This document shows positions 1-64,000 of a stretch of 64,000 nucleotides of DNA, piece by piece. Every line of letters begins with the position of its first letter. The stretch's first letter is position 1. The notes beneath the pieces were generated by a model. The model searched no databases and was not told the origin of the DNA. It saw nothing but the letters and a program-made list of their open reading frames with translations. The translations under genes and the position numbers were made by a program. Source of the stretch: Jaapia argillacea MUCL 33604 (Eukaryota; Basidiomycota; Agaricomycetes; Jaapiales; Jaapiaceae); contig KL197712.1 of NCBI GenBank assembly GCA_000697665.1, forward strand, positions 567,412 through 631,411, in the 5' to 3' direction.

Positions 1-427
1 GCCCTCATACCCTCGGTTGAAGATATTCGGGTAAAGGCGTTCCCAATCCCCGTATACACCGCTCCTGGTGACGTTGCAAAAACCTGCATACGTGTCTGTC
101 AAAATCGAGAGGCGGGTGCCCATGTGAGCGAGTTTCCTTTCATTGCGGTGAATCACCACCAACTTTAATGACATCAACCGGAAACATCACAGCGTGTTCA
201 CTGATTCCAGCCTATAGCCAGAATACATTTATCAGTACTGTTCTCCGTCGATTGCTGCGACTCGGAAAAGAAGACGCGTCTGCCAGCTCAATACGTACCA
301 AAGCACCCGCCAACATATTCACCTGTATTTCGGTCAGTGAAACGAATGGTGCAAGGCTCGACGTTCAAGAACTCACAGTAAGCCCTGCATTGGGTGAAAG
401 CGCCTCATACTCAACTTCTTCGGTCAT
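1..427 (-). CDS. MRS4: Mitoferrin-type mitochondrial carrier (5' part, runs off the window)
   Basis: This is the N-terminal part of an inner-membrane carrier of the mitochondrial carrier family, closest by motif to mitoferrin (iron import into mitochondria). Four exons are visible: 427-377, 322-299, 211-164 and 95-1, with GT-AG introns. The spliced product starts MTEEVEYEALSPNAGL, continues into a first membrane helix (NMLAGALAGISEHAVMF), then the carrier signature FPVDVIKTRMQV (PxDxxK), followed by a matrix segment with TGIGNAFTRISSTEGMR. The spacing of helix, signature and EG motif is that of carrier repeat 1. The His in the helix (SEH) fits mitoferrins rather than nucleotide carriers; that assignment is inference from a short stretch. 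Repeats 2 and 3 lie outside the window. The ATG at 427 is the first in-frame one and gives a normal short N-terminus. Confidence 0.85.
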
Positions 428-855
428 ATTGGCGATAACCGTCGGTGACGTCGGGAGGAAAGTCCGAGCAAGATGGACGGGTTAGAAGACTGCAGGGAAC
501 AAGGAAGCGGGCAGACCAAGGAGGGGCGCGGAGTCCTGGTGGTTGCAAAGAAAGGCTGAAAGCGACAGCCCTGGCAATCAGACTCCGCCAATATTCGTGG
601 AGGCGCGTTGAAGAAAGAAATCCTGAGCTTGAGGGGAAAAGAAGCCTGCGGACCGGGTTGACCACGAGCTCGGTTACGAATTCGATCTCTCTCTCCGATC
701 ATGCTGCATCATCAATCGTAACTCGGAACCATCTGCTTGGCCACGAAGAAATACACAGACAGACATACAGCAACGAAACAAGTGCTATGTCGGGAGTAGT
801 ACATATACATCCACCAACGAAGCCACACATCATCTCCATCGACGTGTCCCGGTCA
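428..855. promoter_or_regulatory. Mitoferrin promoter side and HPT 3' flank
   Basis: This 428-bp gap holds the upstream region of the mitoferrin gene and the 3' flank of the phosphoribosyltransferase gene, both on the minus strand. Open frames here lack recognisable motifs and look like chance frames. No clear TATA box was seen. Confidence 0.4.
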
Positions 856-1995
856 TTATTGCTTGTTCTTCTGAGACGCGGCAAACTTATCGTGCTCCTC
901 GATATCTCTGAAAATCATCATTCTCCGAGTGAGCGTAGTCCGATACTTGATCGTGATTAAAGGTCTCACACTGCTTCCCACGGATAATCCAACCTGGAAG
1001 CCAATTATAATCGTTCAGCTCGAGAGGGGAAAGGGAAAACTCAAGACCCATTTCTCACCAGAGATCTTCGACTTCCGCGCCAGTGTAATACCTGGAGGCG
1101 GCCTCGGTTATGGTCGTGGTGTATCGTGCGAGAAAATGGTGTTACTTACGGCACATCGGGTGGCAGCTCACCAAGCTTGGGCTTCAATTTGTTGTGCACG
1201 ACGAACACAGCGAACTTGGTCTTGGCAGCGAGGGATTCTCTTTCCGATTCTGGCACTGTTTCCAGTCCACGCTCGACATCCTTCTGCAGCTCAGCTATTG
1301 CATACCTGAAGGTAATCGTGATCGATCGCGTGATCAGAGGAACGTTTGCAAGAAGACGCGAAACTTACTGCAGAGTTTTACGGGAATCATCGACTTCGTC
1401 CTGTGATTAACAGTCCAATTAGATGAGAGCTTTAGAATACAAGACCACCACGGACGACGATGAGGGCTCTCTTCCCGAGGAGAATTCTTGTCGTCTCTGG
1501 TCCTCTGAAAGCAAATATCACAAATCAATGCCGAACAATAAATACTTGAGATCACTCACAACCACTGAGTCCGAACAACTTCGTTCCCAATCTGCTCAGC
1601 ACTCGTCCCTGGCAAGGACTCGTATAAAGACAACCCTATGGCATAAATAGGGATGTTCTTCTTCGTGGAAGGATCCTTCAAAAATGTGCGCTACATAGGG
1701 AAAGAAGTGTTGAGCTGGCTGAGCTTCGGAGCAGCCAATGCTCCGCACCAAGACCCGAGCGGGGAAAAATCCTCTGCAAATATAATCAAAAGCTGGAGAA
1801 AAATACTATTTGGCGTTTACTTGCCCTCCCCCTGCCAAGAAACTTGTTCAATGGATACCTAGGGTGCTCAAGGCGAATCAACTAACCGATGGCAATGAAG
1901 AGATCAGGCTTGAACTCTGCGAGTTTCGGTGCTGTAGCTCGAATGAGGTTGTGGATCTCGTTGTAGGTCATGCGAAGGTGCTCTGGGGCAGCCAT
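856..1995 (-). CDS. HPT1: Xanthine/hypoxanthine-guanine phosphoribosyltransferase (fungal Hpt1 type)
   Basis: Purine-salvage enzyme that joins a purine base to PRPP; cytosolic. Ten exons join to 618 nt, giving 205 residues plus stop: 1995-1887, 1831-1825, 1773-1749, 1690-1560, 1504-1456, 1400-1369, 1305-1150, 1091-1059, 993-970, 907-856. Phases agree at every junction. The start reads MAAPEHLRMTYNEIHNLIR, followed by the glycine turn IAIGGGGFFPARVL and RTFLKDPSTKKNIPIYAIGL. The PRPP-binding loop ALIVDEVDDSRKTL is at about residues 104-117 and the C-terminal part has FAVFVVHNKLKPK and YPWEAVDIEEHDK. This matches yeast Hpt1 in order and length (about 200-220 residues). The second exon is only 7 nt (GGGGAGG), followed by a GC donor, and encodes part of the Gly turn. 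HPT shares a 217-bp divergent promoter with RPC4. Confidence 0.93.
1825..1831 (-). other. 7-nt microexon of HPT with a GC-AG donor
   Basis: On the minus strand the sequence reads ...TTGGCAG|GGGGAGG|GCAAGTAAAC. Including these 7 nt restores the family's IGGGGF glycine turn and the reading frame between exon 1 (phase 1) and exon 3. GCAAGT is the usual form of a GC-AG donor. An 11-nt version using the later GT puts the following exon out of frame. Confidence 0.8.
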
Positions 1996-2212
1996 GATGG
2001 TCGTCTGGGGGAGAAGAAAGAAATATGGGTGGCATGGTTATCAGAGGGCTATCTGCCAGGATCGAACCTGGATATCATCAAGCGCACGTGGGTGAGATAA
2101 GATTTTGCTACCAGTTCAATCTGACTGGCTCCTGGTCTGGTGTCTACTGCCTCTACTTCAATCTGCCTATCCAAATCTCTCGTCGTCGTCGTGAGACTAC
2201 CAAAAAGTACAC
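1996..2212. promoter_or_regulatory. Divergent promoter of HPT and RPC4
   Basis: A 217-bp gap lies between two start codons facing away from each other. It holds a CACGTG E-box at 2085-2090. It also holds a tRNA T-arm-like stretch (about 2064-2076) that does not fold into a full tRNA. Confidence 0.6.
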
Positions 2213-3849
2213 ATGTCTGACGGAAATCCCACAGCAGGGCCCTCCAATACTGGGGAGGGCTCCTCTGTGCCCAAGGCCATTGGAAGTTTGGCCAAGAAAC
2301 AGGCCGATGTCACAAGGTCCGGTACTCAAAAGCTAAAGTTCGTCCCAACGATACCTGCTCGGAGGAAGAAAGAGTACGTCACTGTCTTTTTCTCTGTGTT
2401 TAGACCTCCTTTGAATCATCCTCCTTTTCCAGAACTGAAGTCAAGCAGGTGAGAAACTACCACCACGCCCGTCTATTTTGACTTGAGGTACCTTTTGGCA
2501 GGAAGAAGCTGCTCCAAAGCCACTAGCTTCAGAACGCGGGAGAGGGCGAGGGAGAGGGAGAGGGGAGGGAAGGGGAGCGCCCAGAGGAGGTGCAAGAGGA
2601 GGTGCTCCTCGTGCGCCCCCGACTGTAGAAATGACTGCAAGTGGCCCATTCGCCATGGGTCCTGCATTAGCAGGCTCATCTGCTCGACGAACCGCACCTC
2701 GCTCCAATTTCGCACCTGTCCCACATGGTCCAGCTGGAGCCTCCGCTCTCGGGGCAGGTCTCTCAAAGTCCGCGCCCCCTACCCTCAAGGCGGAGAAGGG
2801 CAAGCAAGCTGCAGGTGAAGGTGGAGTGGATGATGACGTTGAGGTATACTCGGAGCCCGACGAAGGAGTTGAGATTGTGGACATGGAAGATATTCGGCAG
2901 ATGGATTGGATGGCTCCGGAGAGTCTGAAGAAAGAAAAACCGGACGCCAAAAAGAAGAAGAAGGACGCAAAGGTAAAGCACGAAGAGAAGCGACTAGATG
3001 CTAAAGGGAAAGGTGTGTACCTCTAGTCAGGTGTGCCGTCACGACCTAACCCTCTTCAGATAAAGTCAAAAACGAAGAGATGGAAGTGGAAGCAGATGCG
3101 GAGGCAGAGGGAGAGGTGGATCTTGCGAATGCCGTCGACTTGAGCGAAAGCGAGGAGGAAGAGGAACTCGAGGATATCATCGAGGACTTCGCACTTGAGG
3201 CAGAAAGTATCGAGGTACGCAACCCAGGTCGACATACCACCCTGTTCTACGACATAAACCCTTCACAGGATGTAGATGTTCGTCAGGAGAGGTTGTACTT
3301 CTTCCAATTTCCCACTCCTTTCCCGACTCTCCTTCCCAACACACCGGCAGGCTCGGAGGAGGTTCCGATGGACGTGGACGCCAAGGGTAAAGGAAAGGCA
3401 CCTGAAGGGTCGGATGAGAAACAAAAAAGGGTGTCGTTTACACCAGATACCAAACCTCCCGTTCCAGGGGCTTCTGCATCGCCTGCCCAAGCAAAGGAAG
3501 ATCCCAAGCTCGACGGGGTCATCGGCCAACTTGAAGTCTACAAGAGTGGGGCTGTCAAGATGCGCTTGGGAAACGGTATAGTGATGGACGTTCGTGTTAC
3601 ATTCTCGAGGGATGGTCATTATGTTCTGACCCGCTTCTTCCCCAGGTCACCGCTGCCACACAACCGTCCTTCCTACAACATGCAGTCTATTTGGACATGC
3701 AGAAGAAGCGGCTGTGCGTCCTGGGAGAAGTTAACAAGCGGTTTAATGTTTCCCCAAACATCGAGGCGCTTCTCGAGGCCATGGAGAAACCAATCAGTAC
3801 AGGGTTGGATGGTGTCGACGATCTGATCAAGATGGATACTGATACATGA
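2213..3849 (+). CDS. RPC53: RNA polymerase III subunit RPC4 (RPC53 homolog)
   Basis: Subunit of nuclear RNA polymerase III that forms the RPC4-RPC5 (TFIIF-like) module for initiation and termination. Exon 1 starts at ATG 2213 (MSDGNPTAGPSNTG) and ends at 2373. A 16-nt microexon (2433-2448) encodes the end of a Glu codon plus TEVKQ; exon 3 starts at 2502. The N-terminal half is low-complexity: an RGRGRG/GGARGG tract, then acidic and Lys-rich runs. The C-terminal RPC4 domain starts at ERLYFFQFPTPFP and includes GVIGQLEVYKSGAVKMRLGN. The last exon carries FLQHAVYLDMQKKRLCVLGE and NKRFNVSPNIEALL. The stop is TGA 3847-3849. This order, disordered RGG/acidic N-terminus with a C-terminal QFP...GxLxVxxSGxVKMxxG domain, is diagnostic of the family. 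Confidence 0.9.
2433..2448 (+). other. 16-nt microexon of RPC4
   Basis: AACTGAAGTCAAGCAG sits between a CCAG acceptor and a GTGAGA donor. It completes a Glu codon begun in exon 1 (GA+A) and adds TEVKQ, keeping the frame open into exon 3 at 2502. Confidence 0.7.
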
Positions 3850-3980
3850 ACTACACTGTAGTCGTTGATGTACACCAGTCTATGGAGCGTGAAAGTAGTA
3901 TTACAGTAAGTTAAACGCACGGATGCGATCCAAGAAGACGAAAGCGAATGGTGTACACGAGAGCGGCAAAGCATTCGAAC

Positions 3981-6900
3981 CTAGAGACCTAACTGCTGGA
4001 CATAGTTCCGCCATATCTCGTCCTGATTGTACTCCGCACCCGACCCGAAGCTGCCACCTTGGTGAATTGGTCCTGGGGGTACTGGCGCAAAAGGTGGCAA
4101 GGATGGTTCGGGGCGAACGAACTCCATTGCAATATCGAGATTCTGAGGTGCACTTCTGGATGGATGCACAATGAGGGGAGGAAGCTGTTCGTTACCACTC
4201 TGCGATAACGTCCGACCACCCAAACCCTGTGGCAAAGGACTCAATCCATATAAAGGGGATGGGGTTAAATAATTGGGGCCGGGGTTGCCTTCGATGAGCG
4301 GAGGCGGCTCAAACCCAAAGTTTCCGATGCCTTGGTAAAAGTCAACCATCGAAGGATGTGTGTCGCCAAATTGATTAGAGAACGCATTGGACATCTCCGA
4401 TTGAGCCAGTGGCGCCGTGTGTCCTTCAGAATCCGAAGAAACGTGCGATGAGGGGGATTGAGAGGGTGATTTCGTGGCAATGACGCTCATGCGGCCACCA
4501 ATAACCTCCAATTCGTCGGGCGTTTCACGGGATCGGTGACGCAAATCGGATGTCGGGTGTGTTGTGTTGCTGCTGCTTCCAGCGCGGTAAGCAGCGTATG
4601 ATGCATGCGCGCGATGCTGTAACTTTTCGACCATAATCTGCGGAGAGATTAGTGTCCGTCATATAGCGACGTGATGATCCATACCATGGTAGCCGGTGTT
4701 CGGCACAACCTTGATCCCTCCTCGTAGAAAGAATACGTATGATTGAGCTCCTGCAGAGCATTTGAGGCTAGAGTGCATCCCGGACACTCAACGACCAGAG
4801 CACCAAGCACAATCTACGGACCTCTTAGTTTTCCCCGTCGTTGAAGGTCAGAACTAGCACGTACACATGCACTGAAAATCCCAGACCAGAAGAACCATAT
4901 CCGGCTCGTGAGTGACGGGTGTATTGGATACAAACCCCTAAGGCTAGTTATTAATCGACAAGCACTTCGATATGTCGCCAACACCGATGGTGCATATTTA
5001 TGAGCGAGGGGATTACCAGACTTATCGCGGAGGGCCTGTACGAAATAGCTCCTGTGAATGTAAAGGAGATCTTGCAGGACGCTCAGCATGGATGAGATTA
5101 ATTGAACTGTGCGGCGAAAGAACTTACTAGACTCACGCTCGCACACCACGCAGTACTGCTGCATTGCACGGGTCGGATCTGGCGACCACGCCCTCCCGGC
5201 TTCGGGGCCCTGAACAGGTGATTGTAAGTGTAACGGCACAGGAAACGTTCTGATCTTCTTGTCGAGCTCCAGGAGAGCCGCGTATGTCGGAACTTTGGTG
5301 CTGAATGCTTGCGTCACGGAGATCGATAGACATGTGGCAGAGTACCTGAATTTCCATGCGTGAACTGCTTGCGCATCAGTAACCACGCAAGGATATTTTG
5401 GAGATGAGCATACAGCCAAGTTCCACCTCTCCAGATGGTTTAATCAAAGGATCCAGATCTTCAGGGAACCGGGCATCGGTGAAGTGGATGCTGAGGGATG
5501 GAGGGCGACCATTGACGACACTCTAGCAGAGACGCGTCAGTTATATGAAAGAATACCAGACAAAGACACACAGTCCAAGCATCCCAAGTGAAGAGTTCCC
5601 AGAACATGATTCGACGCCTTTCGACCTCTGCTCTATTAAGGTTCCATCCGGCGCTATCACGCTCTGCAAACGATCAGCATGGTCCCAGCACTAGCTGGAA
5701 AAGAGAAAGGCGCTCACGAAGACCAATCTAAGGAAGGCATTTAGACAATCGCGAAGTAGAAGATCGCCAGGCACTTACACTCTGAGATAGCCTACCACAT
5801 AGACCCGTTAACAACCACCTCCTCTCATTACTCGACCTATCCGACAGATAAATGAAATGGAACATTATAAACACAGCCTGGACAGCTGAGCAGGTCGCCT
5901 CCTTCACGATGGAATCCAAAGATAGAGCAGCGCAAGCGAGGGCATGGTATTGTTCCGCCAATATTGCAGCAGAGGGATGTTCGTCAAACAAGATCCCGGT
6001 AGCAAGGATCATGAAGAAGACTGAAAGACGATGAGGATGGATCATGTCGAGGCTGACGATCCCAGATGTGCCGTAGAGTGAATCAACGATAGAGTCCATG
6101 AACTCTCCGCGGACTACAGGATCGTACCTAAGATCACAATGAGGAGGTGAAGAGCTGACAGAGGGAGTGAATTGACGTACATCCAGGCAGCGTTCCTGTA
6201 ATACAAGTCTGCCAACTCAAGTGCTCTTTCGCGAGGAGGTACGAAAGAGTAGAAAAGATGTTTGGAATATGGAGAGTCCCTCAGACCAAATGGGAAGGCG
6301 TTTGCGAGTTCCAAAAGCTCAAAAGGAAGCCCTAAATATTTGGGATCTCGAGATTGCGGAGACAGTGCATCGTCAACCTGTGTAAAATTCAAATATTGAA
6401 GTCAAACTATAGGTCCGGCACCTACCGGAAGCAAGGTTTGAAGATACTAGAGGCGGTCAAGCAACGACGTGAAACATAACGATAAATTCATACCTCTGAA
6501 CCAGCTGTCCCTCCATGATACCGCGCTTGTCCTTCCACACCAATGGAAAGTGATCCGATTGCATCGGATACAAATTCCAGCTTTGAGTCATCTGGGGCTG
6601 AAAAAGTAGGACTATTGGAACTCTCCCTCGACATGTCATGTTGAAGAGTTGGCTGAGCGGTCCGGCCTCCTTGAGACTGTGCGTTAGACAGGGCTTTCTC
6701 GAGCTCTTTGATTCTTGCCGACATGGACTTGACCTGTTCAGACAGTTTTTGGGCATGAGCGGCCAACACTCTAGGCAAGGTCGGTGTTAGAGAAGCCCAG
6801 TCAAGAGACAGAAGGATGTCGCACTTGTTGCCTTTGGTTGCCGCCATAGCGCCTGGTGATGGCTATGTTATGGATTTCGCAAAGTGAGGGCTAGAAACCC

Positions 6901-7185
6901 GCTCACCATCGGGACATATGGATGCGCAACCTCGCCGGATGCAAGCTTGACAAGGAAAGACGCTGCGAGGCGCGGTTCGACGGCAGTGCTTAACTCGACG
7001 GGGCCAAGCTTACCGGTCACATTTCAATTTTGACCTAACGAGCGCGATGTTAGGAAGGAGACTGGGAGCAAAATATGACCTGCAGCGCACCTGCGACACT
7101 CTGCACAAGATAGTCCACCTTTGCGAGCTCGAGACGCTTCGATTTCTGCAGCGCGCTTTCTAGCGTCAGCACTAGAAGAACTCAT
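3981..7185 (-). CDS. Zn(2)-Cys(6) fungal transcription factor with fungal-specific TF domain
   Basis: Nuclear DNA-binding regulator; the target pathway cannot be read from sequence. ATG is at 7185 (MSSSSADARKRAAEIEASR). The binuclear zinc cluster is split over three exons: KGGLSCAECRR, SKLKCDR (a 21-nt microexon, 7014-7034), then VFPCQACIRRGCASICPDG. That gives all six Cys in order CxxC...C...CxxC...C with the last loop RRGCASIC. A leucine-heptad linker follows (LAAHAQKLSEQVKSMSARIK). A second 21-nt microexon (6426-6446) encodes YLQTLLP. The middle region has the fungal TF domain (PF04082 type) signatures GLHRD and RRRIMFWELFTWD. The C-terminal tail is Ser/Pro-rich and the stop is at 3981. 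The gene ends convergently with RPC4 (131-bp gap) and faces TAF10 across 1.0 kb. Confidence 0.85.
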
Positions 7186-8219
7186 GTTGAGGGTATGCAC
7201 AAGAGGAGCAAAGAGTCAAAGAGCGGGGAACTCGATTTCCCCGGCCTTGAACAGCTGCCCGAGGCAAGACTGTATTGGGTCACGTGCAGATGTCTTGGAT
7301 GAGGGAATATCGTTTCCTTTCAGGACGATCTCCGAACGACCGGCGGAACAGGGCAAGCAAACTGAAGGATCGACAGTCGACAGTGGCGAGAGGATATCTG
7401 ACAGCAAGTCCACAAGTTTTAATAACAGCCAGTCAGGCCAGCCCAAGGTCTGCAAAGGCCACATGTCTGTCTGCCTTTATCCTTTTCCAAACCATACCCC
7501 GCCACGGTCATTCAAAGAGAAGAAACGGAGGTGGGGCGAGGGGGGCTGAGCGATGAGCAGCGAGAATGGAGTTTCAGAATGAAGGAGGAAAATCTCATCG
7601 TCAAATAGTTGACCTAGTGCTCGGGGATATATAGGCAAGGCCTTCTCCGATTCGGAAAGCTTGTGAATGAGGACGATCTTCGGCATCGACTGGTATCCAC
7701 ACGGATTCACGAAATTTGACCTGACTTGCGAGGTTGTTGATATCTCAGTATTCACACTGGCATCAATGGGAAGGGCTCCAAAAGCAGAGGAACGATACGA
7801 TGTATCATTGGAAAAACTGGCAAAAGGCAGGTATTACACGACACTACTCCTACAACCTCAGCCCGATGACAACCTGGGTGGAGAGGGAGACGAGTCAGCA
7901 AATATCCTACGAAACAATCACAAGCAATAATGGAATCAGACAAAACAGACGGTACCGCCAAAGCAGCCCGTCCGAAGGTAGCTGAGAATAGTTTTCCGCA
8001 TTAAATCGTGGGCCAAATGCCTCAAACATCATATAACAAACGAAACCAAGACGAAGAACGTCAACTCACCGAGAGGGCTGCGGAGTCAGGAGACGACGAA
8101 GAGGTTGGGATGAGGATGATGGTCAAAAAAATAGAGTTTATATAGGTTTTGCGGGGTTGCCAAACTCGGCCAAACATCGGCAGTCGTCTCATCCTCGAGC
8201 CCTCAAGTAACTGCACACG
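7186..8219. promoter_or_regulatory. Long divergent region between the Zn2Cys6 factor and TAF10; possible short minus-strand transcript
   Basis: A 1.03-kb region without a recognised gene. It has a CACGTG at 7281-7286 and a TATA-like TTTATATAGG near 8135, about 80 bp before the TAF10 ATG and usable in either direction. On the minus strand GTGAGT at about 8071 is a donor-like site, and a 42-codon frame starts at ATG 8032 (MMFEAFGPRFNAENYSQLP). I cannot extend this to a convincing spliced protein, so an unannotated short gene or a long 5' UTR is only a possibility. Confidence 0.3.
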
Positions 8220-8988
8220 ATGTCGACGCCGTATCCAGACCCTTCTGCTTCCCAACCATCCACAAGTTACTCTTTCACAGTCTCTCCCAACCCGGCTCAG
8301 ACTCAGCAGTCTACCCCAGATTCCTCACAATATGCGTATCCTGCGACGCCCGCTGCGCAACCAGCTGCTGCAGCATCGTCTTCAAGTTCACAGCCACAAT
8401 CACGTCAAGCTGCAGAGGATGCAAGGAAGGATCGAACTCTGGCAGAGTTCCTGTTGATGCTAGATGATTACGAGCCTCTGGTGCATATCCTTGCCCATCC
8501 ACTCGAGTTTTACGATCTCAGTCACGCTCATCTCTTCGGCGTGGTTATGTTAGATTCCCAATGAGGTCACAGACTACTACCTTCAAAGAGTCGGGTTTGA
8601 GTGCGAGGATGTTCGTCTGTGAGTCCCCATTCCATACTCCGCGCAAATGTGGTGAACCGATTTGTCCATTGTCAGGAAACGTCTTCTGTCGCTCGCAGCC
8701 CAAAAGTTCGTCTCAGATATCGCCGCTGACGCATACCAGCACGCGCGTATACGAACGAACGCTACAGGTGGTCGAGCGAGAACGAACCAGCTCGGCCCAG
8801 CTGCCGCTCGGGTGAGCGCCTCTTTTGCCACGCCTTGTTCCCATCGCTATCCACGTTGGCGCGTGTACCTATCGCTCATGACGATTCTATTGTAGGATAA
8901 GACTAGGACCACGCTGACGATGGAGGACTTGAGTGCCGCCCTTGCAGAATACGGTATCAACTCTCGCAAGCCTGAGTTCTACATGTAA
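8220..8988 (+). CDS. TAF10: TAF10, shared subunit of TFIID and SAGA
   Basis: Histone-fold subunit of TFIID and SAGA. ATG 8220 opens a Ser/Gln/Ala/Pro-rich N-terminus ([17 protein letters not shown]) followed by the conserved block [16 protein letters not shown], an intron, then [37 protein letters not shown] and [11 protein letters not shown]. After a loop ([16 protein letters not shown]) the last exon reads [20 protein letters not shown], then [10 protein letters not shown], and stops at TAA 8986-8988. These are the helices and C-terminal strand of the TAF10 histone fold, and the length (about 200 residues) is normal. Three GT-AG introns are needed. A TATA-like box lies about 80 bp upstream of the start. 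Confidence 0.93.
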
Positions 8989-9338
8989 TGGGTGTCCTCA
9001 TGGTTTGGTATGTGCCTTGGACTTTAGAGACTGCTAGTTTGGCCTGTATCATCTTGTAGCATATATTGAATGCACCTGTTTCGAGTTCCACGATGGTCAT
9101 CTCAGTAACAGTTTAGAGATATGCAGTTGGTTGCATGTCGAGATGTCAAGATCAATTCGCCACATGATGCGAACGCGTCCCAAGCTTCCGAAATCCGAAT
9201 CCGAAGTTCAACTTCGCCTTGAGCGTGTCCAATAACACTCAATTCTCACTCTGTTTCCCCAGTCCCTCTCCCCTCCTTTGACTCTGATTCTGAAGAAAGC
9301 ACTCGTTCCATGCCTTGTACCCATATTGTACTACAACT
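8989..9338. other. TAF10 3' flank and J-protein upstream region
   Basis: 350 bp between genes in the same direction. No motif or ORF was recognised. Confidence 0.4.
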
Positions 9339-10257
9339 ATGACAGTCTATAAGAACATGTACCGTGTCCTTGGTGTGCCCAAGACAGCTTCCTACGAAGA
9401 AAGTCAGTCAATTAATCGTCTTTTCAATCTTGTGCAAAACTCACCGAGACTTGACTTCTATTGGATGATGCTCTTGGTGTATAGTTCGGAGAGCGTTCAA
9501 GCACAAAGCTTTATATACGCATCCTGACAAACTACCTCAGAATGCCACAGAAGCTCAGCGACAGGCTGCCGAGGCAAAGTTTCGAGAGGTAGGTCTTAAT
9601 CTTTGTGCATGAATGTCCCAACTGGCTTTAACAGAATAACACAAAAGATATACGAAGCTTTCGAGATCCTAAGCGACCCAGAACGGCGAAAGGCACCCAA
9701 CTTTCCATTCTCTCCTTTCCCCCTCGTTTTGATATCCTATCCGAATGCTTAGATCCACGACACAATGACAACAATCCCCACCCCATCTGAGCTCCACGCC
9801 CAATACGAACGTCGTAAAGCCTCTCGCGCAGAGTGGGCACAAGCAGCCGAACAAAGGCGCCACCAGAGACTTGAAGCTCTGAGGGAGAAGGCGAGGCAGA
9901 GAGCGGAATATGTTTCGACTGGACAAGGAGAATGGGGGTATGAGGAGATGGTGGATATTTTGGTTCGGGAGATGCATAAGATGAGTCCGGAGTGGGAGGC
10001 TAGGAAGCAGGAAGTCCTTAGGGTGAGTCGGAGGTCTTTTTGGTTTGGGTGGTTTGTTGGAGGAGAGTTTACTGAAGAGAATTTCGACGCATGTTAGAGA
10101 CAGGCGGAGCGAACGTCAGCGACGGCTCTCCAAACATAAGCTGGAGTCGGTTTCTGAACATGATATCTTTTTGCGTGGGCCACTGGCAAAGACCGCATTT
10201 CAAGATTGGGATTTCGGGTTGTCGAGTTTCGGAATGGTGAAGAGAAGTATATTCTGA
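9339..10257 (+). CDS. J-domain (DnaJ-like) protein
   Basis: Hsp70 co-chaperone; client and compartment are unknown. ATG 9339 begins MTVYKNMYRVLGVPKTASYE at the very N-terminus of the J domain. An intron (about 9400-9485) leads to IRRAFKHKALYTHPDKLPQN with the HPD motif, then AEAKFRE, an intron, and IYEAFEILSDPERRK. The next junction lacks a GT donor: the best model is an intron beginning GCACCC near 9693 and ending TTAG near 9752, after which IHDTMTTIPTPSEL continues. The rest is a charged helical region (ERRKASRAEWAQAAEQRRHQ) and a short tail ending KRSIF at 10257. No G/F region, zinc finger or C-terminal peptide-binding fold is seen, so it is a class C type J-protein. The unusual donor is the weak point. 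Confidence 0.75.
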
Positions 10258-10528
10258 AGTGCGGAATTATCTTTTATTGGTTTATTTATCGCTTTTGTTG
10301 TTGTCTTGTGCCAGAATGCAGAGTACAAATCGCTTTGCTATCGAACATCGAACGAGGGAGGCGGCACCAAACATGACACTTGTTAGCGAAGTATATCAAT
10401 ACAATAGGACACCCACACTTACTCGAATGACGAACCAAATATCGCTGAGATTGCTGTGGAAGGAATCCGTTGCGGTGTTACTTCCCAATTGCCATCCCAT
10501 TCAACTGAGTGCATCCTCACAGGCCAAT

Positions 10529-11164
10529 TCACTCCACTGCCATCTTCTCCAACCTATTCTTCGCAATCTTCCCGATATCGTCCACGGCCCTCCGAAGCTC
10601 TCGCACCCACTCGTCACTCCCAGCCCCTAAAACACCCACTGTCTCTACCCCAGGATCATCGGGGCTCAATCTTCGCTTATCTGGGCTGATATCAAGAACC
10701 TCTTCCATCTCATCCGCGATGACAGCTCGAGGTCGCCCATTTACGAAAGTGATGTATCGGAGTCCTGGATAACGGTGCTCGTACAGTGCATTCAGATGAG
10801 CGAGACGAGCGAGGACTTCTGGTGGTGTAGGCGTCACTAGTAGGACGTTCGAAGACGATTGGCCCTGTTCAGTTGCACTGAACGCACTCAATCCTTTGAC
10901 CTCTCCGATCCTGGGATGTGCGACGATGAATCTCGCTTGGAGATCATGCGGCCATGAATGGATTATGGAGATACTGAGATCGATGAGTTGGGCGTATGTG
11001 GTGATGGATTCGGATGAGGGGTTGAGTAGGGACGATGAGACTTGTGGTACGAGATGGGAGATTAGGACTGGGGATGGTTCGAAGAGGAGAGCGAGGGCGT
11101 TGGAGATGTGAGACGTCGATTCGGGGATGCTCGTGAGGATTTGACGCAGGGGTGGGAGGGACAT
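10529..11164 (-). CDS. 2-oxo-4-hydroxy-4-carboxy-5-ureidoimidazoline (OHCU) decarboxylase
   Basis: Catalyses the last step of urate breakdown to S-allantoin after uricase and HIU hydrolase, probably in the peroxisome or cytosol. It is a single-exon frame, and ATG 11164 gives the family-like start MSLPPLRQILTSIPEST. The upstream in-frame extension has no ATG. It contains LALLFEPSPVLISHLVPQV, SISIIHSWPHDLQARFIVAH, then PRIGEVKGLSAFSATEQ and LARLAHLNALYEHRYPGLRY, followed by ITFVNGRPRAVIADEM. The PRIGE...EQ and LN..YE.R.G signatures match the OHCU decarboxylase family (catalytic His in AHPRIG). A truncated copy lies 9.4 kb to the right (20205-20670). Confidence 0.88.
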   Translation of the reverse strand: MSLPPLRQILTSIPESTSHISNALALLFEPSPVLISHLVPQVSSSLLNPSSESITTYAQLIDLSISIIHSWPHDLQARFIVAHPRIGEVKGLSAFSATEQGQSSSNVLLVTPTPPEVLARLAHLNALYEHRYPGLRYITFVNGRPRAVIADEMEEVLDISPDKRRLSPDDPGVETVGVLGAGSDEWVRELRRAVDDIGKIAKNRLEKMAVE

Positions 11165-11783
11165 TGAAGCTTTGGGGAACTTGAGACTCGTGGCTAAGCG
11201 TCTCTTGGATGATGGTTCTGCAGAACCCAAGTGACAAGCTTTATTCTGAAAAATATTGAGTTAATCTATCATTATATTCCTTCCTTCCTCCGGCTTCTGA
11301 TTCCCTCAATAGGCACGGAATCTGATCCGAGTACTCCAAAGAGGATTGAACTCTGAACGAGGCAGCCTCGCAGGATGACAAATCGTTCCTCGCTGGGGCA
11401 ATATGTGGCTGGCATTCCTTGACGTCGACAATCTGTGCGGCGGTGGGACACCAAGGAGGGACGTTCGGCGACTTATTCATAGTGCGGCTAGTGAAAGTAA
11501 GTCCAAACCCTTTGTATGCGAGCTAGCGTAGACTAAAATGAACATCGTCCACAGTGCTAGTGATTGGCGAAGTACAACATGAACGCCGAAGAGTTGGATG
11601 GCGACTCCGCGACACAAGACGCCGAAAGCTGACAAATACCCCGTATCTGGTCAACTTCTTCAAAACCTTCATACAGCAAAATGCTGAAAATGCAAGGAAA
11701 TTCAAAAATATATTCCCATGAGGGAAATGGCGGGCGATTAAGCTGAGCTACCGTTGTTCCACCTCTCGACGCCGTGGCGAGCG
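11165..11783. promoter_or_regulatory. OHCU decarboxylase promoter side and copy-1 upstream region
   Basis: A 619-bp divergent gap. From about 11510 rightward the sequence is repeated at about 22615-23022 upstream of copy 4, apart from an extra stretch of about 150 bp there (22722-22870). The duplication therefore carried promoter as well as coding sequence. Confidence 0.5.
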
Positions 11784-13169
11784 ATGTCGCCAAACCGATG
11801 GGCAGCCACCCCAAACTGTTCCAACGACTCCCCCTCCCATTCTTCACAATGGAACGAGCCCGCCTCTAAGCTGCAACGTCCCAAGCCCTCTCATCAAAGC
11901 ACCTTTCAAACCGAGAGTGCCAGTGCGTCCAGAACACTGGTCGAAGTTGCCCCTTCACAAGGTTTACGGCTTTTTATATGGCTATCGCTTCCGTTAACGC
12001 AGATTCGTTTTTCACAGTCACCCACGAAACTCTCCAAACGGATGCAGCTACTTATCATCTTCGCGAGATTGGCGCTCATACAAGAGCACTCATCGGCGAA
12101 GCATCCCGTGGAATTGCGAGTCTATTGTCCGCCACGTTCGAGAGAGTGATCCAAACAGTGAGTAGCCTAGAGGATGATCGAGAAATCGTGAGTGCCCCGA
12201 CGGTCCTATGGGTGAATGAGCCATCTCACCAACTCGCTATGGTTGCGGCAGGACTCGTCACGAGGAGCTGTAGAACCACGGACAGTGAACGACGATAATT
12301 TGCTCCCGGGTTCTCCCCGGTCGTCAGTCACAGCGATATCTTGGCCCCCTTCCCCTTTTCTTCCATACTCGAATGTGGAACATGATCCCACAAGTCTTGA
12401 TCATGCCCACGTCTCAACAAACACAAATATCGCACATATTGAAGGAAGCAGCCAATCTCTTGGTCATTGTGTGACTTGCCGGAGGAGTTTCGATGAAACT
12501 AGTTCGGTTCCGTCAATCTCGTCCGGGTCTTCGGATGGAATGCGTCGCCGAGAAGACCGTTCAGTCAACACAGCAGCCCCGTTGACTTCACCATTCCCTG
12601 GGGCATCCAGTCATCCACGTTTACACACGATTTCCAGGTACGTAGCTGCCTTTTCTATCCACTTCACACTTTGGTTTACCCACCTGCGATCTCATGTAGA
12701 ATCACAAACATTCCCGATCGACCGACGCCGTTCTACAATTTCTCGCCTGTGGATATGACCACAGCCTCTCCTCGACAGGATCCGTTTAATTTCCAGAGTA
12801 GCGTTCTACCTCCTCCCGATCCTAGAATCATTCCACACGCTACCAGACAGTACCATAGTGTCGGGCGACCATCCTTTACCCCCTCAAGGATCCCAATAGC
12901 GATACATCATCGACGTCCGTCCACGACAGAACATCCCCGCTCGGAAGCTACCCCAAGACACCCTTCCACCAATTCGGTTGACTGGAGGCCTCCTGGCGAT
13001 AGCCAAGCTCGCGGGATGAGGAACACAAATGTATGTCACTACTTTCACTATCCCTCTACATTGTCAAACGCGGATTCTTCAGGCCCAACAGCCAGCACAC
13101 CCCTCCCGGATAGGCTCGGCGACCCATCCGCTATCTCGCGATCGATACCTCTATAGAGCTCCAAGATGA
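11784..13169 (+). CDS. Orphan Ser/Pro-rich family protein, copy 1
   Basis: No known domain recognised. ATG 11784 (MSPNRWAATPNCSNDSPSHS) opens a disordered N-terminus. After an intron comes the family's most conserved block, TLQTDAATYHLREIGAH then TRALIGEASRGIASLLSATF and ERVIQTVSSLEDDREI, predicted by eye to be one or two amphipathic helices. Next is SPRSSVTAISWPPSP, a single CxxC (HCVTCRRSFD), a long Ser/Pro/Thr-rich tail with FTPSRIPIAIHHRRPS, and a short last exon (AQQPAHPSRIGSATHP) ending at TGA 13167-13169. Five exons give about 390 residues with an open frame. No signal peptide or membrane helix was seen. Copies 2-5 share the block structure. Function unknown. Confidence 0.65.
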
Positions 13170-13593
13170 GACGTTCCTCGGCCCCCTTCCCGATAGTCGT
13201 CCTCTCGGAACGAATTTTGATTTCCTCTGTTCCTTCGCTCACTCTGTCCTTCCACCCCTACTTTACCACTGTACCACCAACTGACTTTCTGGTACTTTGA
13301 TCTCACCTCCACTTTTGGTTGAGAGTTTATCAACTCCACATCGAATATCCTGCTCCTACCGTTTTGCTTCCTATTTCTTGGTTGATCGTTATGCCTATCG
13401 TTGTGCTACTTCCACGAATCATCCCCGAGTGAACACTGCAGTGATTAATCGATCAACAGTCATCCGCCACACTTGCTCGATTAGGTAGAACAACTGGGTT
13501 ACGCTTAGTCAGCTTCCTGTGTTTGGAAACTTACGCGTCCTCTTTTCCCAAAACGACCACCTTTGTCAGCTCGACGATTCAGGAAACTGCACG
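13170..13593. other. Spacer between copies 1 and 2
   Basis: 424 bp of pyrimidine-rich 3' flank of copy 1 (alignable with the flank of copy 4 up to about 24650), then the upstream region of copy 2. The motif CGCCACACTTGCTCGATTAGG near 13470 recurs before copies 3 and 5 (about 15667 and 26047) and may be a conserved promoter piece. Confidence 0.45.
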
Positions 13594-15056
13594 ATGCAGC
13601 GAAACCGATGCCAATCTCAGGCTCAGAACGGTCTCCCACTGGCCACTATCGCTCGCGGTTTAAACCAAAGAACAACTCCCACAATTGCATCCAATACTCG
13701 GCCTCAGCGCTCCTTTGGAGTCGCCCATGGCCACACACATCGATCCCCCCATGGATTATCGACGGAGGAGTATCTTAGTAGTGAAGGTTTGGATCTCGAT
13801 TACCGCTGTGCTCGAAGTTGACCACTGAATCTATTTCTAATCTTCAGTTGTTGGCCAAGCGCAGCCACTCGACACAGCGAGTTATCATCTGCAGGAAATT
13901 AGCGCCCACACTGTTGCCCTGATCGGCAAAGCATCTCGGGGAATCTTTGCCCTCTGTTCGAGTGCCCTTGAGCAAGTAATCCAAACAGTTGACGGGCTGG
14001 AAGATCGAGAAATTGTAGGCTGTCTAGTCGTCTGGTCTGGTGGAAGGCTACGTCTGACCGCCGTGCTGTGGGCACTTCAGGAATCCTCGATAATCTTGGC
14101 AGATCCGTTTGTAGATGCACGGAACCTCGGTGGCAGTGTCGAGTTACTGCTGGATTCTCCCCGGTCGTCACTCACGGATATTTCCTATCCTTCGTCTCCG
14201 TACGATTTTGGTCCACCTCGAGACAATAACATCGCGGTCGATGCCGTAGAGCTGTATCCCAGACGGCCACCGGGTCGCTGTGCGACATGCAAGAGGGATT
14301 TAGATGGAACTACCTTGATCACGTCCGGCCCAGATTCAGACGAGTGGTATGAAGACATATTGGACCCGCAGCGTCCAAGTTATCAAAGGAAATATCACAC
14401 GGAGACTGACCACCCACTCGTCACACCCAATTCGTTCCAAGGAACAAATTCCTTACGTCTGTCCATTCCTCCGAGGTGAGCTCCTCACAGTCTTTCCCCC
14501 CTTTCATCCCATTTACCCACTTCCGTTGTTGCGATCGTAGGTCCTCCAGTGATCCCGGCAGAACTGTTCCGTTCTCGGTCTCGCTGTCTCATGGAACACC
14601 ACATGATGCTCGTAGGATGACTAGAGTTGACCCTCTGCATGGTCACCAGCGTAGCACGTCCTACTTAGAAGGCCCTCGTACCACGACACGAGCCGGCACT
14701 GTGCACTCTCGGCCACCAACATTGCCTCCCTCGAGGATCCCGATAGCCGCGTCTCATCGCCAATCGCCCAACGCTCGCTTTTCTGGATCATCAAGCAGCT
14801 CGTCTAGGATCGTCAGCTCTCGATCATCCTTCGCGTCTGCTTTTGGTCATGGTACAAATGTATGTCCTTAGGTGGATCTGAGGCCCACTGTTGCTGAAGG
14901 CCTTAATTTGTTTTTCAGGATTATCACCCGTCCTCTACCAATAGTTCCTTCTCTTCCAGTTCCTCCCAGCGGGGCTGCGAGGGAAACTCATTGGATTCCC
15001 GTGACGGCCAATATAACGCGCGTTCCCATCGGGCGAATCAGGCCAGGCGTCGATGA
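13594..15056 (+). CDS. Orphan Ser/Pro-rich family protein, copy 2
   Basis: ATG 13594 (MQRNRCQSQAQNGLPLATIA) leads into SFGVAHGHTHRSPHGLSTEE. After an intron comes the conserved helical block ASYHLQEISAHTVALIGKAS, RGIFALCSSALEQVIQTVDG, LEDREI. The next exon has VELLLDSPRSSLTDISYPSSP, a CxxC motif RCATCKRDLDGTTL and SDEWYEDILD. Then come a Ser/Arg-rich tail (LPPSRIPIAASHRQSP) and a last exon beginning DYHPSSTNSSFSSSS, ending RRR at TGA 15054-15056. Introns follow GAAG|gt, GAAATT|gt, CGAG|gt and AAAT|gt and are placed as in copies 3 and 5. The frame is open throughout (about 400 residues). Function unknown. Confidence 0.65.
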
Positions 15057-15367
15057 AGCGTCTGTTCCCTCGGACATGGACATCTTGAGAATGTGTGTCG
15101 GGACTTGTCTTCTACTAATGATTATCAGAAAAGACAAGCAACCAGCTCTTTCGACGACCGACTCCTACTCGCCCCTGTCAATATGTATAACTGTCTATTC
15201 TCTGACTGGTCGCCTTTGTACTCCCTGTGTTATCATCTAACTGCTTTGCTTTTCCTCGTCTCTATTGGACCTGTTGTACGTTCCTCTCGGCTGCTCCCCA
15301 CCTTCCTGCTGCGATTTCGATCACTCTGTATGTACTCGCCCTCTCGAAAATTATTTCCTGTTTGGAT
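15057..15367. other. Copy-2 3' flank
   Basis: 311 bp. The sequence is shared with the 3' flanks of copies 3 and 5 (pyrimidine-rich, with GCTTTGC[AT]TTTCCTCGTCTCT), so it belongs to the duplicated unit. No separate gene seen. Confidence 0.4.
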
Positions 15368-15654
15368 AAATGAAACCATAATCTACCGCCGCCTTGGAAC
15401 ACCACATCCCCCTATGACGAAGTACCGCGCGACCCACCTGGTCCCCTGCCCGATCCGATAAACACAGGAAGATCATTTCAGCTGCTGGATTGTTCGGATG
15501 ATCCTGAAGTAGTGCCCTGCTTCTTACCTACACTGCATACAATGAGGCCGTGCAGGAATGCTCTTTCGCGCTTCCCGCAATGGGCGCTTCACTGCGTGTC
15601 ACAGCAGTTTGGATAAATACCATGCACCACTATACTAAATAATGCATCAAATCG
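15368..15654. repeat. 0.28-kb dispersed repeat, copy A (other copy at about 59594-59870)
   Basis: This stretch matches 59594-59870 in the same orientation with only scattered differences, for example ACCGCGCGACCCACCTGGTCC, GATAAACACAGGAAGAT and ATGAGGCCGTGCAGGA. Both copies end at GCATCAAATCG. In this array the repeat interrupts the 3' flank of copy 2 just after TTTCCTGTTT, where copies 3 and 5 continue with family sequence. It ends 6 bp before the ATG of copy 3. No terminal inverted repeats or ORF seen. Confidence 0.75.
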
Positions 15655-15660
15655 CGGCCG

Positions 15661-17001
15661 ATGCATCCGCCACACTTGGTCGATCAGGTGGCTCAGCGCT
15701 CCTTTGGAGTTGCTCATGACCGTTCGTATCGGCCCCCTTATGCGCTCCCCCATGGATTATCGACCGAGGAGCCTCTTACTAGCGAAGGTTTGCAGCTCCT
15801 TTACAACTGTAATCGAGGTTGGCCGTTGAATCTATTTCTAATTTTCAGTTGTTAGCCAAGCACTGCCAGTCGACACAACAAGTTATCATCTGCAGGAAAT
15901 TAGCGCCCACATGGTCGCCCTGATCGGCAAAGCCTCTCGGGGAATCTTTGCCCTATGTTCGAGTATCCTTGAGCAAATAATCCAAACGGTTGACGGGCTG
16001 GAAAATCGAGAAACTGTAAGCTGTCTAGTAGTTCTGGTGGAAGGATAAGTCTGACGTGCTATCGGCACTTTAGGAATCCTTGACACTCCTGGAAGATCCG
16101 CTTGTAGATGCACAGAACCTCGACGACAGGGTCGAGTTACTACTGGATTCTCCCCGGTCGTCAGTCACCGCTATCTCCTACCCTCCGTCTCCGCGCAATT
16201 TTGGTCGACAGCCACTGGGTCGCTGCCAGACGAATCCAGGCGTAACCACTTTGAGCCCATCTGGCCCAGCGCGTCCATGTTCAGACGAGTGGTATGAAGA
16301 CATATTGGAAACGCAGCGCCCGAGTCATCAAAGGAAAAATCGCATGGAGACTGGCCACCCACTTGTCACACCCATTGCGTTTCAAGGAACAAACTCCTTG
16401 TGTCCATCCATTCCTCCGAGGTGAGCTCCTCATAGTCTTTCCCCCCTTTCATCCCATTTACCCAGTTCCGTTGTTGTGATCGTAGGTCCTCCAGTGACCC
16501 CGACAGAACTGTGCCATTCTCGGGCTCGCTGTCTCATGCAACACCCCATGATGCTCCTAGGATGACTAGAGTTGACCCTCTGCATGGTCATCAGCGTGGC
16601 ACGTCCTACTTAGAAGGCCCTCGTACTACGACGCGAGCCGGCACTGTGCACTCTCAGCCACTAACTTTGCCTCCCTCGAGGATCCCGATAGCCGCGTCTC
16701 ATCGCCAATCGCCCAACGCTCGCTTTTATGGATCCTCAAGCAGCTCGTCTAGGATCGTCAGCTCTCGATCGTCCTTCGCGTCCGATTTTGGTCATGGTAC
16801 AAATGTATGTCCTTCGCTGGATCTGAGGCTCGCTGTTGCTGAAGGCCTTGATTTGTTTTTCAGGATTATCACTCGTCCTCTACCAATAGTTCCTTCTCTT
16901 CCAGTTCCTCCCAGCGGGGCCGCGAGGGAAACCCATTGGATCCCCGTGACGGCCAATATAACGCGCATTCCCATCGGGCGAATCGGGCCAGGCGTCGATG
17001 A
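15661..17001 (+). CDS. Orphan Ser/Pro-rich family protein, copy 3 (new 5' end)
   Basis: ATG 15661 gives MHPPHLVDQVAQRSFGVAHD. The first ten codons come from what is untranslated upstream sequence in copies 2 and 5 (GCCACACTTGGTCGATCAGG), fused in frame to the SFGVAH segment. The original start and about 35-40 N-terminal codons are missing. Downstream exons are intact: TSYHLQEISAHMVALIGKAS, RGIFALCSSILEQIIQTVDG, LLLDSPRSSVTAISYPPSP, CSDEWYEDILETQRPSHQRK, LPPSRIPIAASHRQSP, and the last exon from DYHSSSTNSSFSSSS to RRR at TGA 16999-17001. The CxxC of copies 1 and 2 is replaced (GRCQTNPGVTTL). By internal deletions and wording it is closest to copy 5. A 0.28-kb repeat lies directly upstream. Confidence 0.6.
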
Positions 17002-17375
17002 AGCGTGTGTGTCCTGCGGACATGGATGTCTTGAGAGAGAGCTATTGATTATCAGAAAAGACAGGCTACCAGCTCTTCGACGACCGACTCCTACTCGCCC
17101 CTGTCAATATGTATAACTGTCTATTCTCTGACCAGTCGCCTTTGTACTCCCTGTGTTATCATCTAGCTGCTTTGCATTTCCTCGTCTCTGTTGGACCTGT
17201 TGTACGTTCCTCTTGACTGCTCCCTACCTTCTTGCTGCGATCCGATCACTCTGCATGTACTCGCCCTTTCGGAAATTATTGCCTGTTTTTTTCCCTTCAA
17301 ATCTATCTTTTGCATTTAAACGTCAGGCTGTCGTGCATAAACCTCCCAAACTCCAACTTTTGCTTGCTTTGCCAT
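17002..17375. other. Copy-3 3' flank
   Basis: 374 bp that align with the region after copy 5 (27590-27980), ending in TTTTGCTTGCTTTGCCAT where the inserted element begins. No gene seen. Confidence 0.4.
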
Positions 17376-19253
17376 CGCATCAGGAAAAACCCTATCTGAC
17401 AATAAGAACTAATAAGCTCTTATTGGTCGCCAATTATCCATTATCACGGATTAGCAGAGATTATATAAGTCCAATAATGGATTGCTAGGCTTGGGGCAAA
17501 TTAGCACTAATTTGTCTACGATTAGAGTCGGATTAGCAGATCCTTTTCCTTGTGTTTCTTGGTTTCATTCATATCATAGCAGATAAAGAGCAGGTTGAAG
17601 TCATATCATATTGCCATAGTATGTAAGGTACAAAGTGTAGGGTACGAAGTCCTAGGCTGAGACGGGCAGAAAGGAGACCTACCCCCCTCCAGCAAACCCA
17701 TAAGCATATACTACAATAAGGAGCAGAGTGAGGAGAGCACGAGAATCAGACAAGCAGATGGGATAGTTGAAAAGAGGGGGCGAGGGCAACCCATGTAACC
17801 GAGTGATTAGGGGTGTACAGGGATATGCAACAATTCGAGGAGGTTAGCCAGTCATAAAGGTAGCAAGTAGTACCTAAGCAATCACGACAATTGGGAATCC
17901 AACCGGAAGCCCCCCAACATCTTCAGCGGATTCACTACGTATATGCATGATGTCAGAAGGGAAACGTAGAGAGAGCATACCACATTGACAACCGGCTGGG
18001 AGGGGTATCACAAGGTGAGGCAGTCGTGCAACGTGGCGCTGGTGTGGCCTATCGAGGGAGGTTAGTCACGGGAAAATAGACATCGGAGATCGCTCAACTG
18101 GTGTATGGAAATGCCACTCCAACCCATCCATCATCCACTACTAAACCCAGGCATCTCACGACGACAACATTACAATGTACCAGCACTCAGTACCTGGGGA
18201 AGATACAGCGGCATCTCGTGGTTCTACATGGAGAAGTTGAGTGAGTGAGTAGAGCGTAGCAATGGTAGGGGAAAACGCCTTCTATCGCAACGCACGACAC
18301 CTCCACCATTCTGGAGATCCTGAACGGGAAAACTTACCGTTACCGGGTTTGCAACTACCAGCGTGCCGACTAGGAATCATTGGGTCTTGTAGGTATCAAG
18401 CGTTGGCGGCCAGCATAGTCGTTAAGCACAGGACCCAGCGCTGCGTGGACGTCGATCTCAATGAGCAGAACGAGCAGGACGATGTTGAAAAGGGACGACT
18501 GAGTTGAACACGCTTATGTCAGCACTTCAAGCTCCGCTCAAATCAATTTCCTTGGACTTAGAGTCATTTCTTGGTCGTTTCACTTGTCCACGTCGCACGC
18601 AAGGTACCCTCACTTGGTGATTTTGCTCCCTCAAATCTGCAATTAATTGCGCGACGAATACTTGCTTGTCTCTTTCACCCGTCCCAGTCTTATCCGATGC
18701 TCCATCCTCCGTGTTGCTGTTGCGGGCTCAATTCATTGTGGTGAATTCCGATCTCCATGCCTGGCCAAACCTCACCCATCCACAGAAAACTCTCGACACC
18801 ACCCACCACTCAGCCCGACCCACCAACCATTACACAATGTTTCGACTTACCTGACCACTCCGCACTCCGCACCCCACGAGCATAGTCCCCCTCAAACTCG
18901 ATGATCACTGTGGGTTATCACCGAACGCCTGTAGTCTCTTAGTCACTTTGAGGATCCGCCTTGCAATTGCACGATGTTATCTTCAACCATTTGTAGGCCA
19001 TAGGTCCTTGAATATATCTTGCTTCGAGTAGTTTTATTAAGTGGGGCACCATTCGAGAACAGCTCAGATTCGTTCCAAAAGCGCGTTGTGGCACACCACA
19101 ACTTGCCGCTGATTTCCATAATTTCTACTGACTCATAGATAGACTGATAATCGCAGGTAGAGTCTCTTCAATGAATTTGCATTCGTTAGTTCGTCGTTAG
19201 CATCGAAAAGGACTAATTGGCGATAATTGGAGGATTCGCTTTTTCCTGATGCG
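17376..19253. mobile_element. 1.9-kb insertion with 14-bp terminal inverted repeats (non-autonomous DNA-transposon-like)
   Basis: The left end CGCATCAGGAAAAA (17376-17389) is the exact reverse complement of the right end TTTTTCCTGATGCG (19240-19253). Subterminal motifs are also mirrored: GCCAATTA occurs near the left end and, on the other strand, near the right end. The homologous locus after copy 5 passes directly from TTTGCCAC to CTCGTATCTC at about 27980 and so represents an empty site. The interior is non-coding by eye: an AT-rich left part with an 8-bp palindrome CAAATTAG-CA-CTAATTTG (17497-17514), then about 1.5 kb with no long frame. No transposase motif seen. Target-site duplication is unclear, so the superfamily (hAT-like is possible) is not assigned. 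Confidence 0.65.
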
Positions 19254-20206
19254 CTCGTATCTCGTATGTCGTCGTCTATGTATTTCTTCTATGTAATGCA
19301 TACCTCTATGGGGAGTTCCAATTCTATAACCGAGGTGTTTATATGATTACAATTTGTTATACAAAATCCAACCAGATGCCACGAAACTACGTCAGCAATC
19401 AACGGTGGAATATCATCTCATAGTCCTCAAAGCTTCTTTGATAGTACTTCGCTCCCCCAGCAGCGCAAACATCGCCACCTCTGATCCCTAACCTCTCGCT
19501 CCTTCAACACCTCTTCATCAAAATAGTTGCTCTCGTTATCTCCCAACGCCAATCTCATGGCTGCGGCGCTTTTATTGGGGAGGACGGCGGGGGAGAGGGT
19601 GAAGAGGGTATCAATGTGGAGGAGGTTAGGACTGCTGAGGAGTGTGGACGGGGGTGCGTGAGGGAGGGGGCGAGGGAGAGAGAGATTGAGGAGATGTTGG
19701 CAGAGGTCGAGGTTAAGGTTATAGCTTGGATTATTAGTTGTTTGAGTTTTGCCTGTGGGGTGAAGGGGTAAGTAAGGTTGGGTAAGGTAGAAGAAGAAAT
19801 GTGTGCAAAGGAGAAGAGAACGTACTTCGAAAGCCAGCATCATTAGTTGGGAGACTGCGCGCGACGGGGCGCCTAGATTATGTTGAGCCGATATGAGGTT
19901 TATTCGGTCTGATATGTGTTGGAGTGTGGGCGCGGGTGACGGAAGCTAAGTGAAGAGGTAATCTACTTCCAGGCGGATCTGCGTACGCCGAATCATCAGC
20001 CACCAGACCCCAAACCACCGTCGTAGAGACCAGTCGTGAAACATACCTCCACGTTCAAGTAACAACACAACACCCCTCTCCCGAGCAATCTCATCTCTCT
20101 CCGTCCTTGACTTATTCTCAGAAGACAATGCAAGTGTCTCAAGTCCCCTCACGCGATCACGCTCTCTCCTCCCAACTCCCAATGCCCATCGCTTTAGTCG
20201 AGATGA
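19254..20206 (-). pseudogene. Partial copy of the ADA1 3' half
   Basis: This matches the C-terminal exons, introns and 3' flank of the intact ADA1 gene (about 27980-28955). It retains segments for ALPNKSAAAMRLALGDNE-like and SENKSRTERDEIARERG-like sequence. A one-base loss near 19471 (ACATCGCC against ACATCTGCC in the intact gene) shifts the last exon's frame, and the N-terminal Tad1 half is absent. At its right edge it is fused to an OHCU decarboxylase fragment. It is a dead gene fragment, useful as a marker of the rearrangement. Confidence 0.8.
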
Positions 20207-20670
20207 AAGTGATGTATCGGAGTCCTGAATAACGGTGTGCGTTCAGATGAGAGAGACGAGCGAGGACTTCTGGTGGTGTAGGTGCCACTAGGAAGACGTT
20301 GGAACCTGATTGGCCCTGCTCAGTTGCACTGAACGCACTCAATCCTTTGACCTCTCCGATCCTGGGATGTGCGGCGATGAATCTCGCTTGGAGATCATGC
20401 GGCCATGAATGGATTATGGAGATACTGAGATCGATGAGTTGGGCGTATGTGGTGATGGATTCGGATGACGGTTTGAGCAGGGACGATGAGACTTGCGGTA
20501 TGAGATGGGAGAATAAGACTGGAGATGGTTCGAAGAGGAGTGCGAGGGCGTAGGAGAGGTTGGGCGTCGTTTCGGGGACGCTGGTGAACGGTGGGAGGGA
20601 CATCGAAGATTTGGGGAATTTGAAACTACTATTCGAAGCAATGCGTCTCTTAGATGACGACTCTGCAACT
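20205..20670 (-). pseudogene. Truncated OHCU decarboxylase copy fused to ADA1 sequence
   Basis: It repeats about three quarters of OHCU decarboxylase (10529-11164), from MSLPPF at 20603 through LQARFIAAHPRIGEVKGL to HLNAHRYSGLRYITF. After ITF it joins ADA1-derived bases and runs STKAMGIGSWEERA to a stop at 20157, out of the ADA1 frame. Three residues (LYE) are missing next to HLNA. The C-terminal 55-60 residues, including NGRPRAVIADEM, are gone, so activity is unlikely. Homology continues slightly upstream of the ATG to about 20670. The junction at 20205-20206 shows a 2-nt overlap (GA) between the two parent sequences. Confidence 0.82.
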
Positions 20671-20852
20671 TTATGCTGTGCCCCTCCTTTCAAGCCTCCT
20701 ACCTCCAGCCGATTTATGAACGCAGAATGTGTAGTGATGCGGCTCATATGTCAACCCTTTACCACCACACTTGAAGCTTGAAGCTCCCCTTGGTGTCCCT
20801 TTTGGTATTTGTCTGTAAAGTTTTTCAAAAATGTTAATGTCTTTGACCGATT

Positions 20853-20871
20853 CCTCGTAATAGTTACGAGG
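20853..20871. repeat. Perfect 8-bp palindrome with 3-nt loop
   Basis: CCTCGTAA-TAG-TTACGAGG, followed by a GGCTGTCTTA/GGCTGTCTTG tandem pair. It may be a hairpin or an element edge; no gene is attached. Confidence 0.5.
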
Positions 20872-21049
20872 GCTGTCTTAGGCTGTCTTGCATATGGGCC
20901 AGTATGACTCGTAGTAATCAATTGTGCCCTTAACTGCCTTGCAAGCTGTGATGAGACATTGCGCATGATCGATAGATTACCTCAAGTAGGGGAGCCTCGG
21001 CGTCCTTAAGCTTGCTGTGGCATTCGCCCTGGTTTCCACAAAAATGCTG

Positions 21050-21320
21050 TCCGCTATGACGGTCAAAGTGCACTTTTATTCCCGCGCGCAACGTTTGCTG
21101 GAGCGCGCTCAACTCGAGGAGCACTCAACTTCCTGAAGTCTTATTTCTTGCTCGACAGACACCTCAACTGCACCAAAGGGTCCCAAACCTCTTCAATATA
21201 TATGTCTAACTTGTTTATGAACTCCTCCAATGCGTTGATGTCGATAGGCATCGGAACGGAAATTGCCATTACTTACCTTAAAAGGAAATTTCTCATTCAG
21301 GACATGGAATGTTCAGACGT
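21050..21320. repeat. Left arm of a 0.27-kb inverted repeat pair
   Basis: From about CTATGACGGTCAAAGTGCAC to GACATGGAATGTT, this arm is the reverse complement of about 22085-22350 with scattered substitutions. The arms are separated by about 0.76 kb. On the minus strand this arm carries a 42-codon ORF. Confidence 0.75.
21141..21269 (-). CDS. 42-residue ORF in left inverted arm (orphan)
   Basis: The frame reads MAISVPMPIDINALEEFI, then NKLDIYIEEVWDPLVQLR, CLSSKK. The same ORF is intact in the other arm (22131-22259). The two differ by one seen amino-acid change (NK against NE) and at least one silent change (AAC/AAT for Asn). The ATG lies 6 bp after a GTAAGT donor-like motif, so this may instead be the 3' end of a longer spliced gene. 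Composition (acidic, hydrophobic spacing) suggests a helix. No known family recognised. Confidence 0.35.
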   Translation of the reverse strand: MAISVPMPIDINALEEFINKLDIYIEEVWDPLVQLRCLSSKK

Positions 21321-22081
21321 TGACCTCTTTACACCAAGTTGTTGAATGGCTGGTACTGATCTCGTCTGCTTCTCCTGCTCCTTCTTCCCAATTGTCAGTA
21401 TAACCTCCACTCAAGAGTCAAGAGGCCCTCCACCCTGGCCTGCAATCGTGGCTGTCAAAATACATATCGACAACCACAGGAGGTTCGATGTATGGACTCT
21501 GTCAATTCAACTGCCGTGGCTTGCGACTTCACATCGCTGAGGCCGGCTTATTGGATGTACTCAACGTGCCGTATCAAGAAATTTGCTCTAGGTTAGGGGG
21601 TGAATGTAATCTATGGTGAGTTTAACCTTGCAAAGTTCGGAAGTTTCAGTGGATGTGACTTGTTGTTCATGTCTGAACTCCTCTTCATAGAAATTCTCAT
21701 TCTAATTTGTCCTCCTGCCTTTGGTAATTGTAATCCCCCTCCGTTGTCACCCATCTTTCCATTAGTATCTCCCCACCTTTAGTACCCTACCTGTATCCTT
21801 CTCAATCTCCCCTCACCCTGATCGTCTCTTCACCCCCATCCCCCCTTCTCCCCCCCCCTCTCCTCTTCCTCTTCTCCTCCCATCCTCCCTGCCTCCCGAG
21901 TTCGCCTACAGTCCTCATATCCCGCATCTACCATCTCTCCCTTCTCGTTTGACCCCCTCCCATTTTTCCACACCCATACCAACTAGTATATCCACCTGTA
22001 TACCATACATAGTCTAGCTATCCAAGACATTCTATTCACAATTGGGACTGAAAGTCGATGGGGAGTTGTGAGCATGCCTCT
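21321..22081. other. Spacer between inverted arms, with a polypyrimidine tract
   Basis: About 0.76 kb with no supported gene. The stretch 21780-21965 is almost pure C/T on the plus strand (runs such as CCCCCCCCTCTCCTCTTCC). Confidence 0.5.
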
Positions 22082-22084
22082 TGC

Positions 22085-22350
22085 CCCAACATTCCGTGTC
22101 CTAAACAGAAATTTCCTTTTACGGTAAGTAATGGCAATTTCTGTTCCGATGCCTATCGACATCAATGCATTGGAGGAGTTCATAAACGAGTTAGACATAT
22201 ATATTGAAGAGGTTTGGGACCCTTTGGTGCAGTTGAGGTGTCTGTCGAGCAAGAAATAAGACTTCAGGAAGTTGAGTGCTCCTCGAGTTGAGTGCGCTCC
22301 AGCAAACGTTGTGCACGGGAATAAAAGTGCACTTTGACCATCATAGTCCG
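22085..22350. repeat. Right arm of the 0.27-kb inverted repeat pair
   Basis: Reverse complement of the left arm at 21050-21320, running from AACATTCCGTGTC to TTTGACCATCATAG. The similarity ends abruptly beyond CATAGTCCGCC. Confidence 0.75.
22131..22259 (+). CDS. 42-residue ORF in right inverted arm (orphan)
   Basis: Twin of the ORF at 21141-21269: MAISVPMPIDINALEEFI, NELDIYIEEVWDPLVQLR, CLSSKK, with TAA at 22257-22259. It is also preceded by GTAAGTA just before the ATG. It is too short to be certain, but the frame survives in both arms. Confidence 0.35.
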   Translation: MAISVPMPIDINALEEFINELDIYIEEVWDPLVQLRCLSSKK

Positions 22351-22614
22351 CCAGCAGATTAAGTTGTACACCTGTTCCTTCAACAAAATCGTTATATTCC
22401 CAGGCCCTTCCAACTGCTTCTGACTGGGACGTCCGAAAGCGTAGGTTACTGGCTCTATGCAAATGTCAAACATAGTTTTACTATCTTAACGTCTGCTAAA
22501 GGAGACTACTATGCAAATTGATTGGCGTTCCTGTTGCAACGACTCCTCGAGCCAAGTGCTCCGCCACGAACTGACTTTTTCAGAGTGTAAGTCTCTGCCA
22601 TTGTATGCAAACTA

Positions 22615-24650
22615 ACGTGGCTTGAAATGAACATCGTCCACCAAAGTGGGACATCAACGCTGGAGGGTTAGATGGTAACTCCGCGATCCAAGACACTGAA
22701 AGCCAAGTCGACAAATACCTAGCTTAGATTGGTGAAGGCTCCCATACGCAGAATTCATCGACGACAATCCTCCTGTATATGGACATGAAATACCCATAAG
22801 TAGCTGGCCAAGTAGTCTCCGTAGACAAACCATTATCCATGACCTATTTTGTAGGTGATGATCACTCGTATTACTGGTCAACTTCTTCAAACATCCTTAC
22901 CACTTACAGCAAAATGCTGAAACTACAGGGAAATTCAAAATATATTCCCATGAGGCATGAGGGAAATGATGGGCGGCCAAGCTGAGCTGCCGTTGTTTGA
23001 CCTCTCGACCCCATGGTGAGCGATGTCGCCAAACCAATGGCCAGCAACCCCAATTGGCTCCTACAATCCCCCCTCCTATCCTTCGCAATGGAATGAGTCT
23101 GCCTTGCTGCGACGCCCCAAGCCTTCTCATCAAAGCATTTTTCAAACTGAGAGTGCCAGCACATCAAGAGAACTGGTCGAAGCTGCCCCTTCAGAAGGTA
23201 GCAGATTTTTTATGTGGACTATCATCGCCGTTGACACTGATTCTTGCCCCACAGTCGCCAACGAAAATCTCCAAACAGATGCAGCCTCTTATCATCTTCG
23301 TGAAATTAGCGCTCATACAAGAGCACTCATTGGTGAAGCATCCTGTGGATTTGCTAGTCTATTGTCCACCACGTTTGCGAGAGTGATCTGAACAGTGAGT
23401 AGCCTAGAGGATGATCGAGAAATTGTGAGTGTCCCAATGGTCCCATGAGTGAATGAGCCATCTCACCAACTCGCTGTGGCTGCAGCAGGACTCGTCACGA
23501 GGAGCTGTAGAACCACGGACAGTGAACGGCAATAATTCCCTTCTGAGTTCTTCCCAGTCGTCAGTCACAGCGGTATCTTGGCCCCCTTCCCCTTCCCCTT
23601 TACTTCCATACCCGAGTGTGGAACATGATCCTGCAAGTCTTGATCATGCCCATGTCTCAACAAACACAAATATTGCACATATTGAAGGAAGCAGTCAATC
23701 TCTTGGACATCGTGTCACTTGCCGGAGGAGTTTCGATGGAACTGGTTCGATTCCATCAATCTCATCCAGGTCTTCGGATGGAATGTGTCACTGAAAAGCC
23801 CGTGTGGTGAACTCGGCAGCCCTGTTGACCCCACCATTCCCTGGGGCATCTGGTCATCCACGTTTACACACAACTTCTAGGTACGCAGCTGCCTTTTCTA
23901 TCCGCTTCACACTTTGGGTTACCCATCTGCGATGCCATGTAGAATCACAAACAGTCCTGAACGAGTTACGCCATTCTACAATTTCTCACCTGTGGACATG
24001 ACCGCGGCCTCTCCTCGAGCGGCTCCTTCGTTTTCACCCCAGAATGTTGTGGCACCCCCTCCTGATCCTAGAATCACTCCTCATCCTACCAGACAACATC
24101 ATAGCATAAGGAGATCATCTTTCACTCCCTCAAGGATCCCAATAGCGATACAGCATCGACATCCGTCCACGTCAGAAGTTTCCCACTTGGAAGGAACCCC
24201 AAGATACCCTTCCACCAATTCAATTGACTGGAGGGCTCCTGGAGGTAGTCAAGCTCGCGGGATGAGGAACAGAAATGTATGTTACTACTTTTAATATCCC
24301 TCCACATTGTCAAACTAGGATTCTTCAGGCCCAACGGCTGGGACACCCCTCTCGGGTGGGTTCAGCGACCCATTCGTTATCTCAGGATTGATACTCCTAC
24401 AGAGCTCCAAAATGAGACATTCCTCTCCCCCTTCCCCTTAGTCGCCCTCTCGGAACGATTTTTGATTTCCTCTGCTCCTTCGCATACTCTGTCCTTCCGC
24501 CCATACTTTGCCGCTGTACCACCTCACTTACTGGCTCTTAGATCTCACCTCCACTGCTGGTTGTGTGTTTGTCAAATCCACGTAGAATATCCTTGTTTCT
24601 GCTATTTCGCTTTGTATTGCTTGGTTGATCGTTATGCTATGCCTGTCGCT
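22615..24650. repeat. Segmental duplication of 11510-13430 (copy-1 unit)
   Basis: Collinear with the copy-1 unit from AAATGAACATCGTCCAC (11537 against 22627) through the 3' flank GTTATGCCT at about 13390/24640. The second unit holds about 150 extra bases at 22722-22870. It ends where the 24.65-kb element begins. Confidence 0.8.
23023..24391 (+). pseudogene. Orphan family copy 4 (decayed twin of copy 1)
   Basis: Collinear with copy 1, from ATG 23023 (MSPNQWPATPIG). The conserved block is present as SYHLREISAHTRALIGEAS, but the CAA codon after GTGATC in copy 1 is TGA here (near 23389), ending the frame in exon 2. The GGTCGTTCGGTGAAC-like region near the CxxC segment is also altered (GTGTCACTGAAAAG introduces a stop). 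The last exon ends early, at QD*. The rest remains very similar to copy 1. Most likely a pseudogene unless read-through or another splice pattern is used. Confidence 0.65.
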
Positions 24651-24653
24651 GTA

Positions 24654-25991
24654 CACCCCCAACCTGGCCTGGGACTTCTGTGACGTGAGGAAGGAACATC
24701 ACACCAATATTTGGCGGTTACGTCCCCAAAGGCCTTGGGTAAGGTCATGAAGACCTTTTGTGAATAAGATTTATTTTCTGCTTTGCACAGGCTTGGGGAG
24801 GGTTCGCTCAAGGTTGGTACAAGGTTGGGAAGCCAGACTTGGAGGATGTGTGAGGTAGCATGGAAAATATATTGCTATAGCCCATTTCTTCTGAGCCAGG
24901 GTTTGGGCTGAAGGGAGCATAAGTTTAACTAGTATTACCCTTCCCCCTTCACATCATTTGAAGGTAAGACAACGTGCCCAAAACCATCTGCCCAAGCAGA
25001 GGCTTGGACTTCACGATTTCAAGTGTTCGGTGAGCGACGGGATTTGCCGTCGGAGTTGGAACCACATATGTATCATGGTGCTTGCATGGTGCGACATTGA
25101 AAATTTGTGGTTGTTTCTTCAACATCGTCAACGTTGTTCCTTGGGCCGCAAGCTGCTATCGGTGTCCCGCCCTGCACAGGCTCAGAAGAGTGGACCACAA
25201 GCCCCCACTGCTGGAACCCCGTCTTGTTCTCACCTGGTTCCACCACGTCCGAAACTTGCCCTCCCGAGGTCCCAACTGGACCGCACCAAACCACTGGCTG
25301 TCATCATCAAGAGGCTCTGGATCCCCCCCCAGGACATTTTTCTGAGGTTCCTGGCTTGAAGAATTATTGCTGTCTTTGGTGCCTCGGTTGTCCTGCCCCG
25401 AAACCTCCTCCTTGAGCGCTGAAGAAACTTGGTTCTTGCATGCCGGTCCCCCATGGTGCCGTGTGGCAACCTTTTACCACACCCAGTTGAGTCAATCCAG
25501 AAATCAGCAACCCTCCACCCCATCCAACTGCGAACAGCGTCGACACCCTGCTTCTGCCCCCCCTGCCCCAGACCCAATGACTCCCCACCACACACCCACC
25601 TCTCGGCTCCACGGTCTCTCATTCCTCTCCACGGTCTCTCATCTCTCCCCCCATCAAAGTCATGTATTCCTGTCTCAATTCCATATGATCATGTAGTTGA
25701 GAATTGTATTTATATCACTCAATTTTAGTTGTTTTGCCCTCCTCTCATCTGGTTGAATGAGATTCCGAAATAATACAATAGGAATTACTATCTACCAGGA
25801 TAGGATTGACATCACATCAAGAGGATCTGGGAGGCCAGGTCATGAAAGCATGAACTGGAAACCTTTGCCCAACCTTGGAGGTCGGGCAAGGCTTGATTGA
25901 TTTTTGTATTGCGGCGATTCAGACGTTTTCCCAAGGTCTTGGTAGGGTCCGGTCGAAAACCTTTTTTTGACCTCTTTCTAAATTGGGGGTG
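24654..25991. mobile_element. 1.34-kb insertion with short terminal inverted repeats, unclassified
   Basis: The ends are CACCCCCAA (24654-24662) and TTGGGGGTG (25983-25991), exact reverse complements, and one position outside matches as GT[AG]. The element separates copies 4 and 5, where the copy 1-copy 2 spacing has no such sequence. Its interior repeats CCAAGGTTGGG/CCTTGGG-type motifs near both ends (24736, 24810, 25880, 25940), like subterminal repeats. A minus-strand frame at 25230-25622 has no recognisable domain. No transposase signature seen. Superfamily unassigned. Confidence 0.5.
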
Positions 25992-26169
25992 CACTGACTA
26001 GTAGTCGTAACTCCCATGATTGAGCTACGGGTACCCCAATGCATACGCCACACTTACTCGATCAGGTGCAGCCACGTGCTTGGTGCTTAGTAATTATTTC
26101 GTGTGAAAGTATGCCTCAAAAGGCATTTTTTGTCAATTGAACAATCCCTCTTCAGGAAACGTCGCGACG

Positions 26170-27589
26170 ATGCAGCGGAACCAAGGCGAATCTCCTCAGA
26201 ACAATCTCCCACTGGCCAACATCGCTCGCAGTCCAAACCAAAGAGCAACACCCACAACATTTCGATCCAATACTCGGCCTCAGCTCTCCTTTGGAGACGC
26301 CCATGGCCATTCGTATCGATCCCCTCATACGCTCCCCCATGGATTATCGACCGAGGAGTCTCTTACAAGCGAAGGCTTGGATCTCCTACGCCGCTGTGCT
26401 CGAAGCTGACCGCTGAATCTATTTCTAATCTTCAGTTGTTAGCCAAGCGCTGCCAGTCGACACAGCAAGTTATCATCTACAGGAAATTAGCGCCCACACT
26501 GTCGCCCTGATCGGCAAAGCCTCTCGGGGAATCTTTGCCCTGTGTTCGAGCGCCCTTGAGCAAGTAATCCAAACGGTTGACGGGCTGGAAGCCGGAGAAA
26601 TTGTAAGCTGTCTGGTATTCTGGTGGAAGGATATGTCTGACCGCCGTGCTATCGGCACTTTAGGAATCCTCGACACTCGTGGAAGATCCGCTTGTAGATG
26701 TACAGAACCTCGATGGCAGGGTCGAGTTACTGCTGCATTCTCCCTGGTCGTCAGTTACCGCTATCTCCTATCCTCCATCTCCGCGCAGTCTTAGTCGACA
26801 GCCACTGGGTCGCTGCCAGACGAATCCATATGTAACCACTTTGATCTCATCTGGCCCAGCGCGTCCATGTTCAGACGAGTGGTATGAAGACATATTGGAA
26901 ACGCAGCGCCCGAGTCATCAAAGGAAACATCGCATGGAGACTGGCCACCCACTTGTCACACCCAATGCGCTTCAAGGAACAAACTCCTTGTGTCTATCTA
27001 TTTCTCCGAGGTGAGCTCCTCACAGTCTTTTCCCCCTTTCATCCCATTTACCCAGTGCTGTTGTTGTGATCGTAGGTCCTCCAGTGACCCCGACAGAACT
27101 GTGCCATTCTCGGGCTCGCAGTCTCATGCAACACCCCATGATGCTCGTGGGATGACTAGAGTTGACCCTCTGCATCGTCATCAGCGTAGCACGCCATACT
27201 TGGAAGGCCCTCGCACCACGACGCGAGCCAGCACTGTGCACTCTCAGCCACCAACTTTACCTCCCTCGAGGATTCCGATAGCCACGTCTCGTCGTCCATC
27301 GCTCAACACTCGCCTCTCTGGATCATCAAGCAGCTCGTCTAGGATCGCCAACTCTCGGTCGCCCTTTGCCTCCGCATTTGGTCAGGGCGCAAATGTATGT
27401 CCCTTGGCTGGATGTGAAACGCACTGTTACTGAAGGCCGATTTGTTTTCAGGATCATCAGTCGTCCTCTACCAGTAGTTTGTTCCCTTCTAGTTCCTCCC
27501 AGCTGGGCAGCGAGGGAACTTCGTTGGACTCACGTAACGGCCGATACAACGCGCGTTCCCATTGGCCGAATCAAGCCAGGCGTCGATAA
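26170..27589 (+). CDS. Orphan Ser/Pro-rich family protein, copy 5
   Basis: ATG 26170 (MQRNQGESPQNNLPLANIA) leads to SFGDAHGHSYRSPHTLPHG and an intron, then the conserved block ASYHLQEISAHTVALIGKAS, RGIFALCSSALEQVIQTVDG. The next exon carries VELLLHSPWSSVTAISYPPS and CSDEWYEDILETQRPSHQRK; the tail has LPPSRIPIATSRRPS. The last exon begins DHQSSSTSSLFPSSS and ends RRR at TAA 27587-27589. All frames are open (about 390 residues). It shares the short CQTN form of the CxxC region with copy 3 but keeps the full N-terminus of copy 2. Its 3' flank runs directly into the 3' side of ADA1. Function unknown. Confidence 0.65.
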
Positions 27590-28151
27590 AGTGTCTGCGT
27601 CCCTCCGACATGGACGGCTTGAGAGAGAGTCGGAACTTGCCTTCCACTAATGATTATCAGGAAGACAGGCAACCAGCTCTTTCGACGACCGACTCCTACT
27701 CGCCCCTGCCAATATGCCCAACTGTCTATTCCCTGACTAGTCGTCTTTGTAGCCTGTGTTATCATCCAACTGCTTTGCATTTCCTCGTCTCTATTGGACC
27801 TGTTGTACGTTCCTCTCGACTGCTCTCTACCTTCTTGATGTAATTCGATCACTCTGCATGTGCTCGCCCTCTCAGAAATTATTTCCTATTTCTTTTCTCC
27901 AAATCTATCTTTTGCATTTGTTCGTCAGGCTGCCGTGTGTAAATCTCCCAAACTCCACTTTTTGCTTGGTTTGCCACCTCTCGTATCTCCTCTCTAGTCG
28001 TGTGTCGTCGTCTATGTATTTCTTCTATGAAATGCATTCCTCTATGGAGAGTTCCAATTCTAAAATCGAGAAGGGACCCATATGATTACAATGTGTTGTA
28101 CAAAATCCAACCAGATGCCACGAAACTACGTCAACAATCAACAGTGGAATA
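27590..28151. other. Convergent gap between copy 5 and ADA1; empty site for the 1.9-kb element
   Basis: The copy-5 3' flank (to about 27980) joins the ADA1 3' flank. The corresponding place between copy 3 and the ADA1 fragment holds the 1.9-kb inserted element. No gene seen. Confidence 0.5.
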
Positions 28152-29330
28152 TCATCTCATAGTCCTCAAAGCTTCTTTAACAGTACTTCGCTCCCCCAGC
28201 AGCGCAAACATCTGCCACCTCTGATCCCTAACCTCTCGCTCCTTCAACACCTCCTCATCAAAATAGCTGCTCTCGTTATCACCCAACGCCAATCTCATAG
28301 CTGCGGCGCTTTTATTGGGGAGGACGGCGGGGGAGAGGGTGAAGAGGGTATCAAATGTTGAGGAGGTTAGGACTGTTGAGGAGTGTGGACGGGGGTGCGT
28401 GAGGGAGGGGGCGAGGGAGAGAGAGATTGAGGAGATGTTGGCAGAGGTCGAGGTTAAGGTTATGGCTTGGATTATTAGTTGTTTGAGTTTTGCCTGTGTG
28501 GTGGAGGGATAAGTAAGATTGGATTGGCTAGGAGAAGAAAGGTATGGAAAGGAGAAGAGAACGTACTTCGAAGGCCAGCATCATTAGTTGGGAGACTGCA
28601 CGCGATGGGGCGCCTAAATTATGTTGAGCCGATATGAGGTTTATTCGATCTGATATGTGTTGGAGTGTGGGAGCGCGGGTGACGGAAGCCAAGTGAAGAG
28701 GCAATCTACTTCCAGCTGGATCTGCGTACGTCGAATAATCAGCCAGTAGACGCGAAAAACTGTCTCCCCAACAAGTCGTGAAACATACCTCCACGTTCGG
28801 GTAACAATATAACACCCCTCTCCCTAGCAATCTCATCCCTCTCCTTCCTGGGCTTATTCTCAGAAGACAATGCAAGCGTCTCAAGTCCCCTCACGCGATC
28901 ACGTTCTCTCCTCCCAACTCCCAGGGCCCATCGCTTTAGTCGAGATGACCGGAGAGTATCATCGGATTCGGGACCTTGGTATGGGAGCGTACGCCTACGT
29001 TTGCGTGGGGGTGCCTTTGGAAGATCGGGGGGTGGTGTGGGGGGAGCTTGGTGGGCAGTAGTATCGAACAAGGAGATGATGAGGGCATTGTGCAATTGTA
29101 CTATCAGAAGGGCAGTAAAGTAAGTATAAGGTGTGATAACTGGCGTAACGGGATGGTATGTACGTACGGAGATTGGTACTGTCAAGTAGCTCGCGAACAG
29201 ATTCATCGAATTCGACTCTGGGGATTTGACCTTGGATATAACTCTGTAGGGTCTCCCAATATTTGGATGCTTTGGATCCGAGACCTGCGGTCAACTGGTT
29301 CTTGATTGTGGATGTCGACGAAAGCGACAT
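28152..29330 (-). CDS. HFI1: ADA1/HFI1, SAGA coactivator subunit (Tad1 family)
   Basis: Core structural subunit of SAGA, paired through its histone-fold-like region with TAF12. ATG 29330 gives MSLSSTSTIKNQLTAGLG, then SKASKYWETLQSYIQG, IPRVEFDESVRELLDSTNL, and after an intron VQLHNALIISLFDTTAHQ. These are the hallmarks of the SAGA-Tad1 domain (KYWE..., EFD..V..LL, LHN.LI.S). Downstream are PRKRRRTLPYQGPES, SSRLKRWALGVGRRERDRVR, and C-terminal exons with PNKSAAAMRLALGDNESSY and QMFALLGERSTVKEALRTMR, ending TGA 28152-28154. A 3' partial copy lies at 19254-20206. It shares a 233-bp promoter with the makorin gene. Confidence 0.85.
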
Positions 29331-29563
29331 TGCTGCAATAGGTGCGATATCTCACCGGCGCAGGGAGTGGCGCAAGACAGAGTTTGGTGGACTTGTGGTA
29401 TCGCCACGTTGTGTGATGGGTCACGCGTAGCGTCACATCCAAGTCACCCTCCACGACCAGCCACAGCCCGATCACCTCTGTCTCTTATCCACCACCTTGT
29501 CTCTCTCACTTTGCTATTGTTTCATTTTAGATTTCTTTCCCTCAGTCTCGAACTCATGACATA
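29331..29563. promoter_or_regulatory. Divergent promoter of ADA1 and makorin
   Basis: A 233-bp gap between start codons. It contains a pyrimidine-rich stretch before the makorin ATG (TTGTCTCTCTCACTTTGC). No TATA box seen. Confidence 0.55.
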
Positions 29564-31684
29564 ATGGATCTTCCCCAATCTAACGATCGTCAGCCCACTT
29601 CAAAGTCTCGTGGTATTTGTCGTTATTACTCCACTTCTCGGGGATGTTTCGCGGGAGACAAGTGCAAGTTTCTCCACGGAGAGCAGGAGAAGATCACTCC
29701 TTTTGATCGGAGTAAGACTTGTATCTACTACGCTCAAGGTGAGCAGTCGAAATACGTTGCCACCGAGTGTATTGGTGGTTCTCAACACCTTGTTCTCTCC
29801 AGGGTACTGTCGACGGGGTAGCCAATGCTGGTTCAAGCATGTAGCACCGAGCACACCTCAGCCAGCCTCATCGTCAACAGAAGCCTTGAGTTCGACGCCC
29901 TATGTCGACCCGGCCCTAGATAGCTCAGACGATCTATGTTCCATCTGCTTTGAGAAGCCTATCACCTACGGCCTACTAGTAGGCTGTAGCCATGTCTTCT
30001 GCATTAATGTGCGTTGCCATGTTTGCTCTTGAAGTTGTGCGAACTCATCCCTGCCTCTTGATCCAGTGTATCCGAGAATGGCGAGCTCCAGCAAATAAGT
30101 CAACCGAAGTAGTCTCCTCCGGCGTAATCAAGAAATGTCCCTATTGCCGTGTAGAAGCAAGATTTATCACACCCTCCAGCGTTTTCTACCCAGAAGGACA
30201 CGCTGGGAAGCACATGACCATCGAGAGGTACAAGTCGAGCATGGCTAGAGTTCCCTGCCGCTACTTTCAGCAATCGAGGCGCGATAAGAGGTTCTGTCCA
30301 TTTGGGAAGGATTGCTTTTATCAGCATACGAATGACGATGGTACTCCGTTTGTGTTTGAACAAGGAGTGGAGGAATCGATGAGGGTATGCCCCCGTTGAC
30401 ATTTGTCCTTCCCTTGTCATCGTACTGACATATACACCCTTCTCCAGAACCGTCGAAGTCAATCCATTGAATATGCTGACTTGGAGGCTATGAGGGAGAC
30501 TATGCGGGACCTCCGGCAGTCGATCACCAGAATCCTCTGGACCGGTGATGAACCAGAGGATGATGGAGACCGAGAAGGCGGCGGCGAAGGAGACGTCCGA
30601 GGTGAGGATGAGATGACCACCAGAGAGATGTTGGCAAATTTGGTGAGTCTTCTGCCGATATGAGTGGTCGGGAGTCAAAGAAAGTTATGGCTCCCTCTTT
30701 CGATATTCTGTTGTGCGCGTTGTCCCTTCCCAGATACCATCCCGACTTAGATTGCTAACCTTCTTCTCTTGTGCTTTGGAACTCTAGACTGGACGAGTGC
30801 TCGCATCTTTGCAGGAATTGCAAGAGCATAACGACAGGTTCTTCGGACCCAGTGTGTCGGACCAGGATGACGTCTCTGTTTCCGACCAAGAGCCAACAGG
30901 TGTTGACGCCGCATCCACATTATCGCATTCCGAAGGATTTCAACCTTTTCGTGTCCATAACGGGAGAATCCTCCGAAACTATGAAGAATACCGAGACCAT
31001 TATTGGTCACTCAGCCCTCGGGACAGAGGTACTATGGACATCCTGGTCACCAGCAACTTCAGCCCAGAAACCCTAGCTTGGGCTGGTTTGCCTCCTGACC
31101 CTCTCGCGCAATTGTCACACGCACACCCCCCACCTCCTCCTGACTGGATGACCAACCCGCCGCCTTCCAACCGCACAGATGCGCAGGCTAGCGCGAGCGC
31201 GACACCCTCGAGGTTTAGTACGGTGGTCACACCAGTCGGGTTCAGGGAACAGATGATAATTAACCTCGAGGACGAGGAAGACGATGAGGACAATGAAGCT
31301 GATATTGAGCGGAGGGAATTGGTTGATTATTCAGATTTATTTGAGGTGGGAAGCGCAGAGATGATGGAACGTTTGTCGTTGTGGGCTGAAACGGAAGCGC
31401 AGGAGATAGGTGAAGGGAGTGAGGTCAGTGGTCACAATGAGGAAGAAGTTTCAGTGGTCCTCCAGCCAGAAGTTGTGACACCTCCTGCAGTCATTCCTCA
31501 GCCTCCTGCCGTTGCATCGCCAAGTCAATCGTCTGGGGAAGGTGAACCTACCGGCTCCAGTACCGCCAGTTCACCGAGGCCCACAATTCAATTCAATTCG
31601 GACCCTCCCTTCGTCAGCGATGGACGAGGGAGAGTGGTTTGGAGCAGCATTAGGGGGAGGCCTGCAAGGGAGAGAGGCAAGTAG
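29564..31684 (+). CDS. Makorin-type E3 ubiquitin ligase (CCCH fingers plus RING)
   Basis: Predicted RNA-binding ubiquitin ligase. ATG 29564 (MDLPQSNDRQPTSKSRG). CCCH finger 1 is CRYYSTSRGCFAGDKCKFLH (C-x8-C-x5-C-x3-H). Finger 2 spans an intron: CIYYAQ | GYCRRGSQCWFKH. The C3HC4 RING begins CSICFEKPITYGLLVGCSHVF and closes after CIREWR with KKCPYCRVEARF. A third CCCH finger is CRYFQQSRRDKRFCPFGKDC-FYQH. This finger-finger-RING-finger order is the makorin signature. The long C-terminal region is acidic and Pro/Ser-rich (LEDEEDDEDNEADIE) and ends at 31684. Introns are short GT-AG. Confidence 0.92.
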
Positions 31685-32093
31685 CCTGTGTTGGAAGTAG
31701 GCCATGCGGACCGTGTGTGGAGGGACTTTTGTCGAATAGACTAGGTGTTACATGCCAACGATGTCTTAGTCTTGTTAACGTTGCTATCGATGTGCTGCAG
31801 CTTGATGATAGGCCGGATGTAGTTGTGGTAGAAGAAATAATCAACCGATGTACAATGATCGTTTTCACATCCGGCACTGGGCACTACTGTAGCGCAACTA
31901 CACGGGTGGAGAGTCCTGCAGCATCTTACATATGCATGCAACCAAGCATACAACCTCAGAGAAAGCCTGACGGCCCGCGACGGCGCGATGCTCACGTGGC
32001 GTAATCGGCAATGCCGACGCCTTGGAGGCCACCACTTGCTGTCTACTTAGTGGCTTGCCAGTGATTCAGGCTGTGCGGATAAGTAAGTTGACC
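31685..32093. promoter_or_regulatory. Makorin 3' flank and CDK7 upstream region
   Basis: A 409-bp gap with a CACGTG E-box at 31993-31998, about 100 bp before the CDK7 start. No gene seen. Confidence 0.5.
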
Positions 32094-33584
32094 ATGGACA
32101 CTGTGGAAAAAGCAAACCTCGAGCGTCAGAGAAAATGGTATGTCACTCTCCCTGCCTTCTATGGGCAGCTCACAACTTCATTCAGGGCAAAGGTTAAGAA
32201 AGTTGGTGAAGGTGCCTATGCCGTTGTATATCAAGGTGAATATTTCTCCGCATCCTAGCTTCCAGCTGCTCACAGGCAGCGGCAGGTCGTGAAGTGGCCA
32301 CCGGTCGCAAGGTCGCCATTAAAAAGATCAAAGTAGGACAATTCAAAGATGGCTTAGACATGTCCGCCGTTCGAGAAGTCAAGTATCTTCGGGAACTGCA
32401 CCACCAGAATGTCATTGAGGTATGCACTGATCCGTACGCTTCTCAGTTTCTTCATGACAAACCTCCCGAGCAGTTATTAGATGTATTCTCATCGAAAACG
32501 AACTTGAACCTGGTGCTGGAATGGCTAGAGGCCGACTTGGAGAAGATCATCAAGGACCGCTCCCTCGTGTTCCTCCCTTCTGATATCAAGAGTTGGGCTG
32601 TAATGACCTTCCGAGGCCTCGAATTCTGTCACAGGAATTTTGTCTTGCATCGGGTGCGCGAGCCCCCTCTCGTGGCTCGGTTTGATTGCCCTCATCTCTG
32701 ATCTGCAGCTCACAGGATCTTAAACCCAACAACTTGCTCATAGCAGCAGACGGCCAACTCAAGATTGCTGATTTTGGTTTGGCGCGAGACTTTGCGGACC
32801 CAGGGTATAAGATGACTTGTCAGGTTATCACTTTGTGAGCAAGCAGAGTTCCACCTGATAGAATGGTCACTAACGATTCGGTTTGTAGGTGGTATCGTCC
32901 TCCGGAATTACTCTTCGGTAGCAGACACTACAGCTCAGCAGTGGACATCTGGTCTGTGGGATGCATATTCGCTGAACTAATGTTACGCACACCATATCTG
33001 CCTGGAGAGTCCGACATCGATCAACTCAAGACCATCTTTCGAGCGCTCGGAACACCAACAGAAGATGACTGGCCTGTAGGCGTCTACTGCATCTCTTGCC
33101 AATGCATTTGGTTGACACACGTCGCAGGGACACACCAAACTGCCAGACTATATGCCCGTTGGACAATTTCCAAAGATGCCACTTCGGGACCTATTCACAG
33201 CTGCCACTGCAGATTGTCTGAACCTTCTTAGCAAATGTCTCATCTACGAACCTCGAAAACGCGTCAGCGCCCGAGATGTCTGTTCCGTATCCCTCTCAAA
33301 GATTTCACGCACAGCTAACCCTCTGTCATCAGGCTCTCCATCACCCATATTTCTTCGCCCTTCCCAACCCAACCCACCCATCCAAGCTACCCAAGATCAG
33401 TACACAAGCCTCCTCCCATCCCCATGAAGACACCGACGGTAATGTCGAAATGGACGAGCTCGGACCGGGCGTTCGTGCACTCCCTCCCAACAAGCTCAAA
33501 CGCAAGTTATCCTCAGCTGACGAAGGTCGTAGACCACTTGCCCGTCGGCTCGATTTCTCCCAGTCCTCTCTTGGTTCACCCTGA
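32094..33584 (+). CDS. KIN28: CDK7/KIN28 cyclin-dependent kinase (TFIIH kinase)
   Basis: Phosphorylates the RNA polymerase II CTD as part of TFIIH/TFIIK. ATG 32094 ([15 protein letters not shown]). Glycine loop [21 protein letters not shown] with the catalytic Lys; cyclin-facing helix [38 protein letters not shown]; catalytic loop [10 protein letters not shown] (split by an intron); DFGLARDF; activation segment [49 protein letters not shown] and the C-terminal lobe follow, with a basic tail ([17 protein letters not shown]) and stop at 33584. The DxxxDFA and LWYRPPELL wording fits CDK7 rather than CDK1/2. The T-loop VITLWYR differs from the metazoan VVTRWYR. At least six short introns. Confidence 0.9.
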
Positions 33585-33908
33585 AGATATGAATCAGAAC
33601 AACACCATCACCTCCGCTGATTCATTCATCGTATGGGCGTCCTCCACAGCTAGGTAGACAAGGACGGAGTCATTGGTATGTACAAGTATGCAGATATGTA
33701 TGGCTAGTTCAGTCGTGTAACTAAGAGAAATGCAAAAAGGAAAAAAAACGAGAAGAGACGAGGAAGAGAGCCGGAAAATACATTGAACAATGATAATTCA
33801 CAACGACGATGATAGGGACGAGAAATAGGAATGGAAAGAGAAAGAACAGAAACAGTCCCGGGCTCGAGCGACCATCCAGTCAAAAAGATCATGAGCAACA
33901 GACGACGA
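33585..33908. other. Convergent gap between CDK7 and the nucleoporin
   Basis: 324 bp, A/G-rich on the plus strand. Holds the 3' flanks only; nothing else seen. Confidence 0.5.
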
Positions 33909-36584
33909 TCACCGCGGAGTATCGCAGACGGTACACTTGTTCGCAGCCTCGGGATTACTGCACATACACGTCGAACAACTCCATCCAGCCGGCTTTGTGG
34001 GTGCTTTCAGCCCAGCTGCAGCCCAATTGAACCCACCCGAAGCGGCAGGCGGCGCGGGTGCGGGCGCAGGTGAGGGAGTGGGGACAAACTCCTTCGGCGA
34101 GGCCGAGAAATCGAATGTGGGCAACTCGGATACCGACAAGGCCTTGACCGCCTTCTGCTCGTCCACGAAGCCGTACATTGGAGCGGTAGCAGTGAACGTG
34201 AATGTGAACACGGGGAGGGAGTCCACACCCATCGCCAACGCAGCAGCCTTTGGATCAAGTTCCGTCTTGACAACCTCGTCCACAACCATCGAAGGAGCGG
34301 GATCCTCCTTCTCCACACTATACCCGAATCGTAATTTGGACGGCTCCTTGGGCGCAGTGGACTTCAACCCAAATGCGGGACGCGAAGGTTGTGATGAAGG
34401 GGCGAAGAAATTCGTCGGAGCTGACGACGCCTGTGGAGATTTACGAGGTGGGGGAGTGGGGCTAGGACTCAAGGTTTCAGGCTCGATTACTTCGGTGGCT
34501 TTGGTGTAGGAAGCCATGTCCACGTCGTCAACTTCTTCAATGGTGATCACTTGTGGAGGCGACGGAGCCTTTGGGACGACACCATTAACCCTCGTCTTCG
34601 CCTTCTTCGTAGCACGAGAGTCGTCCTCATCCGAGACCTCCTCAACTGTAACCGTCGTGTTACCATTCATGCCTTTCGGCGGTGAGGGCGAAGGCGATCG
34701 AAGGCGCGGACTGCGACGAGGAGGAGAAGTCGATGTGGATTCCCGAGATTTAGATTTCTCGAGGTCAGGTGGTGCTCGTGCCCGTTTGCTTCCCTAAAGA
34801 CGGTCGAGTTAGTGTCAAGGATATACGAATCGAAGTCAAAGGAAGAACAGACCTTGGGGACAGTAGCCTCAATAATTGCCTGAGCCGTCAATGGCGGTAG
34901 CTCCACCTTCTTATCAACTTCCATGGTGGCGGCCTCCTTCGCTTTCGAAGCAACCCTTGTCACCTTCCTCGTAACAGGCTTCTTATGCTGTGGTTGCTGC
35001 TTAACCGGACTAGCAGTCTGATACGGATTCGAAAGGTCTGGTTTCTTAGGCGGTGTGACTTCCTTAATCAACTCCGTCATGAAATTCGCTGCCTTTGTGG
35101 GCTGCTTGTGAGGCGGAGGATGAGGTGGGGAAGGAGAGTCACTCTGACCCCAGGCTTGGCGGAGGGGAGAGGGGATGGCGGGAGCAGTTGGCTTCATGGC
35201 GATACCAGTGGTTCTCAACCGCGGTGTAACAGGTGGTGCGCCATTGACTTTCGGTGCCGAAGCGCCATTGGTGGATGTACCGTTCGGCATGGCGAGAGAT
35301 GAAGAAGAAGACGAGGATGAAGAGACACCCGAGGGTTCGGCATGAGAACTGGAGGCTGTAGGGAAAGGGACCGAACTCTCTGCATCCTCACCCACACGGC
35401 GCCTCTTTCCATCCGTCTTGGTCGTGGCTGCACTACCTGCAGGCGGTGAAAGTTTCAATTTGGAAGGGGACCCTCGTGGCGAGCCAAACGAAGGAGATTG
35501 ATAACGATTTTTAGGTCGGGCGCTGCCTCCCCCTTGCCATTTGTAAACGCCATTAGGGTTTTTAGAGAGAGTGCGCCGGGGGATTTTCGAAGTGGACGCA
35601 TTCGATGTGCTCGCACCATTGGTTGAGCTACCTGGAGTACCAAAGCCAAAAGGAGGCGTGGTCCCGCGACCAGGGCTGGTGGAGAACCTGAATGGTTCGG
35701 GCCTGTCGGCATCTGTAGAGGAACGTGGTCAGGACGGCTATACCGCCAGAGGCAACAAGGAACGTACCGTTCGAACTATCCTGCAATAACGACACGAGTC
35801 CAGCAATCTCGATCTTGTTGAGTTGCCTTCCACTGTTCTCGGAAAGGAACTGGATGACCGTCTCGATGTTCTTCGAAGGTGAGCCAGAAGTATCAGACTC
35901 TGGCGAAGACGCAAGGGGAGCCGCCTGGGGTGGCGGAGGTTGCGGGGTGTGAAACGTCGGTGGTGGCGGGGGCGGGGGTAGGGCCGCAGGTTGTGCGGGA
36001 GCAAAATTAGGCACGAAGGGGGCGTTGGCAGGTAGGGCGGGATGAAGCGCCACATGGGTAAGTGGTCGATTGCGGGCCCGCATAGCCGGTCCCGGTGTCG
36101 GGGTAGAGATGCTCAGTGTGCGTGCCATCTTGTTCGTTGCGTTGTTAGCAAGTTAGTCAGTAAAGCCAGCCAATTATAATAACACAAAGAGTCAAAGCGC
36201 TACATACCTGATGACCGACTTGTGCCAAAGCTTCAGCAGGATGATTCTCAGTGGGCGATTCGGGGTCAACTGGATATCTCTGCTCTTCCTCTTCGAATTC
36301 TTCTTGGTCGTCTGCTGGCTCCGATGTGGATTCGGGTGATGCGGACTCGTGTGGTGTTCGAGCGCGCAAGGGGTTCAGAAAACTGAAGAGACCTGTGATG
36401 CTCCATGACTGCAATGCAAAGCACAATGTGGAGGAGACGTTGTGTCAGATTCGGTCAAGGCAAGCCAAAGCAAGAACAAGGGACAAAGACGCACTGATTT
36501 CTTCTTTGTTTGACCTGGACGGGAGTACGGTGAGGCGTTTCGGCTGCGGAGAACGCTCCGATTGGTATTCCGTACGGCGCTCAT
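33909..36584 (-). CDS. Nucleoporin-like protein with C-terminal RanBP2-type zinc finger (Nup153/Nup1-like)
   Basis: Probable nuclear-basket nucleoporin. ATG 36584 gives MSAVRNTNRSVLRSRNASPY, then after an intron SWSITGLFSFLNPLRAR, an amphipathic N-terminal segment like the membrane-binding helices of basket Nups. Next are MARTLSISTPTPGPAMRARN, Pro-rich and Ser-rich disordered regions with a few FG dipeptides (FGFGTPGSS, PSFGSPRG, FGLKST, LRFGYS), basic stretches (KKPVTRKVTRVASKAK) and acidic EEVSDEDD/IEEVDDVD. The C-terminus is one RanBP2-type finger, WSCSTCMCSNPEAANKCTVC (WxCxxC...N...CxxC), ending at 33909. Four to five exons. Specific Nup identity is inferred from architecture; sparse FG motifs leave some doubt. 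Confidence 0.72.
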
Positions 36585-36858
36585 GGCTGAAGGGGGCAAA
36601 GAGAAACAGCCAAAGCCAGAATCAAACGGTGGACTTTAAACAAGCAGCCAAGGGTCAAAGCGGCCAGTGCAGAGCAAGCACAAGGCAAAATCAGCCACGA
36701 GGCACCGTGAGACCCCTGTCACACGGACTGAAGTCACAGCAACGTCACAACCTGTTTAGGGCAGGTCACACTGTAACACCGCGCCTGGTGTTCCCGACAG
36801 CGACCAGAACCGCGAAACAATATCCTCGTCCCCGTCGCGGACTTTCGTCGAAACAAGG
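36585..36858. promoter_or_regulatory. Divergent promoter, nucleoporin and complex I subunit
   Basis: A 274-bp gap between opposite start codons. No specific element identified. Confidence 0.5.
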
Positions 36859-37634
36859 ATGCCTTTACAAAAAGTCGTCCAAACACCCTACCCCCTCATC
36901 GATTCTGACCCCCATGCATCTCGAGTCCTCCGGTACATGAGACCCTCCGACGTTGCCGTGTGGGCAGCTGGAACAGCTGCTTTTCCCGGTGCTCTGTATT
37001 TCTGGGGTACGCCTACTTTCATTCTTTCAGGTGTGGAAATGGGACTGAGTGAATGGTAAAACATGTTAGATGTTGCGGACAGGTCAAGGTTCCCTTTGAG
37101 GACCAGTCTCCGATTGGGAGGTCTCCTTGGATTTATGGGTGGTTTCCTTATGGCCTACCAGAGGTCAAGTTGTACGTGTTCCTTCTATCCTTTCCCTTCT
37201 ACCACCCTATGGCACTACACTGCGGCGTGTCTAAACCCAATTCGTTGGACAGTCCGATTTTGGGGATGGTCAGAAAACAAACGCGAACAAGAACTCGACT
37301 TTGCCGAACTCTCTGCACGGGCAAAGGCCGGCGAGCCCATCTATGGCGAATCCCCCCAACCTGAATGGGTGCAGAACGCTGCCTATCATAACTCTGTCTG
37401 GTCACAACTCAAATTCGGTGAGTCGCTTCCTTCGACCCTATGTTGATTTTGGATAGTCTGAACTCACCCCATCGATGTACAGCCGCGTTCCCCATGTGAG
37501 TGATGGTACCGAGTACCGAGCGAGGTGAAGAGATTCTGACGATGTGTTTCAGGTTCAATCTTGTCAGCCACAAGTGGCACGGAGTCGATCCCAAGAAGTA
37601 TGAGCAACCAAAGTCGGAAGAGTCCTCCGAGTGA
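36859..37634 (+). CDS. Mitochondrial complex I accessory subunit (fungal ~21 kDa NADH:ubiquinone oxidoreductase subunit)
   Basis: Inner-membrane accessory subunit of respiratory complex I. ATG 36859 gives MPLQKVVQTPYPLIDSDPHA, then SRVLRYMRPSDVAVWAAGTA, the typical N-terminal domain of the fungal 21-kDa subunit. Two membrane segments follow (AAGTAAFPGALYFWE and LGGLLGFMGGFLMAY), then RFWGWSENKREQELDFAELS, ARAKAGEPIYGESPQPEWVQ, NAAYHNSVWSQLKF and NLVSHKWHGVDPKKYE, stop at TGA 37632-37634. The introns are short and the final exons are small. About 170 residues, as expected for the family. Recognised by sequence pattern; symbol left blank because fungal names differ. Confidence 0.85.
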
Positions 37635-38056
37635 TCGAGCATTGCATACCCGGTCTCTACTGCTCTGAATCTCCACGTTGTACAAATGAAGATATTCTTG
37701 CTTCTTCTGCCTGCTCGTCCCCAATCCGCTCAACCAATCACCGTCTGGAGTTGAGGGTGGCCAAATGGTGTGTGCGCGATAATACATTACAATCAATTTG
37801 TAACTTAGGGATACAAAGGCAAGGCTACTTGAAACAACCACAAACGGACTGATCACCCATCTATGATGACCTTAAGGAAACATCTGAGCAAGTCACATAA
37901 TACAACAATGAAAACAGTTCGAAAACATATCCAGGATCAACAACTCCTCGTCACCCACACCATCTCTGTCGCGGGTTTCAGACTATCCGTTCGACCGCGA
38001 GGTAGCCATCTGAAGAGGTTTCAGCATGAGTACCAACAGAGTTCTGTTAGTCAATC
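37635..38056. other. Convergent gap
   Basis: 422 bp holding the 3' flanks of the complex I subunit and the second J-protein gene. Nothing else seen. Confidence 0.5.
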
Positions 38057-39951
38057 CTACCACCACTTCCACCAATGTTTCTTCTTTGACCCATCTTCAT
38101 CATCGCCTTCATTCCTGCCGCCGTCGGTGCTGTGATCCTGGTGATGGCCTACCAATGGCCAGAGATCCAAGTTAGTTGGACAAAAATGAGGGGAGGGGCG
38201 AAGATACGAACGAACCAAAGAAACTGTGCCGATTACTTCCTTGTCCGTCTTTCTCATTCCCATCCGCGCGGGCGGGTTGGACGCTGTGGTCGTGGTGATG
38301 ACCTACGAACAATTCCTCTGCATTAGGGAGACGATAGCATGAGTCCAACATATGAACGCACCAAAAAAAACATGATGCCGGTCCTTCCCAGATGGCCCTT
38401 CGTAGTTACGACCCTGACCCTGATCTGGCTGGGGCGGTGGTATCACTGGTGACCTTGAACGTGAAGGGACCACAGCATCTCGAGGTGAAGGTATCACGGG
38501 GGAATGAGAAGATGAGTGATCGTCTGGGTACATAGGTTGCGGTACCGAATACCCTCTCTGTTGTCTTCTCTCCCTGCCCCTATCCCTATCCCTTCCCCTC
38601 TCGCCTGCCCTTGGAGGGTAATCGGGTATGACGGGAGCATGACCGTGTCCAGAACCTTGGGAATAGGTCGAACGATGTCTGGGCGCTCGTTCTTGTTGTG
38701 TGTAAGTGTATTCAGGTTGAGGTTGAACTGGAGGAGCGGTTGTGGTTGGGACGTAGGGGGGGCCATTGGACTGTATTATCGGAGGTGGCGGGATGTATCG
38801 TTCGTTTGGTGGCGGTTGGACATATCTATTGCCATTGGACTGTACTTGGGGTGGTGGACGTGGTGGTTGAGATTGAGGAGGAGGGGGTTGTTGGATGTAC
38901 TGATTGCTTGGTTGAGGAGGGTCTTGGATATAACCTTGAGGGGATTGCTCAACCCCATTTATCGTGTAGACTTCGCGTCCGTCTGGATACGTCAAAGTTA
39001 CATGCTCGTTCCCCTTCACGGAAGCTATAAGTCAGCGAAGCGCAAATGAACAACGACGCAACGCTTACCTGTGAGTCCCGCCTCTTCCACACACTTTCCG
39101 TAACACCATTGATAGTCCTTGTCATCTTACTTGAACTAACCCATCTCACCCCACCCTGATCGTTGTCAAACCCAGCACTGCTATAGGACATCGTCCTCGC
39201 AGTCCCTCCTCGACTCCCTCTCATCGTATCCTCAAACACCGGCCCGAACATCCCGCCAAAAGGCGATATGATCGACCCTCCACCACGCCCAAATCCACCC
39301 ACAAATCCAAATGGATCCATCGAAGGGATTCCAGCACCTCTCGAGGGGCCATGGCCGAAGTCGACACCACCAAACAGAGGGTCGTTAAAGAATGGTGACG
39401 ATGCGAATCCGCGTCCACGAACGTCGCCAAATATACGCTCGAACAATTCGAACGGGTCCGAATATGCGAAATGGTGTTGGGGTCCACCGAATGGATCGGG
39501 GAAGTCAAAGAATGGGTCTCGGAAAGCTTCATCTCTGTCACTTCGTCTGCTTGGACCTGGTGGCGGTCCGTTCGGAGCCTCGCGAGCGGTAGGGGGCGGC
39601 CATACGCCGTACATGTCAAATATCTGCGAGATAAGATGTTAAACACGGTCAAGAATGTCGTCGAGGTGATGATGGAGGAGGACGCACCTTGCGGTTCTCG
39701 GGATCACTTAGTACTTCGTAGGCATTGTTCACCACTCGAAATTTCTCCTCTGCTTCAGCTTTCTGCTCTGGTGTAATGCCTTGGGGTAATCTGTCTGGAT
39801 GTGTCTTTAGTGCAGCTTTCTTGTATGCTTTGCGGACTATCCAATTGAGCGCCTGTTAGCAGGCGTTGAGCGGACGTCAGTGGGGATAGTACGCACTCTC
39901 TTCGTTCGTGGCGTCCTTGGATATACCAAGAATTTCGTAGAGATTGGACAT
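38057..39951 (-). CDS. J-domain protein with Gly/Phe and Pro-rich regions and a repeated C-terminal motif
   Basis: Hsp70 co-chaperone of DNAJB6-like layout. ATG 39951 ([18 protein letters not shown]), then [19 protein letters not shown] with [23 protein letters not shown], a [11 protein letters not shown] Gly-Phe region, [17 protein letters not shown] and a long Pro/Gln/Arg-rich tail. The main frame meets a stop at 38303, but splicing two 59-67-nt introns (gtgcgttc...ttcgtag and gttcgttc...ttggtag) gives a better end: [10 protein letters not shown] | [28 protein letters not shown] | [29 protein letters not shown] and TAG at 38057-38059. The two exon borders split the same Gly codon in repeated HHxDHS motifs, which supports this model over the read-through form. 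Shares a 208-bp promoter with IPI3. Confidence 0.8.
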
Positions 39952-40159
39952 GATGGTGATGGTTGCGGATAGAAAGGCGAAACAATCAAGATGGTGGTTT
40001 TGATAGAAGGAAAGTTGCTAGAACTTTCATCGTCGAGACAAGGGTTGCAGAGCATTGACGCCACACTCCATAGACAGCACTCCCACGTGGCTTTAGACTT
40101 TTAGAATTTCTTTTTCAGATTTTTCACCCTTGGAAGGCTTGACAGCATCGACTGACAAT
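39952..40159. promoter_or_regulatory. Divergent promoter of J-protein and IPI3
   Basis: A 208-bp gap with CACGTG at 40084-40089, about 75 bp before the IPI3 start. Confidence 0.55.
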
Positions 40160-42102
40160 ATGCACGAAACTATTCTGTGCACTGTAGCCCCCTCCCCCAC
40201 AAATCCTGGGCCTGGCTATATATCAGTCCACGACATCCAAACTGGCACCAGCTTGGCTTCCTTCAAACAAAATAACGCAACCTCCCACTGTACCGCCTCT
40301 CTCGAGTCGAAAAATGGTCTTGGAGGCCTAGTGATGTCTGCACAACAAGACAAGTCAATCTTGAATGTGTACAACTTTCAAAAAGTGCAGTTCCCTTCCC
40401 CTACTCCATCTTTTCGGTTGCTCAATCTGGCTGTTGAATTGCTAGGACCAACTGGCACTGAAGATTGTGCTTCCAGAAAAACTGACGTGCATAGCGTTGG
40501 ACCCAAGTGGCGATTTTTGCGCTGGTGGTTCTGCTCAAGGACGAATATATTTGTGGGAGGCTAGTCGTCCTACCTTAAGTCAACACACACTTATACTGAA
40601 TCATAACTTCTCCGACAGTAGATCGCTTCTGGGATCTTATATAATGCATGGCACGCACATTATCGCCAGGTGAACGTATTACGATTTACACAGGATGGGG
40701 CTGCACTCGTTTCGGGGAGTGAAGACTCGGCTGTATCCATCTGGGAAATGGCCAGGTGGGTTCCCGAACTTTCGCTCAAAACATGTTTCTTAACGAGAAA
40801 TCAGACTATTGGACGACGAGCTACAAAATGACCTACCCACTCCATATTGCATATTGTCAGATCACACGCTGCCCGTGACGGATATCCTTTGTGGGGTTGG
40901 TCCTTTCCCTTCGTGTCGAATTCTCTCAGCCTCCATCGACCATTCGGTGAAAGTAAGTCGACACCAACATCTCGACCCATTTCCACTTGAGGATGCCTGA
41001 CATTTAACTAATGATCCACGACCATTAGATATGGGACCCTTCAACAAACACCCTCCTAACCACATTTTCCTTCCCGAAACCCATATCCCATCTCGCATGG
41101 GACCCGACAGAACGGATCTTCTTTGCTGCGTCTTCTGGTGCTGAAGGGGAGGTTTATCAAGTCAATTTATTTAGGAGAGTGAATTTGGGCAAGGGCAAGG
41201 GTGTCATAGGTTCAGGTGGAAGTAGGGAACTCGAAGCGATTGGTGGGAAGGGCGTGAGCGATGTTATCAGAGTTGGTGAAGAGGACGATAGCGAGGGAAA
41301 TAGGAAGAGACTTATGACTGTTGGGTACGCCCGCTCCTTCCATTCGAAGCCTCATTCCGGCAGTAGTGTCTATCATACTTATATCCGTCTGTGACCCAGC
41401 CAACAAATAACCTCCCTAGCCCTCTCCCTAACCTCAACCCTCCTCATAGTCGGCACACAGGCTGGCACCATCAACATCTACGATGTACCCTCGCATCAAC
41501 TCGTCCGATCCATTTCCTCTCACAAAGGTCTAGCCATCACGTATCTGACGACGATGCTGAGACCGTCGGACTTAGTAGGGCATGTTAATGGGAGTCTTGG
41601 GATCGGTGTGAGTGGAGGAGGAGGTGGGGAGGTCGCAGGAATGTGTGGGAGGGTGGTTGTGCCTTTTGAGAGGTCGAGGGACGGCAAGAGGAGGGAAGGA
41701 CATGAGGTTGGGATGATTTTGCCTTTCCTAGGAACTGTAAGGGTTTATGCCTTTTCCATTCATAGAACGTTCTGACTTCTCTGATCTGGCGTATAGACGA
41801 ACCGGATAGACCCAACAGACTACCCGTACTCCGAACTCATCGTAGATCATGCATTCTTCGTCCAGCCACCCTCGTCTACCAACGTCAATTCTAGTCAACC
41901 CAACTTACAAGGTAAGGTGACGGAGTTGGAGAGTGAGGTGAAGTATTTGAGGGAACAATTGGGAAAGGCAAAGGGCGTGAACGATGCCATGTGGGAGAAT
42001 ATTGTGAAGAAGGTTGTTTTGAAATATGACCAGGCAAAAGAGGGCGAGGAACTGAGCGATCAGCAGCTGGAAGAGAGGAGGAGGAAGCGGGGGAGGAGCT
42101 GA
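40160..42102 (+). CDS. IPI3: IPI3/WDR18, Rix1-complex WD40 protein in pre-60S ribosome assembly
   Basis: Nuclear WD-repeat subunit of the Rix1-Ipi1-Ipi3 complex for ITS2 processing of pre-rRNA and pre-60S maturation. ATG 40160 (MHETILCTVAPSPTNPGPG), then ISVHDIQTGTSLASFKQNN and LPEKLTCIALDPSGDFCAGG, GRIYLWEASSG-like. WD blades follow: VNVLRFTQDGAALVSGSEDS-AVSIWEM; PTPYCILSDHTLPVTDILCG; RILSASIDHSVKIWDPST; PISHLAWDPTERIFFAASSG; and after a variable insert LLIVGTQAGTINIYDVPSHQ. The C-terminal coiled coil is VTELESEVKYLREQLGKAKG, ending EERRRKRGRS at 42102, as in Ipi3/WDR18. Several short introns break the blades. The DHTLPVTD and GxxVDHSVKIWD wording is typical for Ipi3. Confidence 0.88.
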
Positions 42103-42265
42103 ACCCTTGGATACTACTGGAGCTGGGGTGAGGTTCGGGAGGGTCTTGGAAATTGGTAAATAGGCCAACTGATGATCACGTATAGTCTCGCGATGTACAA
42201 GAACGTGCAGATATGTATTCTACCATCTGTATCTAGGGCTACAATGTCCACCGCTGAACACCGAC

Positions 42266-43231
42266 TTACTGATACACCTTCAACGCATTCATCACCAAAT
42301 TCACATACCAACCCGTCAAGCCCCATACCTCCAGCCTCCCATCTCGTCCGCCACCAATTTCATCCATCTGATCTTCATCGTTACTCCACTCAGCACTACC
42401 CCCCTCAATCATGTCGGAAACGGTTATGGCCCAATAAGGTCTTTGGATGTCGGAGCGGAAGAGATGGGGACGGAGGCGTAAAGGGTTGACGAGTTCCGAG
42501 AAAGGGAGATGGAAGATGTGGGCTACCTCAGATTGGGAGGGTGTTAGGGACGACATTGACAGGCAGGGTAGGGGTAACGTCGGGTCGGAGCTGGAGAAGG
42601 GGGAAGTGGTCTGGGAGGACGCGTGAATGAATCCCTGATAATCCATCTGAGTAAAAGCTGGGAAGACAAGAGGAGCCAATCTACCACATATGGCCACACT
42701 CGCATTCCGCTCAGGGATACGGTTGGGGGACCGATTTGACCAAGTATTTCGACTTGGTCCGGGAGGATGCCCACTTCCTCGTGTGTCTCTCGAAGGGCTG
42801 CTGCCAGCAGTGACTTGTCTTCCTATTAATAATAATCAATATCAACAAAAACCGAATATTCAGAATGCTGGTACTCCCAGACTAACCTTGTCAACCCGAC
42901 CACCCGGGAAACTAAAAACCGGGTTAATAGTAAGCTACGAGATAGAGAGAATCGCGCACCTCACCTCACCCGAATGATTCCTCATCTTCTTATCTCTCAC
43001 CTCGAGTAGGATTCCAGGTTTGTCATCGACATTGCAGAAAGGAATCAGCACCGATGCACAAGTTTCCGAGGAATTTTCAGGAAACGGAGTCGAGCTTGCA
43101 CTCAGCGCATTCCTGATATTTGCCAACGATGCTTGAGTCAGAGGGGACGTCAAAGAAAAGTATGGCGAGGAGGGGCGAGGAGGGAGGGGCAAAGTGGATT
43201 TGGACGCGGTGGTGAACGCCCGAGAAATCAT
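42266..43231 (-). CDS. PCD1: Nudix hydrolase, coenzyme A pyrophosphatase type (PCD1/NUDT7-8 like)
   Basis: Likely cleaves CoA or oxidised CoA into phosphopantetheine and 3',5'-ADP, in peroxisomes or mitochondria. ATG 43231 starts MISRAFTTASKSTLPLPPRP, which could act as a mitochondrial presequence. The CoA-Nudix motif LLEVRDKKMRNHSGEVR is followed after an intron by the Nudix box FPGGRVDKTDKSLLAAALRE-THEEVGI. The REXXEE core is present, but the first Glu of the GX5E element is Asp here. Then QVEILGQIGPPTVSLSGMRV and, after an intron, SEVAHIFHLPFSELVNPLRL and PYWAITVSDMIE, with the C-terminal helix WGLTGWYVNLVMNALKVYQ, ending at 42266. The family's typical layout and length support the call. 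Confidence 0.85.
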
Positions 43232-43348
43232 GAGGCGAATCGGGAAACGGGACTTGCTCAGGACCACAACCTCTGTCGGTCCCTAAATATCTTTGCGCTT
43301 GCTTCCATTCCGGCATGTCATCCTAGCTTGCTTTCTCTCCACATAGCT
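43232..43348. promoter_or_regulatory. Very short divergent promoter of the Nudix gene and ETP1
   Basis: Only 117 bp separate the two start codons, so both genes must share most control sequence, or one 5' UTR must overlap the other's promoter. Confidence 0.6.
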
Positions 43349-45404
43349 ATGCGAGGCTATCATATCCGCGTCCTAGTGAGCCGAAAAACAGGAGTATCAG
43401 CACCTCAATCAACAGACAATTTTGTTCCCACATCGTTATTTCAACGTCTTCCTGCTCAGACACCTAAGCCTACCTCGAGAAGGAACGCGCTATTCAACCC
43501 CGCCCATAAAGACTATAGACTGGGTCCAATTCGATTGGACTGGGTTGACTTTGAGACTATGACTAAAGCCGTGACTGGCAAAGAGAAGGCTTCCTCTGGG
43601 GCAGGTGAGTATGCTTAAGACTAGCCGGAAGATAACTCGAATTGATCGCATGGATCCAGGGGTGACAGCAGCGACCTTCATACCGCATACCCGTACTAAG
43701 AGTGGCTCTACCAATCTACCAGAAGGAGTGGTCCATGTATTCCGACAAAGCTCCAGCCATGGCACTTTGGAATCTGAAGGGGCTTCATCAGCCGCTCCCC
43801 CAGACGCAGGTCTTCAATATATAGATTCAGATGATATCACGATGGCCGTCCTTGCTGTGCCTTCGTGGATGAACCCTTCAGACTTTCTAGCCTTTGTGGC
43901 ACCAGCAGCAGAAGGGATGGCACATCTCAGAATGATTCGGTAAATCCATCGACTCTGTCAATGTTCAATTACCCTTATCCTTCGTGTACTTAGAGACTCT
44001 GCGCCCAACCGATCCATCGTGGTGATCAAGTTCCGCAAGCTAGAGGACGCCACAGAGTTCGCAGAAGCTTACAATGGGAAAGCGTTCAACTCTATGGAGG
44101 TACGTACTCCGCTACTTATGTTCTATTGGATCTGACTCTTTGGATATTGTAGCCCGAGATCTGCCACGTCGTTCGCGTTCTTTCCGTGGCCATTGAGCAA
44201 GAGGATTCAGTGTCGTTGGCAATATCGCGACTGAGCACACCCCAAGGCACCTATGAATTGCCTACTTGTCCTGTCTGTCTGGAGAGGATGGATTCTGCCG
44301 TAACAGGCCTTGTCACCGTCCCGTGCTCGCACACATTCCATTGTCGATGTTTGAGCCAATGGGGGGACAGTCGGTGAGACTCTGCGGTCAATCCATAGAT
44401 AATCTCATATTCATATACGTATGTCAATTCTCAGCTGCCCAGTTTGCCGATACTCTCAAACCATGCTCTCGTCTCATCCGGCATCATCAAATCGTTCCTC
44501 CCGTCCCATTCCCTTCACGAACTCATCCTCCCTTTCAACGTGTGCCGACTGCTCCTCGACCAGCAACCTGTGGATCTGCCTTATTTGCGGAAACATTGGT
44601 TGCGGCCGATACGGTCGAGCTCACGCGCATGCTCACTACGAACAAACTACCCATCTTTACGCGCTAGAACTCGAAACGCAACGGGTATGGGATTATGCTG
44701 GGGATGGATACGTTCATCGATTGATTCAAAACAAGGCCGACGGCAAACTAGTCGAGTTGCCTTCCGCTGCTGCATCATTCAGCGGGAGTGGTGGTGGAGC
44801 AGATGGGTTGGGGCCTGGACCAGCTGATACACTGAGCGCGGAAAAGATTGAGGCCATCGGGATTGAGTATTCCTACCTGTTGACTTCACAGTTGGATTCG
44901 CAGAGAGTGTTTTACGAAGAGCAGAGTGCGGAGTTGAAGGGGCAGGTCAACCAGCTGAAGGAAATGGTAGATCAGCTCAGTAAGGAAGTCGAGAGGAGCC
45001 GGATAGCCGCTCAAGGGGAAGCGGACAGACGAAAACGGGAAGAGGAAGAGAGGGTGGCTATTCTGGAGAAGGACAAGATGAAGGCAGAGAAGCGAGCGGA
45101 AAAGATTGCAGACCTGGCGAGGCGGCTGGAGAGAGAGCTGAAAGAGGAAAAGGCGGTGAGTGAAGGGTTGTTGAAGAATTTGGGCAAGATGAAGGAGAGG
45201 GTGGACCAGACGGACAAGGAGAAGGCTGATTTTGTGGGGAAGGTTAAGGACCTGGAGGATCAACTTAGGGACGTCATGTTCTTCTTGGAGGCAAGGACCA
45301 AAATCGAGGAGGGTGGTGGCGTCGAAGCTGAGGCGCTCGGTGGATCCGTCGAGATCCCTTCCTCATCGACGCCTAGCAAGAAGAAAAAGGGAAAGAAAGG
45401 ATGA
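43349..45404 (+). CDS. ETP1: ETP1/BRAP2 ubiquitin ligase (BRAP2, RING, UBP zinc finger, coiled coil)
   Basis: Cytosolic E3-type protein related to human BRAP2/IMP and yeast Etp1. ATG 43349 ([20 protein letters not shown]). The N-terminal BRAP2 domain includes [40 protein letters not shown] and [53 protein letters not shown], then [17 protein letters not shown] | CPVCRY, split by an intron. Zf-[42 protein letters not shown] long coiled coil follows ([20 protein letters not shown] onward), ending with a Lys-rich tail at 45404. The domain order is that of the family and no residue seems missing. Opposes the next gene with 147 bp between stops. Confidence 0.92.
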
Positions 45405-45551
45405 CCCTTGTCAACCAAGTTATCTCCTCGCCATTCGCCCGTCCATTGTATCCTTATTACTATCCTTGTCTGCAGTGTATCGATACATCAATGCAAACTA
45501 CATTATACTGAAGTGAACAGACCCGACGTCGACAATAAGTGTATGTAGCTG

Positions 45552-48500
45552 CTACAGTCCCTCAAAGAAAGAGATATCCTGCGCTGACAGTCCTCCTTTC
45601 GTTGTTGAACTCGCTGATGGCCGACTGGGAGGCGGCTTCGAGACGTTCGTGCGCGGAGGCGACATAATATCGCTTTGGCTGGAGCCGAATGCCGAAAACC
45701 CTTGTAAAGGCTGTGAGTTAGGCATTGCCCGACTTGGAGGAGATATTGGTTGCAGGAGACTGTTGGAGTTCAAGGAGATGGAATGACTTGTCAATGGGGG
45801 AGACGATACTGAAGGAGGCGGCCGGAGGGTCTGTTGCTTCGCGAAACCACGTTCGAACGTATTGGTATCAAAGGGTGCGCCGGCCCCACCATGGGGTGGT
45901 GGTGGTAGAGCCTCTGGTAGCGGGGAAGGAGGGGCTGGCCACCTGCCTGGCCTTGCAGCAGCAGCCTCCAGTAGATGTAAGGTCGCGAGGTGATCGGCTG
46001 CTGAAGGTTTCCGGGTCTTCGGCACCTTTGGCCGAGTTTGAGAAGGTGCAGGACTCGGTGAAGGAAGGCCAATAGGAAGGGGAGTAGGTTTGGCAGGTGG
46101 TTGAGGAGGTGATGGCGAAGGAATGGTAGACGAAATAAAATCATCAAAGTCATCAAAACTGGGTTTCGTCCCATGTTTATTGGGTGGCAATTTCTTCGGG
46201 GTACCGAAGAGTTGGCTATCCGAAGCTGAGCTCGAGTCATAGAGCGAGGTCGACGGAGGATTGGAGAACGAGGGTTGAGAGAATGACGAATGGAAATCCG
46301 AAAAATCGTCATCTTCAAAAAGATCTTTGGGTGTGGGTGTTGGCGGCATGAAAGTGTTCGAAGGTTTGAATTGCGAAGGTGGAGGAGCCAGTGGAGGGGT
46401 TGACATTGTACTACGTGATGCAATGTGTGGGGGAGGGCTCAAGGTAGGAGTGGGCGTACGTGAGGAAACTGGGGGTGAGAGCGGTGGAGGGAAAGTGTAC
46501 GAGCTTGATGGGGTTCTGCTGCGAGGCGGAGGAGGTAACTTTGGAGTATGTGGTCGCGAAGAGGGTGGCGGAGGTAGTGAGAAAGGAGATGAGGTCTTTG
46601 GAGGAGGTTGAAGGACTGGTGGCGATCGAATTCGTGAGGGTGTCGTGGAGGAAAATGGATTCAAATCCGTACTTAATGACCAATCCGCAGAAGATGTCGA
46701 AGTTGAAGGCCGAGTGGGGTTCCGAATGGCGGATGAGGAAGTTGGTGGTAACGGTAAGGGAGATTCTGTTCGAGGCTGTATTGACCTTCCGGAGGATCCA
46801 GGGAACCCAGTGACAGAAAGAGAGGGTACGGGTTTCGGCTGACCAAGCACTGGTGGCAGCTCTCTCTCATTCACGACACTAAGCGGTCGGCTAACTGGTT
46901 GAGAGAGTTTGGGAGGCGGCGCCAAAGGAGGTGGCAGTTTCTCAGGCAACGGGACTGGTTGAGACCCAAACATCTGGGACAGTGCCGTCAACTGAGGATC
47001 GTCATGTCCTTCTCCATCGCTCGCACTCGGAATATCGGACAAGAATTCTAGGTCGTTGGAGGACAAGGCGATAGAGGTTCGCCCAGTCCCAGGGCTACTC
47101 TTAGCGCGAGAGAAGCGATTGAAGAATCGTGATACCGCGGACGGTGGTGGTGTCGAAGCAGTAGTTCCCACCGTGACGGGGTCGGGTGCTGATGAGTATG
47201 ATGACATGGACGCAGCGACTTCGGTGGCTGGTGTTACTGTGGTTGGAGATGGCTCCGTGAATGGATTGGTGGCGGGCTTAGACGCTATGGGTGAGGGAAC
47301 AACCGAAGACGGCGTTGATACCGAGGTTGTTCGAGACCTCCTACTCTCACCGCTATGTCGTGGAGATGCGGTTGTCCCAGCGGCAGATGAAGACCTCGGT
47401 GTATCCGAGACTGGGGTGTTTGGACGTGATGATTTGACGTCAACATTGGGCTGTGTCGATGCTCTCCGGGTCATGAACGACAGAAGTCCACCACTGGGCT
47501 TCTTTCCTTTATCAGGACCAATCGGCGAAGGAGTCGAAGCAACGGGATCCTTCTCCAAGACCTTCCATCCCATCGGAATATCGTCCTGAATAACGATCGG
47601 ACGAAGTTTGACTTCAGCCTCCCAAGTAGTGGAGCCCTTGGCTTCCAGAAAACGAGACATGGGGCTTAAACGTGTGATGGGTGCGTTCCTGGTCAGCTTC
47701 ACGGCCTCTGCCATCGACTTTGCCGTGGATGTCTTCCGGAAATTGATTGGTAACTTTGCGATTTCGGGGAGAGTGTCTATAGCTGCGTCACTGCGGCGAG
47801 CGACAAGATCGTTAACTTTATTGTGCAAAAGACCTGTATATTTGGAGACACTCACAGTCCCTCAGCGCTTTCCTCATGAGTTCTCCAGCTGTTTCTCCAG
47901 TCGTCGTCGTCCGCGGATGTACGCTCCGGCGCAGGCCACACATCGTTGACGAACTCTTCACATTGATGAACGAGGGAAGAAATGACTTCAGGAGGCTGCA
48001 GCAAAGAAGTCTCGCTCCGTTAAGAACTCAGAAAAGAGAGCAAAATTTAGGAAACACTGACGACTTTCATATCCCCTTGCTCCTTCTGCCTCTTCGCTCT
48101 CTCCCATTCATCCAGCTTCTCAGAATCTGTATCAGGGGTCGCTTCATGCTGTGAAGTGGACCATGCGGAGGCCCATCCGCTTCCAACATCTTCAGCAGCA
48201 AAAGTGGCACCAGAAGGCGACCACGGCTCGAGGCCAGTAGATTCAAAGGCATCAACACCTGACTCAAATGTACCAAAGCCATCTCCATCCGGACTCGGGG
48301 GTCGGGGTGTAGATAGCGAGGATTCCGCGACTGGTATGGAGACCTCTTGCGCCTCGTCCTCCTCCACAAAGGGAGAGGGCAGGGATAACTCGTCTCGGAC
48401 GGGGGGTAGGGGAACGTCAAATGGCAGCTCCTCCTGGCGTGATGGGGGCTTTAAGGGTGGCTGTATCTCCGGCGTGGGGATGCGTCCAAGGGATATGTCC

Positions 48501-48748
48501 TCATACGGGCTTGGCGTCGCCCCCCAGGCAGAAGCGTTATCAGGTTGGGACCATAGTGATCCGGCAGTCTCGGAAGGTTCGTTCCATCGAATATCTGACC
48601 CAGTAGACCAGGACGGTAATCCAATATCTGCTTCATTGTCACCAGTGAGGATAGGTGAACGGGCAGGCCAAACGGGATCCTCGTGAGTTGTCGTCGCTGG
48701 TGGGGGTTTTGTGGACTCTCCCCATGCGTTTCCCCATATGTCGTCCAT
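45552..48748 (-). CDS. Large Ser/Pro-rich protein with acidic-Phe (adaptor-binding-like) motifs
   Basis: No catalytic domain recognised; roughly 1,000 residues. ATG 48748 (MDDIWGNAWGESTKPPPATT). Exon 1 ends with a helical stretch LDEWERAKRQKEQGDMK; exon 2 encodes PPEVISSLVHQCEEFVNDVW; exon 3 begins within LDAAIDTLPEIAKLPINFRK, a better splice than reading through the intron at about 47,860. Next is a conserved-looking block RNAPITRLSPMSRFLEAKGS, TTWEAEVKLRPIVIQDDIPM-GWKV. The long C-terminal half is disordered and holds FGTFESG (exon 1), DDDFSDF, FDDFDDF and a final DISFFEGL. These resemble DDFxxF/WxxF peptides that bind the ears of AP-1/GGA/AP-2 adaptors, so a clathrin-adaptor accessory role is my inference. 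Confidence 0.6.
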
Positions 48749-49120
48749 TTATAAAGCAAGAAAGGACTTTCCGCTAAGATCTAGCGAGTCACATAAGAAA
48801 TATCAAGGGCTGATATCTGCAGAGGGTAGCAAGAGGAAAGGATAAAGTTGTGCTGAAACATCGCGTGGAGTCCACGCGAGAAACTCATTGTGTTGGACTG
48901 TGATCGACTCTCCGCTCCATAACCGAACAAGTCTAACTTTCTGACCTCCCAAATTCGAACTTGTAGGCCTCTTCCACCCAACCAAGTCCACGAAGCCTCT
49001 CAAGCTTTTGTTTCCGTCCCCCCATCCGGCTCTATTCTCTCTAATCTTGTTTGGAATATCTCTGCATCTTCATCGACGCCCAAGCTCAAACTGGAGCCCT
49101 CTCGGTAGCTCTGCCAGTCT
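48749..49120. promoter_or_regulatory. Divergent promoter of the large Ser/Pro-rich gene and STE50
   Basis: A 372-bp gap. A pyrimidine-rich run lies before the STE50 start. No defined element seen. Confidence 0.45.
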
Positions 49121-51527
49121 ATGGATTTTTCTGTAGGAGACCCTCGGAAGAGCATTGCGGATTGGGACGAGGATGACGTTCAAACGTTCTTTGCTAGGCT
49201 TGGTTACCCTCAATACGAAGCTCAGATCAGAGGTGCGCCCACTCTACGCCAGTGCTGACATCACTGGTGCCTAAGGTTTTGTACAGAGCACAACATCTCT
49301 GGTGATGTGTTGTGTATCCTGGATGCGGATTCCTTAAAGGAGATTGGTGTGGCTACGATAGGCCAACGTCTTGCGATCCTAAAGGCTGTCTACATGGTTA
49401 AGCTGGCCCACAATATACCAATCGAAGCGGACCACTACGTGCCTCCCTGTATGTTGTTCCTTTGCCAAGTGTCGCTTATCTGACCACATCATACAGCTGA
49501 GGCAGAGGAGAATGTCACCTTGGATAAGTTATACGACCTTGTGAAACAGCAAGGTATGTTCACGGATCTTCCAATGCCAAGCCTTCACCCATCAACACCC
49601 CGACCCGGTCTATAGCCGATCGATTATATTCGCTTGAAGAGGAGAATGGTCGCCTGCGGCACAGCATCATATCATGCATGGATGACATTCGTTCGTCCCA
49701 ACTTCGACCTGTGAGCGGCCTTTCTAGCTTATCTCGCATTTTCCTCGTCCTCACATTGGTTTAGAGTGAGGACAGTCCCATTCGCCGCGACGCTTCATTC
49801 AACTGGTCACAATACAAAGCACAATCTCCTACGAAGCCCGTATTAGTGGATTCACCCCATCCATCTCCAAACAGAACGGAACACGATCTCTCCAGTCGCG
49901 GCAGTGGAAACACTCTCGTATCAGCTAGCAGCTCAAACACACTCGTTTCTCAACACTCCCCCACCGAACAACAACAGAGAACGCCCACGATCACTACCAC
50001 CAACGGCCTTGCGCCACCATCGTCGAAGCCAACACGGCAGGACAGTGGTGATAATCTCAAGAGTTTCAAAGTTAGCCTTGACGACCCTGCATGGAAAGTC
50101 CTGCCTGCAGCCTTGAAGAAATACAAGATCAATAATGACGATTGGCAAAACTACGCCATGTTCATTTGTTATGGATCCACAGGTTTCTATTTCTTTCCAA
50201 CTTCAGTCCTGACCACACACTAAGGCATTCTTCCAGGCAATCGAATAGAAAGATGTCTCAGTTATGACGAGAAACCCCTCCTCCTCTTCCAGAAGTTAAA
50301 AGACGCAAAGAAGAACCCTGTCTTCATGTTGAAACATATTAAGGACATTCGCTCACCAATCGCCGTCGCCCAGCAAAAACATGCCGCACGGCAAGCATCC
50401 GAGCCTGCGCTTCCCGGTCAGACCAAGTCATCCGCTGCATCAATCAAATCATCCCGCTCTCCCAAATTACATGTCAACGACACAACGACAAATGGAACCG
50501 CCCCCCCAATGACAGCAATAGCACCCCAATCGGGATGGCCTGACACTGCCTCCAACGCGGAGAACAAGGACCGGTCGAATGAAAGTGGTGTACCACCATC
50601 TGCGCCTGCTGAGATTGTGAAGCTGCAGGCATCGTCGGGGTCGAGAGGTCAAGATGAGTCAGGTGGTCATCGGGAGATGATTACCTCAACAGTCACCAAT
50701 ACGGGATTATCGTACGCTGTTGCGATATATCCATACATGGCGGAACAAGAGGACGAGTTTGATGTCGTCGTGTAAGTCTCCGCTACGTCGCTTTGTGACG
50801 CCGACATCTAATTGCTTCATTCCCAGTGGCGATACGTTCATCATCCTGTCTCGTGCACGAGGTTGGTGGGTGGTTCAACGTGACCCTGCTGGTACTGGTG
50901 CCGTGGAGCCCGAGACGAGTAAGCAAGGATGGGTACCCGCCGGCTGCTTGCTAGAGACCAGCATCCCTGTTGCATCTGCGGTAGCAGAAGCCACAGGTAC
51001 CAAGGGTATAGCAGGTAGCACTCCTCCACTATCACCGTCGGCCAAGAAGACACCCATTCTTCCTCTAAGTATCGTATCGACGAGTTTCCCCGGTATTGCC
51101 CTCATGGATTACAAGGGCAGGGGCGAAGAAGAGTTGGATCTTGTCAAAGATGATGCGCTACGAGTGTTCAAGCGATATAACCACTGGTCATACGTGAGTT
51201 CAATGAAATTCGTCTTGACCATTCGCCGACCTTTGCATTCACAGGCTGTCAAAGAAGACGGAGGAGATCGTGGTTGGGTACCTGTACGTGCTTCCCTTTG
51301 ATACGCGTCCGACATCTTCCTGATTTGACATGCCACAGTCCTGGTATATTGGCAAGGTCGCAGCGAGCAGCGGTGGTCCTGCTACTCCCAACACAAGCCT
51401 AGGACCGAATCCCCTCACCGGTGGATCTATCAGCCTTGATCCTGAGCGCGATATGTCGGCTTTACAGCAGGCTGTTTCACCCATGTCGTCTGCATTCCCT
51501 CCCCCGAAGGGTTCCATGATTGTTTGA
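49121..51527 (+). CDS. STE50: STE50-like MAPK adaptor with SAM, RA and two SH3 domains
   Basis: Scaffold linking Ste11-type MAPKKK to Cdc42/Ras inputs in pheromone, filamentation and HOG signalling. ATG 49121 (MDFSVGDPRKSIADWDEDDV). SAM: DVQTFFARLGYPQYEAQIR, EHNISGDVLCILDADSLKEI-GVATIGQRLAILKAVY. Short coiled region YSLEEENGRLRHS. RA domain: FKVSLDDPAWKVLPAALKKY, YAMFICYGSTGNRIERCLSY, DEKPLLLFQKLKDAKKNPVF. SH3-1: AIYPYMAEQEDEFDVVVGDT, GWWVVQRD...GWVPAGCL. SH3-2: ALMDYKGRGEEELDLVKDDA, HWSY...GWVPSWYIG. Stop at 51527. Ascomycete Ste50 lacks SH3 domains while the basidiomycete form carries two, which supports the lineage call. About eight introns, some interrupting SAM and SH3 domains. Confidence 0.92.
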
Positions 51528-52318
51528 AAGTTTGTATCGCTAGTTACGTTTTCCTGCTTATCTTTTAGTTATCACCACGGCTTTCGTTTCCTTCCACTGA
51601 CCGCTCATGGACAATCACATTCGTCGTCGTTTGTTCCACTCCAATCTGTTCATATATTTTATCACTTCCTTGATTCCTTCATCACGAATCCTAAACCGAC
51701 CACCCACACTCGTTTTATGTATGGCGGATCGTTTCTACTCTAGCAATGTATATTCGTGGACACAAATTCATGCAGATCATGTTATCAGGCATACTTGGGT
51801 TGTCAAGTTCAGTCCTGCCCCTTACAATGATTCAGAGTTCAAGATCGCGTCCTCAATTGGCAAGCTTCGAAGAAACACGTCAGTACGATTCATATGGTGT
51901 GAATATTAATGGAGGGCTTCGTCATATCCGAGTCGTTTTCTTCCCCTTGGTGTGGACTATCCTTGCGTCTGCGGCTACGACAGAAGGAGAAGGCAGTAAA
52001 GCCCACCAATCGCCTACCACCAATTCCATTGGAACAGATTCACTCCCATGCTATTTGGAGATTCTGAAGAGGTTTACGTGGGTCGGCAGTTTCAAAACCT
52101 TGCTTAGTTTGACTTGGCTATAGGTGCGCTTCTCTGAGACAGGACCTCCCGAACCTTCGTCGAAAAACGGGGCTCGAAGGATTACCTTGTTCCACCCTGT
52201 ATCCACCTGGAAGCAGGTGTCTGGTTGCAAACGTGATGGAGACGATCGGATAGCAAGATAACAATACCGAGGAGAGGACAAAATCGAGTAGCGAGCGTAT
52301 TGAGTGAAGAGCAAGGAC
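51528..52318. other. Convergent gap between STE50 and LEO1
   Basis: 791 bp. Holds the 3' flanks; several short frames without motifs. Longer than other convergent gaps here (about 120-420 bp), but I see no supported gene. Confidence 0.4.
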
Positions 52319-54116
52319 TCACTCCTCCTCTTCCTCGTCGAAATCAATCGCCCGCTTTCTCCGGGATCCCGTCCCGGCCTTGCGTACTTTGAATTCCTCC
52401 TCTTCCTCTTCACTCTCCACATCCATCTCCTCATCATCTGCCCTATCACCTCCGTCGCCCTTATCCGACTTGCCTCCAGAACTCTCCGCATCCTTACGCT
52501 TACGCTTCCTCTCATCTTCTTCAATTTTGGCCTCCAACTTATCGAGATCGTCCTCTTCAGCATCCCGGTCTTCGTCGCTTCGCTTCTTCCTCTTCTTGCG
52601 GGGCCCGTCGTCAGATCCACCTTCCTCTTCAGAGGTATCCGCAACGAGGAAATCGTCAGGGAGGTATTCTCCAGCACCCTTCCTTGCGTCAGCCTCCACA
52701 GATGCTTTCTTGGTTCTCGACCTTCGCGGGCTGTCGAACATGTCCCCATCCTCCTCTTCTGAAGCTCCGAACTCCGCTTCTTCGTCAGACCAAACCATAT
52801 CACCGGTCCTCTTCCTAGGGGCACTAGTCCGGCGCCTTCTCCCACTTCCAAATCCGTCCTCCTCAGTTCTTGACCTCTTGGGCTTTTTGGATGCTAACTT
52901 CAATAACTCCATCTTCTCACGCTCCGGGTCCATGGTAGGGTCAGGTGCCATACGGAGACGAGCAACCCGATTGTGTTTTTGACCGACAGCACGGACAAGC
53001 ATTCGGTGGGTTTCAGACTGCATGCCTGTAGGCATGATGGACATGTGTCCAGTGATGACAGCTTCGGATTGGAGAATGAAAGCGCGTTTATGTTGTGCGA
53101 CAAGATAGGTCAGGCCTTGTGATTTCGCAGCACTCCCAGAAGGTGGCGGCACCGTTTGACTTTGAGAACTCTGGGAGGCTTGGGTATTTCCATAGGATTG
53201 TCGAGGGACTGAACCGGATGTATCGACAGATTGGGTGATGTCGAACACCTCTTTACCCAATACTAAGCTTAAGCTCCCATCAGACCACCTCACGATACGA
53301 CCGTTGGACTGTCGACGCTATAAGAGTCTGTCAGGCAATCTGTCAACATGAGAACCGGGGAAGGTCTCACATCGTTACCGTACTCATCTTTGATCCATCT
53401 CCACCTGAGAGTATTCTCGACCTTGAGTTTAATGGTCATGCTGCGCTCTCGAGCGCTTTCAATGTGTTGGGACTCGTCATCGTCATGCTCAGGACCGATG
53501 TAAGTGTCTGGGTGAAACGGTTTTGAATCAAGCTGGACAAAGCTGGGCATTCGCATTACCCAGTACTTATGGAAGAGGATCAGTGCTTTCATTGACAGGC
53601 GGGACAAGATGAAACTGACATTATCATCAGAACTCTTCGGGACAGGGATATTGGGGATCTGAACAGCCGCTTCCAAGACCTGCTCATATTCGGGGGGAGG
53701 CTCGTCCTCTTCCTCGTACTCCATAGCCTTTCGATGCTCGCGTTCATGAGACGGAATGCCATCTTCCGATACATGTCCAGAAGCAACTGGGGATTCTGGT
53801 GCGCTAATGTTGGCAGGTTATGAGTCAAACGTAGCATTTACACAGGAAAACCTAACCTTTCGCCGTGTGCTCGAGTAAATTCGGCGTCCTCGCCAAACAA
53901 GTCTGCCATGGGCTCGTCCTGCCCATCTTCATCATGATGGTCATCGTCAGCTTCGCCATCCTCGCTCTTCACAGGTGGGTCCGATTGTGTGTGGTCAAAA
54001 TCCGCAGGTTTCATCTCGACATCGTCTGCAAAGGGGCTATCATTTTGATGCGAGTAGAATGTACTAGTGGAGTCTGATTTGAGTGTTGGGTCGATCAGAG
54101 CGTCAGCGAGAGACAT
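52319..54116 (-). CDS. LEO1: LEO1, PAF1 transcription-elongation complex subunit
   Basis: Nuclear subunit of the Paf1 complex, which acts with RNA polymerase II in elongation and histone modification. ATG 54116 (MSLADALIDPTLKSDSTST) leads into an acidic N-terminus (KSEDGEADDDHHDEDGQDEP, MADLFGEDAEF). The Leo1 core spans introns: VQIPNIPVPKSSDDN, LDSKPFHPDTYIGPEHDDDE, RERSMTIKLKVENTLRWRWI, NDRRQSNGRIVRWSDGSLSL, VLGKEVFDITQS, LTYLVAQHKRAFILQSEAVI and TGHMSIMPTGMQSETHRMLV. The C-terminal third is highly charged with alternating acidic and Lys/Arg tracts and ends EEEE at 52319. The PFHPDTY, R.IVRWSDGSxSL and HRML blocks are diagnostic. Confidence 0.94.
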
Positions 54117-54800
54117 GGGACACGAAGCAGGCCGCTAAGAGTTCGTTGGCAAAGACGGCGAGAAAGCGTCTCAAGACAAAGCCTTGTGAACAAGGCAACA
54201 ACGTCACAATTTGAACTCCGCGCTTTAAACAAATCGTCTCTTCGGAGCCAAACTTCCTTTTCTCTTATCTGCGAACTATTGGTATTGTGCAACCCATTCA
54301 ATCTAAGGGTGTATTCTGTCCTCTTGAGTCTCCCTTCTTCAGTACGACTTTCACAACAGCCAGTTATTTCATTCTACACTCCAGTACGGACATCTAACTC
54401 GTCACTTCCTCCGAGGAGCGTATCCGGGCGCTATGGTGGCCACCTGGTGCAACCCTGCAAACCCCTGCTCTTATTTACGGCAGTGCGTAAGTTCATATTC
54501 CACCTTTTTTTTTGCATTGACCCGATAGTAGATCTCGCTCACTGTAGCCTCCATTGAGTTCCGGTTGTGTGACTTGTGTCTCGGTCATGTTGTCTGCGCG
54601 GTGAGATCACTGTCCCTTTTATGTCGATCCCTTACCCTAGCCTTCTGTGGGATGAGCTTGCCACTTTCCCAAATTTATCCAAACTCTCAAGTACAAATGA
54701 TAGCAGTCGCCCGTTCTGCCATTACGGAGCTAGTGGCCAACCCGCTGTTGTTGTACCGCTTGTCGACACCCAACCCATTCACCCGCCGTGGTAGCTTCTC
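54117..54800. promoter_or_regulatory. Divergent promoter of LEO1 and receptor-like gene 1
   Basis: 684 bp. The part near 54550-54660 resembles the region before receptor-like gene 2 (57215-57330), including TCCCTTTTATGT, so the tandem duplication included promoter sequence. Confidence 0.5.
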
Positions 54801-56354
54801 ATGTCTTCCACTGATCCCACCACGCCTGTCAACTGGGTTTGGACGCCTCAGCTACTCGCGATCACAGTCTGGATTTGTATGTAGACCACAGGGATTCCGC
54901 CAGCGACATCTACCCTCTGACATCTCCTTTCGCAGCCGTTGCCCCAACGATCGCATCAATCTTAACAGCTCTAGTTGTTCTCGGCCTCGCACTTCGTCTA
55001 TACCTAAGCAGTGAAACGAGGCATGCATTGCGTCGCCAAAGTTTCATGATGCTGCTGTCTGTACTGGTGATGAGCCTTCCCTATAGTGCGTCATATATGT
55101 GAGCAGTTTCCTTCCTGAATCAACATTGCGATAGATCCCTGAATCAACACTTCGATAGGCTGGAGGTTCTTTTGGCCGGACCAACGCCGTGGTGCGCTGT
55201 GTCCATGTTCTTTGGGTTATTGACCGGTCTGCTGTTGTTCTGTCGATTATGTGATTAACGTTAACCTCTTTCCGCCATAGCCAACTTCATCCAGTTTGTT
55301 GTTACGCTGATTGCCGTCAATTTGCAGATGGTTTTTGTCCATGGGATACGAACGGAAGGTTTCTTTAAATGGTACCTGTCAGGATCCTTCCTGCTCGCAC
55401 TTGTCATATCGCTACCAGGAAGTTCGTATCCATTACTAGTGTATTTTCTGGCTTACCTGACCCCAGATACGAATGGAAATAACAGCTATCAAAGGTGTCT
55501 GGGGTTGGGATCCGCTCCTTCAATGCTGTTACACTGCGCTTGTGGACCCTAATCAGCGATTCTTGTGGCAAATAGCCTCGGCATACTTTTGGTCACTATT
55601 CACGGCCTTCGTTACTTTGGTTTCGACATTGGTCGTCCTCGGATCACTCGCATACCATAGCCTGAATCGGCGCCGACTTCTTAGCATAACTCAAAGAACA
55701 CACAACAATGTATTCAACGACACCGCTGTTGCCATCGCTTGGAGGATAACCCTTTATCCTTTGATTCTCAGTACGCAGTTTCATCTATTTTAACCTTCAC
55801 AGCGATTGACACATGTAGTGCAGTTATCTTCACGTCGATGTCGGCAGCATCCGACTTCAGCATCGACAAATCAGTCGGAATATCTTCATGGACAAGTTTC
55901 GTCCTATGGTGCATCTATGGATTTTTATATGGTGCACAGCCACTGCTCTACTGTCTCGTTGCGATCTTTGTCGAGTGAGTTCAACAACGTTTCCAACTCA
56001 CGGTCAAAGGGTTTGACGTCTCCATTTGAACCAAACAGCCCCTCGTTCTCAGGAGCTGTTCGTCAAGTCGTCAAATCTGATCTCGGCAGTGTCGGAGCTT
56101 GTGCATCGTACTTCTCAACGTCGTCGCCCACACCGTCTGTGAACCATCAAGATGGCGAGCCGAGAAGGAGACTACCATCTGATATTCAGGGTCACCTCGC
56201 AAATGCTGAGGTTCCTCAACGTCCTGGACGGGCGTACCTCCCCGGTAAATCCAATAGAGTGGAGTTGAGGCAGACTGCGCGACAAAATCGTGATATTGGA
56301 TCCTTATGGAGTACCATCAGAACCGCGTCAGAAGATGAAATCGATCAGATGTGA
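54801..56354 (+). CDS. Seven-transmembrane receptor-like protein 1
   Basis: Plasma-membrane receptor-like protein; ligand unknown. ATG 54801 (MSSTDPTTPVNWVWTPQL). By eye there are seven hydrophobic helices: VAPTIASILTALVVLGLALR; FMMLLSVLVMSLPYSASYML; CAVSMFFGLLTANFIQFVVT; WYLSGSFLLALVISLPG; WSLFTAFVTLVSTLVVLGSL; AIAWRITLYPLILI plus IFTSM; and VLWCIYGFLYGAQPLLYCLV. The loop before TM6 is RRLLSITQRTHNNVFNDTAV, and TM7 is followed by FVDPSFSGAVRQVVKSD. The Ser/Arg-rich tail ends GSLWSTIRTASEDEIDQM at TGA 56352-56354. Introns are placed as in gene 2. Fold and the Trp-Cys before TM3 fit a GPCR-type topology, but no class-defining motif is certain. Confidence 0.72.
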
Positions 56355-57471
56355 GGAGGGGTCAGAGTACACAACTGCCTGCGATGGGGAAGGAGGGGCG
56401 GATGGAATTAACTCGCGCTCGCAAACCGGTTTTGAACCCAGCTGGCGAGGTGGTATCCTTCAAGTTCGCATCTAACTGTTTCGATGTCATTGTTAATCAC
56501 TGGCATTACCATCGGCCAGTTGGTACATGCATTGGCACCATACACACGCACTCCTCGGAATGTATTTATCATGCAGGAAACACTGAAACCCTTCGCACTT
56601 ACTTAAGCTTGGATCTCTCCCCGATCTCGTTAATTGTCGCTCGGGGTTTCACGACACAGATCAGATACACTCGCGGAGGCCGCGGCTCTACCTACCATGT
56701 GCTTCGGCTGGTGGACATTCTCCGGTGATGCCATGCAACATGGGCGGCGGCTGCAGGAGGTCTTCCAATCGTTGCAAAGCATTGCAGCCAAGGTGCTCAC
56801 TTTGATCCGAGTGTCAACTGACATTGGATGCTCATTCAAAAATACGTGATCAGCGTGGAGAACAATCGCGAAAGAATGTCTCCCAGGTACTCTTAGGTTT
56901 CGGCATGCTCTCACCCATGAACTCCGACCGGTGTCACTATGACTGTCCGTGCAATATCTTCTTGGGTCTGTTCTGTTTGTCTCGACGTTCCTTTTTTCTC
57001 GGGTGGCATCGCATAATTCATCCAGCCACAGGAAGCGGTCCCTTAGTAAATTGAATACCGACCACGGGTTCAGCATACCAACCATTTCTGGTCAAGATAA
57101 CCTTTCGACAAACATGACGAACTCATGCACTTTGCTCAATTTTGTCATTACGGAAGTGAGCCCTTACCTCCCAATGCCCGGATCGATCTTGCCGGGTAAA
57201 GTTACTCTCCGCATTGAGTCCTCGCTTGGTTGGCTTCTGGTCTGACTTGCGACGATCATAGTCCCTTTTATGTGTCTTCGACTCGTGGTCTATCTTATTC
57301 CGAGTCCGTCGAAGACAGCCAGCGCTTTCAACCCTATTCCCACCCTGGAGTTGAAAATGGCCCTTCCTTCCCCTCTGTATGTGTCTCAAGAATCCGTCAT
57401 AGGTGGCCAGTCGAGGTCTGCCTTGTCTTACGCGAATCGTGATACTGTTGACTCTGATTGCTCTGTCAGTC
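56355..57471. other. Spacer between the two receptor-like genes
   Basis: 1.1 kb. The right 250 bp resemble the upstream region of gene 1. A 151-codon frame on the minus strand (56630-57085) has no recognisable domain or conserved pattern and is not annotated. Confidence 0.4.
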
Positions 57472-58971
57472 ATGTCTTCCAATGATTCTGGTACCACTAT
57501 CTCTGGTTGGGTCTGGACAAACCAATTGGTTCAAATCAACATATGGCTTGCGGCAGCCCCAACGATCGCAGCAATTCTAGCTGCTCTTGTCGTACTGGGT
57601 CTCGCGTTTCGCTTGCACTTAAACAGAGACACAAGACTACGACGCCAAAGTTTCCTGATGCTTCTCTCTGTGCTTGCCATGAGTGTCCCTTACAGTGCTG
57701 CATACATGTGAGTTGGCCTTTCTTTGCGCTCGAGAAAGATCGTTCTGACCAGAAGCACAACAAGACTCGAAGTTTTCTTGACTGGACCATCCCCGTGGTG
57801 TACGGTAGCGGTTTTCGTCGATGTGCTCACAGGTTTGTATTTTCCGTCCCGAGAAGCCAGACACTCAACATCATGAACAGGAAATTTCATTCAATTCGTT
57901 GTTTCACTTATCTCCGTGAACCTGCAATTGGTCTTCGTGCACGGGGTACGAACGGAGGGGTTTTTGAAGTGGTATTTGGCAGGGCCCTTCCTGCTTGCAA
58001 TTGTCATTTCGCTGCCTCCAAGTTCGTAGCTCTTGCCTATATCTGTTCCAGTTGACTTATATTGATGGTAAAATACTAGCCGTGAAAGGCGTCTGGGGAT
58101 GGGATCCCTTGCTCGATTTCTGCTATGTAGCACTCGTTGATCCAAAGCAGCGATTCATGTGGCAAATCGCGGCCGTGTATTTCTGGTCTCTTCTTAGCGT
58201 CTCGGTGACCTTGGTTTCGACATTGATCATCATTGGAGCACTCATAGGCCACAGTGTGCATCGGCGCCGAGTTCTGAGTATCACTCAACGAACTCACAAC
58301 AATGTGTTCAATGGGACTGCCGTTGCGATTGCTTGGAGGATCGTTCTTTACCCGTTAATCCTGAGTAAGTGTCTCTTGATCTCAATCGCTCCACGATTAG
58401 TGCGACTTCAAGTACTTGCCTGTTGCAGTTATTTCAACGACAATCAGTGCGGCTTCCGACTTCAGTACTGACAAGTCAACCGGAATATCTTCATGGTCGG
58501 ACTTTGTCCTAGTATGCTTCTTCTCATTCTTCTACGGCTTTCAGCCCCTCCTATACGCACTGGTGGCGATTTTCGTGGAGTGAGCATCGCTTTTCTCTGC
58601 GACCCGACGGTATTCTAACACGTGCGTTTCTGCTGAACAGCCCGTCGTTCTCAGGAGCTGTCCGCCAGCTCATAAAATCCGACATCAGTAGTGCGAGTCG
58701 GTCTTTCGTATCCATTTGTCGTGCCTCAACAGGTTCCTCTGCCGGGTCATCGACAGAGCAGGATGAACCACAGCCTACTACTATACGTTCTGGCAGAGAG
58801 CCGAGTCTCCCAGCAGTCGCCTTCGATCTACCGCAACGTTCCAATCACTCGCATATCAATACGAAGGCTGATCATACTGCGTCGCCGGTGGTTCCTTCTC
58901 GAAGTCGAGAGCATGGATCAATTTGGAGTACTGTCAGAACGGCATCTGAGGAGGAATATGACCAGATGTGA
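57472..58971 (+). CDS. Seven-transmembrane receptor-like protein 2 (tandem paralog)
   Basis: ATG 57472 (MSSNDSGTTISGWVWTNQLV). Same helix order as gene 1: APTIAAILAALVVLGLAFRL; FLMLLSVLAMSVPYSAAYIL; TVAVFVDVLTANFIQFVVSL; LAGPFLLAIVISLPP; SLLSVSVTLVSTLIIIGALI; AIAWRIVLYPLILI; VCFFSFFYGFQPLLYALVAI. Shared motifs are VKGVWGWDPLLDFCYVALVD, RRRVLSITQRTHNNVFNGTA and FVDPSFSGAVRQLIKSD. The tail diverges from gene 1 until the end, GSIWSTVRTASEEEYDQM, at TGA 58969-58971. Introns sit at matching places, including one before TVKGVWGW that needs acceptor ATACTAG. Clear tandem duplicate; ligand unknown. Confidence 0.72.
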
Positions 58972-59593
58972 AGTCTGGCACTAGGTGTGCATCAGTCGCC
59001 AAAAACCATCCCACCTTTCGCTCGGCGACACGGGCTTTTGGCAATGTAGTAATGTTCTTTTCACGATCGATACGTCTGTTAACGCTTACAGTGACGTCAG
59101 TACCACTTCTATATATATAGGGTTGCAGGTCTGAGGAGCCACAGAGTTTGTACACGGATAGTTTTTTTGGGGGGAATACCATTCGTGCCTCCGTCACGAA
59201 TTAAAAGACTGCCACCAAGTCAGTGACACCACTGCTGCGTGTCACTCAACATTGCGATTCCAGTGCTTAATCCATCGAACGGGGGCAAGGGTAGATTAAA
59301 GGGTTCCTGGAACGAACGCCTAACTTGAAGTGATCATTGTAGGAGAGATGTTGAGCGAAAGGTTCTGGCTCTGGATTCAGCGCTTCCGAGCGCTCGTCCA
59401 TCTGCTCTTAGTCCCCGTGAGAAGAAGAAAACCTTACGTAACTGTCCTTTTTTGGCAGGGTTGTATGTTCAGACGAAACGCGCTTGAAAATAGGAATTTC
59501 TTGTGATTTTTCTGCCTTGCTTTATCCTTGTCTGAAACCCTAGCGAAACTGGTAGACTCGGAATAAACTCGATTCATATGTGCAGCGGTGAAA
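58972..59593. other. Receptor-like gene 2 3' flank
   Basis: 622 bp. Contains a self-complementary TATA run CTATATATATAG near 59110; no gene attached to it could be supported. Confidence 0.35.
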
Positions 59594-59870
59594 ATGAAAC
59601 CATAATCTACCCCCGCCTTGGAACACTGCATCCCCCTACGACGAAGTACCGCGCGACCCACCTGGTCCTCTGCCCGATCCGATAAACACAGGAAGATTAT
59701 TTCAGCTGCTGGAGTGTTCGGATGATCCTGAAGTAGTGCCCTGTTTCTTACCTACACTGCAGATAATGAGGCCGTGCAGGATGCACTTTCGCGCTTTGCG
59801 CGACGGGCGCTTCACTGCATGTCACAGCAGTTTGGATATTGGATAAATACTACCACACTGCATCAAATCG
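59594..59870. repeat. 0.28-kb dispersed repeat, copy B, upstream of an orphan gene
   Basis: Matches 15368-15654 in the same orientation. It ends at CATCAAATCG, 43 bp before ATG 59914, so it forms most of the proximal upstream region of that gene. Contains TTTGGATATTGGATAAATAC near its right end, which may act as an AT-rich core promoter piece (inference). Confidence 0.75.
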
Positions 59871-59913
59871 TCTTCGCTAACACTCCCTCTCATCATTGAC
59901 ACTTTAATCCACC

Positions 59914-61310
59914 ATGTCTTACACCCAGAAGTGAGTCCTTCCGTTTGTTTATTTTCTATGGCACTAACACTCACTGCTCCCTAGTACTGGGTCCATCCCT
60001 TATCCGCCACATCCTCAAATGCAAACTGATCAAGGCGAGATTGATACTGCCCAATGGGCGGAATTGTTCCCTCAGCAATTACCTGGGTGCGTTGACGGCC
60101 TGATTTTTCGCATCAGCACTTTATATATGACGCAACGACAGAGAATACGACTACACACCGGCTGAATCTCCTTTACAAGGGCAACAATATCTTTTCACTG
60201 GAAGTGGTTACCCAAGCAGTCCCAACATGCTCCATTCGCTGCCTGAGGAACCGTCACCCTACATTCCTCAGGTGCCATCATCTTACCGCCCGAGTTGGGA
60301 CTGGAGTGGAGGTGTTGCGACCGGAGGGATGAGCCAGGTGCCGCTTAATATGGGTGCTCCTCTATGCCAGCGCGACTATGTGGGTAGTTCCCGCCGCCAA
60401 ACGACCGCTCCCCTCATACCAGTTTCACCGTCGCCCCGCCACAAGAGATCTCCTTCTGGATCTCCTATCTCAGTTCAAGGATCGTCTCCTTACTGCAGCC
60501 CGACGACGTCATTTGATCGTTCGCCAGCGGCTCCCGGCGCTCGCCCTTCGAGCTCTCCAACGTCCCCAAACTCGCCAATATTACCCACGGATTCCGAGCC
60601 CAAGGTATGTAGTTATTGGCGCCTGCTGACGACCTTTTTCCCTGATCTTTTTTGTTATGGTAGTCTTTATCGCATGCGGAGCAACATAGAATGTTCAAGT
60701 ATTTGCAGCAAATGGATCCAAATTTAGTCCCGCAAAAGATGTACAGGCCACAAACATCCAGCGACCGACGGCGATACATTGATGAAGTGCGGTTCGATCC
60801 TCCGATTTATTTCGGACGGGATCAACTCCATGGTGTCCCTCTCAACGAAATTTTAAACGGCAATGGTCAGATATATAACGGTAGCGAAGAGGTCTTCAAA
60901 AACTGTGGGCCATCCATCTCCATCCGTATTAATGTGCGTTATTCCTTGGGCGATGCTAACAACCAGTTTGCTGATCTTGCGTGTAGTGGCGGGGCTACGA
61001 GCCATGGAGCAAACAGATTCCAACCAAGAATTGGAAGAATCCTCCGGGGCCAATCACCCGCCAGAAGTTGGCGAAACAGGTTGCGCGCCGCATTGAGGAA
61101 TTTGTCGATGTAAGCATCATCTATAATACGCTCAATCTCGCCGCTTACGGCTATGTCATTCAGTGTATGAAATCCTGCGAGATGGACGAGGAGGCTGACC
61201 AGAGGTGGAGAGTTGGTTCTCACGGCATCAGCGTGAGCAATCTTACCCTCGTTAGCCTCCACCATGTCTCGAAAGGCAGCTGGCAGCCCCAGCTGCGGGT
61301 TATCCGCTAG
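59914..61310 (+). CDS. Orphan Pro/Ser-rich protein with conserved C-terminal domain
   Basis: ATG 59914 (MSYTQNTGSIPYPPHPQMQT). Six exons join cleanly. The N-terminal half is disordered (ISVQGSSPYCSPTTSFDRSP). From SLSHAEHRMFKYLQQMDPNL the sequence becomes ordered: RRYIDEVRFDPPIYFGRDQL, NEILNGNGQIYNGSEEVFKN, SISIRINWRGYEPWSKQIPT, ITRQKLAKQVARRIEEFVD, CMKSCEMDEEADQRWRVGSH, and the last stretch LTLVSLHHVSKGSWQPQLRV, ending IR at TAG near 61308-61310. The C-terminal half looks like a real fold with many aromatic residues, of a type common in predicted mushroom proteins, but I cannot name a function. The 0.28-kb repeat lies directly upstream. Confidence 0.7.
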
Positions 61311-62200
61311 ATTGGCCTCTGCCGTAGTTGGTTCCCTGTGGAGGGGCCCCATCATCCGCATATGCTCCCCTTCCGACGCGTATACTGTATGTTGTCGCGC
61401 AGACTCCGAAATTGTACGAATAAAAAGTCTAGAGTCGCATATGAAATGTTAATGATTCTAAGTCACTTGTTCGCCTCCCTCAACCCTTCCGTTCTCCTTG
61501 TGTTTTTCTACTGGCCAAATGAGGTGCCGCAGGGATTGAGGCTTTATCACTGTTCAACAAGTTTTCTGCTGGAGGAATTCATCATTCACGCTGCAAGCTG
61601 TTGTACTAAACTTGTAGCACCTTTGTGTTATCCTGCCCAGAGATGCTGAGGTGATGCGTTGTTGTCGAATAGGAGCCCATTCTCAAGGTGGTATCTACGG
61701 ACGAAGACCCAAGCAGCGAGGCGGGATTCTTATGCTCAAGACATGCCAGTGGGGATGTTGTTTCCTTGTTTGTCGCGCGATCTTCATTGCACAAAGTCGC
61801 TCCGCGAAGGTTGAAGACAATGTCAACTGCCGTATTTGGACAGCCCCTATCCGTCGATCTCCCAATGCGGGCACCCCGTTGTCCCTGATATGGTGACATT
61901 GCAGCTCTCTTCCATCGCTCTGTGCTATTGTTCTCTGTCGGTCAACCAAGGCTCCTGCTCCGGGCCATTATTGTTGTACTTTGCACACGAGCACCTTCGA
62001 AGCAGCAGAAACCATGCATGCCCTGATATGCGGAACAATAGCAGGTTACGGTATAAATCCTAGCATTGTGAAGCTCATACTCCATTGTGCACACATACCC
62101 CAGAGCACTGGACTCTAAGAGCCTCTAGCCAACCAACCTGCTGTCCTTCGAATTCGCTCTCATCAGCCCCACCACCGCACTCATACCCCCATCTTTCACC
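61311..62200. other. Spacer without supported gene
   Basis: 890 bp. Short frames on both strands overlap each other (61606-61949) and show no motif or splice support. Confidence 0.4.
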
Positions 62201-62629
62201 ATGATGAACCAAGGGTCTTTTGCCGTTGCGATTGTCCAACGCAAAGTTATGATCGTCCAAGGTGAATTCATCATATCTTTTCCCCACTTACACGTAACTT
62301 ACCTCAATCTCTTGTCAGCGACGAGGACACATGGTCCCCAGGATCGATGGTTGGATGTGAATACCTACATACCATTCGGCGAGAGAATTTTCCTCCCATC
62401 CAACGTACCACAAGCTCGCATATCATCTTCCGATATCCTCACCATTTTCCCTTCCTCCGACGTCTTCGACATGCCTGCTGCGGGTGAGATGCTAGAGGTA
62501 CCGCCCAAAGCATTTGCAGAGTTCATCGAGCTCAGCTCCCGGAACCAGAAACGTTATGAGAACCTGTGGAAAGCCTACAAAGTTGACACTTCGAAGCCTC
62601 GTTGGTGGAAGGTGTCGGTGATTGCTTAG
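62201..62629 (+). CDS. Small orphan protein
   Basis: ATG 62201 gives MMNQGSFAVAIVQRKVMIVQ, then a likely 54-58-nt intron (gtgaattc...cttgtcag), then ATRTHGPQDRWLDVNTYIPF, GERIFLPSNVPQARISSSDI, LTIFPSSDVFDMPAAGEMLE, KAFAEFIELSSRNQKRYENL and a basic end WWKVSVIA at 62629. The frame stays open with or without the intron. About 125-140 residues, no signal peptide or membrane helix, no family recognised. Confidence 0.5.
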   Translation: MMNQGSFAVAIVQRKVMIVQGEFIISFPHLHVTYLNLLSATRTHGPQDRWLDVNTYIPFGERIFLPSNVPQARISSSDILTIFPSSDVFDMPAAGEMLEVPPKAFAEFIELSSRNQKRYENLWKAYKVDTSKPRWWKVSVIA

Positions 62630-62973
62630 CCTTTCGGAATCTCCTTCCCTCGAATTCCGCACCTTCATGCCACCTATGTATCGATAGTATCCCGTTATTG
62701 TATTTTTATATGCTTCTGTAGCCGTCTTGTCGACACCCACTTTCTCGTATTGTATCCATGCAGTGCTGTATGCCATTAACCAATCATACCAATACCATGT
62801 CCTATTCTCATACAACATAGGGCCTGACGTTCAATATTCAATAAATAGGAGTAAAGCCAACGGGAATATACAAGAACCACCAGATCTGTAGGGAAGGACG
62901 AAGCGAGGAAGGCCCGTATGCTAGGCTGCCGGAGAAGCATCTGGGTCCCTATACACCTGTGAAGAGACTCCTG
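62630..62973. other. Convergent gap
   Basis: 344 bp of 3' flanks of the small orphan gene and BRN1; AT-rich, with AATAAATAGGAG near 62839. Nothing else seen. Confidence 0.45.
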
Positions 62974-64000
62974 TCAGCGGAAGTATGGGGAGGGGTGAAA
63001 GTTGTAGAGACGAGCCTTCAAATCCCAGATTTCTCCAATCTTCGTATCTTCACTTGGCTCTTCAGGGACAGCCTCCATCCACCTATCCTTGCCAACCTCG
63101 AGCTTCAGCCCTTGTTCGTTGGCGAGATGTAATAAGCAGATGAAGCAGAAACTCGTGCTAATTTCGTCCATCTTATCCTTGGGGTACGAGTTCCGCAGTC
63201 CAGAGATAACCGAGCTGAAAACTCGAGCTTCGGAAGGATCTGTCAAATGTGCATCGTCATCCAAGTCCTAAAGTACGATCAAGGTGAGCGGCGTTCAGGA
63301 TCGTCCGACCAACAACTACATACCATGGAATCGTCCTTATCGACTCGCTCATTGGAAGGGGGAACTGTAATTTTTAGCCCCTTCCAAATATTTTCCTTCA
63401 GTCTCCGGACGTCGACACGTTTCGCCCGTTTAGCGTAGTTGACGGTTTCGGGTCTGACCCGACGAGTTTGACCCTCTGTGGCAGCGAGGAGGTCCTGCTC
63501 GCCAGGTTCCATATCGGCTGCGCCCATCCCATCACCTTCGTACCCATCGTCAAAGCCCGGCCCGTCGTCATCGTCGTCGTGGAAGAATTGTGTATTGAAT
63601 GGAATTGCACCCCCATTCGCTGCTTGGGTTACGAGGGATCAGCTGAGACTTTATGTTGATGGGGGAATAGACACCCACTGTCGTCACCTTCCTCATCATC
63701 CCCCCGACCTGCGGCTTGGTCCGCAGCCGCTTGGGCCCAGAAATTCTCGTCGATATCGCCATCCCGAGTATCGTCCAACCTGGCGCGGTGGCCACGCATC
63801 TTCAACTAAACAAGGAGCCGGAATTAAACGAGGATCGGCACGAGATACGAGGAACTTACTGAGAATTTGGGCTTCAAGAACAGGGTCACCAGTTGTCGAC
63901 TGGAGAAGTGCATGTCGTCGGGGAGTGTATGATCGTCCCTCTTCTCCCTCTCTCTTGACTTCTTGGATTTACTCCCCTTCTTCGACGATGAACTACCTTT
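62974..64000 (-). CDS. BRN1: Condensin subunit BRN1/CAP-H (kleisin), C-terminal part, runs off the window
   Basis: Kleisin subunit that bridges the SMC2/SMC4 heads of condensin in chromosome compaction. Visible exons, from the right edge: KGSSSSKKGSKSKKSRERER, then DDHTLPDDMHFSSRQLVTLF-LKPKFS, LKMRGHRARLDDTRDGDIDE-NFWAQAAADQ, TNGGAIPFNTQFFHDDDDGP, VNYAKRAKRVDVRRLKENIW, and in the last exons DPSEARVFSSVISGLRNSYP, KDKMDEISTSFCFICLLHLA and NEQGLKLEVG, ending SPYFR with TGA at 62974-62976. The VNYAKxAKRVDVxxLKxxIW block and the C-terminal winged-helix segment STSFCFICLLHLANEQGL are hallmarks of Brn1/barren. The N-terminal half lies beyond position 64000. Confidence 0.9.

What the first reader, a model, noticed from the sequence alone, without database searches (positions are those of the whole stretch)
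11784..27589. Five-copy cluster of an undescribed gene family in two arrays
Copies 1-2-3 (11784-17001) and 4-5 (23023-27589) share exon layout, a conserved helical block (YHLxEIxAHTxALIGxAS...VIQTV) and a Ser/Pro-rich tail with SRIPIA. No known domain is recognised. Four of five frames are open although neighbours in the same block are decayed, which suggests selection. Recent local expansion next to inserted elements is the pattern of fast-evolving accessory genes (self/non-self, effectors, stress).
Basis: partly seen in the sequence, partly recalled or inferred. Interest (0 to 1): 0.75.

Follow-up and report, generated by a model that had tools for sequence, protein, structure and literature searches.

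The report
Orphan fungal genes with microtubule-tip motif
The fungus Jaapia argillacea carries ten copies of a gene family for which our searches found no relative in any other organism; the proteins are predicted to be mostly unstructured and likely dock onto growing microtubule ends through one short motif that is unchanged in all seven intact copies.

Summary
The window has five copies of one gene with matching five-exon layouts. Copies 1, 2, 3 and 5 are open, though copy 3 lost the ancestral start; copy 4 has three stops. The host is Jaapia argillacea MUCL 33604. The two window arrays are halves of one old tandem duplication that also copied fragments of an OHCU-decarboxylase gene and the SAGA gene HFI1/ADA1; the join is visible at 20205/20206. 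Three protein searches returned three Jaapia entries or nothing; Pfam and PDB gave nothing credible. Selection is real but light: omega 0.64 overall, 0.37 in the helical exon, and omega 1 is rejected, although four of seven close pairs alone look near-neutral. AlphaFold predicts one 44-residue helix and low confidence elsewhere. The longest unchanged stretch is SRIPIA in the tail, invariant in seven intact copies and altered in the two truncated ones, d1 and d2. It matches SxIP, the EB1-docking motif, and an EB1 homologue is present. I infer species-restricted, disordered EB1-docking adaptors; binding and expression are untested. Nothing supports effector or self/non-self roles.

The parts
11784..13169 (+). 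copy c1 (subfamily A), 383 aa, 5 exons: 11784-11961, 12018-12187, 12252-12637, 12700-13030, 13083-13169; open
   Evidence: public model P0001 = JAAARDRAFT_31016 follows it through exon 4 and reads into intron 4
12018..12187 (+). c1 exon 2, holding the helical block (helix residues 69-112)
   Evidence: AlphaFold helix 69-112, block mean pLDDT 90-94 over residues 71-110; omega 0.37 over the block
12884..12901 (+). SRIPIA motif of c1
13594..15056 (+). copy c2 (subfamily B), 403 aa, 5 exons; open
14731..14748 (+). SRIPIA motif of c2
15661..17001 (+). copy c3 (subfamily B), 365 aa from an alternative ATG; ancestral 5' end of exon 1 lost; mosaic (exon 3 like c5, exons 4-5 like c2)
16676..16693 (+). 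SRIPIA motif of c3
23023..24415 (+). copy c4 (subfamily A), duplicate of c1, decayed: three in-frame stops
24130..24147 (+). SRIPIA still readable in decayed c4
26170..27589 (+). copy c5 (subfamily B), 391 aa, 5 exons, intron 1 GC-AG; open
27266..27283 (+). SRIPIA motif of c5
10529..11260 (-). OHCU decarboxylase reading frame (PF09349), left edge of duplicated unit; the only full-length match found in the genome
20205..20587 (-). partial duplicate of the OHCU decarboxylase gene (passenger)
19262..20206 (-). partial duplicate of the HFI1/ADA1 (SAGA-Tad1) gene (passenger)
   Evidence: matches 27998-28948 at 91.6%
27998..29351 (-). HFI1/ADA1-like gene (PF12767 match in 28995-29351; extent to 27998 from the duplicated part only), right edge of duplicated unit
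20205..20206 (.). junction of the tandem duplication, HFI1 fragment joined to OHCU fragment with about 2 bp overlap

Best explanation
This is a ten-copy gene family, found by our searches only in Jaapia argillacea, whose proteins are predicted to be disordered except for one 44-residue helix and likely dock onto the microtubule plus-end protein EB1 through an invariant SRIPIA (SxIP) motif. Shown: ten copies in two clusters, seven open, two subfamilies, light but real purifying selection, a most-constrained helical exon, and a six-residue tail motif unchanged in the seven intact copies. Predicted: one helix in an otherwise low-confidence chain. Inferred: SRIPIA sits in the EB1 pocket and brings the protein to growing microtubule ends, while the amphipathic helix binds itself or a cargo, so that the copies act as small adaptors. 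From the repeat pattern: the window arrays arose by one tandem duplication of a two-gene block (A then B) between the OHCU-decarboxylase and HFI1 genes, with one further B duplication and sequence exchange between B copies.
For: Ten copies. Only Jaapia proteins, or none, in a collection of 5.77 billion. SRIPIA is the longest invariant run over seven intact copies (6 residues, next longest 3); 18 of 20000 column shuffles of the tail give a run of 6 or more. Genome-wide, a degenerate codon pattern for SRIPIA hits 10 places, 8 of them family copies, against 5 for the reversed control; the two copies without it, d1 and d2, are also cut short by a shared tail frameshift. EB1 homologue over cut-off on C39. 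Helix plus low-confidence tail. SxIP motifs usually sit in disordered regions, and a hydrophobic residue then positive charges after SxIP matter for binding (passages of PMC12695022); c1 reads SRIPIAIHHRR, c5 SRIPIATSRR. Selection: omega 0.64 overall and 0.37 helix, omega=1 worse by 2dlnL 31.0 and 22.6; decayed c4 branch 0.125 against 0.060 for c1.
Against: No binding or localisation data exist. A chance SxIP appears in 277-464 of 2000 shuffled tails, so its presence alone is weak; only its conservation argues. Basic residues after the motif are two in c1 and c5, one Arg in c2, c3 and c4, and one or none in d3-d5. Tail selection is slight (omega 0.75, 2dlnL 4.8). The c1 helix shows no canonical heptad pattern (best register 43% core residues), and amphipathicity is not significant in d5 (237 of 2000 shuffles). 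Four of seven pairs reach the observed ratio in more than 5% of neutral runs. Exons are about as diverged as introns. The same codon pattern also hits two places outside the family, not examined. Transcription is unknown.
Confidence: 0.37

Rival explanations
1. The proteins are disordered adaptors or regulators, but SRIPIA docks a different partner, for example a phosphatase or kinase, not EB1.
For: The motif is conserved but short, and several docking motifs share I-x-I or proline cores (recalled); other invariant tail positions (S137 P138 S140 S141 T143 I145 S146 P148) would fit phospho-regulation.
Against: The match to SxIP, with a hydrophobic next residue, is exact. The calcineurin PxIxIT consensus (recalled) needs Pro two places before the first Ile and no Pro between the two Ile; SRIPIA fails both.
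Confidence: 0.25
2. Fast-evolving accessory genes of the self/non-self, effector or stress type.
For: Found only in this species, multi-copy, fast-evolving and beside inserted elements.
Against: No signal-like N-terminus by eye, no defence or effector domain in Pfam, omega below 1 rather than above it, and constraint centred on a helix plus one fixed motif.
Confidence: 0.15
3. Nearly neutral leftovers: a once-functional family carried along by segmental duplication and now decaying.
For: Three of ten copies are broken or cut short; four of seven pairs reach the observed ratio in more than 5% of neutral runs; exon and intron identity are alike; c3 has lost its original start; only three of the ten copies turned up in the protein collection.
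Against: omega=1 is rejected overall (2dlnL 31.0); the modelled chance of a stop-free frame per lineage is 0.03-0.28, yet seven copies are open; the broken c4 has twice the branch length of open c1.
Confidence: 0.18
4. A strongly diverged version of a known mitotic protein such as the DASH subunit Duo1, which also has a helical part and an SxIP tail.
For: Yeast Duo1 has a conserved SxIP in a disordered C-terminus needed for Bim1/EB1 binding (passages of PMC8441410).
Against: No Pfam DASH match up to E=10; a separate locus over the Duo1 cut-off exists at C11:248375.
Confidence: 0.04

Closest known systems
SxIP-type microtubule plus-end tracking proteins (such as APC, MACF, CLASP and yeast Duo1; APC, MACF and Duo1 appear in the passages of PMC12695022 and PMC8441410, CLASP is recalled)
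   Same: Exact SxIP in a predicted disordered Ser/Pro/Arg-rich tail, hydrophobic residue directly after it, EB1 present in the genome.
   Different: No detectable sequence relationship to any known member; one short helix only; basic residues after the motif are clear only in c1 and c5; binding untested.
Taxon-restricted (orphan) gene families with tandem duplication
   Same: No relatives found outside the species, fast evolution, local tandem copies, some copies broken.
   Different: Here a shared 5-exon structure, two old subfamilies and a fixed short motif are kept over large divergence.
DASH complex subunit Duo1
   Same: Helical part plus disordered tail with SxIP.
   Different: No Pfam match; the genome has a separate Duo1 match on C11.

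Membership tests
SxIP-type EB1-binding +TIP | S-x-I-P core conserved | tested here: met
   Invariant in 7 of 7 intact copies and still readable in c4; SRIT in d1 and d2
SxIP-type EB1-binding +TIP | Motif lies in a disordered region | tested here: met
   Low pLDDT around residues 296-319 of c1 and no secondary structure there; prediction only
SxIP-type EB1-binding +TIP | Hydrophobic residue then positive charges after SxIP | tested here: inconclusive
   Ile follows in 8 of 8 copies with SxIP; basic residues two in c1 and c5, one in c2, c3, c4, one or none in d3-d5; rule from PMC12695022 passages
SxIP-type EB1-binding +TIP | EB1 with an EBH domain in the same genome | tested here: met
   PF03271 match over cut-off at C39:136087-136188, reading LRDIE...EILYSTE
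SxIP-type EB1-binding +TIP | Binds EB1 and tracks microtubule ends | not testable with these tools
   needs peptide binding and imaging
DASH subunit Duo1 | Matches PF08651 | tested here: not met
   no match among Pfam hits up to E=10; a Duo1 match lies elsewhere
Transposon-encoded protein | Transposase, polymerase or other element domain, or terminal inverted repeats round the gene | tested here: not met
   no such Pfam match; the only inverted pair of 60+ nt reported in 5000-36000 is a separate element at 21054-22346
Taxon-restricted orphan family | No relatives outside the taxon | tested here: met
   three searches of 5.77 billion proteins: three Jaapia entries or none; two of the three were capped near 8000 candidates, the search needs shared 5-residue words, and no positive control was run
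Secreted effector | N-terminal signal peptide | tested here: inconclusive
   read by eye only: no hydrophobic N-terminal stretch in the translations; no predictor was run

The most novel reading that the evidence does not exclude
A single fungal lineage has evolved its own family of microtubule plus-end adaptors, built from nothing more than one amphipathic helix and an SxIP tail, and has amplified it to ten copies in two clusters with two old subfamilies.
Probability: 0.3. Interest if true: 0.62.

Novelty: new member of a known kind. Interest (0 to 1): 0.42.

Why it matters
Orphan families seldom give any handle on function. Here paralogues diverged to 32-46% identity act as their own comparative set and leave one testable six-residue motif and one helix. 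If EB1 binding is shown, it would be a clear case of a new protein joining a conserved cytoskeletal hub through a short linear motif. The locus also records how such a family grows: a tandem duplication whose join between two broken host genes can be read, followed by exchange between copies and loss of some.

Tried and rejected
Pfam scans of copies gave only weak sub-cut-off matches (mono-CXXC E 0.0056 in c1; zf-C2H2_jaz best E 0.17 in two members): rejected, since the single CxxC is absent in c3 and c5. PDB by sequence: 0. Foldseek against PDB with the AlphaFold model: 0 matches, uninformative for one helix. Two protein searches were capped at about 8000 candidates, probably filled by low-complexity words, so a search on the helical region alone was run, with 84 candidates. 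Canonical coiled coil: not supported by heptads in c1. Zinc hook: the CxxC is not kept in all copies. Duo1: rejected. Calcineurin docking: motif does not fit the recalled consensus. Allelic origin of the C6 cluster (heterokaryon) is unlikely: the OHCU gene has no second full-length match in the assembly, and C6:810001-850000 matches the window only within the family genes. Raw pairwise dN/dS would have overstated selection; a neutral simulation with transition bias gives about 0.8, not 1. Paper searches: JAAARDRAFT 0 papers; Jaapia argillacea 39 papers, 20 listed, none with a title on this family, none opened. Searches were seen as listings only, apart from three papers of which I read passages. 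Confidence in the best explanation went from 0.38 to 0.37 and in the decay rival from 0.17 to 0.18 for the second point.
Full report
WHAT IS THERE. The window lies in a 43.7-Mb, 95-contig genome. A profile search of the protein collection names it: copy 1 is JAAARDRAFT_31016 of Jaapia argillacea MUCL 33604, an agaricomycete. I modelled five copies in the window with matching architecture, five exons and four short introns. c1, c2, c3 and c5 translate without stops; c4 has three. c3 has lost the start of exon 1 seen in c2 and c5 and is open only from another ATG. Searching the genome with c1 and separately with c5 found a second cluster on contig C6, minus strand, about 822.7-836.3 kb, with five more copies, and nothing else (the tool states such counts are lower bounds). 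Of these, d3, d4 and d5 are open. d1 and d2 share a frameshift in the tail that ends the protein early (read by eye; both reading frames end in LLHQF plus one residue), and d2 also has an altered intron-3 donor. So 7 of 10 copies are open over their full length. d5 has two possible start codons.

HOW THE LOCUS AROSE. Self-comparison of the window shows that 10745-11136 (OHCU decarboxylase gene), 11642-13398 (c1), 15692-17374 (c3) and 19262-20206 (HFI1/ADA1 fragment) recur in the same order at 20205-20587, 22867-24640 (c4), 26279-27976 (c5) and 27998-28948 (HFI1). The HFI1 fragment ends and the OHCU fragment begins at 20205/20206, with about 2 bp of overlap. The simplest history is one tandem duplication of a block OHCU-A-B-HFI1 with break points inside the two flanking genes. 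One unit also has a further B duplication (c2/c3). Sites shared by c3 with c2 or with c5 switch sides along the gene (22 with c2 versus 51 with c5 before 14331, 83 versus 45 after it; Fisher p 2e-6), so B copies have exchanged sequence or were duplicated in parts. Insertions present in the second unit only are a terminal-inverted-repeat element at about 21055-22346, with three long relatives at 73-77% and many partial ones, and a repeat at 24652-25994 with long relatives on C27, C3 and C17. Identity is 92% for the passenger fragments, one partner of which appears to be a working gene. It is 84% and 87.5% for the c1/c4 and c3/c5 downstream flanks and 75% for the 200 bases upstream of c1/c4. The event is therefore not very recent.

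SELECTION. Pairwise Nei-Gojobori ratios in 11 within-cluster pairs are 0.43-0.72 over the protein and 0.07-0.69 in the helical block, the latter mostly with wide intervals. Transition bias alone lowers this measure. In neutral simulations the mean is 0.77-0.84, and the observed value is reached in 0 of 600 (c1/c4), 6 (c2/c5), 25 (c2/c3), 33 (d4/d5), 84 (d3/d4), 90 (d3/d5) and 210 (c3/c5) of 600 runs. So three of seven pairs fall below 5% and four do not. A codon model on the seven open copies (c4, d1, d2 left out) gives omega 0.64 over 343 codons, 0.37 over the 50-codon helical block, 0.72 over the rest and 0.75 over the last 131 codon columns. Omega = 1 is worse by 2dlnL 31.0, 22.6, 15.4 and 4.8 respectively (best of eight kappa values for the null). 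In the ten-copy tree the broken c4 has branch 0.125 and its open sister c1 0.060. Against this, exon and intron identity are nearly the same in the four pairs compared: 84.4 and 83.3% (c1/c4), 86.1 and 86.4 (c2/c5), 88.7 and 86.2 (c3/c5), 87.8 and 88.5 (c2/c3). The constraint is real but light.

THE PROTEIN. AlphaFold on the public c1 model with five related rows gives one helix, residues 69-112, at block-mean pLDDT 90-94 over residues 71-110; 253 of 396 residues score below 50, the mean is 50.6 and pTM is 0.29. The helix is amphipathic beyond shuffles at the 5% level in six of seven copies, but c1 has no clear heptad pattern. The longest run of invariant columns over seven intact copies is not in the helix: it is SRIPIA in exon 4 (6 residues; the next longest are YHL and ALI, 3 each). 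Only 18 of 20000 shuffles of the tail columns give a run of 6 or more. Its codons vary silently at Ser, Ile, Pro and Ala. A genome-wide scan with degenerate codons for this peptide (TCN serine codons only) hits 10 places: eight family copies and two others that I did not examine, against five for the reversed control. The copies without it, d1 and d2, read SRITIG and are also cut short.

MECHANISM. SRIPIA matches the SxIP motif that docks plus-end tracking proteins on the EBH domain of EB1. According to passages of PMC12695022, SxIP motifs usually lie in disordered regions, the motif alone binds weakly, and hydrophobic residues directly after it and positive charges further on are important. 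c1 reads SRIPIAIHHRR and c5 SRIPIATSRR; d3 reads SRIPIATSYLH, which is poorer. Fungal examples include yeast Duo1 (passages of PMC8441410) and the Mal3 ligand Tip1 (passages of PMC5201023). The genome has an EB1 match over cut-off whose reading frame includes LRDIE...EILYSTE; that these positions line the pocket is recalled. I therefore infer, without proof, that the family are small EB1-docked adaptors whose helix binds itself or a cargo. A chance SxIP is common in tails of this make-up (277-464 of 2000 shuffles), so the case rests on conservation and not on presence.

KNOWN OR NOT. Three searches of 5.77 billion proteins returned three Jaapia proteins or nothing. No other collection of fungal genomes was on hand, and no positive control was run for that search. 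Pfam and PDB gave nothing credible. Three of the ten copies turned up in the protein collection, and all three public models differ in exon choice from mine, so the other copies seem to be missing from the annotation. I file it as a new orphan family with a known kind of docking motif. It cannot be called a member of the +TIPs until binding is shown.

Noticed in passing
G000 contig C6:822744-836327 (L002, L003): Second cluster of five family copies on the minus strand, grouping with subfamily A, three open and two cut short; a mitochondrial carrier reading frame lies just beyond d5.
   Followed up: yes
window 21055-22346: Element with 240-270-bp terminal inverted repeats (94-97%) and three long relatives elsewhere in the genome; inserted in the second duplicate unit.
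   Followed up: partly
window 24652-25994: 1.3-kb dispersed repeat between c4 and c5, with relatives on C27, C3, C17 and partial ones on C36 and C52.
   Followed up: partly
window 15368-15615 and 59592-59838: A 248-bp sequence with only two detected copies in the genome, both in this window (93%), one just upstream of c3.
   Followed up: partly
window 19262-20587: Chimeric block joining a partial HFI1/ADA1 fragment to a partial OHCU-decarboxylase fragment.
   Followed up: yes
L002:4653-4970: Between C6 copies d4 and d5 lies a membrane-protein-like reading frame that reminded me of a phosphate transporter; no Pfam match, so unconfirmed.
   Followed up: partly
L003:7997-8479: Reading frame matching DUF6540 (E 2.9e-20) near the C6 cluster.
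   Followed up: no
P0001, P0002, P0003: Public gene models of this family differ in splicing from the copies' shared exon pattern: two read through an intron, one uses another first exon and stops after exon 3.
   Followed up: partly
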